Below, piece by piece: positions 1 through 64,000 of a stretch of 64,000 bases of DNA. Source of the stretch: Branchiostoma floridae (lineage: Eukaryota; Chordata; Leptocardii; Amphioxiformes; Branchiostomatidae); the NCBI RefSeq assembly GCF_000003815.2, contig NC_049981.1:31833349-31897348 (forward strand), in the 5' to 3' direction. Under the pieces are notes generated by a model. It was not told the DNA's origin and did not search any database. It saw only the letters and a list, made by a program, of their open reading frames with translations. A program made the position numbers and the translations under genes. How positions within the stretch are numbered: the stretch's first letter is position 1; every line of letters starts with the position of its first letter.

Positions 1-34
1 ACCAGTTTCATACTTATTTCTTCCTGCACCCAAG

Positions 35-1484
35 GTGACAGAGTGCTAAAGGTGAACGGGGTTAGCCTGACCAACGTGACCCACAAGCAGGCTGTGGAGG
101 CCATGCGCAACTCACCACAGGTAGGCATGGATAAATGTTTTGATCTGGTGTTAGAACACAAAAGCTGTTCCTGCTTTCAGAAGTAACATCAACAATTTTT
201 GTGCTAACTGTTTGGAAACTCCCATTTTAAAAAATGGGAGTTCCAACATAGAAAGGCCTTCAAAATTGTCATGCTTTCCTGGACAACTTAAATTCAAGTA
301 TCAAAGCATCAAAGCATCAAACAGCAGGACTGTTATATATATATATATATAAGTTCCTCTGGAACAAAATCGTTCCTTTCTGATGGCAAATTTCCTTCCT
401 GATTCAAATTTGTATCCTCTTCTATCCCCTTTTATCATTTAACGTTCAACTGTTTTACCAAGTGGTGGTCCTTTTCAAAAGCACTGCATTTTCAATACCC
501 TCTTACTAGTGGTTTGTCTTTTTCATCTTAGAATGAACGTTTTTCCCTTGATGGAAACCAGCTTAAAGAAACACTGCATTTTCAGTACCAAGGGCACCAT
601 CTTCCTAACAGCCCTTGTGTCTGCTGCATTATATTTTCATCTTTTTTTCCAAGTGGAAACCTTTTTTAATCAACACATCAGTTTCAGCACTAAGGACAGC
701 ATCACAATAACATATTCTTCTGCCTTCTGTAGGTAACAACCCTGTTGATAGAGCGGGGCATACCACCGGGCAGTGGGGGGGACAAGTCTGAAACATCATC
801 CACACATCAGGAGGAACCTGAAGAGGTAGCAATCAATCAATCAGTCAACCAATCAGTGTATCAATTAATTGATAAATATTTCAGCCTAAGTTTGAATCAT
901 GCCTACCAGCACACGATGGATGTCATTAGAATATTATTTACATTAACATTGTACTTATGATTGTTATAAATATAATACTTTGTTGGTCATCACTAGTTTT
1001 TAACCCTGAAATGAAGCAAATAAGTTAATTTTGTGCCATCGAGAATCAGTGATGGTATTAAGTAATTTCTTAATGTAGCATTGCATCTAGTCAGTTCCTT
1101 TGAGTTTCTAAGTTTGTCAAATGTTATAATACTTTGATGGACATAAGCTTGAAACCATAGAAGCAATATCACTTTATATCTTTAAGAAGCCAAGGCAGCA
1201 ATGGTACCAGACTTTTTCTAAATTTTACAAAGTGATAAGAGTAAACAAGTTATTATCTTCATTTTAATTTTGCATCTGCCTGTATGTTTGTCCATAGGTC
1301 CTGCCGACCTCACATGACCCAGAGGGAGAGGAGGACTTCAGCAGGAGCCTGTCGCCTGACCCGATGAGTGTGGCCTCCACCTCCATGATGAGTGGTACGG
1401 TCCTCACCCCCACCCCAGAGGAGGAGGAGGGGGTGGGGGGTCCCCCCGACACCCCACCCCCCGAGTACCCCTTCGTCACAGAGG
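35..1484 (+). CDS. PTPN13: PTPN13-like: end of first PDZ and following linker exons
   Basis: Exon 35-120 follows a cacccaag acceptor and encodes [20 protein letters not shown], the carboxylate-side strand and second helix typical of the end of a PDZ domain. The start of that domain is left of the window. Exon 733-825 completes the last strand (VTTLLIERG) and opens an acidic/serine linker. Exon 1298-1484 is a low-complexity linker rich in Pro, Glu and Ser ([20 protein letters not shown]). All have AG acceptors and GT donors. The introns at 121-732 and 826-1297 show only AT-rich sequence and a short (TA)n run near 338-350. Confidence 0.8.
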
Positions 1485-4400
1485 GTATAAGACATTACTG
1501 CAAATGCAGAAATGTTCGCGGAGGTCTTATGTTCCATGGCAGTAAGAGACTACAGTGCATGGTGCTCCCGCGAAGTTAAAACCACAGCGAACAGTCCTTT
1601 TTTCTGTTATCTCGAAATTAAATCCCCGCGAACTTAAATGCATTTACAGTTCGTTCTTTCTTCTTTATTTCTTTCAATATTGAAGAACCTTGAATTATAC
1701 ATTCACTTGAGTTTACAGCTATTCAGGTTTCTATGCATAATCTTTACAGCTACATAGTGCCATACTCGCATTCCAAGTTCATATCGTCTTTTTGTTTTCA
1801 TTCATACATGCATTCATTCATTAATGTGTGACCATGCTTATGTCTTATTGATTTTGTGCCTCTGCAAAGGAAAAATTTCCCCAGATTTAGGGTGATATGT
1901 ATAATAATCATAGAAATTTTGTGGTAAGATATATAATCATCATGATTTGACTTATGAAGCGTTTACCTTTTTACTCTTTACTACAGACAACACCTTCACA
2001 GTGAATCTGCACAAGACCACCACGGGCCTGGGGCTGAGCATCCAGGGCGGCAAGGACGCGCACCCCGACCCCCAGCTCTGCATTCCCCGCATCAAGAAGC
2101 TGTTTCCCGGGCAACCAGCTGCAGAGAGTGGGAGGTTAGAGGTCGGGGACGTCATCTTGAAGGTCAACGGAAGGGAGCTCCAGTGCCTGAAACACAGCGT
2201 AGGTTTCTGGGTTTTCCTTCCTTCAAGTAATAATAATAACAAAACAGCACAACCCTTTTATGGAATCCAGGATGTGAGTGGCTTGTTTCTTATGTTAGTC
2301 CACGATATCCACAATATGTAAGGCCTCCATTGGTAAATATTGACCATGATAAAATCCTAATTCACACCACCCCTACAGCATTGGCTATGGCTGCATGGCT
2401 GAACAGTCCTATACGAGAATGAAAATCTCTGCCACATAAGGTACATATGTTAGCTGACTCAGGCCTGTCGCAAAGTTCTTACTTGTAGTATGTCTGTAAT
2501 AGATGAAATGAATATATGCAAAACCTCTGACACAAAAGAGACGGAAGAAAGACTGCTTCCACACTTGACCTATCATATTTATATGCCTTCTTCATGTACA
2601 GATATGGAGCTAGATGTTGAAACTCATCAAGCCAATGATAAACAATTAACCTTACATCTTACATTTAAACTGAATTGTTGTGTCCAGGAGATCGTAGCCC
2701 TGCTGAGGTCATCGCCCCCTCAGGTGCACCTGTCCATCTGTAGACCTGAACCAGGAACTCTACCTGAGGTCTCACCTGCGGTAAGAACTTGTCCCACCCG
2801 CTAACTTCTAGACCAAAACCTGACATGAGTAAATTCCCCACATTTTATAAACAGGTAATATCATCCTTCCACTCTGCTGGTGGAGGAGGTAAGAACAAAC
2901 CCTCTAGTGTAAGTGAAATAATGGGTGAAACTATATGGTGCAACAAATATATAAGGTCACAAGGTAAAACAATTTTCTTCCCAACCTGGATAAAAAATGA
3001 CATAATATTCGTAAAAGACATTTTCCCCTTAGACAGGTTCATGTCTCTAGATCACTACCCTCAGCTTAACCTTAACACAAGACCTAATGGTATTATTGAA
3101 TATATAACTCTGTTTCAAGCTATACCTCTTACATGGAAGAATGCAATAAGAAACCATAGAGGCCCAATTCCTTATCAAAGATTAGAGCTTAACACCCTTA
3201 CCCCATGTATATTTGATGGTAAAACAACAAAACAAATCAAAAGCAAGAACACCTGCAAATTGTTTTATAATGCATTAGTGCAGGCACAGGCCAAGGAACC
3301 AATATGCTGTAAAAGATGGCAATCCATATTTCCTACTGAAACCCTGGCTTGGGAAAATATCTGGAGATGGTTAAGCACACAGACCTGTATAGACACTAAG
3401 TTAGCAGAGTTAAACTACAAACTATTACACCGAATATTACCATGTGCACACAATCTGCACAAATGGGGTATCAAAGATGAAACAGGACACATATATGATG
3501 CAACATGTACACTATGTAGCAGTGGAAGCATAGAAGATTATGAGCATATGTTCTTTAAATGTGAAAGACTGTGTAATTTCTGGGAATTAGTTAACACATT
3601 TGTACCCTTGCCCAACATAAAAATTACTTTGCAGGAAATTTTATTTGGAAAAATTGATCATTTAATAACTGCTAAAGACCAGAAAAATAGAACCTTTACT
3701 GTTACTATAAAAATTGCTAAATGGACAATCTTTAAAACTTGGATCTGGCATAGAAAAGACCCACACCTGTGCATTACTAGCCTCTTTAATGTCTTTGAAA
3801 AGGACTTCGAAGAACGGATATTCCATGATAGACTGACAGCCAATGTAGATTGATTGTACAAATTTTCTATTGATAGTTTGGCATGAACTGCACCTACTGC
3901 TAGACTTCTCCATTTTTGATCATAATGTAGTAACAGACTGTACATATTCCTTAAGGTTCCCCAGATGTACTACACGTATTTGTCTCTTCTAACTGTTGCA
4001 CTACCCATGTAATGCATGTAATTCGTCCAGACACACCAGTATATGTTATCCCTCCATGTGCAATGGTACTCGACTGTACAAACTCTAGTCCTAGTTGTTG
4101 ACAAATGTACTGTTGTTGTTGTTGTTGTTTTTAATAAAAAATAAATAAAAAAATAAAAATAAAAACTTCTAGACCAAAAAGCTGGTTCTGTATCCAAAAA
4201 AAGACTATGCCAGACCTACGTATACCTATATATATAAAAAGTTTGTATGATTTTAGGTTAAAAAATGGCATTGTTCTTGACATTCTATTTCCGTCAATCA
4301 ACACAAATAAGCTTATGTTGAAGTGTCAGACTTTCTTGTAACTTACTGTTTTTAGCTTTGTGGCAAATATATGTAACAGATGTCTTGATGAAGGGGATAC

Positions 4401-7400
4401 AAACTCATGTTTAGTACCACACTCTTCACACTGTAGCTGCAACCCCTCTCTTGTGTATAAAGAACTTTGTTAAGCCTTTACAGATGTACATGTAACAGTT
4501 TTCGTTCCTTGTCTTTCCTCAGAGCCTGCCCACCTCACCCACCCCCGACATGCTGGCCCAGTACGGTGCACCGCTGTCCCCTACCATAGATTCACAAATG
4601 TACATGTAACAGTTTTTGTTCCATGGTTCCCAGAGCATTCACAGATGTACATGTAACAGTTTTTGTTCCTTGTTTCCCCAGAGCCTTCCCACCTCCCCTA
4701 CCCCCGACATGCTGGCCCAGTACGGTGCACCGCTGTCACCTACGATAGAGGAGGACATGCTGGAGTCACCAACAGGTCAGCTCTTCATCTTATTATTGTG
4801 ATGTTCAGTAATCAGTTTCATATAGCCGAGTAGCTAGGCTAACAAACGCAAGTATTTTACACACTTTCTTCACTCCACCCAGGTGTACAAAAATGTAAAG
4901 ATGGGTACGTAAAAAGGCAGGAAGGAGAGGGATGGGCCCCAGTCTGACACTCAGTTCACTACACAATGAAATTTTACAATCCATTGCCCCTACAGCTTCA
5001 ACAAAGCTATAGGATCTTTATTAACTTACTTCTGGCAAGGTGGAAAACGATTAAAAATCCTTTTTTTGATTTAAATGTTAAGAACAATACTACACTATTC
5101 TATACCATTATACTATACATGATAGATGATTCAAATCTTATGGTGTCATTTTTTATCATACAGTTGAACCACAGTCATCGTCCACACCAGCTGACTTCCC
5201 CACTCAGAGCTTCTCGTCGCCAGGGTTACAGTCACCTGACCAGGACAACAGCCAATCAGTGTCCAGCCCCACATCACCTGACCCAACCGACAGTGAAGAG
5301 CTCCAGTCTGGGGTTAGCAGAATTTTTGCTTCACTGAAATCTTGAATGTTTCTTGAATTTTAGCTTCTACTCTTTTGTGTCAAAATAGTATCAAGAACTA
5401 CATATCAAAATGTAGCATCTAATTGCATATAAAACTTGCTCTCAAATGTCAACAGCACATATACTACATGGTCTACTTTTGGTGTTTATTAATTTTGATA
5501 GCTGAAATATCTCAAATGTCTGCAATGTTTAAGTGACCACTGTTATATGTTAATGTACAAATGTACGAATTCTAATATGCCCCCCCCCCCATCTCTAGGA
5601 AATTGAAGTGACCCTGACCAAGAGCTCTGCAGGGGGGTTAGGTTTCACGGTGGCAGGGGGTGCGGAGACAGGGGGGTGCTATGTGAAGGGGGTGGTGCAG
5701 GATCCCGCCAAGTCGGACGGCAGACTCAGACCGGGAGACAGGCTCATGAAGGTGAGGCATTCTTAAGTTATCATCTTTAAAGAAATATAATATACTTGTT
5801 TAAGAATATTAAGAATACCTTATTTAATTTGACACAGACTGTAATTTGCATAAATGTTTTTTATTAGCAAATGGCATGTTTGACACAGCAAGTGCAGTGA
5901 AGAAAGATGTCTGCCGATATTGTTTGACAAGTTTTTGTAAGTGGCCTTGCAGATGTATGCAGTGCATCTAAGGCTGAGATAATGAGAAGATTTCACATTC
6001 AGGCAGCTTGTTATGGGCAGAAATACACACAAATGATTCTCACTGTATTGGTCCTTTCTTGGTCAATATTGCCATCAGAAGATCCTCAGTATAGGCTATG
6101 GTTATAGAGTCCTATACCACAAAAGCAGCCTACAATATAAGGCACATCTGTAAGCTGACTCAGTTTAGTCTCAGTAGCAAGCTTCTTTTCTGCACAATCC
6201 GCCTTTTACTATACACATCATTCTAGTTTTTCCTGATTTTAGTTACCTCGGCAGTATGAGTTTCCATCATTTCCAGGGACCTCCCATTGCTCTATATAAG
6301 AAATTAGAAAGGTACCAATTTTACTTGTTGCTACGCCAAAAGCAGTTACTGAGACAAGCAACTGGACATGGTTTTGGAATTTGGAAACAGATGTTTCAGA
6401 TGGTATCCGTCATCTTTCGTCAGTGACACTGAAGTGATCTTCAGGTTGTCTATCGTGATCGATAGGATATAAAAGACCAGTTCTTCCAGATCACTTCAGT
6501 GTCACTGACAAAGATGGTGGATGATGGTGAAACGTCTGACCATTTCTAAAACCATATCCAGTTGCTTGAGTAACTGCTTTTGGGGGTATCTTATTACTTG
6601 TTGCTGTGTGACAGGTGAATGGTGAGGATGTATCAGACATGAGCCACTCGGACGCGGTGAGTCTCCTACGCGCCACGCCCCAGACTGTCACCATCAGGGT
6701 GTACAGGAGGCCCGAGTTTGAGCAGCCTGCCCCCCTCCCACCCTACACTCTGCCAACAGTCACTCTACACAGGAACACTGCAGGGCTATTGGGTAAGTCT
6801 ACCATTGCATTTGTAGTGTAGTAGATCCATGCAAGCTATTGCTAGAAATCTATGGGAGAGTAGTCGGCCTACCAATAATAGAGCAGCCCACTCATTTCCC
6901 ACCCTACAAGCTTTCAATTGTGGCTCTCCAGGGCTGTTAGCTTTGTCTATGATTGTTAGGTTACCAATGAATAGTTTGGATGGCATACTGTTGGAATGGT
7001 GATCAATAGTTTCTTGATGGTTTTGACAAATTATTTTCATACATATTCATAAACAGATGGCCCTTCTAGTAGGTGGTTACAAACTTAAAAAATCTGACTC
7101 AGATCTTACATGTTTAATGGACATATTCAAAATGATATGTGAAATTAGCGGGGGGTCCAAAATATAGTTCATTTCATCAGATTCAGATTAAGTTACACAT
7201 GATGGAAGAGCTATAATCAGATAATGAACAAGTGAAGTAACCAGATTTTTCTGTTGTCAGGCCTGAACCTGAGTGGAGGAGTAGGCTCGCCACAGGAGGC
7301 CATCTATGTGGGTGAGATCGTTCCTGACCTCCCCGCGGACCAAGATGGTAGCCTCCAACTGGGTGACAAGGTCCACTACATCGGGGACCAGAGCATGCTG

Positions 7401-10400
7401 GGATTGTCGTCCGAGCTGGCGCAGGCGATCCTCGACGTGGCGGGACCGGAAGTGGAGATCAAGGCAACCAGGTGGGTTCTCAAATGGATGTCAGGTGTAA
7501 AGTTCTAGGTGGTTATGGAAGAATGGTTTGCCATACTCAGTGGTTCTGGCCACTCAGTGCTGGCCACTTCTAGGCACTGAACTAAGTTGACTGTAAAGAA
7601 GATAGCAGTGTGCAATCGTGTACATTGTTTTAAAAGGCTTGTACATTTGTAGGTTGTATTTGTGTGGGAAGCGCTCCCCAGAAAGAGTCAGAGTTCCATA
7701 TTTTAGCAGTCCAAATGCAACACTGTGGTTCCAAAGGAAGAAACTCTCTTTTTTCAGCTGCAGTTGACATTGTAATTCAACCTCACAGTCACAAAATCAG
7801 TCCCTAAGGATGATAATGATGATTTGTATGTATCTACCTGTACTGCCTGCACTTACTTATTTTTGTTGCATTACTTTCATGTCTATTTTTCCATAGAAGT
7901 GGCAGACCTGTGCACCAGTTGGAGGAGGATGACGTGGTGACGCCTCGCTCCTCGAGATCCCCGGCAACCCCTCCCCAGCCACGCCCGGCGACCCAGCCGC
8001 GTGCGTCCATCCGGTCTCAGGGCTCCGACTCGGAACCGGAGGGTGGCATGGAGGCGATATCGTCCCCCGCCATCCCCATGTCGCCACTGCCGCTCTCGGA
8101 TTCCAGTACGGAAAATGAGAGCCCGGAACACGGGCCGCCTTCGCAACTCTATACACCAGAGGTACTCCATTAAACAAGGGTCTAGCCTGGCCTCTTACGT
8201 TTGTTTGTTTGTTTGAACCTTTATATATTTTCCTGCATTCCAACATCTGAGTATCTTTGTTCTGAAGAATTTCTGAACATGGTAACAAGTGACACTTATG
8301 ATTACATGTACCCCCAAACTGACAATGTACTGACAAGTACGTACTTTATAACCAGTTGCACTTTATCTTTTCCTTGATAGTATCATTCACAGTCATGTCA
8401 TTCATAACCATTTGCACTGGACTGATAGAAATAGCCATTTTCATTATGATTTGCTAATTGCATTGTTTTGCACCTCTACATACCATCTTGTTTGCAACCC
8501 TCAGTTTTCTTTCCATCACCTCTTGTTTTGCACATCTGTTTGTGTTCTGTTCCCACAGTGTGACACTGATGACCGTTTCCCTGACGACCGTTACCTTGAC
8601 AACCATTTCCCTGACACTAACACACCCCTCCAGGCTCCTAAGCCTCCAGTGGTGAGACTTTCGGGTCCTGGAAACGAAAGGATCCTATTTAACCTGCTTA
8701 CGTGATCACTCAGGGTTCGAAATCAAGTTTTGAGAATAGGTACACTAGATGTGAGTGCACCTAACCTAAAAATTTAGGTGCGCAGAACAAAATTTGGCAC
8801 ATAAGACACATTTGTAAGACGGAGTAGAATGCCAGTAAAGCATCATGAATTGCCAAAAGGCAGGTAATGTTACTCAAGCAACTGGATATGATTTTGGATA
8901 TGATTTTCCAAAATCATATCCAGTTGCTTGAGTAACTGCTTTTTGGCATATCTTATTACCTGGATGTCTAATCTTCATCGACGTATAATCATGAATTCCA
9001 TAGATTATAATCTTATCAGAACTTAAATCTGTAACTCTATAGCTGCTTCATTTTTTAGACAAGCAATGCTACTTTGAAAAAAACAGCTTTTTTTCAATCT
9101 CAGCAGGCGATCAAGGTTAAAAGATATTAATTGTACATTCAGCTTGAATGATTTATTTAACCTCTTAGTGCATGGAAGTAAAACTACAGTGGTGTTTTAT
9201 TGCAAATTGTCTATGGTTTAGATAGAAATTAATAAATTCAGTCAAGTCACAAGGAATCAGCAGTAATTAAAGTCATCAAAATGAAAGGTCAAAGTCTGGT
9301 TTGTTGACAAAGGGTGAAAAAAAATGCTACCAAGGACGTTACAATATTTTTCACATGTACTAAAAGATTAAACGCCAACACCCCTGTTTTCAGAGTGGCG
9401 TGATCCGCCTGGAACTGGAGAAGCCCAGTGGCGGGGGCCTTGGATTCTCCCTGGTGGGGGGTGAGAAGGGTGGCAGCACAGGGATCTTCATCAAGACTGT
9501 CACGCCGGGCAGCGTGGCTGACAAGGACGGCAGGGTGAAGGTCGGGGACAGGCTTTTACAGGTAGGTCAGGGGCAAGGGTTAGAGTTGATAGATTTCAGA
9601 ATCTCAGATTTACGCAATACTGATAGTTTTCTTATCTGCAGGTTTTGCCTTGTGCAACCATGTACATTTTATTGAAAAAATGACAGCAAATGTTGTTGCT
9701 TTAAAATATATTGGCAAATTTTGGTCAATTTATTCCTTTATTTATTCATTCATTAGTATTACTCCTTCTGTCTGCTTTTTCCAGATCAATGGTGAAAGTC
9801 TAATCGGGCTGTCCCACAGCAAGGCGGTCGCCATCCTGCGCAAGGCCAAGGGCACGGTACAGTTGGCGGTGTCGCGCGCGCCGCCCTCGCGTCCGAACAG
9901 CCGATTTAACGAGAAGCAGGCTGAGCGGATGAGCGAGGCGGAGCTGCTGCACCACCTGGTGAAACGCGACAGCACGCCCATGCTCCTCAAGGACGAGGAG
10001 GGGTCGAAGAGGGCGACACCGGTCACCGACAAAGGTGGGGTCAAAAGTTGAGGGGTCAAAGTTTGAAGGCTAAGGCCAAGTGGATAGGTTGGAAATAGGA
10101 GAAACTTGGCATAGAAATGAAAGACTGGTAATTTTGACTAAAACTGAGCCTAAGAGGGCAACGCCAGTCACCGACAAAGGTGAGGTCAAAGTTGAGGGAA
10201 ATTTTGACCAAAAGTGTTTTTTTTTCTTCATCATTTTTGGGGTTGCAACCCTGATAAATGACAATGGTGGGTTGAAAGTTGAAGGGTCAACTATATGTAT
10301 TCGGAACAAAAGAAACCTGCCAACAGAGTTTCTGATTAAAGATTACATCCCAAAGGAGAAATAAATGAATAAAAGCAGAAATTTTATTCCAAATAGATTT

Positions 10401-13400
10401 TGTTCAAATTCATTTTCCAGAACTATCAGTTTTGAAGAAAAGGGACAGTCACTCTTGTTGTTAGAGCTTAACAGAAAACTTATTGAAGAAATAGATTTAT
10501 TGGTATATATCATAGTTAATTATTCCTCTTTAATGGTTTAAATTTATATTTTAAGTGAAATGTACAAAAAAATGGTTGGTGATGGATTTTGGGAACATAT
10601 TGGTTTATTAAATGACTTTGTTTCCTCTGCTATACACATGAACAGCTAAACAAGGTCCAGCAGAAACTGTCACTCCTAAACCTGCTCCAAGTAAGTTGGT
10701 TTGTCTGGTGCTCAGTGGTGGCGGCTGGGGGAATGCTTGATGCAATGTTCACGCTTTGCTACATTGTACACCAATCCATTGAGATTTCATTCTTGCACAT
10801 CTGCTGCACATAAGCTGTGCTCTGTTACTGTTACAGTAGTGATCTATAGTATCCAAAGTAAATTTATGTACCCTTTAGGAAGCTGGGCTTTTAAAAAAAT
10901 TGACCTTGTCATGCATAAAGTCTGTAAGGTCCATTTCATGTACATCAGTTGCTTTAAGGTTAAGTACGGATGAACTGTTCTTCTTTCAAATATTGCATCA
11001 TACTTTATATCAGTAGCCTTAACACTCTTTTTTAAGATTCTAGTTACATGTATGACAGAGCAACATCTATCTAGAATAGAGAGCTTGCTCTTCTTAAAAA
11101 CATTTCTTATCATCAAAATGCACTTTAAGAAGCTTCCAGCATGAAGAAAATAGCAAAAGAGAAATGAGGAAGAGTCATAAAAATATGTATAGTAGCATGG
11201 TATTGCCTCTGACTAAAGACATCTGTGTGCATTTTGGTCTGAAACTACATTTTTGATTGCAGAAGAGGAATCCGAAGCCATCAAGTCCCTGATTGACTCA
11301 GTGCGACCTGGGGCACAGCATGGGTCGTCAACGCCCACCCCACCACCCAGGTCCTTCTCCCTGGGGCTGACTGGCAGCTGGCAGACTGACGAGGAGGATA
11401 CAGGTGGGAAAAACTGGGTCTTTTTTTTGGTCTGGTTTTCTAACTACATAGTATAACGTGGGCACAGCATGGGTCATCCACCCAGACCCCACCACCCAGG
11501 TCATTCTTCTTAGGTCTGACTGGCAGCTGGCAGACTGATGGAGAAGATACAGGACTGGTATGTATATGCATGGGTCTGTGTCTTTGAATAATGTGGGTCA
11601 TTTTGTAACTACATCAGATTCTATAGCCCATGGTACAGCATGGGTCATTCAACGTGACCCCACTACCCAGGTTGTTCTCTATTGTGGTTGACTGGCAACT
11701 AGCAGATAGATGAGGATACAGGTAGGGAAATACCTACACCTTGGACCTCAAAGCTTTTTAAAATGCTGTAGGTACACACTGGCAGGCCTGAGGTGTGCTG
11801 TTCATCCCCACACCAAAGCTGATATTCTGTTTTGCCTTTTTTTTAATTCTTGACTGTGTGATATTTCTATTACTGGGCCTACCCTGGACAGCCAAAGTTG
11901 ATAAGTCTGCCAACATTTTGGAAGGGGACACAACATCTGATGCACAACCAAGTGAGTTGAACTATATGTGTTGTGAAGGTGCTGCGTTTCTGGTACCTAC
12001 ACATCCCTAGTTGTTGTGGGTGAACTGTGGTCACAGTGTTGTATGTATTCCAACAGTCGTGAATCTCTCATTATGCATTTTTGTTAAGCCTGATAGCCAT
12101 ATATCACTTTCCTTCTCCTTCTTTATGGAATACTTGGTTGGTTTTGTCAAGGGCCAAATTCAAGATTTACATAAATTTTATCTTTCATTGTCATGGTTGG
12201 TCCCTTCCTTTATTAGCACAATTGTAGAGAAGTGAAATTGAAATGACATGTAGGCTTATATTTCCCTTTGTCTTAAAATGTGCAAGACACTATGGACTGG
12301 CTCGAGAGAGAAGAGAAAGTTGAAAGGGAAGTGACCTCAGTAGTTTCTTCTACAGAGAGTGAGTTTGGAACTGGATTTTTTACATGATGTACTTGAAGTC
12401 AATTTCTGTGGTTGTGAATGTCTTTCTTTATGGACATGTGACCTGGGATATGAGTTCATGTATCTCACATTGAATATTGTTTTTCTTGCTTCATTTTTAT
12501 ATGGGAATAACAGCCCAAGAATCTACAGTTTCCGTGGCAACTTCAATAACACAAAGGAGTAAGACAACAGTTTTTGCAATCTTTGTACAATGTCACCAAA
12601 GAATTGCTTCAAATGGATCATGTCCCAATGCAACTGCATGTGTTTTCCTATCAAGGGTACACTGCACATGTAAATTATTCTGTTAACCTTTATATTTGTG
12701 TGTTNNNNNNNNNNNNNNNNNNNNNNNNNNNNNNNNNNNNNNNNNNNNNNNNNNNNNNNNNNNNNNNNNNNNNNNNNNNNNNNNNNNNNNNNNNNNNNNN
12801 NNNNNNNNNNNNNNNNNNNNNNNNNNNNNNNNNNNNNNNNNNNNNNNNNNNNNNNNNNNNNNNNNNNNNNNNNNNNNNNNNNNNNNNNNNNNNNNNNNNN
12901 NNNNNNNNNNNNNNNNNNNNNNNNNNNNNNNNNNNNNNNNNNNNNNNNNNNNNNNNNNNNNNNNNNNNNNNNNNNNNNNNNNNNNNNNNNNNNNNNNNNN
13001 NNNNNNNNNNNNNNNNNNNNNNNNNNNNNNNNNNNNNNNNNNNNNNNNNNNNNNNNNNNNNNNNNNNNNNNNNNNNNNNNNNNNNNNNNNNNNNNNNNNN
13101 NNNNNNNNNNNNNNNNNNNNNNNNNNNNNNNNNNNNNNNNNNNNNNNNNNNNNNNNNNNNNNNNNNNNNNNNNNNNNNNNNNNNNNNNNNNNNNNNNNNN
13201 NNNNNNNNNNNNNNNNNNNNNNNNNNNNNNNNNNNNNNNNNNNNNNNNNNNNNNNNNNNNNNNNNNNNNNNNNNNNNNNNNNNNNNNNNNNNNNNNNNNN
13301 NNNNNNNNNNNNNNNNNNNNNNNNNNNNNNNNNNNNNNNNNNNNNNNNNNNNNNNNNNNNNNNNNNNNNNNNNNNNNNNNNNNNNNNNNNNNNNNNNNNN

Positions 13401-16400
13401 NNNNNNNNNNNNNNNNNNNNNNNNNNNNNNNNNNNNNNNNNNNNNNNNNNNNNNNNNNNNNNNNNNNNNNNNNNNNNNNNNNNNNNNNNNNNNNNNNNNN
13501 NNNNNNNNNNNNNNNNNNNNNNNNNNNNNNNNNNNNNNNNNNNNNNNNNNNNNNNNNNNNNNNNNNNNNNNNNNNNNNNNNNAGGAAGCGATGTGGACTC
13601 TGCGGCCTTTGACCTTCCTGACGGGTCCAGCCCTGACCCCTTGCTGGGGGCCAAGTACGTGCCCAGCAGCATTGGTCAGACCAAGACAGCCAAGGAGGTA
13701 ACAATCTTGTCTTCTCTGCTCAACACTGGGTGTTTAGCCCCATTCAGAGTTACTGGGTTCAAATCCTGTCATGCTACCAATCTAGTGCCCTTGGAAAAGG
13801 CATTTCACAAGACTAGTTTATTTTCCTCACTCTATGAGGTGTAAAAATGGGTACCTGACTTTGGTCGGTAGGTAAAAGGTGGTGGAAGTAGACGGTTTAG
13901 CTCCTCCCAATACTAACACTATATAGACACAGTAGATACCTTTTGCTCTATAGCCTCAAAAAAGGACATATTTCTGAATAAGTTGACAAATTCCTTTAGT
14001 GATAATGACACGCTTGAATTCAATGTAAACATCAGCCAGGATTAAAAGTTGATCATCTTTACCTTGCAGAAGAACGACCTTCAAAACTCGGAACTCCCAG
14101 TATCCTCCAAGTTGAGCAGGAAGGCACCCCCCTTCCTCGACCCTAACCACACCCCCTCCCCCTCCCCTCCCCATGACTCCCCACCCCCTTTACCCACGTC
14201 TACCCTACCTAGAGATTCCCCACCCCCTCTCCCAAGGTCGCCCCTCCTGCCTGGATCTGAAGGTCGCCCCCCTCCCCTCCCCACCAGCCCTCTCCCTGAC
14301 AGTGATGATGATGATGATGTGACCAGCAGTAAGATCTCCTGGGGGAGTGACGACGACCTGCCCATGCCTAGTGACACTGAGGACCAGCAGTGTGAGTAAA
14401 CAGCATCTACATCAAAAATTAGTCACTCAAGCAACTGAAAATGATTTTGAAAATGGTCAAGATGTCAAGATTTCAGGTAGCATTCACTACCTTTCCTCAG
14501 TGACACTGATGAAAGGTAGTGTATGCTAAGTTTGACCATTTCCAACATCACTAACAAAAGGTAGTGTTGAAACACGAACATTTCCGATATCATATTCAGT
14601 TGCTTGTTTAACTACAATTTGACATATATTATTACTTGGATGTCTTAAACTTTCATTGACGTAGACTACATATGGTTTGTCTTCTGTACTGGAAGGTCTA
14701 GAGTTCGAATCCCAGCTGATATCGCTCATCAGACTTCTATATGTTATTACTGAACCCCCGTCACACAGCTCAAAATCAGTCAGCTGGCAAAAGTAGCTAC
14801 ATGTACTCACCTGTGTCTTTCTGGTTTCGATTTTTGGGGCATGCATGTGTTTTGTTTCTTGTTCCTAAATGTCTTTGAAAATCAATAAAAATTATGACAT
14901 TGTGTATTAAGAAAAAACAGCCACCAGTTCATTCATTTGTGTTTTCTATCCCCCCAGCCTCTGGAAACCCTCCTGCAGCCTCCAACGTTCTGCTGACAGA
15001 GAGCGATCTGGAGGACATGGAGGTGGTGTGCCCTCCCCCGGGCAGCAGGTACTCCGGAAAACCCCTGCAGAGCCTCATCTCACAGCTCAAGGGCAAGATG
15101 GAGGCTGATGAGCCCGTGGAGGAGTACAAGGTGAGAATTAAAGCAAAATTTGTTTGTTTGTTTGTTTGTTTGTATTGCATACCCGGTAAACTACCTCATA
15201 GCATAACACACTGGGTTTGTACTTGAACAGTACAAGCTGCATATACAGACAGATTTATTTGATCCACTCACACCGGGAAGGACCCCAATCCTTTTTAGGG
15301 TGGTAGGTTCTTTTTAACGTGCTCGAATGTATGAATGTGTCAAGCCGTTTAGTCCAGTGCAAAAAGCAGCTTGTACCAAGGAGCATGTCCTCCATGCTTG
15401 TACTTACTACAGTGCAAAAAAAGTGTTATGGAAAACAAGCAAAATGATGGAAGAAGTGTTCTACTTGACACTACAATTATGTTTAATCATACGTTTCAGA
15501 CAGCATCCGCTGTCATTCTTCAGTGATTGACAAACACATTCAATCACCATGACAGTGGATGCTGTCTGTAATGTTTGATTAATCATTGTAGTGTCAAGTA
15601 GAAAGTTTGATTCAACTTCTTCTATTGAATTCCTGGATGAGTGATTTGCACAAAGAAACCAAAATGATTGGAGTAAAAAGTCTAAAAGAAGTACTTGTAG
15701 TCTGAAACAGTTCAACAAGGTCAAAATGTTGTTGCGCGACGGTTCCTGTTCCCCAGGCCCTGAGGCAGGTGAAGGCGACGGATAACTGCGAGGTCGCAAA
15801 GCAGCTGAAGAACCGCGACAAGAACCGTTTCCGGAACGTCCTGCCGTACGACGCCACCAGGGTCCAGCTGGGGGAAGACGGGGACTACATCAATGCCAGC
15901 CATGTCAGGTTTGTCTCTTCCTTCTTCTTTATCTGTATCATTTCACCGACAAGTGAAAAAACGAAAAACATATAAGTTACGTCCAAATTTTCAATATTTG
16001 CTCAGTGCAGTACATCTTGATCATGTATAATAACCTAGTCTCACGAGACATTGGAAATTTCGAGGTACACATTTTACTTGTTTTCAATGGTCAATGGTCA
16101 AAGAATATTCTATTACCCTTAGTTTGTCATTATTTAGCCAAGAACCCCAGATCGCTACTTTGGTGCATTTCAATGGGCTCTGCAGCTACAAGTAATTCAT
16201 CAAAACATACCTATGACACAGGAACTACATTGTAACTGAAAAATGAATAACAGAGGAATAGAAATGACTTTGCATGCAAGAATCAAATTAACAAATTATT
16301 TGAAATCAGAATAAAACAGTTGCAGTCTTTGTCATAATTGAGGTGGAACATGATGCTTTTTAAGTAGCTATTAGTGCAATGTGGCTTTGCATATTGTTAT

Positions 16401-18692
16401 GGCTTACATGTTTAAGCAAAGCACACTGGGTCACCTCTTCTGTTTTAGATACAGCTCTTGTGTATGCAGAGGTTTGACGTCTTAGGCTGATGATTAGGCT
16501 TTCCAAAGTCAAAGTGGACATTGTCATGACTGGTGTTTTATCCTTCCTCCCCAGAATCCCAGTGGGTAGCGACACGTTCCACTACATCGCCAGCCAGGGC
16601 CCGCTGCCTGTCACTGCCGGGTCATTCTGGCAAATGGTGTGGGAGCAAAGGGCAGAGGTCATCGCCATGGTGACCTTGGACATGGAGGGTGGGAAGGTAG
16701 TACAGTGTTTTTTAATCATTTGTCTATTTTAAACATTTATTGATTGATTGATTTATCTTAAACTGTAAAGAACAATGACGGCCTGCTTCAGTAAACATTG
16801 ATTGATCATCATCATCAGTCGGCTGCTGTGCAGTCGATCACAAGTCTTTTCCACCTCAGTCTGTCCGCAGCCAGTGCAGCAATAGCGAATGGGCTCAGGT
16901 CACCCTCCGCGTCCCCCAGCGGCAAGGATGATGATGATAAACCATTTATTTTGAATAAATTTTGGAAATGTTATCTGGTTGTCTAATTTTCATTGACGTG
17001 TCAAGTAAAAGACCTGTTCTTCCCCCTCTCATAGGTGAAGTGTCATCGCTACTGGCCGGACTCGTCGGAGACTCCCCTGACCTTCTGGAACAAGTACGAG
17101 GTGAGCCTGGTCTCCTCCCAGGCGCTGGAGGACTTCAACATCCGCACTTTCAGCCTCAGGGACATGGAGGTGAGGCGGTTTCCATGACAACGTGTAGGAT
17201 TCAAAGGGCAGGGTTCAAAATACTTCCTATGGCCAGGTTGCCCAGAAACATTTGAGGTTGCCAAAGGTTGAAGGTGCTGCAAGTGAATTATCTCACTCAC
17301 TCACTCATGGCAGGGTATTGTCGCTCTCTCTGAGGAACCCCTCCCTTGAACTACTCCAGAAAGTGGATTCTATCCAAAACGTCTGACCGTTTCAAAACCA
17401 TATCCAGTTGCTTGAGTAACTATTTTTGGCGTATCTTATTACCTGGATGTCTAACCTACATCGACGTACTCCAGACTCTTATACTACAGGTTTATGTGGA
17501 GCCCACATTTGGTGATGGGCAATGTTGATTATGATTGTTTGAAATCAGCAACCACTCTAGGGGTGAGAAAACATGGTTGCCAAAGACAGGTGGTTGCTCA
17601 GGACAGGGTGGGATTAACTGATAATAAGAATATAAGGGACTATTTCAATGTGGCCTGTATCGTTGTTACCCATCTTGCAAGGGTTGGACGTTGCGAGATG
17701 TCATTCAGGTCTGATAGCTGATCTCCAGCTGCCTCTGTCCAGGGGGTTGGCTTGTTGCAAGTTCAGTTTTCGAATTTCGAATGTTCTCTAAACACAAAAT
17801 CGTTAATTTTCCAGACGAGCGAGGTCCGCTCGGTGACTCACCTGAACTTCACCACCTGGCCCGACCACGGCGTCCTCAAGTTCGCCGACCCCCTTCTCCG
17901 CTACACGCGCGTCATCCGCAGATTCCACCAATCAGGGCCTGTCGTGGTGCACTGCAGTGCCGGGATTGGTCGGACGGGGGTGCTAATTCTGGTCGATGCT
18001 GTGATTGGTCTGGTGGAGAGGGACCAACCATTTGATGTCCAGAAGCTGGTAGAAATCATGAGAGAACAAAGACAAGGGATGGTGCAGACAAAGGTATTGT
18101 TTGGAGAGGGGAGCTGGCTATTGTTAACAAATGCAAAACCTAACAGACAAGTAAATAAACTTTTGTAAGGTCTTTTACAACTTTTCAGAGAAAAATTACC
18201 TACTGTTGAAATCTAAAGCAAAACAAAACTTTATTGACAGACCAAGAGAACATGGATTTCTACTTTAAAGGTATTCTACAACTTTAAAACGGCAAAAGCA
18301 AATACTATACATTTAGTAGAGTTAGCCTATTGTACATATTTATAAGTCTACACGATATCATGTGTCATCATGTAGTAATAAAAATTTGAGTACATGTACC
18401 ATTTTCAACTTTTCACTGACTAACTTTGCATTGTGATGTGCAAGAAAGTTTACTACATACATGTATATGTAGATTTGAAATTGTAGTGTTTGAGGATATG
18501 CACTGTTGAAGTGCTTAGACTTAACTTGAAGTTAACTTAGATGTTCTACACTATAAGCACTGTCAAGATCAGGAAAGGCTTTAAGAAGTAAAACCCAAAA
18601 AAAATCTTGTTTTTCTTGTTCTCCATCTTTTACAGGAACAATATGTCTTCTGTTACCAGTGCTGCCTGGAGATGTTACAGAGTCTCAAGTGA
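35..18692 (+). CDS. PTPN13: PTPN13-like protein tyrosine phosphatase, 3' part (five PDZ domains plus PTP domain)
   Basis: Multi-exon gene that enters from the left edge and ends at TGA 18690-18692. Exons read by eye: 35-120, 733-825, 1298-1484, 1987-2198, 2688-2780, 4682-4775, 5164-5312, 5599-5751, 6615-6792, 7261-7471, 7897-8161, 8559-8651, 9394-9561, 9785-10034, 10646-10690, 11263-11403, 11892-11951, ~12290-12358, 12514-12558, gap, ~13585-13697, 14070-14393, 14958-15130, 15757-15908, 16555-16696, 17035-17169, 17815-18093, 18636-18692. Domain order is five PDZ domains followed by one C-terminal PTP domain, which is the PTPN13 (PTPL1/FAP-1) arrangement. In vertebrates this cytosolic scaffold phosphatase also carries KIND and FERM domains, which would lie upstream of the window. 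The catalytic loop ([10 protein letters not shown]) and WPDHG are intact, so activity is expected. The small exons around 12.3 kb are the least certain, and exons may be hidden in the 12705-13582 gap. Confidence 0.9.
1987..2780 (+). CDS. PTPN13: PTPN13-like: second PDZ domain (two exons)
   Basis: Exon 1987-2198 encodes [20 protein letters not shown], with the GLGLSI carboxylate-binding loop, then a long loop and [20 protein letters not shown]. Exon 2688-2780 finishes the domain with a helix ([19 protein letters not shown]) and runs into a linker. The intron between them (2199-2687) contains nothing coding that I can support. The next intron received a LINE copy 38 bases after the donor at 2781. 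Confidence 0.85.
2819..4163 (+). mobile_element. 5'-truncated LINE (Tx1/L1-like ORF2 C-terminus) with target-site duplication
   Basis: An open frame from the element's 5' edge to 3853 encodes about 345 residues of a non-LTR retrotransposon ORF2 C-terminal region, recognised from LPNFYK-like [30 protein letters not shown] and a Cys/His knuckle ([19 protein letters not shown]). The frame is followed by about 300 bases of 3' UTR and an A-rich TAAATAAAA tail to 4163. The 16-bp sequence AACTTCTAGACCAAAA occurs at 2803-2818 and again at 4164-4179, an exact target-site duplication. The element is in sense orientation in the intron after exon 2688-2780. The uninterrupted frame argues for a recent insertion. 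It lacks the reverse-transcriptase and endonuclease domains, so it is not autonomous. Confidence 0.9.
4523..4590 (+). repeat. Truncated tandem duplicate of a PTPN13-like linker exon
   Basis: This stretch repeats the start of exon 4682-4775, including the upstream ttgttcctt..cag acceptor context, and would encode [20 protein letters not shown] before diverging at ACCATAG. A further copy of the upstream intron (TTCACAGATGTACATGTAAC) sits between the two, so a ~160-bp segment was tandemly duplicated. The left copy has no donor in the right place, so it is probably not spliced in. Confidence 0.75.
4682..5312 (+). CDS. PTPN13: PTPN13-like: Ser/Pro-rich linker exons between PDZ 2 and 3
   Basis: Exon 4682-4775 (acceptor tttccccag) encodes [20 protein letters not shown] and an acidic tail. 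Exon 5164-5312 encodes a Ser/Pro/Gln-rich linker ending in [11 protein letters not shown]. Neither has a recognised fold, and they probably form a flexible spacer between PDZ domains. A decayed duplicate of the first exon lies just upstream at 4523-4590. The donor of the second exon (GGG|GTTAGC) is weaker than the others. Confidence 0.7.
5599..6792 (+). CDS. PTPN13: PTPN13-like: third PDZ domain (two exons)
   Basis: Exon 5599-5751 begins after a poly-C/ctctag acceptor and encodes [20 protein letters not shown], containing the GLGF-type carboxylate-binding loop, and ends in [10 protein letters not shown]. Exon 6615-6792 continues with [20 protein letters not shown] and the final strand TVTIRVYRR, then a Pro-rich linker. 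Splitting the PDZ right after GDRLMK|VNG resembles the fifth PDZ (9561|9785), so the exon architecture is repeated. The intron contains a foldback MITE at 6346-6582. Confidence 0.88.
6346..6582. repeat. Foldback MITE (family with AGTTGCTTGAGTAAC ends)
   Basis: The left arm starts GAGACAAGCAACTGGACATG and the right arm ends ATCCAGTTGCTTGAGTAAC, with internal complementary pieces around CAGTGACACTGAAGTGATC and GATCACTTCAGTGTCACTGA. The same ends recur at 8851-8947, 14421-14660 and 17372-17470, so this is a dispersed family. It carries no coding sequence. Confidence 0.7.
7261..7471 (+). CDS. PTPN13: PTPN13-like: fourth PDZ domain
   Basis: A single exon after a ttgttgtcag acceptor encodes [10 protein letters not shown]..., [40 protein letters not shown] and a final strand (EVEIKATR). 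The first strand is contributed by the end of the preceding exon ([13 protein letters not shown]). This is a complete PDZ fold, although the usual GDxxLxVNG is replaced by [10 protein letters not shown], a divergent version. The donor is GTGGGT at 7472. Confidence 0.85.
7897..8651 (+). CDS. PTPN13: PTPN13-like: linker exons between PDZ 4 and 5
   Basis: Exon 7897-8161 (acceptor ttccatag, donor GTACTC) encodes a Pro/Ser/Arg-rich segment with many SP pairs, a likely disordered linker with proline-directed phosphorylation potential. Exon 8559-8651 encodes an Asp/Pro-rich segment built on short quasi-repeats ([16 protein letters not shown]). No enzymatic domain is visible. The introns on either side are AT-rich; the following one holds a foldback MITE at 8851-8947. 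Confidence 0.7.
8851..8947. repeat. Short foldback MITE, near-perfect hairpin
   Basis: GTTACTCAAGCAACTGGATA at 8869 pairs with TATCCAGTTGCTTGAGTAAC ending at 8936, and the flanks TGCCAAAA/TTTTGGCA extend the pairing. It is followed by the family tail ATTACCTGGATGTCTAATC and CATCGACGTA (8953-8985). It is the shortest member of the family seen at 6346-6582. Confidence 0.75.
9394..10034 (+). CDS. PTPN13: PTPN13-like: fifth PDZ domain (two exons)
   Basis: Exon 9394-9561 encodes [20 protein letters not shown] with the GLGFSL carboxylate-binding loop and ends VKVGDRLLQ. Exon 9785-10034 continues [20 protein letters not shown] and the strand TVQLAVSR, followed by a charged linker ([20 protein letters not shown]) and [11 protein letters not shown] at the donor. 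This is the best-conserved PDZ in the window. The sequence around the second exon's donor is repeated in decayed form downstream at about 10148-10195 and more weakly near 10240-10290. Confidence 0.9.
10148..10195 (+). repeat. Decayed duplicate of the exon 9785-10034 donor region
   Basis: The bases AAGAGGGCAACGCCAGTCAC and the following CGACAAAGGTGAGGTCAAAG repeat the end of the fifth PDZ exon and its GT donor (10007-10055) with few changes. A third, weaker echo is near 10240-10290. The copy still carries a GTGAGG donor-like site but no acceptor. Confidence 0.65.
10646..15130 (+). CDS. PTPN13: PTPN13-like: inter-domain linker exons between the last PDZ and the PTP domain
   Basis: A series of short, low-complexity exons: 10646-10690, 11263-11403 ([20 protein letters not shown]), 11892-11951, ~12290-12358, 12514-12558, a gap that may hide exons, ~13585-13697 ([20 protein letters not shown]), 14070-14393 (Pro-rich, ending in a poly-Asp/acidic stretch) and 14958-15130 ([20 protein letters not shown], then a predicted helix). 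They look like a long disordered spacer. The repeated PPLP/SP motifs could bind SH3 or WW domains, but that is inference. Exons at 11.9-12.6 kb rest on splice sites and an open frame only. Confidence 0.6.
11457..11725 (+). repeat. Two decayed tandem copies of exon 11263-11403
   Basis: The segments starting near 11460 and 11630 repeat GGCACAGCATGGGTC, CCCACCACCCAGGT, CTGACTGGCAGCTGGCAGAC and GAGGATACAGGT from the real exon, in the same order and with increasing divergence. The last copy even retains the GATACAG|GTAGGG donor. They are imperfect and carry frame breaks, so they look like decaying exon duplicates rather than alternative exons. Confidence 0.7.
12705..13582. other. Assembly gap (N run) inside the PTPN13-like gene
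   Basis: 878 unresolved bases. The exon at ~13585 starts within two bases of the gap end (AG then GAAGCG), so its acceptor is at the gap edge and further linker exons may be hidden. Confidence 1.
13715..13880 (+). repeat. Fragment of a tRNA-derived SINE
   Basis: A B-box-like GGGTTCAAATCC at 13755-13766 is followed by CCCTTGGAAAAGGCATTTCA and TTTCCTCACTCTATGAGGTG, the characteristic post-tRNA region of deuterostome SINEs. The fuller copy is on the minus strand at 55625-55964. The 5' tRNA part is degraded. Confidence 0.55.
14421..14660. repeat. Foldback MITE, diverged member of the same family
   Basis: It starts with GTCACTCAAGCAACTGAAAA and ends with CATATTCAGTTGCTTGTTTA, then the tail TTACTTGGATGTCTTAAAC and TTCATTGACGTAGA. 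It also contains the CAGTGACACTGATGAAAGG segment shared with the 6.4-kb copy. It is located in the intron after exon 14070-14393. Confidence 0.65.
15461..15601. repeat. Foldback element with ~50-bp arms
   Basis: CTACTTGACACTACAATTAT at the left pairs with AATCATTGTAGTGTCAAGTAG at the right (first 20 bases complementary), and ACAGCATCCGCTGTCA pairs with TGACAGTGGATGCTGT inside. The two arms occupy nearly the whole element, leaving a loop of about 40 bases. It lies in the intron just before the PTP domain. Confidence 0.8.
15757..18692 (+). CDS. PTPN13: PTPN13-like: catalytic tyrosine phosphatase domain and C-terminus
   Basis: Five exons carry a full classical PTP domain: 15757-15908 ([28 protein letters not shown]), 16555-16696 ([20 protein letters not shown]), 17035-17169 ([15 protein letters not shown]), 17815-18093 ([10 protein letters not shown] with the general-acid Asp, [15 protein letters not shown] with catalytic Cys and Arg, and QRQGMVQTK with the Q-loop Gln) and 18636-18692 ([18 protein letters not shown], then TGA). 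All catalytic residues are present, so this is expected to be an active phosphotyrosine phosphatase. The stop follows about 13 residues after the usual EQY motif, which gives a C-terminus of normal length for PTPN13-type enzymes. Confidence 0.93.
17293..17470. repeat. Interspersed repeat fragments in a PTP-domain intron
   Basis: CTCATGGCAGGGTATTGTCG to ACTACTCCAGA (17305-17360) matches the sequence flanking the hAT-like element at 38.75 kb. The stretch 17372-17470 (CATATCCAGTTGCTTGAGTA, ATTACCTGGATGTCTAACC) is a solo end of the foldback family at 6346-6582. No coding potential. Confidence 0.55.
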
Positions 18693-20440
18693 AGATTGCC
18701 GAGCCAAGACTTCTCAACATGGGTTTCAAGAGTCTCTAGCCTTGCCAAGATGTCTTAAGAAAACTCTCAACTGAAAATTATTAAGCCAAGACGTCTTAAG
18801 AAGTGTCTGAGGTCAACAGAGAGGTCTCACAAAGGTGTCTTTAGAAGATTCTCAACTTGAAATAGTCAAGCCAAGATTTCTCGAGAAGTTGCTCATCTAG
18901 CCAAGATGTCTTTGGCAGACTCCTAGCCAAAGATAGGCAGTACAAGACTTCTCAAGACTTAGCAAAAGTGTCTAGCATGTCTTAAGCAGAATCTCAACTT
19001 AAGACATAGTCAAGACAAGGTTCACAGATGAGTATATAGCTGAGATGTCATAGGCAGAATTTCAACCAAAGATAGCCAAGTCTCCTCAAGGGGAGAGTCT
19101 CAAGTGCAGTCAAGATGTCTTAAGATATTAACCATTTCGACCACTGCTTGCCAGTATGAAAGATGCCTAAGCTGGCCAATGTTGGCCAATGCAATATCAT
19201 CATATAGGCTTTGATTTCTGCATACAACAATGTATGATAATATCATGTACATAAGCCATTGTCTCTAGAAGTGTGTTACATCTCATTGGACGGGTATTAG
19301 GTGATTTTTTACAGGGAATGATAAAAATAGCAATTGGTGAATTCAATGTAGATTTGTGCCTTTTTTTATAAAATCATTGAGGCTTAAGGACTGGCCTCCA
19401 ATACTGAACTATGTCAATGAATTCTGTACATATGATAAATTGGGAGTGAAGTGCCTTGCTGATATTCTAGCCTTAAATTTGTGGGGTTTATACAAAAAAT
19501 TGTAGCAATAAGCCACGTCACAGGCTAAATTGCACATGCTCAGTCAGATGTATTGTGGTTAATGTGTCAAAGTTGAAGGGTCATGAAACATTTGTAAATC
19601 ATCTGGACATGTCCTGACCATAGTGTAGACAAGAACTGTTTACAACTCAGGGGCTTTCACCTTTGACATATGTCCCACAGTTCATCTTGTTGCACATGTG
19701 TAGATTAAACCTTGAAACGGCTTATGTTAGCACAAGTTGGTGGAAGGGAAAACGATTATGCAATATAAACTGAACCTTCAACAACGGTGCATATTTAAAT
19801 TTGATGGGTGTGGAAAATAACCAATAAGCAGAGGTCGATGAAGCATATCTAGTAATTCTATGTCTGTTTGAATTTTGTATATACATTTTGTAAGAAACCA
19901 TTTTAGTATACATAGTTAAATGCACAAATTGTGCATGGAAATGTAGCTTTTTATCATTTTGTACATACCTTGGTTTTAACTAGTATTTTGTGGAACTTCT
20001 TGTGTAGCATTTGCTTTCTAGATCTTGCTAACTTTTTATCAATCTATTTCAAGTGCTGTATTGTTGGTTTTATTTTTGGTGACTTTCCTTGTCTGTTTAT
20101 GGCATCCTTTCCTGTATGTGTTTTTTTTAGATTTGAAAAGAATTCAAACAACCTTTTACTATTTGAATTCTTAGTCACAAATGGTGTGCACCAAGACAAT
20201 GTATTGCGTCTGTATGTCTCTATAACTGTCTCGTATTCCGTCCTTTCTCATTTCTTATATTGTCTGCCTCTTGTGCAAAACTGTAGGATAGGCTGTACAT
20301 GTACGTGCAGATTCTTGTAAAAATGGTGCACACTTGCCAATAGAAGTCTATGAACTAATTCTGATTCCCTGTGTGTTTATTTCTCAATTATATCACTCTC
20401 AATAACTCACAGCATATAATTAACATTTGTCATTTTGAAT
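18693..20440 (+). other. Probable 3' UTR of the PTPN13-like gene, with degenerate internal repeats
   Basis: No coding exon follows the stop. From about 18695 to 19130 the sequence is a degenerate repeat built from motifs such as CCAAGATGTCTTAAG, TCTCAACT and CAAGACTTCTCAA, repeating irregularly every few tens of bases. The rest to about 20440 is AT-rich with no clear AATAAA, so the transcript end cannot be fixed. Confidence 0.5.
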
Positions 20441-20981
20441 CGAAGATTGGCTTTCTAGATTTTAAAGGTAATGCAATATGAACTTTACATTGGATAACAT
20501 TTTTTATGATCAGTCCAATACCAGATTTATATTCATTTACATGTACGTGATCCTTTCGTCCATAGCAGACGTATCAACACTTACGCAAACACCAACAAAG
20601 GGTACTGTACACTTGGTGTGCCTGGATTGAAAGGGCGTTTTACTAATCTGACCCCGTCTTTGTCAAAAGCACAAAGAAATTGGCTTCTATTTCAGCAGTA
20701 GACTTTAATTACATTGCAACATTCCCTTGGTGAGCCGGTGTAGTTTTCATGATCAAGATCTTTTGACCCACCAAAGGCAAGTGCCATGCATCAAGACCAG
20801 GAGAGAAAGGCAACCCCTACTCGGCTTACTTCTGCTTTAGTGTTAAGGAATCGGGAGGGGGTAAATCAAACACTGGGTACACCCACGTTTACAACGGCGA
20901 GTGTAGCGACTGGACCACTTTTAAGAAATAAAGGGAGAGTACTTGAAACTCGTCAGGAAGATTGTCAGGAGTCGAGAAGCC

Positions 20982-21395
20982 ATGGGGATGAATCTGAAAC
21001 TCCTGCTCATCTTGGTCGTAGCAGTGGCCATTATTTCGGACTCCGGAGAAGCCCACAAAAGAAGAGGCTCGAGGCGCACCGGCTTTCACGCCGACGGAAA
21101 CGTCGCAGAAGCACGCGTGCCGCGGGACCTTGGAGCAGGTGTGTATACAATACTGTCTTGATCTATCAATGTTCACACGAAGTGTGGTACCGATATATAC
21201 AGAAGAGTTCCGACTACCAAAGAAAGTGCCAAGTAGTTTTAAGGCAAGTTGGTGCTAAAAAACGTAAAAAACGCGATCCGTCGCTTCATGGTTAGATCAG
21301 GGCAGTAACGTTAACTGTTCATGTTCCCAGATGTTCCACATGTGAATGATGCGGAGAAGGCTGAAAATCTCGCCAAGCTGGGGAAAACTCCCTGA
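20982..21395 (+). CDS. Small secreted peptide precursor, array copy 1 (two exons, 73 aa)
   Basis: Exon 1 is 20982-21138 and exon 2 is 21331-21395, with donor GCAG|GTGTGTAT and acceptor ATGTTCCCAG. Together they give 73 residues: a hydrophobic signal peptide (MGMNLKLLLILVVAVAIISD), then a basic segment (KRRGSRRTGFHADGNVAEAR), PRDLGADVPHVND and a charged end with LAKLGKTP. The start is the ATG in AGAAGCCATGGGG, conserved in all readable copies; an in-frame upstream ATG at 20943 lacks conservation. AATAAA at 22311-22316 is a plausible polyadenylation signal. I do not recognise the family. It has no cysteines in the mature part, so it is not a disulfide-rich toxin or defensin type. A secreted bioactive or antimicrobial-like peptide is possible but unproven. 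Confidence 0.65.
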
Positions 21396-22310
21396 CCCGC
21401 AGAAAAACTAAAGAATGGTATGTTTGCAACAATAGCCTTGTTTCTTGAATCCATTTCATTCTTTTAAGCATGTACTATGGTATCTCCTGCTGACCAAGCG
21501 AAACTAAGTTGCGGCATCGATTTTTCGGCAATGTCAAGAAACTGCGGTATGAATACTTTCTTCATCACTTCATTCACGACCGTGTATACTGTAAGATACA
21601 TGAATGCCTGTCTGAATACTGATTGATACTGAAATATACAACACTGTTTAACTCCATAGATTGCTGTCTGACGGGCCTCGTTTGCTGTGACGGTTGGAGG
21701 ATGGTGAGACATCACCCAGCGCTGTGCAAGTTTCATTACGTAACTGAGTCCAAAGTCTCACTAATGTCGGAGGCCCGCAGTGTGCTTGTAGCCGCAGTTG
21801 CGAAATTTGAAGCGCTTCAATTTTATCGGCTTCAGCTTGTTGTAGTTTAAGCTCTCTGTAGTATGTACAAATAGTTGTTGCTCACCAGAAGAGACAAGTT
21901 CATATTATATGTAGTATCATGCATTTTCACAAACAAGAAACTGTGAACATGATAATCGTAATGTAGAGGCATCAAGAGGTACATTGACACGACAGAAGTA
22001 CAGTGACTTTTGCCACAAACTCATCAAAGTAAAAGTAAACACAGGTAAAATGCACGAGACATCGCATGGTCCAGTATAGTACTAGTCAGTTTGGTTTTGT
22101 AGGAAATCTTTAACCTGTTTAGTTCCATTCTGTGTCAATTCCTACAGTAATATTAACGTAACACAATGTCTTTCTGCCAGCGTTCTGAAGATCTGCAGGG
22201 TTTTACAGGTCTCAAGATAAGTTCTGCGTGATCACCTAAGAAGTCTCTCCAAAGAGATTATTCTTACAGTATAGTGATGATTTTCATTATATTTCTGCGT
22301 GTAAAGTGTG

Positions 22311-22316
22311 AATAAA
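22311..22316 (+). terminator. Polyadenylation signal of array copy 1
   Basis: AATAAA in the conserved GTGTGAATAAAAGCC context at the end of the unit; equivalents are at 27888 and 31721. Confidence 0.5.
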
Positions 22317-22410
22317 AGCCTTTGGTGTTCACTGCTGAGTTTCTCTGCTTCATTCTCCTTGTGCAGGGTGGAAATGTGGTAGACAAAATACTACCATTTT
22401 AATGATATAA

Positions 22411-22445
22411 CTTGGTTTGTGTGTATGTTTGCGTGTGTTTGAGTT

Positions 22446-22476
<31 letters not shown>

Positions 22477-22525
22477 ATGTCTGTGTGCGTGCGTGCGTGC
22501 GTGCGTGTGTTTGTTTGTGTGGGGA
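22411..22525. repeat. (GT)n/(GC)n-rich microsatellite
   Basis: Alternating GT with interspersed GTGCGTGCGTGC and TTTGT, producing long spurious Cys/Val open frames in several phases. Shorter versions occur at the same place in other array units (26140, 27990, 31830). Confidence 0.9.
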
Positions 22526-23010
22526 CATTTCATTCGGACCGTTTTTGTTACCGGATCAGCCCTGTCTTGTTGCACAGCAAACAGTATGCTTCTGTCAAAA
22601 TAACTATTCTACCGATTTGATCCTGTCTTTGTCCAAAACAAAAAGGAAGCAGCTAGGCCTCCAGTTTAACGTTTCACCAGAATAATTCCATTACAGTGTA
22701 ACATTACCTTGATATAAAGGCAGGTAGTTTTCATATGGGTTCTCTTGACCCAAACTACACACAAAGGCCAAGGACAGGTCAGGAGTACCTACTCAAGTTA
22801 GCTATAAGGTCTATGGTGAGGTATAATGGCACTACTGGCTTACATAACACCCATGTTTACTGGGTGTACAGTTTAGCGCGTCATTCAAAAGGAGGATCCT
22901 TCTGTACACATTACACCTATCAACTACCAAGTACGCCGGCCGTGTTATCTTTGTCCTCTGTTGAACGGAACAATACCAGCAAGGACACAAGACAGATTGG
23001 TGGAGTTCAG
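22520..23010 (+). pseudogene. Degenerate array unit without peptide ORF
   Basis: The segment matches the upstream half of the other units (ACCGGATCAGCCCTGTCTTG, then CAAAAAGGAAGCAGC and TCTTGACCCAAAC) but is clearly diverged. Where exon 1 should begin (about 22.9 kb) there is no ATG-signal-peptide frame. It is probably a dead unit. Confidence 0.55.
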
Positions 23011-23417
23011 AGTTAACACAGAAAATATTCGAACTTGCGACTGGCTACTGATCTGTGAATGTACATTGATTCACCATCTTGAGCAGACTATCGCGGCCAA
23101 ATAGAAACAGTGTAACTGTGTTTGATGGTAAAGGAGTCCTGTAGATTACTACAGTAGATCTATAAGAAGTAGTCTTGAGAAGTTCAAATCTTACGCAAAA
23201 GTAACATGAGTAGCTTCTCATGGACACTCTGTGACCTTTGTGTGTATGTGGGTTCAACTTTGCTTAGCACATTATTTTCATGTCATATTGCCCGCTGTTG
23301 TGCTCGTATAGGACTGTTAATCGAAGATTGGCTTTCAAGATTTTAAAGGTAATGCAATTATGGACTTTGCTCTGGGTAGTATTTTACTATAATCAGTGTA
23401 ATACGTGATTTAACATG

Positions 23418-24293
23418 CATTGGCATAATACCGGTCATAAGCCTTATACCGGTCGATTAAAAATAGTGGAACTTAAAGAGATCTACACATGCAACAATAG
23501 TTATTTCTGAGGTATGCACACTTCAGACATCTAGGTGTCCAATACATAATTTACAAAGCATCGATAACACTGCATTCGAAGACAACAAGGCCAAAAGTTT
23601 TCAGGTCATTTTCGGGGCAGGCGAGCTCGTCGTGGGACAAACACACTGTCACGTTCATCGCCAGATTTGTAGATAATAATCACATGTGCTCACGGCACAA
23701 GACGAGCATGATTCAACAGCAATCTTGAATTTCTTTTGTTGACCTACAACTCGTGTAAAAGTGTGAGGAACCGTTACATTATCGCCCGGATCTACGGCTG
23801 AATGGGTCAAATTGAACGTACGCCGCCATTTTCCCGCCATTTTTAATGCTACGGCCAGCAGTAAAGTTTTACGTCATAGCGGTTGTGACGGACCAAAATT
23901 AAATGAAAATTCTTGTCAGTATACGCCCATTTTCTCATGACTTTTTGTATGCTCATGCAGATTTTTGTTTTGTGCAACTACTAACAGGAAAGAAAGGAAC
24001 AACAGAGGATGTATAAACTTTACATAGCGGCAGTTAATTGTGCCGTGTTTCGTTCGACCGGTATAGTGCACCCCCTTCCAACCACGCGCCCGTTCTCCGT
24101 GCAATTCCGCGGTGTGTTCCAATTATGATATTATGTTTTTAGCAGGACCAGAGAGACAAAATAATTTACACAGAAGAAGTGGCAAAGGTAAGCTGTAACA
24201 GCAACATGTAACTGGAGAAAATGATGCGTTGATCATTTGCCAAATTAGCATTGCTTGAGAAATTGCAGTAAACCGACCGGTATTATGCCAATG
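23418..24293. mobile_element. ~876-bp element with perfect 18-bp terminal inverted repeats
   Basis: CATTGGCATAATACCGGT (23418-23435) is exactly the reverse complement of ACCGGTATTATGCCAATG (24276-24293). The flanks GTGATTTAACATG and GATGTTATATTCATTTACATG join into the sequence seen uninterrupted in array copy 1 (CAGATTTATATTCATTTACA at 20522-20541), so array copy 1 acts as an empty site. There is no transposase frame inside, so it is a non-autonomous DNA element. The target duplication is unclear. Confidence 0.7.
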
Positions 24294-24751
24294 GATGTTA
24301 TATTCATTTACATGATCCTTTCGTCCATAGCAAACGTATCAACACTTACGCAAACAACAACAAAAGGTACACTTGGTGTGCCTGGATTAAAAGGCAATTT
24401 TACTTAAATCTTACCCCGTCTTTGTCAAAAACAAAAAGGAACTGGCTTCCAGTTGCAGTATCATTTACAGTATTCCATTCCCTTCGTAAAGACGGTGTAT
24501 TTTCAGATTCAAGATCTCTTGACCCAGCAAAGGCAAATGTAATTTATCAAGATCCGGAGAGAAAGGCAACACCTACTCAGCTTACTTGACTACGTCAGTG
24601 TTGAGGAATCGGGAGGGGGCAAAGCAAACACCAGGGCACCCACATTTACTACAGCAAGTGCAGTGACTGGACTACGTTTGGCAAATAAAAGGAGAATCCA
24701 CTGTCGGTCTTTGAAACTCGCCAAGAATCTTGTCTAGATTCCGGAGAAGCC

Positions 24752-25161
24752 ATGGGAGTGAACCTGAAGCTCCTGCTCCTGCTGGTCGTAGCAGTGGCCA
24801 TCATTTGGGACGCCGCTGACGCCCAGGGGCCAGACCATGAGGGAGGTCGCGGACTTCACGCTGACGGTGACACCGCAGAAGCGCGCTTGCCGCGGGATCT
24901 GGGAGCAGGTGTGTATACGAGCCTGTTTCGATCTAGTTATCAATGTTCTCACGAAGTGTTGTACGGATACAGAAGAATTCCTACTACCAAAGAAAGTGGC
25001 AAGTAGATTTCTGGAAAGCTGACGCTAACGTCAAGGACATGCAGGATTCGTTGCTTCATGATGAGATCAGGGAAGTAATGTCAATCAACTTCATGTCCAC
25101 AGATGTTCCGCAGGTGAATGATGAGGCGGAGGAGAGGGCCGAGCTGGGAAAAACTCCCTGA
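24752..25161 (+). CDS. Small secreted peptide precursor, array copy 2 (two exons, 71 aa)
   Basis: Exon 1 is 24752-24908 (donor GCAG|GTGTGTAT) and exon 2 is 25103-25161 (acceptor ATGTCCACAG, stop TGA), 71 residues in all. The signal peptide MGVNLKLLLLLVVAVAIIWD is followed by a probable cleavage after AADA, then QGPDHEGGRGLHADGDTAEA, RLPRDLGADVPQVND and an acidic helix ending ELGKTP. Compared with copy 1, the region just after the signal peptide varies (acidic here, basic there), while HADG, EAR-PRDLGADVP and LGKTP are kept. Its unit starts near 23320 and was interrupted by the element at 23418-24293. Confidence 0.65.
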
Positions 25162-25765
25162 GCCGCACCGACTTCGGCTGCTGGTATGCTTGCGACAGTT
25201 GCCTTGATTCTTGAATCCATTTCATTCTTTTAAACCTGTACTATGGTATCTCCTACCTTCCAAGTAAAACTAAGATGCGGCATGGATAATTTTTCTGCAT
25301 CGAAAAGAAAACCACAGTTTCTTTCTTGATCACTTTTTGCAGACTGTTGAGTACAATGCATGGATTCTTGTCTGAGTACCGAATATACTGAAGATTCAAT
25401 ACTATTAATTTAAAACTCCTTAGATTGCTGTCTGACGGGCCTCGTTTGTTGTGACGATTGGAGGATGGTGACAAATCTCCAGTGCTGTGCATGCTTAATG
25501 ACGTAACTGCGTTCGAATATTCGATCTAGTGTCAGAGGCCCGCAGTGTGCTTGTAGCCGCAGTTGTGTGAAATTTGAAGCGGTTCAATTTTATCGGCTTC
25601 AGCTTGCTTGAACTCTCGGTATATGTACAAATAGTCGTTGCTCATTATAAGAGACATCAGTAGAGTTCATACTACATGTAGTGCCAGGCATTTTCACAAA
25701 CAAGAAACTGTGGAAAACATGATAATCGTACTGCAGAGGCTGCAAGTGTACATCGACACGACAAA

Positions 25766-26038
25766 NNNNNNNNNNNNNNNNNNNNNNNNNNNNNNNNNNN
25801 NNNNNNNNNNNNNNNNNNNNNNNNNNNNNNNNNNNNNNNNNNNNNNNNNNNNNNNNNNNNNNNNNNNNNNNNNNNNNNNNNNNNNNNNNNNNNNNNNNNN
25901 NNNNNNNNNNNNNNNNNNNNNNNNNNNNNNNNNNNNNNNNNNNNNNNNNNNNNNNNNNNNNNNNNNNNNNNNNNNNNNNNNNNNNNNNNNNNNNNNNNNN
26001 NNNNNNNNNNNNNNNNNNNNNNNNNNNNNNNNNNNNNN
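25766..26038. other. Assembly gap in the array
   Basis: 273 unresolved bases near the 3' end of array unit 3. By comparison with the next unit, only 3'-flanking sequence is missing. Confidence 1.
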
Positions 26039-26614
26039 AAAATCCTGTGGTGCTCACTGCTGAGTACTCCGTGTCATTCTTACTGTATGTACAGGATGGA
26101 AATGTGGTAGACCACCATTTTAGGGGTCTAACTTGTCTCGCGCGCGTCTGTGTGTTTGTGTGTGTGGACAATTCATTCAGACCTGGTGTATAGCCGGGTC
26201 AGCCCTGTTTTGTTGTTCTGCCTCGCAGACCTTATGCCCCTGCCAAAAGGCATTAGTTTACTCATTTTACCCTGCCTTTGTAGAAAACAAAAAGGAACCG
26301 GACTCCCGTTTTAACAGAAGACTTCCATCACGGCCTAAATCCCCTTGATAAAGAGGGTGTAGTTAACGGGTTCAATATCTCTTGACCCAGCAAAGGCAAA
26401 TGTCATGCATCAAGATCCGGAGAGAAAGGCAACCCCTACTCAGCTTACTTGACTACGTCAGTGTTGAGGAATCGGGAGGGGGCAAAGCAAACACCAGGGC
26501 ACCCACATTTACAACAGCAAGTGCTGCGACTGGACTACGTTTGGCAAATCAAAGGAGAATCCACTGTCGGTCTTTGAAACTCGCCAGGAATCTTGTGTAG
26601 ATTCGAGAGAAGCC

Positions 26615-26660
26615 ATGGGGGTGATCATGACACTCCTGCTCCTGGTGGTCGTGGCAGTGA
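26615..26660 (+). CDS. Small secreted peptide precursor, array copy 3 (cut by assembly gap)
   Basis: Only the first 15 codons are visible (MGVIMTLLLLVVVAV), the start of the same signal peptide, before the gap at 26661-27229. The upstream 400 bases are nearly identical to those of copies 2 and 4, and the 3' flank resumes at 27230 with the usual downstream sequence and an AATAAA at 27888-27893. The start codon lies 1863 bases after copy 2 and 1849 before copy 4, which sets the array period. Confidence 0.6.
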
Positions 26661-27229
26661 NNNNNNNNNNNNNNNNNNNNNNNNNNNNNNNNNNNNNNNN
26701 NNNNNNNNNNNNNNNNNNNNNNNNNNNNNNNNNNNNNNNNNNNNNNNNNNNNNNNNNNNNNNNNNNNNNNNNNNNNNNNNNNNNNNNNNNNNNNNNNNNN
26801 NNNNNNNNNNNNNNNNNNNNNNNNNNNNNNNNNNNNNNNNNNNNNNNNNNNNNNNNNNNNNNNNNNNNNNNNNNNNNNNNNNNNNNNNNNNNNNNNNNNN
26901 NNNNNNNNNNNNNNNNNNNNNNNNNNNNNNNNNNNNNNNNNNNNNNNNNNNNNNNNNNNNNNNNNNNNNNNNNNNNNNNNNNNNNNNNNNNNNNNNNNNN
27001 NNNNNNNNNNNNNNNNNNNNNNNNNNNNNNNNNNNNNNNNNNNNNNNNNNNNNNNNNNNNNNNNNNNNNNNNNNNNNNNNNNNNNNNNNNNNNNNNNNNN
27101 NNNNNNNNNNNNNNNNNNNNNNNNNNNNNNNNNNNNNNNNNNNNNNNNNNNNNNNNNNNNNNNNNNNNNNNNNNNNNNNNNNNNNNNNNNNNNNNNNNNN
27201 NNNNNNNNNNNNNNNNNNNNNNNNNNNNN
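26661..27229. other. Assembly gap covering most of array copy 3
   Basis: 569 unresolved bases that remove the rest of exon 1, the intron and exon 2 of the third peptide gene. Confidence 1.
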
Positions 27230-27887
27230 GAAGATTCAATACTATTAATTTAAAACTCCTTAGATTGCTGTCTGACGGGCCTCGTTTGTTGTGACGATTG
27301 GAGGATGGTGACAAATCTCCAGTGCTGTGCATGCTTAATGACGTAACTGCGTTCGAATATTCGATCTAGTGTCAGAGGCCCGCAGTGTGCTTGTAGCCGC
27401 AGTTGTGTGAAATTTGAAGCGGTTCAATTTTATCGGCTTCAGCTTGCTTGAAACTCTCGGTATATGTACAAATAGTCGTTGCTCATTATAAGAGACATCA
27501 GTAGAGTTCATACTACATGTAGTGCCAGGCATTTTCACAAACAAGAAACTGTGGAAAACATGATAATCGTACTGCAGAGGCTGCAAGTGTACATCGACAC
27601 GACAAAAGTACCGTGACGTAAGTTAAGTAAACACAGGTTGAAAATGCATGATCAAGCATAGAACTATCAGGTTGGCTTTATAGGGAATCTTCAACCTGTG
27701 AAGTTCCGTTCTTTGTCAATTTCTACAGTAACGTTAACGTTACAAGTTCTTTCTGCCAACGTTCTGAAGATCTGCAAGGTTTCACAGGGCGAAAGATACT
27801 TTCTACGTGATCACCTAAGAAGTCTCCCCAAAGTGCATTCTAACAGGAGACTGGTGATCTTCATTATATTTCTGCGTGTGAAGTGTG

Positions 27888-27893
27888 AATAAA
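27888..27893 (+). terminator. Polyadenylation signal of array copy 3
   Basis: AATAAA in AAGTGTGAATAAAATCCTGTG, the conserved unit end. Confidence 0.5.
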
Positions 27894-28463
27894 ATCCTGT
27901 GGTGCTCACTGCTGAGTTTCTCTGTGTCATTCTTACTGTATGTACAGGATGGAAATGTGGTAGACCACCATTTTAGGGGTCTAACTTGTCTCTCGCGCGT
28001 CTGTGTGTTTGTGTGTGTGGACAATTCATTCAGACCTGGTGTATAGCCGGGTCAGCCCTGTTTTGTTGTTCTGCCTCGCAGACCTTATGCCCCTGCCAAG
28101 AGGCATTAGTTTACTCATTTTACCCTGCCTTTGTAGAAAACAAAAAGGAACCGGCCTCCCGTTTCAACAGAAGGCTTCCATCACAGTATAAATCCCCTTG
28201 ATAATGGCGGTGTAGTTTACGGGTTCAATATTCTTGACCCAGCAAAGGTCCATGCCATGCATCAAGATCCGGAGAGAAAGGCAAAACCTACTCGGCTTAC
28301 TTTGCGTCAGTGCTGAGGAATCGGGAGGGGGCAAAGCAAACACCGGGTGCAACACATTTACAACAAGTACTGCGACTGGACTATACTACGTTTGGGAAGT
28401 AAAAGGAGAATTCACTGTCGGTCTTTGAAACTCACCAAGGAGGCTGTCTAGATTCGAGAAGCC

Positions 28464-30828
28464 ATGGGGGTAAACCTGAAGCTCTTGCTCATGGTGACCA
28501 CAGCAGTGATCATCATTTCGAACGCCGCCGACGCCCAGTGGCGTAGTGGGGGGTTTGTCGGCGGTGGCTTACCTGTTCATGCTGACGGTAATGTCGCAGA
28601 GGCACGTTCACCGCGGGATCTGGAAGCAGGTGTGTATACAAGACTTTATGTCATAGTAGGGCCGATATAACGTTCGATATCAGTGTGTTCCGGACCGTAC
28701 CACATGGGTTTCTACTTTTATGTCATACCCGTGACGCGAAAACGTCCGATACGGGTGTTCCGGAACGGGCCGTACGTTTCCGTATCGCACAGGTTCGAAA
28801 GGCGTATCACACAGGCTCCATTCGAATAAATCGAACTGTTTCGAGCGGGCCGAATACGGCACGGTTGGCAATTCGAATACCTGATTCGGACGTTGAAACA
28901 TTGCTGTTGCAACACCTATTGTTCGAGGGCACCAAATTTGTTCAACTTCTGGCGCATTTCGCATCAAAACATGGGTTTTCTCAGGTGGGTATGACATAAA
29001 TAAAATACAACAGGGTGTATTCTATATGTATCACACAGGCTTCCATGCATCGAATAAATCGAACGCACTCCGCGCCCAGTAGTCACCGGGTCGAAAATTT
29101 GAACACCGGATTCGCAAGTTGAAATTGCTGTTATTTTTGTTCGAGGGCACCAAATTTCTGGCGTATTTCTCATTGAAATGTGTGTTTTCTCGGCTGAATG
29201 AAATACAACAACGGTGTATTCCGTATCAACCTCGGTCCCAGCCCTCACGCGGGTCGAATCTTCCTCCGACCTACCGTCGGGCGATCCTATCCGTATTCTT
29301 TACCTCTGGTTGTATGGAATACACCATGTTGTTACCTTCGCCGAGAAGGTTATGTTTTGGGTAGCGTGTGTATGTTTGTCTGTAGAAGACCATTATAACT
29401 CGAGAACGCCTGGATGGATTGTATTTATATTTGGTATGTGGGTAGGTCTTGATCAGACCTGGAAACGATTAGATTTTGGGCCCCCTAGTGGCCTGTTAAG
29501 GTACTGCAACGGTACTTCCGGGCTTGATATTTCAAGTTCTGAACATGCTGTGGCTATGATTTTTGAGTGGTAGACAGCTCTTGATGTCAAGAGTAAGTGG
29601 TGTAGGTTTGGGCCCCCTAGCGGCTTGTTTTGGAACTGCAAGGGAGATTTAATGTCAGACTTTGAAAGGGAATAACTCAAGAAGTGGTTGACGTATTGTC
29701 ATGATTTTTGGTATGTAGATAGCTTAAGAGATGCTTCATATAATTACATATCAATTATGCAAATTGGAATCTAATTTTCATACTTAATTAGGAAACCTTC
29801 TAAACATGCTCAGTTCCATGATAGGGCCATTATAATATGTGACATTTGTAACTGAGATAGAGAAGAATATTGATAGATATGCATTATGCAAAATAAATAC
29901 CTAATTAGCATAATTAATGAGAAAATGCTATAATTTCATTTCGGTAAATGATGGGCACTTCTTACTGGTAGCATTTGGAAGTTATGTACAGGTAAATATC
30001 GTGAACATTGATTATGCAAATGAGGTCCTCATTTGCATAAATTATCAGAAAATGCGATGAAAATCTTTTTAACATAGATTTTTTTACGATAAGATAGTTT
30101 ACCGTAAACTTAAGTTATGGACAGATGAACATCGTTGAACATTACTTATGCAAATGAGGCCCTCATTTGCATAAATTATCCGAAAATGCGACAAATGCCG
30201 TCTTTCTTAATATAGATTGTGCACGTCTGGTGTTTGGTGGAGGAGATGATTAAGTAATATAATTATGCAAATGAGAACCTTATTTCCATAATTAATGAAA
30301 CAGACAACACACCAGTTGTAAAGGCTAGGATCATTTGGCGAAGGTATGGGGTCGTGGAACTCTAGTATTCTATATGTATTGATCTACCTATAACGGTACA
30401 CACAGACGCGTGGTGCTGATACAAAAAGAATTCCTGCTAGTACTACCAAAGAAAATACCAAGTACTAGTAGTTTTTAGGCAATTGCAAGTTACATGATTT
30501 ATTGTTTCTTGTAACAGAAACGACGAAAAGGAACGGACCTATCATATTGCAGCTCTCACTCTATGTATTTTGTACCATATGTGTTCAAAAGTACTTTAAA
30601 GATTTTAACTGTATCTACGTTATATATCTCTTGTCTAACACTTACCTCCTCTAATGAAAAGCGGTCTGCATTTGAGCTTCTCGTGAATAAACAATGGTTC
30701 ACGCAAACAAAAATAATGAGCTCAGGGAACGTTAACTGTTCATGTACCCAGATGTTCCTCGGGTGAATGACGAGGCGGAGGAGAAGGCTGAAAATCTGCT
30801 CCTCGCCAAGCTGGGGAAAACTCCCTGA
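28464..30828 (+). CDS. Small secreted peptide precursor, array copy 4 (two exons, 80 aa, enlarged intron)
   Basis: Exon 1 is 28464-28629 and exon 2 is 30752-30828; the junction GCAG|GT...CCCAG|AT keeps the frame, giving 80 residues. The signal peptide MGVNLKLLLMVTTAVIIISN is followed by QWRSGGFVGGGLPVHADGNV, then AEARSPRDLEADVPRVNDEA and a helix ending LLLAKLGKTP. The intron is about 2.1 kb instead of ~0.2 kb because of inserted repetitive DNA (28640-30365). AATAAA at 31721-31726 may end the transcript, and a TATA-like AGTATAAATCCCC near 28185-28197 lies in the promoter-proximal part of the unit. Function unknown; the family is the same as at 20982 and 24752. Confidence 0.6.
28640..30365. mobile_element. 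~1.7-kb composite of repetitive DNA inserted in the intron of array copy 4
   Basis: Compared with the ~0.2-kb introns of copies 1 and 2, this intron contains extra sequence. The left part (28670-29250) has repeated GTTCCGGA, GTCATACCCGTGACGCG and TTCGAGGGCACCAAATTT pieces. From about 29325 it carries TTACCTTCGCCGAGAAGGTTATGTTTTGG, then AT-rich blocks with repeated ATTATGCAAATGAGGTCCTC and its complement. No ORF resembles a transposase. It may be two elements side by side. Confidence 0.55.
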
Positions 30829-31720
30829 TCTGCACCAATTCCAGCGGCTGGAGAGTGGTACGTTTGCATCATTTGATTCTTGAATCCATTTCATTCTTTT
30901 AAGCCTGCACTACGGTATCTCCTACGTAACAAGTGAAGCTAAGATGCATCAATTTTTCTGCATTGTCGAGAAAGTGCGGTATGGGTGTTTTCTTGATCAC
31001 TTTTTTTTCACGACCGTGTAACTACTGTAAACTATATGAATGCCGGTCTGAATACTGATTAATACTGACATACAACACTGTTAAACTCCCCAGATTGCTG
31101 TCTGACGGGGTTTTGTTTGCTGTGACGGCTGAAGGATGGTGAGACATCACCCGGTGCTGTACATGCTTCATGACGTAACCGAGTCCAAAGTCTCACTATT
31201 GTCAGAGGCCCCAGTGCGATTTTAGCCGTAGTTGTGTGAAATTTAAAGCGTTTTAATTTTGTAGGCTTCAGCTTGCTTGAAACACTCGGTAGTATGTGGT
31301 ACGAATAGTTGTTGCTCATCAGAAGAGACACGTTCATACTACATGTAGTACATTTTCACAAACAAGAAACTAAACATGATAATCGTAATGCAGAGGCACA
31401 AAGAGTTACATTTAATAGACGAAAGTACAGTGACGTTTGCTACAAACTCATCAAAGTAAAAGCAAGCACAGGTAAAATGCACGGAACATCGGGATGATAC
31501 TGTCAATTTTGCTTCGTATGAAATTGTCAACCTGTAAAGTTCCGTTCTGTGTCAAGTCCTACAGTATGTAACGTTAACGTTACACGTTCTTTCGGCTAAC
31601 GTTCTGAAGATCTGCAGGGTTTAACAGGGCACAAATACGGTCTACGTGATCACGTAAGACGTCTCCCTAAAGTTTATTCTAACAGGAGATTGGTGATCTT
31701 CATCATATTTCTGTAGTGTG

Positions 31721-31726
31721 AATAAA
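31721..31726 (+). terminator. Polyadenylation signal of array copy 4
   Basis: AATAAA in TAGTGTGAATAAAATGTGG, followed by the usual GTTCGATACTGAGTTTCTCTG. Confidence 0.5.
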
Positions 31727-31984
31727 ATGTGGTGTTCGATACTGAGTTTCTCTGTGACTGTGTCACTGATTGTGCAGGATGAAAATGTGGTAGACAAAAT
31801 ATCACCATTTTAGGGGTGAAACTTGTCACGCGTACGCGCGTGTGTGTGTTTGTGCACATGTGTATGTGTGGACATTTCATTAAGACCAGGTTTTTAGCAG
31901 AGAGGCGACTGCATAAACTGTGTAATAAAAGTGGCAGTAAGAAGCGACTTTATATAGTGTATAATAAACACTACTATCCGGATG

Positions 31985-32400
31985 GTACCTAGGCTAGTTT
32001 ATAGCCGGATCAGTCCTGTTTTGTTGTACTACCTCGCATACATCATGCCTCTGTCAAAAGGCATTAGTTTACTCAATTTTACCCTGCCTTTGTAGAAAAC
32101 AAAAAAGGATCCGGCCTCCCGTTTCAACAGAAGGCTTCCATGACAGTATAAATCCCCTTAATAAAGGTGGTGTAGTTTTCAGGTTCACGATCTCTTGACC
32201 CAGCAAAGGTCCATGCCATGCTTCAAGATCCGGAGAGAAAGGCAAAACCTACTCGGCTTACTTCTGCGTCTGTGTTGAGGAACAACAGCAAGTGCAGCGA
32301 CTCAACTACGTTTCGAATTTCGGAAATAAAAGGAGAATCCACTGTCGGTCTTTTAAATTCGTTGATATTGTCCAGATTGAAGAAGCTTGCTTGAAACTGT
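31985..32400 (+). pseudogene. Truncated last array unit without peptide ORF
   Basis: It repeats GGATCAGTCCTGTTTTGTTG, GCATTAGTTTACTCAATTTT, CCTCCCGTTTCAACAGAAGG, CTCTTGACCCAGCAAAGGTC and GGAGAATCCACTGTCGGTC. It then diverges at about 32360 into GTTGATATTGTCCAGATTGA with no signal peptide. It marks the right end of the array. Confidence 0.6.
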
Positions 32401-33310
32401 CGGAAGTATGTACAAATAGAAGTACATTGACACCTAATATAGGTCATTATCATGTAGCTTATCCAACTGACACAGTTATTTCACAAATTCATTTACAACA
32501 AATAAACATTTTTATACATTACATAAAGATATATTTGCAGTATGTATATATATATATATTGTACAATACAGTGTATATATATAAACCATTAAACCATTTC
32601 ATCATCGTTTAACGAATCATTTTAACTAATCAATTTAACTAATCATCCATTTGTGAGATAGTATATCAGCACCAACATGTGGCTTATTTGCAATACAAAC
32701 GAGAAAGTGAAGTCCCGGTAACCCCCATGCAGAACCTTTTCACTTGGGCACGACAAAGTACGTGTATAAGAAGTGTTAATCACGTTAGAGAGCACTAATA
32801 GAAATGTGTAAAATCAGCATAATTCATTTTCAAGTATCCCTATATCCCCATGTGGATTCCCAATTAACATAACCAATCAATCATAATATTTTTTTTACAG
32901 TTATGCATGGTTTGCAAACAAAAAACTGTAGAAACATTTTCCACGACTGTCTCCTGTATAATGGCGCGGTCCAGAAAGTGTGCGGTTATTCTAATAACCG
33001 CACACTTTTGAGGTTACGGCCTTATAACCCATAGGAAATGGGGGCCTCTGATTGGCCAACTCCATCTGGCTATATGATAATACAATTTAGGCAATATTCT
33101 AAGACATTACGTCGATGAAGATTAGACATCCAGGTAATAAGATTAACCAAAAAACAGTTAATTCAAAATCAGTACTCCACACATTGCTGCAAATGTACAT
33201 GTTAATCTTAGCAACAGAAGAAGATAACAGACGAAGATTTTAGGTTACCTCTTACGTCTTTTTCGTGCTTTTTTAGGTTTTCGATGTGACTTCTTAGGAT
33301 GATCTTCCAG
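32400..33310. other. Intergenic AT-rich stretch with hairpin and repeat ends
   Basis: No gene found. It holds a (TA)n-rich run near 32540-32582, the hairpin at 32975-33008, and a solo end of the foldback family (TACGTCGATGAAGATTAGAC at 33109, ATCCAGGTAATAAGA). Confidence 0.6.
32975..33008. repeat. Perfect 16-bp inverted repeat with 2-bp loop
   Basis: AAAGTGTGCGGTTATT, CT, AATAACCGCACACTTT. Perfect pairing over 16 bp with essentially no loop. It is adjacent to the 3' end of the sulfotransferase gene and could be a remnant of a palindromic element or a foldback site. Confidence 0.8.
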
Positions 33311-33314
33311 TTTC

Positions 33315-36300
33315 CTAAATCTTTGTCCCTGTCTGCTGATACCTTGGTCTAAGTAACTTGTCCCAGTATTTTCTATCCTGACGTAATCGCACGCAAAGTT
33401 CCTTGCCAACGGAGAAAGCGTCGTTCCATCTGCTTTTCTTAACGACGAAGTTCCCTTTTCTTGTCTTCGACGAATGGCAGTACTTAGAGACGTCGCTGTT
33501 GACGCGCATGAAATGATTCACTTCTTGTTGAAAGTCAGCGCTCTCCTGACTGATCTGTCTGTGAAACGACTCGTTAAAACGAGTGTATAACAGCACGTCG
33601 GCGTAGTTGTGCTCGTAGAACGCGCGTTTCATCTTGTCCGTTATAGGCGCCTTGAGTCCATATTTTTTATTCCTTGAGTGTCGCCCAATTGTGTAAAGAA
33701 TGTCGTAAAAAGTCCAGCACATGCGTCGCTTCAGTAGAATCAAGGATGCAGAAAGATACTCCAAGATCAGCACTGTTTTAAAATCGTTTTCGATGCCTCG
33801 CACGAACTCCTCAACGGCAGTGTGGTTAGTGTAATCTCCCTCTGCAAGTCCCAAATCGCGCGCCATGCAGTTCCTAAAGCAAACATGTTCCCTCAGCTTT
33901 ACCAAGTACTTAGTACTTACAAGCTCAAGCTGGAACAGTGGGTCCCAGTAACTCGGTCTGTGGAGGTAGGTGGTGACAGGAGCAATTCCTTTGGGAGTTT
34001 GGTTCTGAAGTCCAGGAAAGCCTTTTCAATATGAAAATAGTTGAAAGCAGACTGGATCCGCTGCAGTGGTTCTCGTAGAATTGTAACATACCTGAATTGG
34101 AAACAAATTTTAAAGGAGAATTGGGATCACAAAACATCAAAATGTTAAAATGATATTACAACCATATCAAAATATATGTATTTTGTATCTTCCCCTGCTT
34201 TTCGAGTTCATACAGCAGTGCGGTGTCCAATAAAGGAGGCTCTAGCATTTCCTCTTTCCAGATTCAAATGTAACCGTTTCCTACTAGCAACTTAACTTCT
34301 TGTCTACAGTCACAAAAAGGCAGAAAAAGTCTTCAAGCCAAGACTATTCTTGTAGACGACAACTTATTATTATTATTGTAGACGACAAATACACTGCAGT
34401 ACCACAAGAAGCTACTAGAAGGCTCATTATCGAATTTGAGCTTCGTTTCCCCAATTCGTCTCCACCTACAAATATCATGAGGATCCATCCACAGCTGCTC
34501 GAGTTATGCACGTGGCAGAAAATTAGCAAACCTATTTATACACAGACAGACGGCATAGAAGACATAACACTTCTTGGCGAAGGTAACAAAGTTATGTGTA
34601 CAAGTGATGTGAACAAAGGTTCAAACAAACCAACCAACATTGTGTTTAGAGCCATGAGTTGTCGAAAGCGTGTTCTGTTGTAAAACGCGTGGTGACCGAA
34701 GATGTTCCAGCGTCTTCCGCNNNNNNNNNNNNNNNNNNNNNNNNNNNNNNNNNNNNNNNNNNNNNNNNNNNNNNNNNNNNNNNNNNNNNNNNNNNNNNNN
34801 NNNNNNNNNNNNNNNNNNNNGCATAACATCGAAACAACGTCAATGGCTTTTGTAAGCTATGTAAGGAATATCTAGATGAAGTTCTACATAAGCGGACGCG
34901 TAATAGAAATATCAACAGTAGGATAAAAATAAGTCATCATTCCTGATTTCATTGTTGATTTGGCTTTGATGTACACAGCAAATTAATGAATTGGAAATAA
35001 GTATCGAGACATAAGTAACGTTATACTTACTTGATGGTCCCAAAACTTCCTATGATTTCACGGCCTACTTGACGTGGCAGAGCAACAGTCAAGTTGTGTT
35101 CGTACCCAAATCGAAGGAGCATGTGGAATAGCAAAGAAGACCCACACTTGTGAACCTTCATTAAAGCCACGTTAACATGCGGCCGACAGGTTCCGTTGCT
35201 ATATGGCAACAAAAAACAAGATTCCTTTTTTTACCTTTGCTGGAAAAGTTCATCCTCCTAACGCCCGGTCCCCAACGGCATTAGCCTATGGGGCCCTGCT
35301 ATCTCATGCCCTATCAGTGGTTATTATGATTGTCGCCACAAACCAGCTGTCAACCAATCAGAGAATAGGCTTTTCTTGGGCTTTTTGTTGTCGCAAGCTG
35401 TCTCGCAAAGGCCGCTGGGAAGCTATCAGCCAATTATGTTACGTATTACATAGCTCCATCCTCCTACGCCCGATCCCCAACGGCTGACTGCCCATATAAG
35501 GGCAAGATCATTAATATTTATAAGTAGGTCGGTCCCTAACTGGTCTGAGTGCACAAGATAGCAGAGGTAAACACAATGAGTTTTGACACGACTATGATCC
35601 CTCTGCGTAGGAGAATGGAAAAGTTATGTTTATGTTTCGGGTCTGTCTGTCTGTGTGCTTGAACAGAATTACGTTATATTGTGGGCATTTGTGGCATTTT
35701 CAACTCTACTTTGTAAACCCCTGACAAGTGAGCTGCACGGTAGTTTATACAGGCTATGGTCAGTGGCAGTTACGGCTGATGCACTCATATTCATGGCACG
35801 GCCGTTTGTTTAACAGATCATTATCAGTGAAGGAGATGCCACATACAGTCAAACCTGTCTATAGCGGCCACTCAAGGGACCGGACAAATTTGGCCACTAT
35901 AGACAGGTGGCCTCTGTATAGAGGTGGCAACTTATAGATAAAATACCCAAGGTACGGACAAAAAGTGGCCACTATGGACAGGTGGCCCCTCTGTAGAGGT
36001 GGCCCCTAATACAGGTTTGACTGTACAAGCGCATCTGTTGGATCTGGACATTCAAAACAAGGTAAAGAACCAATTATTATGCAAGTTCCTTCAGTGTTAC
36101 GCATTGTGTCTCATTTATAACAAATAAAGACGACATCATCCCTTTTTAAAAATAGCTTCTGATTCATTATCAATATCATAAATGTAACTAAGTATGATGA
36201 AGAAACTGGTCTGAGGAAGTGTGTTGCTATGGCGTAGTAAAACCCGACACCCCATGGCAGGATAAATGTTATGCTCCACCATTTGCACTCATATATACAG

Positions 36301-37756
36301 TATTAGTAGAGTCTTAATATACAAGGTATTTGACCCTTTCCATCTTTACCGTCACCCCAGCATGGTCCGTACCGTGCTTGTTTATGTAAACATTACAAGA
36401 TACAAAAGCAGAACCGAGCGGTATGCAGGTCGCAAATGTGAACTATTTTGTCCCGAGGTCATACCGTTGCCGTGTCAGTACCAGTTTGTGCACAAATATT
36501 CATGGCACGAATGTTTGTTAACAGATCGTTTGTATCAGTGTAGAAAAAGCCATGCACGGGCATTGTGGTATCTATTAGATCTCGGAGCGCCTATTTGGTC
36601 AACAGCAATGTTTATTTGGTGTGAGACAAAGTTGGTGACAACGTTAGAGATCGCCAAGCTTGTAGTGCTGACCTGCCTGTGTCACACTCTGTCTATGTGA
36701 CCACGGCTTTTTATATTTAAACCATTGCGCCCGATTTTTCCCGACTTACGACGACGTACTGCGCTTATGCCGCCGCATAACCCAATCGTAGTATAGGCAT
36801 ACCTCTGAAAAGACAGAACTGCAGATGATGCATCAGTCATATCCTGAAATAAAAACACAAAAAAGACTAATCATAATGGTCGAACGGTTCTAATCATTTA
36901 AGTCACTTCTTCCCGACCACACGAGCTAGCTATCTACTAATCAAAAGGTGACCATAGCTTCTCCAAAACACGAGAATGACGAGATACTAAAATCCAGCCA
37001 TGGCATAGGCAAATCTAACCATTTCGAGATCTCATCAAGATATACCAAATACGATAATCAATCTATCAAAGCCCTTTCGAGTTATTGACAACTTGGACAG
37101 TGCTATTTATAATACCTTAGTACTTTACCTTTGTGTCACTGTGTAAAGTCACATTCCGCTGGGTGCTGTTTGTGGCTGAAGTTTGGGACTGGAAGTCTTG
37201 TAGTGCAATGTGGTCAGCAAACTTTTGCTTAAGTTGTGGTCTTGAAGCATCCATATAAACCTTGGTGGGACCATTGTGAATAAGATGAAGATCGACAGTT
37301 TACTATTCGTTTCAATGCAAGCAGAATATCAAGCAGTAACACTGTCCGGAATATATATTTTCGTCTATTTACAATTATTTAAAAGGACATTCGTGTTTTG
37401 TTGTTTATCTGTGCACTGTCAGAGTTCTTCCCGGTTTTTAAGATTCAAGGTTCTATTGAACACATATAACATTTTCTTGAACAGATAACATTTCGTGAAC
37501 ACATGTAACATTTCTTGAACACATACAACACTTCTTGAGAACATGTAATATTTCTTGAACACATATAGAATTTCTTAAACACGGGTAACACTAGTTCTTG
37601 ATGCTCTCATGGTATCGGTTACATACCGATATTGCTAACAATGGTAGAACACTTTAACTTATTTATATATTAACAGACCTGGACGTCGTAAAACGATGTC
37701 ATCATGAACAAGACGAGAAGCAAGAAGACGGCACCGAGAAGTCTTGTGCCCTGCAT
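33315..37756 (-). CDS. Galactose-3-O-sulfotransferase-like Golgi enzyme (frameshifted in this assembly)
   Basis: Six minus-strand exons fit by phase: 37756-37679 (MQGTRLLGAVFLLLVLFMMT, a type II signal anchor), 37260-37129 and 36843-36803 (stem with an NST glycosylation sequon), 35198-35031 (VALMKVHKCGSSLLFHMLLR, the 5'-phosphosulfate-binding motif, and YEHNLTVALP), an exon partly in the gap ending at 34639 (WNIFGHHAFYNRTRFRQLMA), and 34091-33315 (YVTILREPLQRIQSAFNYF, the 3'-phosphate motif, then WDPLFQLELV and NCMARDLGL). This is the GAL3ST family, which transfers sulfate from PAPS to the 3-OH of galactose on glycolipids or glycoproteins in the Golgi. The last exon changes frame near 34017-34019: homology runs ...HIEKAF in one frame and PGLQNQTPKG in the next. 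One missing base in a run of three identical bases would explain it, so either an assembly error or a young pseudogene. Confidence 0.82.
34721..34820. other. Assembly gap inside the sulfotransferase gene
   Basis: 100 Ns. The fifth exon of the minus-strand sulfotransferase runs into it from 34720, so its acceptor and first residues are missing. Confidence 1.
35203..35845. other. Sulfotransferase intron with a degenerate direct repeat
   Basis: CATCCTCCTAACGCCCGGTC near 35250 recurs as CATCCTCCTACGCCCGATCC near 35457, each followed by CCAACGGC, about 207 bases apart. No open frame of note. The remainder up to the MITE at 35844 is unremarkable. Confidence 0.5.
35844..36025. mobile_element. MITE with CAGTCAAACCTGT termini
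   Basis: CAGTCAAACCTGT follows a TA at 35844-35845 and ACAGGTTTGACTG precedes TA at 36024-36025, fitting a TA target duplication of Tc1/mariner-like elements. The inside is built from repeated GTGGCCACTATAGACAGGTGGCC blocks. A diverged end of the same element is at 41100-41158 (GCCGTTAATACAGGTTTTAC). Confidence 0.75.
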
Positions 37757-38742
37757 ACTGGAGTTTTTCACCTAATGATAGAACATGGAATAGTCGTTCA
37801 TGTTTTCCCATTCTTGAAGCGCAGATAGCAATTATCCAACATTATAAAACTGTATCATTTGACATTTCTTCACAAACCCTAAAAACATGGCAAACTGTAA
37901 TAAAAGTAGTGACCTTGTATTTAATGTCATTTTTAAACGTAAAAAAATCAACCTAGAACATTGAAAACAACGGCTTAGTTCAATGGCTCGCCCTGTCCGC
38001 GACAGCAATATCACGCGCCTCCCTTTAAAGAAATCACGGCCACATAATACCTAACCTCTGCATTTAGAATAGGTACGGATGTCTAGGGGCAAAGACGTAG
38101 AATAAAATCTAATTGTATCTCTGATCTGAGCGCCCACACCTTAGCCGGCAGTTAGGACCTGTCACTTACAATCCCCCTCCCCGAAGATCTGCAAGGCGGT
38201 TACAGAAAATTTACCAACGAAATTCAGGCGAGAAAGATACGATCATAAATGAGGGCTGCACGACGCAATTAATAGCGTAAATATGGGCGGTACCATGACA
38301 CGGGAATTGCTTGAAAAAAAAGCGGGTGATATATAATGAATGAACGAAGACCTTTATTGTACGTTTTAGAAATGCTACTTAGATCATATACTAGTACCTA
38401 TAGAACCACGGCGGTAACGAGCAACATGAATGAAGTACGTAGCCTCTACTAGGCTCCATGTGGGGTCCCCGGAAAAACAGTACATGTATAACATACCAGA
38501 GGACTTTGCCGGCCATATAGTAGCACAATTTACGCCCTCAAAATCCAGCCACCCGTGGAGCCTGGTAGCCTGCTGTGAAGCCTTGATTGTTGTTGCGGCT
38601 GATCGGACGTACGTGAGCACTTGAAGATGACGCCAAAGACCAAGAAATGATGTTCACTGACTCGGCGCATGTCTTAAGTGCAGCGAGCCGAGTTTTGTGT
38701 TGGGCGTGTCAAAGTTATGTGACGTCAACTGCCCCGCGTACC
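37757..38742. other. Intergenic stretch upstream of the sulfotransferase gene
   Basis: I see no gene. It should contain the minus-strand sulfotransferase promoter, but no convincing TATA or other element stands out. Confidence 0.4.
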
Positions 38743-38810
38743 CACTCTCTCACTCATGGCAGGGTATTGTCACTCTCTCTGAGGAACCCCTCCCTCGAAC
38801 TACTCCAGAC

Positions 38811-39213
38811 TAGGGCTGGGTATCGGTACAGCGTACCGGTACAAAACCGGTTTTTCTTATTGGACCGGCCCTGAAAAAAATTAGGTGGACCGGATGTCGG
38901 ACCGATTAGAAAATTAACAGATTATTTTATCAAGCGTCCACACGTTTTGACGCTTGCAGGTGGAAGAAAATAACAAGAGTGAAGTAGAGTAGAGTTTATA
39001 GTCATTTCTACCAAGTTTTACAGTCAATCGTACAGGTGCAGTTAGCGTTGTAGGATTTCAAAACGTCAGTGTAAGTCTAATACTCCACCAAACAGATTTC
39101 TTTGTAGTGAAATGGACCATTGGTATGAGTCATACTGCATCAGGTTCAGGTTTGGACCTGGACCTTAACCTTTGGACCTGAACCTGAATTTTCTGTACCG
39201 ATACCCAGCCCTA
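38811..39213. mobile_element. hAT-like MITE, 403 bp, with perfect 19-bp TIRs and 8-bp target duplication
   Basis: TAGGGCTGGGTATCGGTAC at 38811-38829 is the exact reverse complement of GTACCGATACCCAGCCCTA at 39195-39213. Both ends are flanked by CTCCAGAC (38803-38810 and 39214-39221), an exact 8-bp duplication diagnostic of hAT-superfamily transposition. There is no transposase. It sits inside another dispersed repeat (about 38743-39400), part of which also occurs at 17305-17360. Confidence 0.9.
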
Positions 39214-39464
39214 CTCCAGACTCTTCTGCATCTTGCAGTCTCAGACTCACAGTGGCCAGGTGGGGCCTAGGTGTTTCTGCAGGTTGTCTCTCCACCTGGT
39301 GGCTGTCCTCCCTCTGCGTCTCCTACATTCTCTGGGAGTCCACTCCGTGACCCGTAGCGTCCACCTGTTGTCCTGTAGCCTCGCTACTTGGTAGAGATTA
39401 CAATAAACGGTACTCTACTTCGCTCGTTATTTTCTTTAATATGTAATCCCCAAACATGGGAATT

Positions 39465-39757
39465 TCTACCGATTATCCTCTTCATTTTCTAATAGGTCTA
39501 TCATCCGGTCCACCATCCGGTCCACCATCCGGTCCACCATCCGGTCCACCATCCGGTCCACCATCCGATCCACCACCCGGTCCACCATTCGATCCACCAT
39601 CCGGTCCACCATCCGGTCCACCATTCGGTCCACCATCCGGTCCACCATCCGGTCCACCATCCGATCCACCATCCGGTCCACCGAAATTTTACAGATCCGT
39701 TTTTTCTGGACCGGTCCAATAAGAAAAACCGGTTTTGTACCGGTACCCACCCCTAGC
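39465..39757. mobile_element. Related, inverted MITE copy with an internally expanded minisatellite
   Basis: The right end ACCGGTCCAATAAGAAAAAC, CGGTTTTGTACCGGTACCCA, CCCCTAG is the inverse of the inner left end of the element at 38811 (GTACCGGTACAAAACCGG, TTTTTCTTATTGGACCGG). The left side (TTTTCTAATAGGTC) matches the inverse of its GACCGATTAGAAAA. Between them a GGTCCACCATCC unit is expanded. Confidence 0.7.
39496..39683. repeat. 12-bp tandem repeat (GGTCCACCATCC)n, about 15 units
   Basis: About fifteen near-identical 12-bp units with single-base variants (GATCCACCATCC, GGTCCACCATTC). The 12-bp period is a multiple of three, so it opens long frames on both strands (GPPS repeats, MVDR repeats), which are spurious. 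Confidence 0.92.
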
Positions 39758-39759
39758 TG

Positions 39760-41985
39760 TGATGATGTCTAACTCCTGTCCCGTGTACCCAAGGGCTTAA
39801 CAAACTAGAAAGGCCGATATTTGCTTACGACCAAATTCAGCATATTTCACTGCCCATCTCATCTCCAATGCAAAAAATGACTGCTCCATATAAACCTTTG
39901 GTTTAAAAATACCTCGAAATTTAAAATAAATCATTCTGAAGTTCTGTTGGCACATTTACCGGGCATCTCTATACCAAATTCAAGCCATTTGGTTGTAATA
40001 CCATGGCGCAAGAGCCAAAAATATACATTTTTTTTTTTGGTTTCTGATATATGCTCACCGAATTCCAGGTCATTTGGTCCTGCTTACTTTCTATATACCA
40101 AAGCTGCCCCCTCTCATTGCGCATTGCAGTTTGATATTGCTCTTTCTGTTGCTTTGACTCACATAACACCATAAATGTGTAACGTTATATCATTGAAATG
40201 CTAGTAATGTGCATTTTCATGTATTGTTGCAGCAGTTTATAATTTTGTCCGGGTCATAAGGGTTGACACAACACTGACAATAAAGCAATAAAACACACTT
40301 TTTCACTAAAATTTGTATTTTGCTTGCATATTCTACATTTTATGCGTGAATTTCTTAACTGCAAAATCTCTTTTTTTATCATAGTCTATGGTAAGTTGTC
40401 CGCACCTATTAAATGTAAAAAGTAGATTTTTCCACAATCATTCACACTAAGCTCTAAGCACCGGTAAAATAACATTATCAACCACAGTACAGCTCCTAAG
40501 GTGCCCTGTACATGTAGTTGCAGTGTACCGTGTTAGTTCATGGGCCAGTACCCATAATTTCACAAATTGGTACCTGTCTTATATCTATATAACGTTAGTA
40601 TAATAATTGATCAAGAAAAGTACAATGTCAAAATAACTTATTACTTATATTCATCACTGAGTAGCCTTGTTCTTTCAAGACTTTTGTGATGTTTTTTTCT
40701 AAATAATTTTCAATATACTATGACGTAGTCCTGCATCCACTTGTTAATCGTTAATAGGGTGGATTCGTCAGCTGTCTCGTCCAACTCTGTGACAAGTTGG
40801 CTTTTTGAGTATTTCTTTATCTTTACTAACAAATCAATCGGTCATATATAACTATCCTAGAGATTGCAGTTTGTTGTTTATTCAGTGATCTCTGCTGCAC
40901 TTTTGTAATATAGTTCCTTACGTCACCTGCCCACCATCAACGTTCAGCAAACTGGGGAAAACTTTAGTGTAACCAAACAAGATTTCAAACATCAGGCCAC
41001 AGCAAGTAAAGTAAGACATCCTCTGCAGACTGCAAAAATAGTGCGATAGGGCGAAAAAAAAACAAGATGGGTGGAAAAAAAAGATGGCTACATTTTCAAA
41101 AATAGGCACCACTATGGCCAGGTAGCTGCTATGCAAAGGTGGCCGTTAATACAGGTTTTACTGTACCTCGCAAGTGCCACTTCTACAAGTACAATTATTA
41201 GGCTACAACACAATATATTTGCCAATTTTGGTACTTTATCGTCATGTTGACAAACCCTGCCGAAGAAAAAAATTCTTGTTTTCTTGTTTGTCAGGCGAAA
41301 ATTAATGCGCGCGCTGATGTCATCCATAAAATTTACTTGCTGTGGCCTCACTACAAAAGTTAGCCTGACTAAAATCGCGCTCCTAGCGGCGCTGGCTGGC
41401 CCTACAAATTCACTGCGAGGAGCCAGCGATCGAGATATATCGTGTAAACATAGGCTGTACAAAAGTTATCAATAGTTACTGACTAAAGAAGTTTCCAAGA
41501 AAGGAGGGAGACTTTCCCGACCAAGAACATATCATGACACCGTCACGGCACAGCAAATATGTCAAATAAGTGAAAACACTTTCTCTGACAGCTCGAAACA
41601 CGGAAGTAAACAATGTTTTGTTCATAACCACCTTTGACCTTTTCAACCTTCAACCTACAGGAAGAAAAATTAGATTTTCCACTTTTTGCATTCATCAAAA
41701 AACTAAAAGAATGTCAACATAACTATTTCAATGAATTATTCTTTTGATTTTACTATGAAATGTTTGTTTTAAAAATAGTTTTTATGAAAAAAAAAAAGTC
41801 AGGTTATTTTTTTCTGGATGAGTCAGTGTGACAACTTCCGGTATATGTCAGTGCGGGAAGTTTGCGGCTGACTGTAGCGCTATTTTAGACCTGACCACAA
41901 GGGACTACCCGCTCTGACGCACACATAGGCATCGTACAACCTTAGCACATCTTAAATCATCTGTGAACTCGCTGGAAACTCAGAA
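39760..41985. other. AT-rich intergenic region upstream of the caspase gene
   Basis: No gene found apart from the MITE remnant at 41100-41158. The last 200 bases before 41988 should contain the caspase promoter; no clear TATA is visible, and the sequence becomes GC-richer near GCGGGAAGTTTGCGGCTGAC. Confidence 0.45.
41100..41158. repeat. Partial copy of the CAGTCAAACCTGT MITE
   Basis: AGGCACCACTATGGCCAGGT, AAAGGTGGCCGTTAATACAG and GTTTTACTGTA match the right part of the element at 35844-36025. The left end is absent or too diverged. Confidence 0.6.
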
Positions 41986-41987
41986 AT

Positions 41988-44900
41988 ATGGACGATTCGT
42001 GCGACGGTAAGTTTGGCGTTTGTTGCCCCCTCCCTCTTTTTTCGCCGATCAATATTTACATGTAACGCCGTCATGTTTTGACTTGCCTCGTTGCGTCTGA
42101 GAATAATCAATTGTCTGTAGCCAAGCATGAAATGTTACTGTAGATTAATTTTTCTATTACCAACGCGTTGATAGAGGGGCAAAAATCTATGTTGTTCAAG
42201 GCACTTCAAGTTCAAGCTATGGTGGCTAATTTCGAGCTAAAAAGGTGCTCATTCGATTAGTAAAATCAATAAAAAATTATACTACTGTATATAATGATTT
42301 AACGTATACGGGACTGTAATGCATAAATTTGTAACATAAAGAGTTGAAAATACATTTGTATAGTCGTGTAATTTATTTTAGTTATACCCAGAAGTACATG
42401 ATGTCATGCTCTTGGCACTAACAGCAAGGCCACTTATGTGCATCTGCCTATGATTAGTATGAATGATGGCAGGGTTTAGCAAAATGCAAGGACATCTATC
42501 ATGCCCAAGGCCCCTTATGTGCTTGTTAGTGTAGTTACGTAGTAGTCAAGGCAAATCAGGTACGGTAACCCTGAACCCAAGATGGACAGATGATTGTGCA
42601 CTGATGTCATGTACTGGTAATGTGATGGAGCAGGAGTTATGATAATGTAATCAAGGCTGCAAGGCAGACACTGAAGCCGTCATGATATTATGTACAAAAA
42701 CATGTTACATGTATATGTTACAGTCAGCCTGGAATGATGTAATGATGTTAGAATGTCCACCTATAATTTGTGTCTTGATAACTACAATTGAAAGTCCACA
42801 GTCTACAGCAGAAATATGTAACGTTAGCTTACAGCGGAAAAAAGGGTCCAGAAAAATATTGGACCACAACATCAGTACATGGGTACATACACAAAGGTTT
42901 TGACACTGTTGTCTCTTAATTGTAATCCACAAGGCAATTGAATTTGATGAAATTTTGTAGTCGTACATCTTAAATATTTTACAAAGCAGATACAGATTAC
43001 TAGTGGTGACTTCTCTCCAAGGAATTTCCTTCTCATGTGCGAGAAATTCAAGTATTTCCTGTAGATGTTGGTTCAGGGCAAGTCTGTCCAATGATCTAGT
43101 ACAATGTCACTGTCTTGTCTGAAAAGAAAGTAATCAAGATGTCTTTTGATGTCTCCAACTAGTCCAAGTAACATTCTCTGTGTCTATATATGGAATACTG
43201 AAGGGCATGATGTCATCAGAAATTTATGGGGCTCCATATCAGAGAATAACACCACAAGGTTATTCATTGAATGTGGGGATTGAGAAGTCTTTTCAGTCTG
43301 TGTGTGTCTGTTTCTACTATTTCTATTCGTACACAATACAGTACTGATATACAACCATGCTGCTGTTTTTGTCTATGGGTCTGGAAGGGTCTGCTCACCT
43401 TGTTAGTTAAAATTTAGATATGGCAATGCCCTTCTTAATCTTATAACAACCAATTATAACAAGAAGTTTCAATATAACAAGAAGATGAATTTTTATTCCA
43501 GTAAGGTACTGGTCAACTAAATCTACCTTAGGATAATAGTTTTCTTTTACATAACCAGTTAATATTACCTTTCACTTTCACCTGCTGAGGTTTTGATGCC
43601 TAATCGACATTATCTATTATGAAACTACATTGATTTGATCATTTCTGTTTCTTCCCTCAGCCCCAGCTGAAGATCTCCCCAGCCCCCGTCTGGACTCCCG
43701 GGATGAACACGACGCAGCGCCGGCCCGAGGCAGGGCGGCCGCGGCAAGCGCTGACACCACAGACGCGCAGAAGGGCGCATCGGCTGGGGTCATGAAATTC
43801 CTGGGGTGAGTGCTGCTGTTTTGACACTTAAACACCCCTTCCTTCTTGTCTAGGACATCGTCATGTACATTGTATTCAGTGTTCTGAACTTCGGAAGAGG
43901 ATATGAAGACTCAGAGCACTACTAAGCTCAAATACTAGCTAGTAACCCAATCCTCCAAGTCGACTCCTTAACTCTTACATTTGTCGGTCAAAGTCTCCAG
44001 GTCCCAGCCCTGGTCTAAGGCCACACCAATTTAATTTCTTGGTTCACGGATTTTTTCATAAAACACATGGAGCGAGAGGGCAAAATAAAAATAAAAACAA
44101 AAATTGTAAAATGGTTGGGGTAAAGGTAACGACTAATCCAAAACATAAAGAAAAAAGTTTTCAGCTTGAAAAAAGTACAAAAACGCTATTATTGTACAGT
44201 AACAGGACCTATACCCACACTTTAAGGAGCTTATAATATAAAGGCCAATTTGCTACCCCAGAAAGTTGGTGAATGGTTTCATTAATGGTGAAAATTTGCC
44301 GAGTGGCAATTCTTTTTTTTTTTCCAAAAAATAGGAGCGAGTGAATCCGTGAACCAAGAAATTAAAATGGTGTGGCCTAAGCCTTACAAAATCCAAACGG
44401 AACACAGGGCAGCCCAATATGTCTTCATAACACGTGTGCAGGCATGAAATATTTGCCATAAAAATTTTTTTTTTTAATTTTAGTTTGCAGATAAAAGTTA
44501 CAAACAATATGTGATTTTTGAAAAGATTATTCTTTCTATTTGGGTTTCGAAGTGTATTCTACAGGAAAGAAAACAACTTGCAATTCAGCAAGCTAAAAGA
44601 AAAAAGCCTGGTATTATGAATCACATATTGCAGAAAACTGAAATAAAGTATTTTGAGTCCTGTAGATCAATGCAGGTGAGGTAGATAGTTGATGTATGGG
44701 TTATACCAGTTGCCATCGGGGATATATCACCCCTTGTTTTTTTTGCGGGGTCACATGCCCTTCTGCGGCTGATACAAGACGGGGATGCGCCAGGTCTCCC
44801 GTCCGGGTGAATGATGTAAATCACCATGTTGCTGATACAAGACAGAGGTTTGCCAAGTATTCATCCGGGTGATTTGAAATAAATCACCAACTCCAGACAG

Positions 44901-47860
44901 AAGGATTTGCAGCATCGCACACTGGAGCATGCCCCTAGCCTGGTATCCAGCCGTATTATAGCTCCCGAGTCTCCTCTGTCCTCTTGACAAATTCTCTGCA
45001 TTTCAGGAGATGATAGAACAGACTCGGGAGCTATAATACGGCTGGATACCAGGCCAGCATGCTCCTAGAGTCCTACTCTTTTTTTTAAGGTGTAAAGACC
45101 TCCATTTAACGTCATTTAACGATCCATGTATCTTGTCTTCTCCTAGCAGCATCAAGGGGAGAAGCCCACGGGAATCCCCCATGGACACCGGCTCGGGAGA
45201 TGAGGACTTCAGTTTTGTGTACAACATGAACCACCCTCGCAGGGGGCAGGCCATCATCATCAACAACAAGGACTTCGAAAAACACACAGGTTATTTGTTT
45301 ATTAAGATTTGCCACACATGGATAAATTTCAACAGCGCGTAACTTACACCAATGTGTACAAAGATTAGGACTGGTGTTATCTGTGGCATGGCACAAAGAA
45401 CACCAGTCCTAATCTTTGTACATATAGGTGTAAGTTACGTGCTGTTGAAATTTATCCAATGAGGATGTCCCTTCCTTTTCCTGGAGGAAACCCATCTGTA
45501 GATACATGTACATGTATATTTGTGGTTTTAACAGCTGTATAACCTCATTAGCCTGTGTTTACACAATCTCTCGCTGGCTGGAGTTAATTACCCCTCCTCC
45601 TAGGGCTGCGGCAATTGTAAGGCCGGCCGCTAGGGGCGTGATTTTAGTCAGGCTATATAATCTCGTGTCATTTTTACGTTACCCCTGTTGTCCGTGTGCA
45701 GGCATGAACACCAGAAGAGGAACGGATCTGGACGCCAACAACCTCTACAGGATCTTCTCCAAGCTGGGCTTCGAGACAAAAGTGTTTGACAACCTGCCCT
45801 GCAGGAAGATTCTTTCAGTGCTGCAGCTGGGTAAGGGTTTTGATATTCTTTCCGAACCTTACCTTAGATATTAGTCTCTCCCAGGCCTCTTTCTACGGCA
45901 AATTGGGCCACCCTTCTCCAAATGTGTCCGAGGCCTGTATATGTCGGGCAGGTTGCTATAAGCATGATTTAATGATGCTGCCCACTCCCCCAGCTGCTAG
46001 AGAGGACCACGCCGATGTGGACTGTTTCGCCTGTGCAATCCTGAGCCACGGGGAGGAGGGGGTCATATACGGGACGGACGGACACATGGAGGTCACAGAA
46101 ATCACCAAGCCTTTCCGGGGGGACCGCTGCCCGGGCCTGGTGGGGAAACCCAAACTCTTCTTTCTACAGGTCAGTCGGAAGATGGAGTATGGGACATGTG
46201 GCGTTAATTTAGCATCTAGACTACATGTAACTCATGGTAACATGCATGCGTAATGGAGGAACGAGGCAGAAGGTTAAACCCAAACTCTTCTTTCTACAGG
46301 TCAGATTCTAGATGGTCAGAATGTATGATTTGGAATTGTTCAGCATAGTGATTTATTAACATGAAACATGTACTAGAAAAAGAACAGAAACAAATTTGTG
46401 CGACGTGAAAATTGTTCACATTACATGTCGATAGTGAATAACAAATTTTCTATTGCAGGACTGAATGAAGACGAGGGCATTTCATCTTCATGTTGTTTTA
46501 AAGGATGCACCCATATGTTTATTTACCAGGCGCATCAAGGGAATGATGCACTCATGTTTTTGTAAGAATGACACTAATTGTAAAGTATGTTTAAAGAAAA
46601 TCTTACTATTTTCCCAGGCATGTCGAGGGAATGAGTTTGACCATGGAGTGGACATGCCTGACGCGCTGCCAGAGGTGCAAGACGAGCTGGACGCAGGAAA
46701 CAAGGCCACACTTCCGGCTGAAGCTGACTTCCTACTGGCCTACAGCACAGTGCCAGGTGGGTTTGCCATGTACAAATGTCTTGGACTGTCTTAGAAATGT
46801 CTACAACATATTATATACAGGGGTAATGTTCAGCTGTGGTATACATGTACCTTCCCTTGTGTGCCATGATTGGCATCTGGGCCATGGTACACCCAGGCTC
46901 TACTATAGCCTTGTTTAACTTCTTAGGTTACTGATCCTGGTGTAACCCAGGGGCGTGGGTCATGTTACATACTAACCCAGCTGTTGTTACCCACCCAGAC
47001 TACTACTAGTGTGGGTCGTGGTACACACTAACCCAGCTGCTGTGTTTACCCACCCAGGCTACTACCTGTGGCGTAACCTGGGGCATGGGTTGTGGTACAT
47101 ACTAACCCAGCTGTTGTGTTAACCCACCCAGGTTACTACTCGTGGCGTAACCCGGGGCGTGGGTCGTGGTACATACTAACCCAGCTGTTTTGTTTACCCC
47201 TCAAGGCTACTACTCGTGGCGTAACCCGGGGCATGGGTCGTGGTACATACTAACCCAGCTGTTGTGTTAACCCACCCAGGTTACTACTCGTGGTGCAACC
47301 TGGGGCGTGGGTCGTGGTACATACTAACCCAGCTGTTCTTACCCACCCAGGCTACTACTCGTGGCATAACCTGGGACGTGGTACATACTAACCCAGCTGT
47401 TGTTACCCACCCAGGTTACTACTCGTGGCGTAACCTGGGACGTGGGTCGTGGTACATACTAACCCACCCAGGTTACTACTCGTGGCGTAACCCGGGACGT
47501 GGGTCGTGGTCCTTTACATCCTTAACTAAAAGCTAGCTGAAGAAAATAGGCTGCTAGTTTATAGACTTGACTTTGGAATGAATAGTTGCAATTGCTAACC
47601 CAGCTGTTGTTACCCACCCAGGTTACTACTCGTGGCGTAACCCGGGTCGTGGGTCGTGGTACATCCAGGCGCTGTGTGCGGTGCTGGAGCGGGAGGGGAC
47701 GGAGCTGGAGATCATGCAGCTGCTGACCCGGGTTAACAAGCTGGTGGCGTACGACTTCCACTCCAACTCCGACAACCCCTACATGAACCGCAAGAAGCAG
47801 ATACCCTGCATCATGTCCATGTTAACGAAAGACCTGTTCCTCTCTCCGAAATCACAGTAA
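41988..47860 (+). CDS. Effector caspase (caspase-3/7-like), complete, seven exons, 329 aa
   Basis: Exons 41988-42006, 43661-43805, 45147-45289, 45702-45830, 45994-46169, 46618-46756 and 47622-47860 total 990 bases with all phases agreeing. A short prodomain (about 80 residues, no CARD or DED) leads to [45 protein letters not shown] with the catalytic His, [19 protein letters not shown] with the catalytic Cys, and an Asp-rich interdomain linker (VQDELDAG). The small subunit has [19 protein letters not shown], whose YSWRN...GSW shape is typical of executioner caspases. The short prodomain fits a protease activated by initiator caspases rather than by self-association. The start is the first ATG, with a GACG|GTAAGT donor after six codons. 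Cytosolic Asp-specific protease executing apoptosis. Confidence 0.93.
44926..45063. repeat. Foldback element in a caspase intron
   Basis: The 35-bp arm at 44939-44973 (GCCTGGTATCCAGCCGTATT...) is the exact reverse complement of 45021-45055 (...AATACGGCTGGATACCAGGC), and GAGCATGC/GCATGCTC lie outside them. The loop is about 47 bases. Located 84 bases before the acceptor of exon 3. Confidence 0.85.
45320..45457. repeat. Foldback element in a caspase intron (second)
   Basis: Left arm GATAAATTTCAACAGCGCGT...AGATTAGGACTGGTGTT pairs with AACACCAGTCCTAATCTTTG...GCTGTTGAAATTTATC. The arms are almost 58 bases long with one small bulge, around a 20-base loop. It lies 31 bases after the exon 3 donor. 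Confidence 0.85.
46275..46306 (+). repeat. Duplicate of the caspase exon 5 donor region
   Basis: AAACCCAAACTCTTCTTTCT followed by ACAGGTCAG repeats 46146-46174, the last codons of exon 5 and its GT donor, about 130 bases downstream in the intron. It has no acceptor of its own. Confidence 0.75.
46925..47515 (+). repeat. Tandem array of about nine decayed copies of the start of caspase exon 7
   Basis: Each ~55-75-bp unit contains an acceptor-like CCCACCCAG, then GTTACTACTCGTGGCGTAAC, a CTGGGGCGTGGGTCGTGGTA stretch and CATACTAACCCAGCTGTTGT. The units correspond to the intron end plus about the first 15 codons of exon 7 ([15 protein letters not shown]), which lies at 47622. Copies start near 46925, 46999, 47058, 47131, 47206, 47279, 47350, 47414 and 47470. 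Several keep the reading frame and the AG acceptor but lack the rest of the exon. Confidence 0.88.
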
Positions 47861-49750
47861 ACAACAAATCAGTAAACAACAGTAAACAACAACAAAACAG
47901 TAAACAAGCAGATCCCCTGCATCATGTCAATGTTAACTAAAGACCTGTCCCTCTCTCCAAAATCACAGTAAACAACAAACAATAAACAACATCAAGCAGT
48001 AAACAAACAGATCCCCTGTATCATGTCAATGATTAGTTTCTACCTGGCTGACTACACTGGCTATAGAGAGAAAAGTTTGCAAGAGGAGTTTGGTAACCAA
48101 AGGGTTTCATTGGCTCTGGAAGGGAAATGTTAACCTTCCCATGGACTGACTCTCCTGACCTACTTAACCCCCTTTTTGCCAAATTTTACAATCTGAACCC
48201 CAGTAGGAAGGCCTGGTGAAAGCTATCCATGTTCACTAAAGACCTGTTCTTCTCAGTAGACAAAGAAATTACAGGGTTGACAATATGCAAAGTGCAAAGG
48301 TTTTCTTGCAGAACAGCATCAAGAAATGAATTGTTCATTTTATTCATAGGAATTTTATCTCTAAAAGACTTGTACTTATAGTGCTTTACTGAAGGCTAGC
48401 TGTAGAAAATGGGCTGCTAGTTTGCAGACTTGACTTTGGAATGAATAGGTGGGAGATATGTTATTGTAAAGTGAGGTAGTTGTAGCTACAGTTGAGTGAT
48501 TAAAATCAATTAGATGAAATTAAAACTTGTGTAGAAGCTTCCAGCACTGTAGGGATAGCATTATTGTGAACTTTGTTTTCTACCCAGAGAACAGAGCATT
48601 TAATTATTATACTTTGTATGTATGCAAAATGTTCATTATGCTTTGCACAGAGTTGTCATAAAGTGTGACCTGCAGCAAAGAAAAGCCTTACGGACAAAAC
48701 TAAGATGTTTGTATCATGTTAAGCATAGTGTAGTTTAAGAACTACTTAATGTGACATTGGCTGATAGCTTATTTTGTCCTTGTGTACGCACATGTTGTAT
48801 TTGTATATGTGACATGGCCCAAGATTCGACCCATTATTGAAAAAAACATGTATGCTCAGGAAGTAAACTATTTTAGTTGTAAGACTTTCAAAAGTGCCCT
48901 TTTGTACATGGTACTGCTTTGGATGCTGAGCTTTATTTTAGCATATACATATAAGATACACACACATCACTGTATAGTTAGCCTGGTAACCTGCCATTAC
49001 AATATCTCTGGTATATCTATGGTGCTGAGAGTGCTGTCAGCCCATCTAGCTTACACTATTATGATAGTGAACATGGAGAATTTTCACAGTGTTGGTTTCA
49101 ATATTGTCACTGTATGCGATGGCAATGGTTAAAACCTCCATTTCTGTGGCCGCACCTGGGGCAATCTCTGTCATATTGAGGTCACCTGAGTTAGTGCCAA
49201 ATCAAGGCAGCTGCTCCAAACCATTGCGATTTAACCACGCCTACTGTAAGCTTCAGCCCTGGCTGCAAAGAGAGAGTAGTTGGCCCACCCAATAATAATA
49301 ATCAGAAACAATGGCTGTCAATAAGATCGGCAAAAAGAAAATGGCTTATGCTTTGTAAAACACCCCTATGTTGGCATGCATAGATGGTTACCAGGCTACT
49401 GGATAGTGAATGTGAGCCAGTCATTTTCTAAAACTAAGTCTTATTCATACAGCACATTACCATTATATGACCATTCCACAGCAATTGATGTTTTATTGAA
49501 ATTTAAATCCATGCATTCCATGTGAATAAATGTTTGCAGCCATTTTCCCACCAAAAGTGTAAATTGCACTATCATTTTCATGATACGTATTAAATGTTAG
49601 GCAAGTATACAAGCACCACAAATCATATTGTTGTATCACTCATCTATATGATGAAACTAATTCCTTAGCTTTGAACTTGTCTGAACCTACACAATGTATC
49701 ATGCAAACACCACGTCACAGCTCAAATAAAAGAAATGTACACGCTAATAT
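47861..49750 (+). other. Probable caspase 3' UTR with duplicated coding-end segments
   Basis: After the stop, AAACAACAAACAGTAAACA-type sequence is followed by partial copies of the final coding segment: CAGATCCCCTGCATCATGTC...CTCTCTCCAAAATCACAGTA at about 47910-47970, and CAGATCCCCTGTATCATGTC at 48008. Candidate AATAAA signals are at 49525-49530 and 49725-49730. A SINE tail fragment (GGCCGCACCTGGGGCAATCT, ATTGAGGTCACCTGAG) lies at about 49148-49193. Confidence 0.55.
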
Positions 49751-50239
49751 CGTATTGTTACTTTTTCAGTTGAGATAATGATTACCTGTGATTGATTAGA
49801 ATAGCTGAAAAACATGTTTGCCAAATAAAAAGGACATCTACGTGCACATTGTGGGTTCATCAAGAAGTACAGAAAGTTGCAACTCAATTAATGAATCTCC
49901 ATCTCCCTCATTCAGATCTTCATCAGTGATGTCTTTTAAAAACATTTGTCTTTCTAAAACGCTGTTTTTGATTCTTTACTTTTTGTCCAATTTTTACACG
50001 TGTGAACTCTTATTCACAGTTTGACAAAAAATGAAGTATGCAAAAAACTGGTTCATAAAGCAAGAAAACTGCACTACTTACTTACTATATATTGAATGAT
50101 CTTTATTTGCATGTTCCTGCCCATGTGGGCTAAATGCAGCAAATCCCGTGATGGGATACTAAAGACTAAGATGTAAGTACTATAACATGTAGTATTACAA
50201 TTGAATAAACAATACATCTGCACTATGCTATCATTATAT

Positions 50240-50602
50240 TTAACGTTTACATGACTCTTCCCTTTTCTTAAAACATGTGTATACGAACTCACAGAGTTTG
50301 TGTTGTACAAAGTTGTCTGTGGTTGTCATTATATGTACAAACAGGTTGTCGTTGGTTAACTCTTTACATCGTGTATCTACATTAACAGCACTGATAAAAG
50401 AGTTGCGCATGTCATTGTATAAAGAACACTCTAATATAAAATGGACTTCATTCTCTATACGGTTGGAGTTACAAAGTGTACAGAGTCTATTATTCGGAGG
50501 AGTATGGTTGTATCTTCCCACATCAATACGATTATGCGATGGTAATCTAACGTAAATACATAGCGTTAAAAATGTGTTTTTATCTGTGTTACAATAAAGC
50601 AA
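50240..50602 (-). mobile_element. LINE reverse-transcriptase C-terminal fragment
   Basis: A minus-strand frame of 120 residues contains LRLPSHN-like VRLPSHNRIDVGRYNHTPPN, then LCTLCNSNRIENEVHFILEC, the Cys/His knuckle region at the end of non-LTR retrotransposon ORF2. The upstream catalytic domains are missing, so it is a dead 5'-truncated copy. No target duplication was found. It differs from the LINE at 2819-4163 in sequence. Confidence 0.8.
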
Positions 50603-51078
50603 GCTTCCCGTGCCTGTACTTCTCTGAAACTATACCTTGAATGTGAAAAAGTAGCTTGCCTATTATCCACAGATGGCGTACCTTGAGTATTTTTTAGAAA
50701 CAGGTGTTTTCAACCACTTGTTATGAAAACCTATAACATTATTGTGATGCTGCTCAGATAAATCCAGTATGGCATGAAACTGCCTTGAAGCAACTCAATT
50801 ACGATATTATTGTCCACTGGTACTTTTTGTAAACAACTGGAGTACTGGTATTACTTGCCAAGCTGGCACTACATTCATCATGGCTTCCATATTGTTGGCA
50901 CTTTTACAACTATCCAACAAATTTCACTTCTACAATTATATTCATGGCTACCTCCCTAGTGTCTCTTCTACAAGTATAACCATTAGGCATGTTTGACTAT
51001 TTTGGTCTATCTGACCACGCCCGAAGAGGAAACATTCTCAGCTACAGTCGTTGTTTCAGCACCTCCTACACCCCTATG

Positions 51079-53989
51079 TTATGTCCTTCGCTTCCTTCTC
51101 CTCTTCTTCGGTGGAGCCCTTGTAGGAAGCGCTGTAGATGCATGTACAGACAAGGTAAATTTGAGATAACATGTCGTGGGTATGGCATGACACATTGAGG
51201 CTCCAACAGTTAACACAGGAAGTTGCTATGCATCTGGAATCTACTAATAGTACTGGGCTCCACATTCACCATGCCACCAACTGAACTACCTGGCCGGCAA
51301 ACTCAACTGGCAATTGTTCTCTGCCTATCTACATGTTTCCAGCGACCTGTGGAGCCTGGTGGAGGCTACTATCCACCCTCTGTTTGAATATGAAGACAAT
51401 GTAAAATTCCCCGCCCTATGACTGAGCCAGATACAGTAGATGTCATACCTGATGCACCATCTGATGGTCCCACCTCTCCCGGTACGTCTGTCGATCCGCT
51501 GTTGTCAGCCAACTCTAAAAACCAGAAACATCGTCAAGAGGCTTGATAACGGTGTTGAATTGCTGCCCTGTCGGCAGCTTCAGCGAGAAGTACTTTCTTC
51601 CAGTAGGAAAGGAAACGTTCTTTACGTCTTGCAAAGCATTTCGGACATCTGGTTGTGGACACCTTCGAGGTGAAAGCTAACGCATTCTTTTGCTGCAATT
51701 GGTAGCCTTTTCTTCGAGGCAGTTTTGGCGTCAATGTTGCCATCCGTTGTATGCAGGCCGTGAGACGCCGTTTCATAGTGCTGCTTTTGTAGATACCTCG
51801 TAGGTACCTGTACTGTAGACATCGTCGTTGTTTCAGACGTGTGTACATGCGTGTGGGCAATTCAGCCTGACGTAAACAATATATAAGTAAGATAGAGATA
51901 TCAGATCATCAGAAGGACATACTCCGAACATACGTTTGTAGGGTTGCATGCATTATACCTGGAAATGCCCTCTTCAAACGATGTGCTTCCAGAACCAACT
52001 GGAGCCCCGCCTCAGACAGCGCAGCCTTGAAGACCTGGGTTGTGGCCTCCTCCCCTCTCAGCTTCTTCCACTCCTCTAGCATGTCCATGTAGCGGGACTC
52101 GTCGTCAGGGTTCCTGTGGGCGATGTCGCTGACAGCTGCACTCCCAAAGCCCAGAAAGAAGGCCAAGTTCTTCCAATACGGCGCCACTGCCTCCTTGATG
52201 TCGTGGAAGTATGATCTAGTACCTAGGGACGTTTGTCATATCAATTAGAAGATCGCGTTTACATCTGTTATATGTAAGCGCTGGCCCAGAATCGCCTTGA
52301 CGCGGGCCACTCAATCTAACGATAGGGAGACCCAAGTAAGTAAGCTTTACCGTCCTATCTCTTAACTTCCCTAAGATACAAACTTTCCAAATACTTAGGC
52401 TCACCTCAGTGCTCGAGAAAAATCAGAGCAGAACAAAATCATTCTGCATTGAAAACGTGGCATGCCGTGAATGGATAGATTCGGCAAATCTTAGTTTCTG
52501 ACTTAACATAAAATAAAACAAACAAACAAACAAACAAACAACCCGTCATGTACCTGCAATGTGTGTTGAAACCAGTTGTCGCCTCACAGGCTCTCCGGGC
52601 TCTTAGGGTGCCGACTGACCGCCGTCAGATCCTTCCGTGCCGTAGGCTCGTTTGTTGCGCCCTGGGAGAAAGATTGATCGTAGATTCGGGGTTTGTTAAT
52701 CTTATTCACTGTGTACAAAACATACTGTCATGCAGAAGGCTAATGAGGCCGATAATATGTACTTCTCTCGTAATGTATGACTGGGTAAATCATGACAAAT
52801 ACACCAAGATTCGTATTTTTTCCCGAGGAATGAAAAAATGTATTAGGCATTGATGTTTATGGAATAGAATAAAGTCCAAGCTGTGTTTACCTTGACTTTG
52901 CTGTGAGAAGTGTTCCCTCTGTGCGGTTTGTTGACCAGGTTGTGTCGCCAGCTGTTCCCCGATGCCGTAGTGCCGCGCCCAGTGCCGCTCCTGTTCCTCC
53001 ATTTTCTCCGCCAGGAAGTCCTGTCCTTCCTCCCGCAGGACCCGCACGAACCAGTCGTACGGCTCCTGCCGCCTCCTGTCATCCAGCATCTCTACCAACC
53101 TGGGAACCAATCTTGCTGGTTTCGACTCCATCAGCACCCAGACTGGATTGTCCTCACAATAACAACAACAACAATTAGTAGATACTTTTGGACTGCTATT
53201 TTTGTGTCCTTCCCTTTATGCTATCTGGTTTGAACAGAGAGCATGAACAAGGTAGGCGCATACATGTGTGTCAACATGTATACATAAGAGGGTGAAATAG
53301 AGTAATTGTCTAATGTTATGTTGTTATTGTTGTCGCGATCGATCAGAAGTGCTGACATGCATGAAATGTGTTCTTAAAGTTATCTGGAGCACAGCTTAGT
53401 CATCTACGACGTTAACCTACATGGGACACCTGGCAAGTATATGATGAGAATCTAAGTACAATGTACAAGGCAAAAGGCAGCCCCGCCCGTTACTTCATGT
53501 AAAGGGTAAAACTGGTGGGGAGGTCTGTCGTAGCTCAAAACGATTTGCCGCGGCAAGTCAATTTTAAGGATGACATCCGGGCGCTCATTACTTTTGTGAT
53601 GCCGGTTTATTGTGTCTATTTTGAAATTTGCTAGCTTGTTTTTTTTTTTACCCATCTTGTTTTTTTACGCGCCATCTCATTATTTTTGCAGTGGATGTCA
53701 TCCATAAAATTTACTTGCTGTAGCCATATATTCCTATCTTTATTTCCTGAGACGTCCGTACGGCTGCGATGAAGCGAACATCATGAATTGTAAATACAGG
53801 TTAGGAGCGTATCCAAGACAAATAAAAACTTTAATGTCAGGTTCATGTTTACCTGGATGTCGCGGACCTCAGCCGGGCTCAGCTTGTTCTCCTGTTCCAG
53901 CCGTGTGAGAACAGCTGGGAGGTTCATGTTGTCATACAGGATCCCACGATTGTGGAACAAGGTCACCGTGCACGGATACCTCAGTTCAC
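51079..53989 (-). pseudogene. CARD-Death adaptor paralogue with premature stop and no TIR exon
   Basis: Minus-strand exons mirror the right-hand gene: 53989-53853 and 53152-52891 form the CARD (MNLPAVLTRLEQENKLSPAE, then ARLVPRL-type PARLVPRLVEMLDDRRRQEP, FLAEKMEEQE). Exon 52661-52554 is a basic linker, 52222-51959 the Death domain (APYWKNLAFFLGFGSAAVSD, RYMDMLEEWKKLRGEEATTQ), 51514-51449 a Ser/Asp linker and 51131-51079 the tail APPKKRRRKRRT. In the 108-nt linker exon the codon at 52605-52603 is TAA where the paralogue has TCA, cutting translation after the CARD. The exon is a multiple of three and phase-symmetric, so skipping it would restore CARD-Death. No TIR exon or matching ATG exon is seen upstream. 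It may be a pseudogene, a CARD-only decoy, or alternatively spliced. Confidence 0.7.
52603..52605 (-). other. Premature TAA in the linker exon of the left CARD-Death gene
   Basis: The frame entering from the CARD exon (phase 1) reads GQSAP, then TAA, then EPGEPVRRQLVST. The paralogue reads GQSTP, TCA, EHGRPVRRQLVSS. A single C-to-A change explains it. Confidence 0.85.
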
Positions 53990-54908
53990 CTGTGGAGATG
54001 GACAAACAAACGGCACACATAACTATATAGTATTAGACCTGGTCCGGTTAATGCAGAGACATCATAATAGCTTAGAAGGTATCTAAATAGCTAAACTTTG
54101 AACAATACAAGAAACTTTGAAACTTTGAAACTTACAATACAAAATAGAAAGCCCGATAAAAACGACGAATGATAAAAAACGTAAAAACAACAACAGCCGT
54201 AGCCTAACTTCTGCTTGGAGAGTAATGTCCTACAGCCCCAAACAGCAGTGCCATTTTGGGGCAAAGTTCAAGTACTTCGAGTTGAGTTGCTTCCTAACTA
54301 TGGCGCTTCGTTACGAGGAAAGTTATGTCACATTTCTACTCATTACATGAGTATTGTTCACTTGAATTGTTGACAATTTTGTACCATACCGGATCTGTCT
54401 TCGGTACAGAACAGGGTATAGTCATAACTTCAATCCTTTCAAGTACAGCTGCGAGCGATTTCAAAAAGCATCCAAAGTCCTAACGGTAAGACAGGCTTTA
54501 CTAATGGCTATAAACGGGACACAGGGGCATCCAAGTTAACGTGATCATGAAGAGAACTAGCAAGTTTTTGGTTTCCTAATTAACGTTGTTCAGTCGTTAC
54601 GGACATCTTCAAGATACTAGTAGATCTATAAAGATCCCGACGTTACGCTCAAGGACTGAGAACAATCTCATTATTTGCTAAATATAACCTTGACAGACAG
54701 GTAAACTGTTACACTATGGTCAAACTGAAGGTTTGAAGACTTCAACTCTGCTTTACCTTTTCTTCCCAGCGCCTTACTTCTCCATAATCGTTCACATAAA
54801 GTTGCTTCTGCGGGCTGGATTCGTGGTGAAATCGTTGATGAGGAAGTAAGACGACAAGGACGGGCTCATTGAAATGAAGGGGGTGCAGATTTGCAACAAG
54901 TTGGAAAC

Positions 54909-54921
54909 TTTTATATAATAC
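54909..54921 (-). promoter_or_regulatory. TATA box of the left death-fold gene and conserved 5' exon
   Basis: On the minus strand TATTATATAAAAG lies about 130 bases before a GAAGAAAAG|GTAAAG donor (exon end near 54759). The whole block, including LYVNDYGEVRRWEEK in one frame, is conserved at 63628-63800 in the right copy, where the TATA is changed to TATTATATCAACG. This looks like a noncoding first exon with its core promoter. Confidence 0.5.
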
Positions 54922-55106
54922 ACCGCAAGGTAAGCTAATGTTCCCACAATTATTTAATGTCAACTTTAACCTAGCGTTGTTTTTGTCTCGGCTGTTTAAA
55001 ATCTATTACATGAGGGAAACACCTTCTTTATCACACACCTGGTTCGTCCCCGTGCACGCCATTGGTAAACACTTGTCTTGTCGTCAGCGGCCCCACCTTT
55101 GTTCCG

Positions 55107-55114
55107 TGACGTCA
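55107..55114. promoter_or_regulatory. CRE/ATF palindrome upstream of the left death-fold gene
   Basis: TGACGTCA in GTTCCGTGACGTCACACCTG, about 190 bases upstream of the TATA box. The same site and context occur in the right copy at 63975-63982. Confidence 0.55.
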
Positions 55115-55199
55115 CACCTGGTGGCGACCTTGGCGTCAACCTGCCAGAACGGCGTGTTGTCGGTTGGCCTCGTTTTGTTACCTGTTGTTGTATAACTTT

Positions 55200-55624
55200 G
55201 TAGTTCATAGCTGGTGGCACATAGGTCACCAAGTTTCCTCCATGTTTCAGTAGCAGAGTATGTTTTTATAGCTAGGGTTTGCTATCCCTCCCCCTTAGTT
55301 CGCTTACTTGGCACGAAATACGCCAGCTTAACAACAGTCCTCGCTGGGGTTTTAATGTTAGGCCTGAAGGGGTGTCTTCAATCTAGTGGTTGCTGTCTAT
55401 CTATCTAATTGTTAGTGCTGCAGCTGGTATGCGGATACAGCGGTTGGTGTATGCGGATACAGTGGCATCCGTAAATAGTTTCATTGGGTCTTTAGATCAA
55501 ATGAACAAAGTCTTGCTATTTTTTATTTGTTATTGGGTGGGCCGACTACTCACTCTATGCAGCCAGGGGCTGAATTGCGAGGAGCTTACAATAGGCGGGG
55601 CTAAATCGCAAGGGTCTGGAGCGA
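55200..55624. other. Spacer between the duplicated segments
   Basis: I see no gene here; a small direct repeat TATGCGGATACAG occurs twice at 55428-55460. It separates the left duplication copy from the SINE. Confidence 0.4.
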
Positions 55625-55964
55625 GCTGCCATTCGGCGCCACTCAGGTGACCTCAATACGACAGTATTGGCCCAGGTGCGGCCAAGGCACTGTAGGTTTT
55701 GGACCACTCACACCGCACCATCGCACCAGTGGCGGGTTCTTTAACGTGTCTGGGGTATGGCTCTCCCCAGACACGGGACCTCCATTTAACGTCCTATCCG
55801 AGGGACGGCCCAAGCCGAAGGTACTCATTTTAACCTGAGTAAAGTGAGTAAAGTCGTGTAAAGTGCCTTTCCCAAGGACACAAGATCGGTTACACGCAGC
55901 TGGATTCGAACCCGCAACCTCTCGGTCACGGGCCGAACACAATACCGCTGTGCTACGCGGTCCC
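55625..55964 (-). repeat. tRNA-derived SINE
   Basis: Read on the minus strand it begins GGGACCGCGTAGCACAGCGG, with an A box (TAGCACAGCGG, 55955-55945) and a B box (GGTTCGAATCC, 55912-55902) spaced as in a tRNA. A tail follows: TGTGTCCTTGGGAAAGGCAC, GGTCCCGTGTCTGGGG, CACGTTAAAGAACCC and GAGGTCACCTGAGTGGCGCC. The 3' half of a tRNA acceptor stem is absent, so this is a SINE head and not a functional tRNA gene. Fragments of the same family lie at 13715-13880 and about 49140-49200. Confidence 0.8.
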
Positions 55965-57909
55965 ACATTGTTCTTCGTTACACAACCTTCTTTACTTCCT
56001 CAGTAAGCGTTTAGACGACTCCTTATCACACGGTGGCAAGGATGCTTAACGTTTCATGTTAGAGAACATTCCACGTCAAGTAACTACATCACAATACAGT
56101 AGGTTAAGTTCGGATTGCACTGACTCTGTCTAGTTCATAGAGTACCGATAGTATTTGTTTCATTTTGAACTGACGAAGGTTAGATGGTAGTCGAAACGTT
56201 TAAGAATTTAAGAAGTCTGTGCAGCGAAGAAGACTTTGTTGAAAAGATACCGAGGGATGTTCCGATGGAAATGTGTAGGCCTAAGAACACTTGCAGCTCA
56301 GGAATTCGTTCAGGTATTCGCTCTTTGAAATTATATATTAAATGAGACAAAGTAACTTGCCTATTGTCCACAGGTGTCACATCTAGAAGTAGTACCTTAG
56401 GAACAGGTATTTTCAACCACTTGTTAAGAAAACCTATCCGTTAGAGCGGCCATGTCGTCCGAACCATAAGATACGGCATCTGTGTGTCTCTGTATACGGA
56501 CATTACTATGATGCTTCTGAAATAGATAGGGTCTTGCATTTGAAAATGTTCTGAATTTTTGCCCACTGGTTGAGAAAAACGCAGAAAGTCACCCTGTTAT
56601 CAACAGGCTGTACCAGGTCTGTGTTTATTGCCAGGAACTTCGGTCAGGGATCTTTAACTAAGGTACGGAGAACCCGGATGTGGATGTATTCTGTTGATGA
56701 TTAAAGTCAGTGATTATCTTCAGAATTCTGGCTGAGTTGTAGAGCGTGCACGACAAATATTTTTTCAAGGAAAGGACTCGTAGAGTTCAAGCGAGACAAA
56801 CGGTGAGTACACATCAATTCTCCTACATGTAATGCAATCAGGTTAATAAGTACAACGACTGAGGTTACTTTAAATGTTACAGAATGCACAAATATCATGT
56901 TAGAGTAACGTTACAACGCATCAAAACAAATTTTCTTACTTCAACTTAGGCATTTCCTCGAAATAGCCTTGAAGCAACTTTGAGAATGACGATATTATTG
57001 GCCATTCAACGGTTTCTTATTTTCAAACATCTCATGAAGCTGTTCACTGTGCCACGAGAGCATGGTAGTCATGGTCAATGCAAAATGCCACTTTGTGGGT
57101 TTCTTTGAAAATTACTGACATAACTTCCGTTTGCTATTATAAAAGAATTATGTAACAGTTGGCGACCGGGAGCGGAAAATGCACAATGTGTCAAATAAGA
57201 CTGGATAACATCTAACCCAAGAGGCCTAATAAGTAAGTATTGTTACTTTGAAGTTCCAGCATAGGTTACGTACATATATAATATACATTTGCCCGTATTT
57301 TCTTTGACAATGATTTTAGCTATATGCTGAGTCCACCAATAATATTATCTGCTCATGGCATGCCGATTTACCGGCGGATGTTGCCAAATAATAGCACAAC
57401 GAATCCCTGAAGTTGACTCGATCGAGTCGATGCTGGGAGAAGCCATTGTTAGCCGCTGGGCTGCTAAAGGCTGTTACCGTCCGACTGTCAAATCACGCGC
57501 GCGCGCGGCCAGATTACAGTCTCGCGAGACCTCCCAACGAGATTGGATTGTCGCGTATTATGTGTAATTGATGCCTTAGAGTTACAACAGCGCATGTTTC
57601 AGTTACTTAAATCTTGACTCAAAAGACAGTTACACGTACAACACGTGTCAGGTCACATGCACGTACTACTAGTAGAATTGATAACGTAACGATAACTGTG
57701 CTCTAAGGTCCAGTGGTGTTGTAAAGATAATACCACATGAATGTACTTTTACACTGCATTGTGTAATGTTGCATACTGTGACATGGAATGCAAATGGCCG
57801 CAGTCGTTGAACATGGAGAAATCTATATTGACATTAGAAGTGCAGAAACATCAACAACTGTTACAGTAGAGATCATTCCCGGACTCCTTGTTTTATCACC
57901 TCCATATTA
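55965..57909. other. Intergenic region between the two death-fold genes
   Basis: From about 56350 it matches the 3' flank of the left gene (50.64-51.0 kb). A short CpG-rich patch with CGCGCGCGCGGCC is at 57493-57510. No gene found. Confidence 0.5.
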
Positions 57910-58478
57910 TCACCTTGTCTTTCTTCTCCTTTTCTTCGGCGGTGCTGTAAATACATGTACAGACAAGGTAAATTTGAGAAATTGGGATGACATATTTAGA
58001 TATGTCGTGGGTATGAGAGAACACATTCGGACATCAACAATTACTTCCAACTGGAAGGCAAGTAATTTTGTCAATTTTGTTTTGTATTTATTATTTCATT
58101 TGATCACTTGTAATATAACTTCTATTCCATTAGTATACTTCACATAATAATTTCAACTTATTTTATGTGCTTTTTTTGTTCACTTCAATTATGCATAATT
58201 CAATTATTTCTGCGACTTAGTTCTGGGGGAGGCCCAAGAAAAGCCACATAGGCTTCTGCCCACCCCCCGCATGTACTTCATTTCTGTATATACATTTGTT
58301 TTTAAGCCATGTTGTTATGTGCGAAGAAAGAAAGACAGAAAGAAAGTAAGAAAGAAAAAGAGAGAAAGAAAGAAAGAAAGTAAGTAAGAAAGAAAGAAAG
58401 AGAGAGAGAAAGAAGGAAAGAGAGAGAGAAAGAAAGAAAGTAAGAAAGAAAGAAAGAGAGAGAGAGAAAGAAAGAAAG

Positions 58479-58536
<58 letters not shown>

Positions 58537-61500
58537 TTGCTACGCATCTGGCCTCTACTAGGCTCCACATTCACTATGCCGGCAACTGTACTCCTTAGCC
58601 GGTAAAATCAACTGTTATCTATTTGAACACGAAGCAATGTAACTTTCCCGCCATATGACAGCCAGATACAGTAGATGTCATACCTGATGCACTATCTGAT
58701 GGTCCCGCCTCTCCCGGTTCGTCTGTGGATCCGCTGTTGTCGGCCAACTCTGAAAACAAAAACATCGCCAAAGGGCCTTTACTTACGCTGTTGAATTGTT
58801 GTTAGTGTCGGTGCAACTGTACAGCGAGAAGCACTTTCTTTTTGCAGGGAAAGAAATCTTCCGTACTTAATTCATTCAAAGCATTTTGCAAACAAAAAGC
58901 ATCAATGTCTTAACAGCTTATGAATGTATTCTCCAAGTGCACTGTTAAATTATATTGTAAACGAAAATCTTCAATTTGATCCAAATGGCTGGCTGAGAAA
59001 GGGTTTACCACTCCGTAAGGGGCGGTATAACCCCGTCGTGTGTAAACATGTGCGAACATGTGTGATCACGTCGACCGATGATGATGATGATGAGATAACA
59101 TACATTGTACATTGTGCATTGTACAATAGCCGCAACCTACGATGTAGGTCGACCCGAAACAGCCTTTATTTATGCACCTTCGACGCCAGGAGGCGAAACA
59201 TGACGCATTAATTTGCGCCTCCTGGCGTCTGGGAGCAATTTTGTCTGATTTTTGCCGCATGCAATCAGAAGCCTTCTCTTCGAGCCAGTTTTGGCGCCAA
59301 TAATGCCATCTTGTATGCAGGCCGTGAGACGCGGTTTCATAGTGCTGCTTTTTGTAGATACCTGCACTGTAGACATTGTCGGCGTTTTTTTATAGATGTG
59401 TGTATGGGCAATTGAGCCTGAAGTAAACAATAGTTAGGTCTATCAGATCATCAGAAGGATCATATACGTTTGTAGGGTTGGATGCGTTATACCTGGAAAT
59501 GCCCTCTCAGTCAAACCACGTGCACGCAGAACCCCCTGTAGGTCCGCCTCAGACAGCGCAGCCTTGAGGACCTGGGTTGTGGCCTCCTCCCCTCTCAGCT
59601 TCTTCCACTCCTCCAGCATGTCCATGTAGCAGGACTCGTCGTCAGGGTTCCTGTGGGTGATGTTGCTGACAGCTGCACTCCCAAAGCCCAAGAAAAAGGC
59701 CAGGTCCTTCCAATACGGCGCCACTATGTACTGGAAGTGTGATCTAGTACCTAGGGACATTTGTAAACATTTGGTCGGAATTTCTCAGCTTCATGTCAAT
59801 TAGAAGATCGTTAACATGTGTTATATGTAAGAGCTGGCCCAGAATGATCACCTGGAATGACGTAGTATGGTCAGTAGTATAGGAGACGTAGTATATGAGA
59901 CGTCGGGTCCTTGACGCAGGCAACTCAATCTAACGATGAGGAGACCTTAACAAGTGAGTAAGCTATATCCCTCAACTTACCTACGATACAAACTTTCCAA
60001 ATCTCGATACTTATCTTTACCTCAGTGCTCGAGAAAAATCAGAGCAGAACAAAATCATTCTGCATTGGAAAAAGCCCTGCCAAGAATGGATGGTTCATAA
60101 ATTCGGCAAATGTCAGTTTACGACCTAACAACCTGTCTTTAGTACCTGCAATGTGTGATGAAACCAGTTGTCGCCTCACAGGCCTTCCATGCTCTGAGGG
60201 TGTCGACTGACCGCTGTCAGATCCTTCCGCGCTGTGGGCTCGCTTCTTGCGCCCTGGGAGAAATATTGATCGTAGATTCGGGTTTTTTCTTATTCACTGT
60301 GTAGAAGGCTAATGAGGCCGACATATTACTTCTCTCGTAATCTATGACTGGGTAAACCATGAATCCAAGGAACGAAAAAAAACGTTATCCAAGGAACGAA
60401 AAAAAATGTATATGGAATGGAAGAAAGTGCCGACCTTGACTTTGCTGCGTGAAATGTTCAGTCTGTGCCGTTTGCTGACCAGGTTGTGCCGCCTGCTGTT
60501 CCCCGATGCCGTACTGCCGCGCCCAGTGTCCCTCTTGTTCCTCCATCTTCTCCGCCAGGAAGTCCTGTCCTTCCTCCCGCAGGACCCGCACTAACCAGTC
60601 GTACGGCTCCTGCCGACTCCTTTCCTTCAGCATCTCTACCAACCGGGCCCCCCTTCTTAATGGTGTCGGCTCAAACACCACAAAGAGTGGATTGTCCTAA
60701 AAAAAGCAACAACAGTTAATAGACACTTTTGTACTGCTATTTTTGCGCTCTTACTTTTATGCTATCGACTTTAAACAGAGAGCAGGCCTTAGGAGCGTAT
60801 CCAAGACCAATAAAAACTTTATAAATGTCGGGTTCATATTCACCTCGATGTCCCAGACCTCATCCGGACTCAGCTGGTTCTCCTGTTCCAGCCGTGTGAG
60901 AACAGCTGAGAGGTTCATGTTGTCAGCCAGGAACGCACGATTGTGGAACAAGGTATACCAGCACGGCCACCTCAGTTCACCTGTGGAGATGGACAACAAA
61001 CGCCACACGTCACTTACCTGGTTAGGTTTTGCAGAGACATCATATTAGCTCAGAAGGTATCTAAATGGCTCGTACTAAAACACTAAAAACATACACGCCA
61101 ATACTACATTTCCTCCTTATTCTATTGTTAGATTCTAATCAGTGCAATAGGGTCAATACTGGAGATTACATTTCGGGTAACAAGCCTTTCACATACTCAC
61201 GCCGTAGGCCTCCACAAAAAACGTACGGACAAAAGACGCGTACTGACTTATTTTTCTGAGACAGTGGAAGAAGAAGAATCACATCTTTTCTGTAATGTGT
61301 GGGTTCTGCGATGTTAGAAGGAGAGTAGTTTTCTTTCTGTCTGTAAACGTAATCATATAAGAGCCATGATGAATGTATGATTTTATTTTGTAAAAACGTT
61401 GCAGCTGGTTAGCTGAATTGCGAATTAGTTACAGGAGTCAAGCTACAAGCATATCTACACATGCATAAATTAGCAAAATCATCGGGACTAAACTTAGATA

Positions 61501-62995
61501 TCGAATTTCGAGTAAAAACAGCAAAAATCTACAAGCCACTCAGACAATTTATACTAAGACAATGTTAAAAATGCGAGGCTGATACAAGAGAGGAAGATCA
61601 TGGGCCTACAGAACAAGATCGTTGTTGTAAAGTGACTTCCGAATACATAGTCAGAGTACTAATGGTCTCTAATATAGTACTAATAGTCCTTAATATACAC
61701 ATTCAGACACTAGTCATCACTAGCATACAGCAGACGTAAGGCACGTAGGATGAAGGACATCGCATGTCTTTCAGTTTTGCTGATATCGTCTTCTGCTGAG
61801 TAAACCGTAGTAAGTGTCCGTGGGGCTGGTTAAGAATGCCCAGAGAGAAGACTCGTCCTGAATGGTATGTTCAAGTGTTCTTAATGTGGCTCTGTCACGT
61901 CTACTAGCTCGTATTGGGATGGATCAGAGTCAACAGAAAGTCCAATGATTCTCATACAACGCTTTTGAACATATTCAAGATATGTCCACCCTCACCTGTT
62001 TGTCTGCAGAGGACGCTATTCATATCCCAGGCGATGCCTAACATCCCCCTGACAACACTGCCGGGCATCGTCTCCCAAACCCTGTCCCGCTGGACCCGCC
62101 TGGCCGGCGCCTCCAGGGTTGGGTACTGCCGGCTGACTAACGTGCCGAACTCACGGAAGTCATCCTTGTTCTGGTCCAGCCAAATGACGTATCGAGGCTT
62201 GTTGTTCCTCACGGCAGTTTCCAGTCCGACCGTGAGCGAGGACTGGTCAGCAAGAAGGTGTCTGCTGATCACGGGCACGACAAGTTTCACGCTGCCGTGG
62301 GTCAGCAGGTCACCAGGAGTGCCTGTGACCTGCTGACAGATGTCTGTCTGGGGTAGGCTGTAATTCCCGGACAGATACCTCAACTCCCCCACTAGCCTCC
62401 CGACGAAATCCAGATCTTCTGCTGCGTGCAGGAGGACAACACGTGGACCTGGTAGGGAATAACGGGTTCACAAATTGTAGTATGTTTTACTAAAGTATGT
62501 TTGAAAAGTGTGAATTTTACATCAAACCAAGGACTACAAATTGGCAAACATAAACAGAATATATACATATACAACATATACGAAAATAGGCCAGGCAATT
62601 TTATCTAGATATAAAAATCACTTACCAAAAAGTACCATTATTCTGATTAAGGGGTCGGCCTAGGTTTCTTCGTCTTTTAAACTCATCTTGTATGTTGATT
62701 TTAAATGTGTGGCGTTAATATGTCAATAAAGATGATGTCAACCCCCCTTGCTCAGTAGACTAGCCTAGAGGCAAGTGCGATTTTTAATGAAGATGAAAGT
62801 AAAACGGCAAAATAGAACAGATCATCTTGACAAAGATAAAAATTGACATGTTAAAAGTTCATGTAGACTTCAAATCTATCGTATGTTGATATGCTTTTTG
62901 AGTCGAAATATCCCCAAGAATATTGCCGCTGAATGTTAAAAGCTATTGTTAACACTTTGAAGTGACAATTATCGAGATAGCTTACCTGTATCCAT
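57910..62995 (-). CDS. TIR-CARD-Death domain adaptor with C-terminal nuclear localisation signal, 442 aa
   Basis: Eight minus-strand exons with agreeing phases total 1329 bases: 62995-62986 (MDT), 62448-61996, 60980-60844, 60696-60435, 60253-60146, 59750-59493, 58749-58684, 57944-57910. Residues ~4-155 form a TIR-like alpha/beta domain (PRVVLLHAAEDLDFVGRLVG, VKLVVPVISRHLLADQ, NNKPRYVIWLDQ). Residues ~155-250 are a CARD (LFHNRAFLADNMNLSAVLTR, LSPDEVWDIE, RLVEMLKERSRQEPYDWLVR, EGQDFLAEKM). A Gln-rich and basic linker (RKKR, RPVRRQ) follows, then a Death domain ~325-410 (YWKDLAFFLGFGSAAVSNIT, DMLEEWKKLRGEEATTQVLK), a Ser/Asp linker and the tail APPKKRRRKTR. TIR, CARD and Death domains are homotypic interaction modules of innate immune and apoptotic signalling. 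The combination with an NLS suggests a signalling adaptor that may shuttle to the nucleus (inference). The TIR assignment is the weakest, as its boxes are divergent. Confidence 0.8.
58321..58537. repeat. (GAAA)n microsatellite
   Basis: About 215 bases of GAAA repeats with GAGA and GTAA interruptions, ending in a pure (GAAA) tract. It opens long spurious FLSF frames on the minus strand. It lies in the last intron of the TIR-CARD-Death gene. Confidence 0.95.
59182..59229. repeat. Inverted repeat, 14-bp perfect arms
   Basis: GACGCCAGGAGGCG (59182-59195) and CGCCTCCTGGCGTC (59216-59229) around a 20-base loop (AAACATGACGCATTAATTTG). It is GC-rich against its surroundings and absent at the equivalent place in the left duplication copy, so it may be a small insertion. 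Confidence 0.75.
61996..62448 (-). CDS. TIR-like domain exon
   Basis: A single 453-base exon, phase 1 to 1 (151 codons), that encodes the whole N-terminal domain. The pattern is hydrophobic strand, acidic D/E pair, helix (VVLLHAAEDLDFVGRLVGEL), and later S-x-K-hydrophobic strand-S (SVKLVVPVIS) and another strand (PRYVIWLD), matching TIR topology. The BB-loop motif (RDxxPG) and FW box are not clearly present. The frame stays open past the donor for 14 codons to a stop at 61952, so unspliced transcripts would give a TIR-only protein. Confidence 0.65.
62626..62638 (-). CDS. Possible alternative first exon of the TIR-CARD-Death gene
   Basis: ATG GTA CTT TTT G followed by GTAAGTG, a strong donor. 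It ends in phase 1 with G like the MDT exon (62995-62986), so it could equally be joined to the TIR exon, giving MVLFGPRVVLL. If both exons were spliced in series a TAA would result, so they could only be alternatives. Support is splice signal and phase only. Confidence 0.35.
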
Positions 62996-63008
62996 AGTGA
63001 CTGACGGA

Positions 63009-63016
63009 TGACGTCA
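63009..63016. promoter_or_regulatory. CRE/ATF palindrome 1 near the start of the TIR-CARD-Death gene
   Basis: Perfect TGACGTCA, 14 bases upstream of the ATG on the minus strand. A second copy lies 17 bases further (63026-63033). TGACGTCA is the consensus of CREB/ATF factors. Confidence 0.55.
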
Positions 63017-63025
63017 GCAAAGTTG

Positions 63026-63033
63026 TGACGTCA
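63026..63033. promoter_or_regulatory. CRE/ATF palindrome 2 near the start of the TIR-CARD-Death gene
   Basis: Second perfect TGACGTCA, in TTGTGACGTCAGAAC. The two sites start 17 bases apart, close to one and a half helical turns. Confidence 0.55.
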
Positions 63034-63974
63034 GAACAGAAATTCAAGACTGATCTGATCTGGATCTGACGAGACTGACAGACGACATCCCAGATCGCGG
63101 TGTTATACTGGATCTCATTTTCTACATCCCAAAAAGCAGTGCCATGTAGGGCCAAAGTTCAAGTACTTCGAGTTGAGTTGCTTCCTAACTATGGCGCTTC
63201 GTCACGAGGAAAGTTATGTCACATTTCAACTCATTACATGAGTATTCTTTACTTCAATTGTTGACAATTTTGTACCATACCGGATCTGTCTTCGGTACAG
63301 AACAGGGTATGGTCATAACTTCAATCCTTTCAAATCATCTTAAAAACTATCCAAAGTCGGCACCGTAACACAGGCTTTACTAACGGCTATAAACGGGACA
63401 CAGGAGCATCTAAGTTAACGTGATCATGAAGAGAACTAGCATGTTTTGGGCTTCTTAATTAACGTTGATTAGTCGTTACGGACGTCTTCAAGATCTATAA
63501 AGATCCCCGACGTTACGCTCAAGGACTGAGAAGAATCTCATTATTTGTTAAGTATAACATTGACAGACAGGTAAACTGTTATACTATGGTCAAACTGAAG
63601 GCTTGAAGACTTCAACTCTGCATTACCTTTTCTTCCCAGCGCCTTACTTCTCCATAATCGTTCACATAAAGTTGCTTCTGCGGGTTGGATTCGTGGTGAA
63701 ATCGTTGATACGGAAGTAAGATAAGGGTGGGCTCATTAAAATGAAGGGGGTGCAGGTTTGTAACAACTTGGAAACGTTGATATAATACACCGCAATGTAA
63801 GCTAATGTTCCCACAACTTTTAAATGTCAACCTTAACCTAGCGTGGTTTTTGTCTCGGCTGTTTAAAATCTATTACACGAGGAAATCACCTTTCTGTATC
63901 ACACACTTGGTTCGTCCCCGTGCACGCCATTGGTAAACACCTGTCGTGCCGTCAGCGGCCCCACCTTTGTTCCG

Positions 63975-63982
63975 TGACGTCA
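63975..63982. promoter_or_regulatory. Distal CRE/ATF palindrome conserved between both death-fold genes
   Basis: TGACGTCA in TTCCGTGACGTCACACCTG, equivalent in position and context to 55107-55114 of the left copy. Confidence 0.55.
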
Positions 63983-64000
63983 CACCTGATGGCGACCTTG

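What the first reader, a model, noticed from the sequence alone, without database searches (positions are those of the whole stretch)
57910..62995. TIR-like + CARD + Death domain + NLS in one protein
Eight exons with fully consistent phases (total 1329 bases, divisible by three) join three different homotypic interaction modules and end in APPKKRRRKTR. MyD88-type adaptors combine Death and TIR, and RAIDD-type adaptors combine CARD and Death. A single protein with all three plus a nuclear localisation signal is not one of the standard vertebrate architectures I know. It could link TIR receptors directly to caspase or Death-domain platforms, with a nuclear step.
Basis: partly seen in the sequence, partly recalled or inferred. 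Interest (0 to 1): 0.92.

Follow-up and report, generated by a model that had tools for sequence, protein, structure and literature searches.

The report
Shortened amphioxus TIR-CARD-Death adaptor gene
A lancelet (amphioxus) gene does join three immune and cell-death interaction modules and a nuclear-type tail, and it looks like a cut-down member of a lancelet family of large immune proteins whose contact surfaces vary strongly from copy to copy.

Summary
The eight-exon model is real as gene structure: exact junctions, seven GT-AG introns, 1,329 bases, 442 aa. The genome is Branchiostoma floridae. NCBI's model LOC118411837 (P0001) is identical for residues 1-431 (exons 1-7) but skips exon 8 and runs on into a second CARD-Death unit.

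Death is confirmed directly, CARD through the fold of a relative, TIR only through divergent relatives. This copy has lost one TIR helix, and 35 of 35 aligned family proteins lack the TIR-NADase glutamate. All 17 TIR copies found in the C3 cluster have a CARD exon next to them.

The gene is best read as a shortened member of a Branchiostoma family: 23 of 49 collected models have TIR-CARD-Roc-COR-Death-FIIND-UPA-GT4, and one has the window gene's two ends with the middle present. The window lacks that middle.

Unexpectedly, CARD helices 1 and 4 carry a hypervariable stripe, with dN/dS about 2 in helix 1. Most likely: an ungated short adaptor or decoy of its long relatives. Function is inferred.

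The parts
62986..62995 (-). exon 1 (coding part, MDT + 1 base); relatives begin METG
   Evidence: starts of P0002, P0010, P0012
61996..62448 (-). exon 2: TIR-like domain, lacking 8 residues of helix B plus 1 residue compared with relatives; NADase Glu column is Gly, Trp column Ser
60844..60980 (-). exon 3: CARD helices 1-3 (helix 1 face hypervariable between paralogues)
60435..60696 (-). exon 4: CARD helices 4-6 and Gln-rich linker
60146..60253 (-). exon 5: linker (RKKRAHSAEGSDSGQSTPSE...), homologous to the linker that follows FIIND-UPA in long relatives
59493..59750 (-). exon 6: Death domain (called Death2 here)
   Evidence: (Pfam Death 34.0 bits)
58684..58749 (-). exon 7: acidic/Ser-rich tail
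57910..57944 (-). exon 8: terminal exon with basic tail APPKKRRRKTR; not used in NCBI model P0001
   Evidence: similar tails in unit A' and P0039
53853..53987 (-). unit A': second CARD exon (helices 1-3), matched stretch; no TIR exon found upstream of it
52883..53155 (-). unit A': CARD helices 4-6 and linker, matched stretch
52552..52662 (-). unit A': linker match (P0001 uses about 52618-52662)
51960..52223 (-). unit A': Death2, about 80% identical to exon 6
51444..51521 (-). unit A': Ser/acidic tail, matched stretch
51082..51138 (-). unit A': terminal exon with basic tail APPKKRRRKRRT

Best explanation
It is a Branchiostoma floridae gene, an internally shortened member of a family of large immune-type proteins found so far only in Branchiostoma. 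The commonest full member is TIR-CARD-Roc-COR-Death1-FIIND-UPA-linker followed by a GT4-conflict glycosyltransferase domain; a rarer form ends in a second Death domain (Death2), in one case with a basic tail like the window's. Shown: the window gene keeps TIR-CARD and linker-Death2-basic tail and lacks Roc-COR-Death1-FIIND-UPA. Shown: its TIR has lost the signature residues of TIR NADases and, in this copy, helix B. Inferred: with no GTPase switch and no FIIND it cannot be gated like its relatives, so it works as a short ungated adaptor or decoy. Its CARD and what is left of its TIR would co-assemble with, or compete with, the long relatives through the conserved faces, its Death2 would bind the Death2-type partner, and the basic tail would send it, or the complex, to the nucleus. 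A family-wide hypervariable CARD face (helices 1 and 4) would set which partner each copy meets. The reading holds in outline for either product, the 442-aa or the 705-aa one.
Against: No transcript was available; NCBI's model skips exon 8 and appends unit A', so the 442-aa form may be minor or unused. The CARD of this copy is under Pfam's cut-off, as it is in 8 of the 11 TIR-CARD proteins scanned. The TIR has no Pfam hit in this copy; the window-family profile alone gave 0 PDB hits and hhalign against TLR-type TIRs was not significant. The structure model of P0001 itself is poor (mean pLDDT 47.5; its first CARD region mostly 66-86 apart from one block at 50). Two other cluster units also lack a FIIND match, and they were not examined, so the window unit is not unique in that. 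Binding, decoy action and nuclear entry are untested. The damaged TIR could mean decay rather than function.
Confidence: 0.6

Rival explanations
1. The main product is the longer NCBI form: exons 1-7 spliced to unit A', giving TIR-CARD-Death2-CARD-Death2-basic tail (705 aa). Exon 8 is then an unused or alternative last exon left from tandem duplication. (Overlaps with the best explanation, which does not depend on which product dominates.)
For: NCBI model P0001; no TIR exon was found between 57.9 and 54.0 kb, so unit A' lacks an obvious start of its own.
Against: Exon 8 has an AG acceptor, a stop and a basic tail matching the end of A' and of P0039. Lancelet gene models have a high rate of errors (PMC4967905, passages seen); P0008, a model probably of the same locus, carries GT4 at its N-terminus whereas 31 of 49 have GT4 last, so models here do merge neighbours.
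Confidence: 0.4
2. A decaying copy: shortened and with a damaged TIR, on the way to a pseudogene.
For: TIR helix B lost in this copy alone (1 of 35); JGI model P0008 (90.6% identical to unit A over 436 columns), probably the other haplotype, has it; two other TIR copies in the cluster are frame-broken.
Against: All eight exons are open with intact splice sites; the loss keeps the frame; Death2 of A versus A' has dN/dS 0.58; NCBI predicts a protein.
Confidence: 0.2
3. The TIR exon belongs to a separate gene and the combination is a prediction artefact.
For: Lancelet architectures are often mispredicted (PMC4967905); the TIR-CARD intron of this copy is 1,015 bases, the longest of the seven.
Against: 17 of 17 C3 copies pair TIR with CARD in the same order and strand; 39 of 39 models with this TIR have CARD next.
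Confidence: 0.04
4. The TIR is an active NADase effector, triggered by CARD/Death assembly.
For: The nearest solved relatives of the TIR group, found through its divergent members, include the NADase AbTIR.
Against: The catalytic-Glu column is Gly in 35 of 35 and the Trp column Ser or Leu in 35 of 35; helix B is missing in this copy.
Confidence: 0.03

Closest known systems
Branchiostoma TIR-CARD-Roc-COR-Death-FIIND-UPA-GT4/Death2 proteins (e.g. P0031 LOC118411848; P0013 named MFHAS1 by its source; P0039 LOC144904749)
   Same: TIR, CARD, linker and, in P0039, Death2 and basic tail; unit B and others lie in the same gene cluster
   Different: the window gene lacks Roc-COR-Death1-FIIND-UPA and TIR helix B
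MyD88 (Death-TIR adaptor; recalled)
   Same: joins a Death and a TIR domain in a small protein
   Different: reverse order, extra CARD and basic tail; the TIR resembles TIR_2 more than five TLR-type TIRs tested
RAIDD/CRADD (CARD-Death adaptor; recalled)
   Same: CARD followed by Death
   Different: RAIDD has no TIR and no such tail (recalled); the phmmer searches listed no RAIDD chain
PIDD1 / NLRP1 / CARD8 (FIIND/ZU5-UPA with Death or CARD)
   Same: Death2 follows UPA in the long relatives, as Death does in PIDD (recalled); PIDD is described as accumulating in the nucleus (PMC7290664, passages)
   Different: the window gene has no FIIND-UPA, so no such processing
Animal GT4-conflict immune proteins and bacterial AP-GTPase (Roc-COR) conflict systems (PMC8195603)
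   Same: long relatives combine Roc-COR with a GT4 domain, as some bacterial systems do (section 15 read)
   Different: animal, with added TIR-CARD-Death-FIIND; the window gene has neither GTPase nor GT4

Membership tests
Branchiostoma TIR-CARD-Roc-COR-FIIND family | TIR of this type joined to CARD | tested here: met
Branchiostoma TIR-CARD-Roc-COR-FIIND family | Roc-COR GTPase, Death1, FIIND-UPA | tested here: not met
   no match in the window at E<=1e-3; hence a shortened derivative, not a full member
TIR domain | sequence homology to TIR profiles | tested here: met
   through intermediates: A4 versus A7 E 2.4e-26, A7 members TIR_2 7 of 7 and TIR 5 of 7; direct Pfam scan 5 of 11 family members at TIR_2, best E 0.0031; none for the window copy
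TIR domain | TIR fold, alternating strands and helices | tested here: inconclusive
TIR NADase | catalytic Glu | tested here: not met
   Gly in 35 of 35; AbTIR E208 per PMC10022894 (passages)
CARD | six-helix CARD fold | tested here: met
CARD | Pfam CARD above cut-off | tested here: not met
   this copy 14.0 (whole) and 18.2 (piece) bits against 23.9; relatives P0002, P0004, P0005, P0039 pass
Death domain | Pfam Death above cut-off | tested here: met
   34.0 bits against 22.6
MyD88 | Death then TIR | tested here: not met
   order is TIR-CARD-Death
MyD88 | TLR-type TIR | tested here: inconclusive
   hhalign with five TLR-type TIRs not significant, E 0.26; the divergent relatives do match them, E 8.1e-5
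RAIDD/CRADD | CARD-Death protein without further domains | tested here: not met
   an N-terminal TIR is present
PIDD/NLRP1 FIIND family | FIIND-UPA | tested here: not met
   no FIIND or UPA in the window
Nuclear protein | working nuclear localisation signal | not testable with these tools
   basic tail PKKRRRK present; similar tails in A' and P0039

The most novel reading that the evidence does not exclude
Lancelets run a germ-line diversified intracellular receptor family in which the adaptor modules themselves, the exposed faces of CARD helices 1 and 4 and the TIR AB-loop region, are the hypervariable recognition surface. TIR core and CARD helices 2 and 5 stay nearly fixed. C-terminal outputs are swapped between a GT4 glycosyltransferase and a Death2-nuclear module, and short forms such as this gene act as in-family adaptors or decoys.
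Probability: 0.3. Interest if true: 0.85.

Novelty: new variant of a known kind. Interest (0 to 1): 0.6.

Why it matters
It gives a concrete, testable case of domain shuffling in basal-chordate immunity that stands up better than most to the known problem of lancelet gene-prediction errors, because the TIR-CARD join is seen in 17 genomic copies and in models of several species. It also points to a family that joins modules used separately in vertebrates (TIR adaptors, CARD adaptors, ROCO GTPases, the FIIND of NLRP1/PIDD) with a glycosyltransferase otherwise discussed for conflict systems. A hypervariable CARD face would be unusual for an adaptor domain and bears directly on whether a signalling interface can be the diversified part of an innate receptor.

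Tried and rejected
Artefactual TIR-CARD join: judged unlikely (17 of 17 copies; 39 of 39 models). Active TIR NADase: judged unlikely (catalytic Glu lost in 35 of 35). TIR remnant upstream of unit A': none found at E<=10 between 54 and 58 kb. GT4 as the N-terminus of this gene (model P0008): judged a merger, since 31 of 49 models have GT4 last and P0008 alone has it first.

Direct TIR detection failed: hhalign window family versus five TLR-type TIRs E 0.26, as weak as the Roc control (E 0.19 over 11 columns); PDB profile search 0 hits. It was solved only through the 33-44% relatives. The PDB hits of profile A8 are driven by its three divergent rows of six. The model of P0001 was poor and no fold search was made with it. 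Foldseek on P0002 gave no match at E<=0.001; Apaf-1 and RIP2 CARDs came first, and two TIRs ranked 9 and 47 among lumazine synthases and other unrelated folds.

dN/dS is pairwise NG86 with a codon bootstrap, not a tree-based site test; over the whole 42-codon CARD stretch the ratio is 1.26 with 23% of bootstraps at dN<=dS, so the signal is confined to helix 1. Over the whole TIR it is 1.02, and 1.09 in the N-terminal part. TIR core identity of 98% in DNA between units A and B suggests gene conversion, which may distort dS. TIR helix A, helix E and CARD helix 6 showed no significant one-sided pattern (p 0.054, 0.65, 0.09).

Rows dropped: one search used 14 of 15 intact copies for CARD; one search used 16 of 17 (one did not yield the anchor motif); one search used 35 of 49 proteins (P0009 and P0041 left out by name, the rest by coverage). 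My first caspase exon piece at 46595 was sent in the wrong frame and gave no caspase match; the right frame did.

Literature: I saw listings with abstract beginnings, and passages or one section of seven papers. None of what I saw described this architecture. Most subscription journals are not held, searches listed mostly off-topic papers, and supplementary files (such as the TIR partner table of PMC2575513) were not opened, the cap being 0.
Full report
WHERE. The window is G000:C3:31833349-31897348 of a 513 Mb, 431-contig genome. The best database match to the predicted protein is NCBI LOC118411837 [Branchiostoma floridae], on a contig of 34,247,348 bases, the length of C3 here. So this is amphioxus, not a vertebrate.

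OBSERVATION. P0001 (LOC118411837, 705 aa) is identical for residues 1-431, which is where exon 7 ends. It then skips exon 8 and continues into a second unit whose matches lie between 53,996 and 51,082: CARD, linker, Death, basic tail. No TIR remnant was found between 57.9 and 54.0 kb. Whether exon 8 or unit A' ends the transcript cannot be settled without RNA. P0002, P0010, P0012, P0014, P0025 and P0031 start METG, so the 10-base first coding exon is conserved.

IS TIR REALLY JOINED TO CARD? Banyai and Patthy warn of many lancelet gene-prediction errors (PMC4967905, passages seen), so I checked genomic copies. The TIR exon finds 50 rows in this genome: 19 rows, which are 17 copies, on C3 between 31.9 and 33.3 Mb at 76-100% identity, and 31 rows elsewhere at 33-44% (the tool calls such counts lower bounds). 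In 17 of 17 C3 copies (15 intact, 2 frame-broken) a CARD exon follows on the same strand inside the fetched flank. Of 49 collected proteins 39 have this TIR and all 39 have CARD next to it; they come from B. floridae, B. belcheri, B. lanceolatum and two hybrid genomes. The join is well supported as conserved gene structure; no transcript was seen.

WHAT THE GENE IS. Beyond the window's right edge the next unit on the same strand reads TIR-CARD-Roc-COR-Death1-FIIND-UPA and then GT4-conflict; the one after it shows Roc-COR-Death1-FIIND-UPA-linker-GT4, with its TIR and CARD at L043/L063. A search with the TIR-CARD part of P0010 returned 44 proteins at E<=1, all named as Branchiostoma (the method reaches only relatives sharing short exact words). 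Of 49 proteins collected over all searches, 42 have Roc, 36 FIIND, 31 end in GT4, 6 have Death2, and 23 have the full TIR-CARD-Roc-COR-Death1-FIIND-UPA-GT4 set at 1,657-1,876 aa. P0039 (hybrid genome, 1,392 aa, TIR cut at its start) has TIR-CARD-Roc-COR-Death1-FIIND-UPA-linker-Death2 and ends SPKKRKRTR: the same ends as the window protein, with the middle present. At C3:32184680 UPA, linker and Death2 follow one another in order (L016). In the window no Roc, COR, Death1, FIIND, UPA, GT4 or DED matches at E<=1e-3, and exons 4 and 5 are separated by only 181 bases. A FIIND match lies within 10 kb downstream of 12 of 17 TIR units and within 16 kb of 14 of 17; the window unit is one of three with none. 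So the gene is best read as an internally shortened member; direction (loss rather than a primitive short form) is inferred from the majority pattern, not from a tree. P0008's N-terminal GT4 is then the end of the upstream unit wrongly merged.

HYPERVARIABLE FACE. In 35 of the 49 proteins (those covering TIR and CARD fully) the TIR core and CARD helices 2 and 5 barely vary. Positions at 2 bits or more are 170, 174, 177, 178 (CARD helix 1), 221, 225, 228, 229 and 231 (helix 4), 258, 261, 262, 265, 266 (end of helix 6), 283 and 287 (linker), and in the TIR 25, 27, 28, 30-33, 35 (helix A end and AB loop), 145, 151 and 155 (P0002 numbering). The one-sided pattern is unlikely by shuffling for helix 1 (p 0.004) and helix 4 (p 0.005); helix 6 (0.09), TIR helix A (0.054) and helix E (0.65) do not reach that. 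At DNA level, among 16 of 17 copies, the helix-1 part (19 codons) has dN/dS 1.96 with 1.9% of codon bootstraps at dN<=dS, and the following 23 codons 0.47; the whole stretch has 1.26 with 23%. Among 15 intact copies the TIR N-terminal part has 1.09, the core 0.58, the C-terminal part 1.65 and the whole TIR 1.02. These are pairwise estimates. The recalled view is that CARD helices 1 and 4 form one side of the type I CARD-CARD contact; if so, the varying face is a partner-binding face.

MECHANISM. Shown: domain content, absence of the middle, loss of NADase residues, missing TIR helix in this copy, basic tail. Inferred: an ungated short adaptor or decoy. The long relatives carry a GTPase and a FIIND; PIDD, a known protein of the FIIND/ZU5-UPA-Death kind, is described as self-cleaving and as accumulating in the nucleus after DNA damage (PMC7290664, passages). 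In the Death2-type relative P0039 the basic tail sits after FIIND, which suggests a nuclear step there; whether its FIIND cuts itself was not tested. The window protein has the nuclear-type end without the switch. A caspase gene lies about 3-5 kb from unit A' on the other strand; this is only proximity.

LITERATURE. Amphioxus-specific TIR combinations were described in PMC2575513 (passages: 20 of 28 TIR combinations specific). GT4 fusions in animal immunity and bacterial Roc-COR systems with GT4 are described in PMC8195603 (passages; section 15 read). Death and TIR (PF13676) domains are enriched among dispensable lancelet genes (PMC12373286, passages), which fits a locus with a shortened and possibly polymorphic copy. 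In the listings I saw no paper on this family; subscription journals are largely not held, so this is weak evidence of novelty.

VERDICT.

Noticed in passing
window 45708-46791, + strand: Caspase gene (Pfam Peptidase_C14 64.6 and 38.8 bits on two exon pieces; the second reads QACRG), convergent with the TIR-CARD-Death gene.
   Followed up: partly
L029-L032, window numbering about 67359-79424 and 92599-101954: Two upstream units of TIR-CARD-Roc-COR-Death-FIIND-UPA-GT4 type (the second one's TIR lies at C3:31938974-31939462), part of a cluster of at least 17 copies at C3:31.9-33.3 Mb.
   Followed up: partly
L052-L062 and 20 further rows: A second, divergent group of lancelet TIR exons (33-44% identical); the seven aligned keep the Trp and catalytic-type Glu. 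The architecture of these genes was not worked out.
   Followed up: partly
TIR exons of units A (61996-62448) and B (window numbering 78939-79424): The TIR core is 98% identical in DNA between the two units while its flanks differ by about 13%, suggesting gene conversion in the middle of the exon.
   Followed up: partly
window 62638-62626, - strand: Possible alternative first coding exon ATGGTACTTTTTG followed by GTAAG, same phase as exon 1; not supported by the relatives' starts.
   Followed up: no
window 1914-2321 and 17722-18168, + strand: PDZ and protein tyrosine phosphatase exons, consistent with a PTPN13-like gene (name recalled).
   Followed up: partly
window 33318-34025, - strand: Galactose-3-O-sulfotransferase-like exon (Pfam 59.1 bits).
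   Followed up: no
window 47012-47466 and 58324-58536: A 74-base minisatellite (6.3 copies) inside the caspase region and an AAGA/CTTT microsatellite in intron 7 of the finding.
   Followed up: no
window 2768-3853, + strand: Possible remnant of a reverse transcriptase (zf-RVT 23.2 bits, below its cut-off of 27.5).
   Followed up: no
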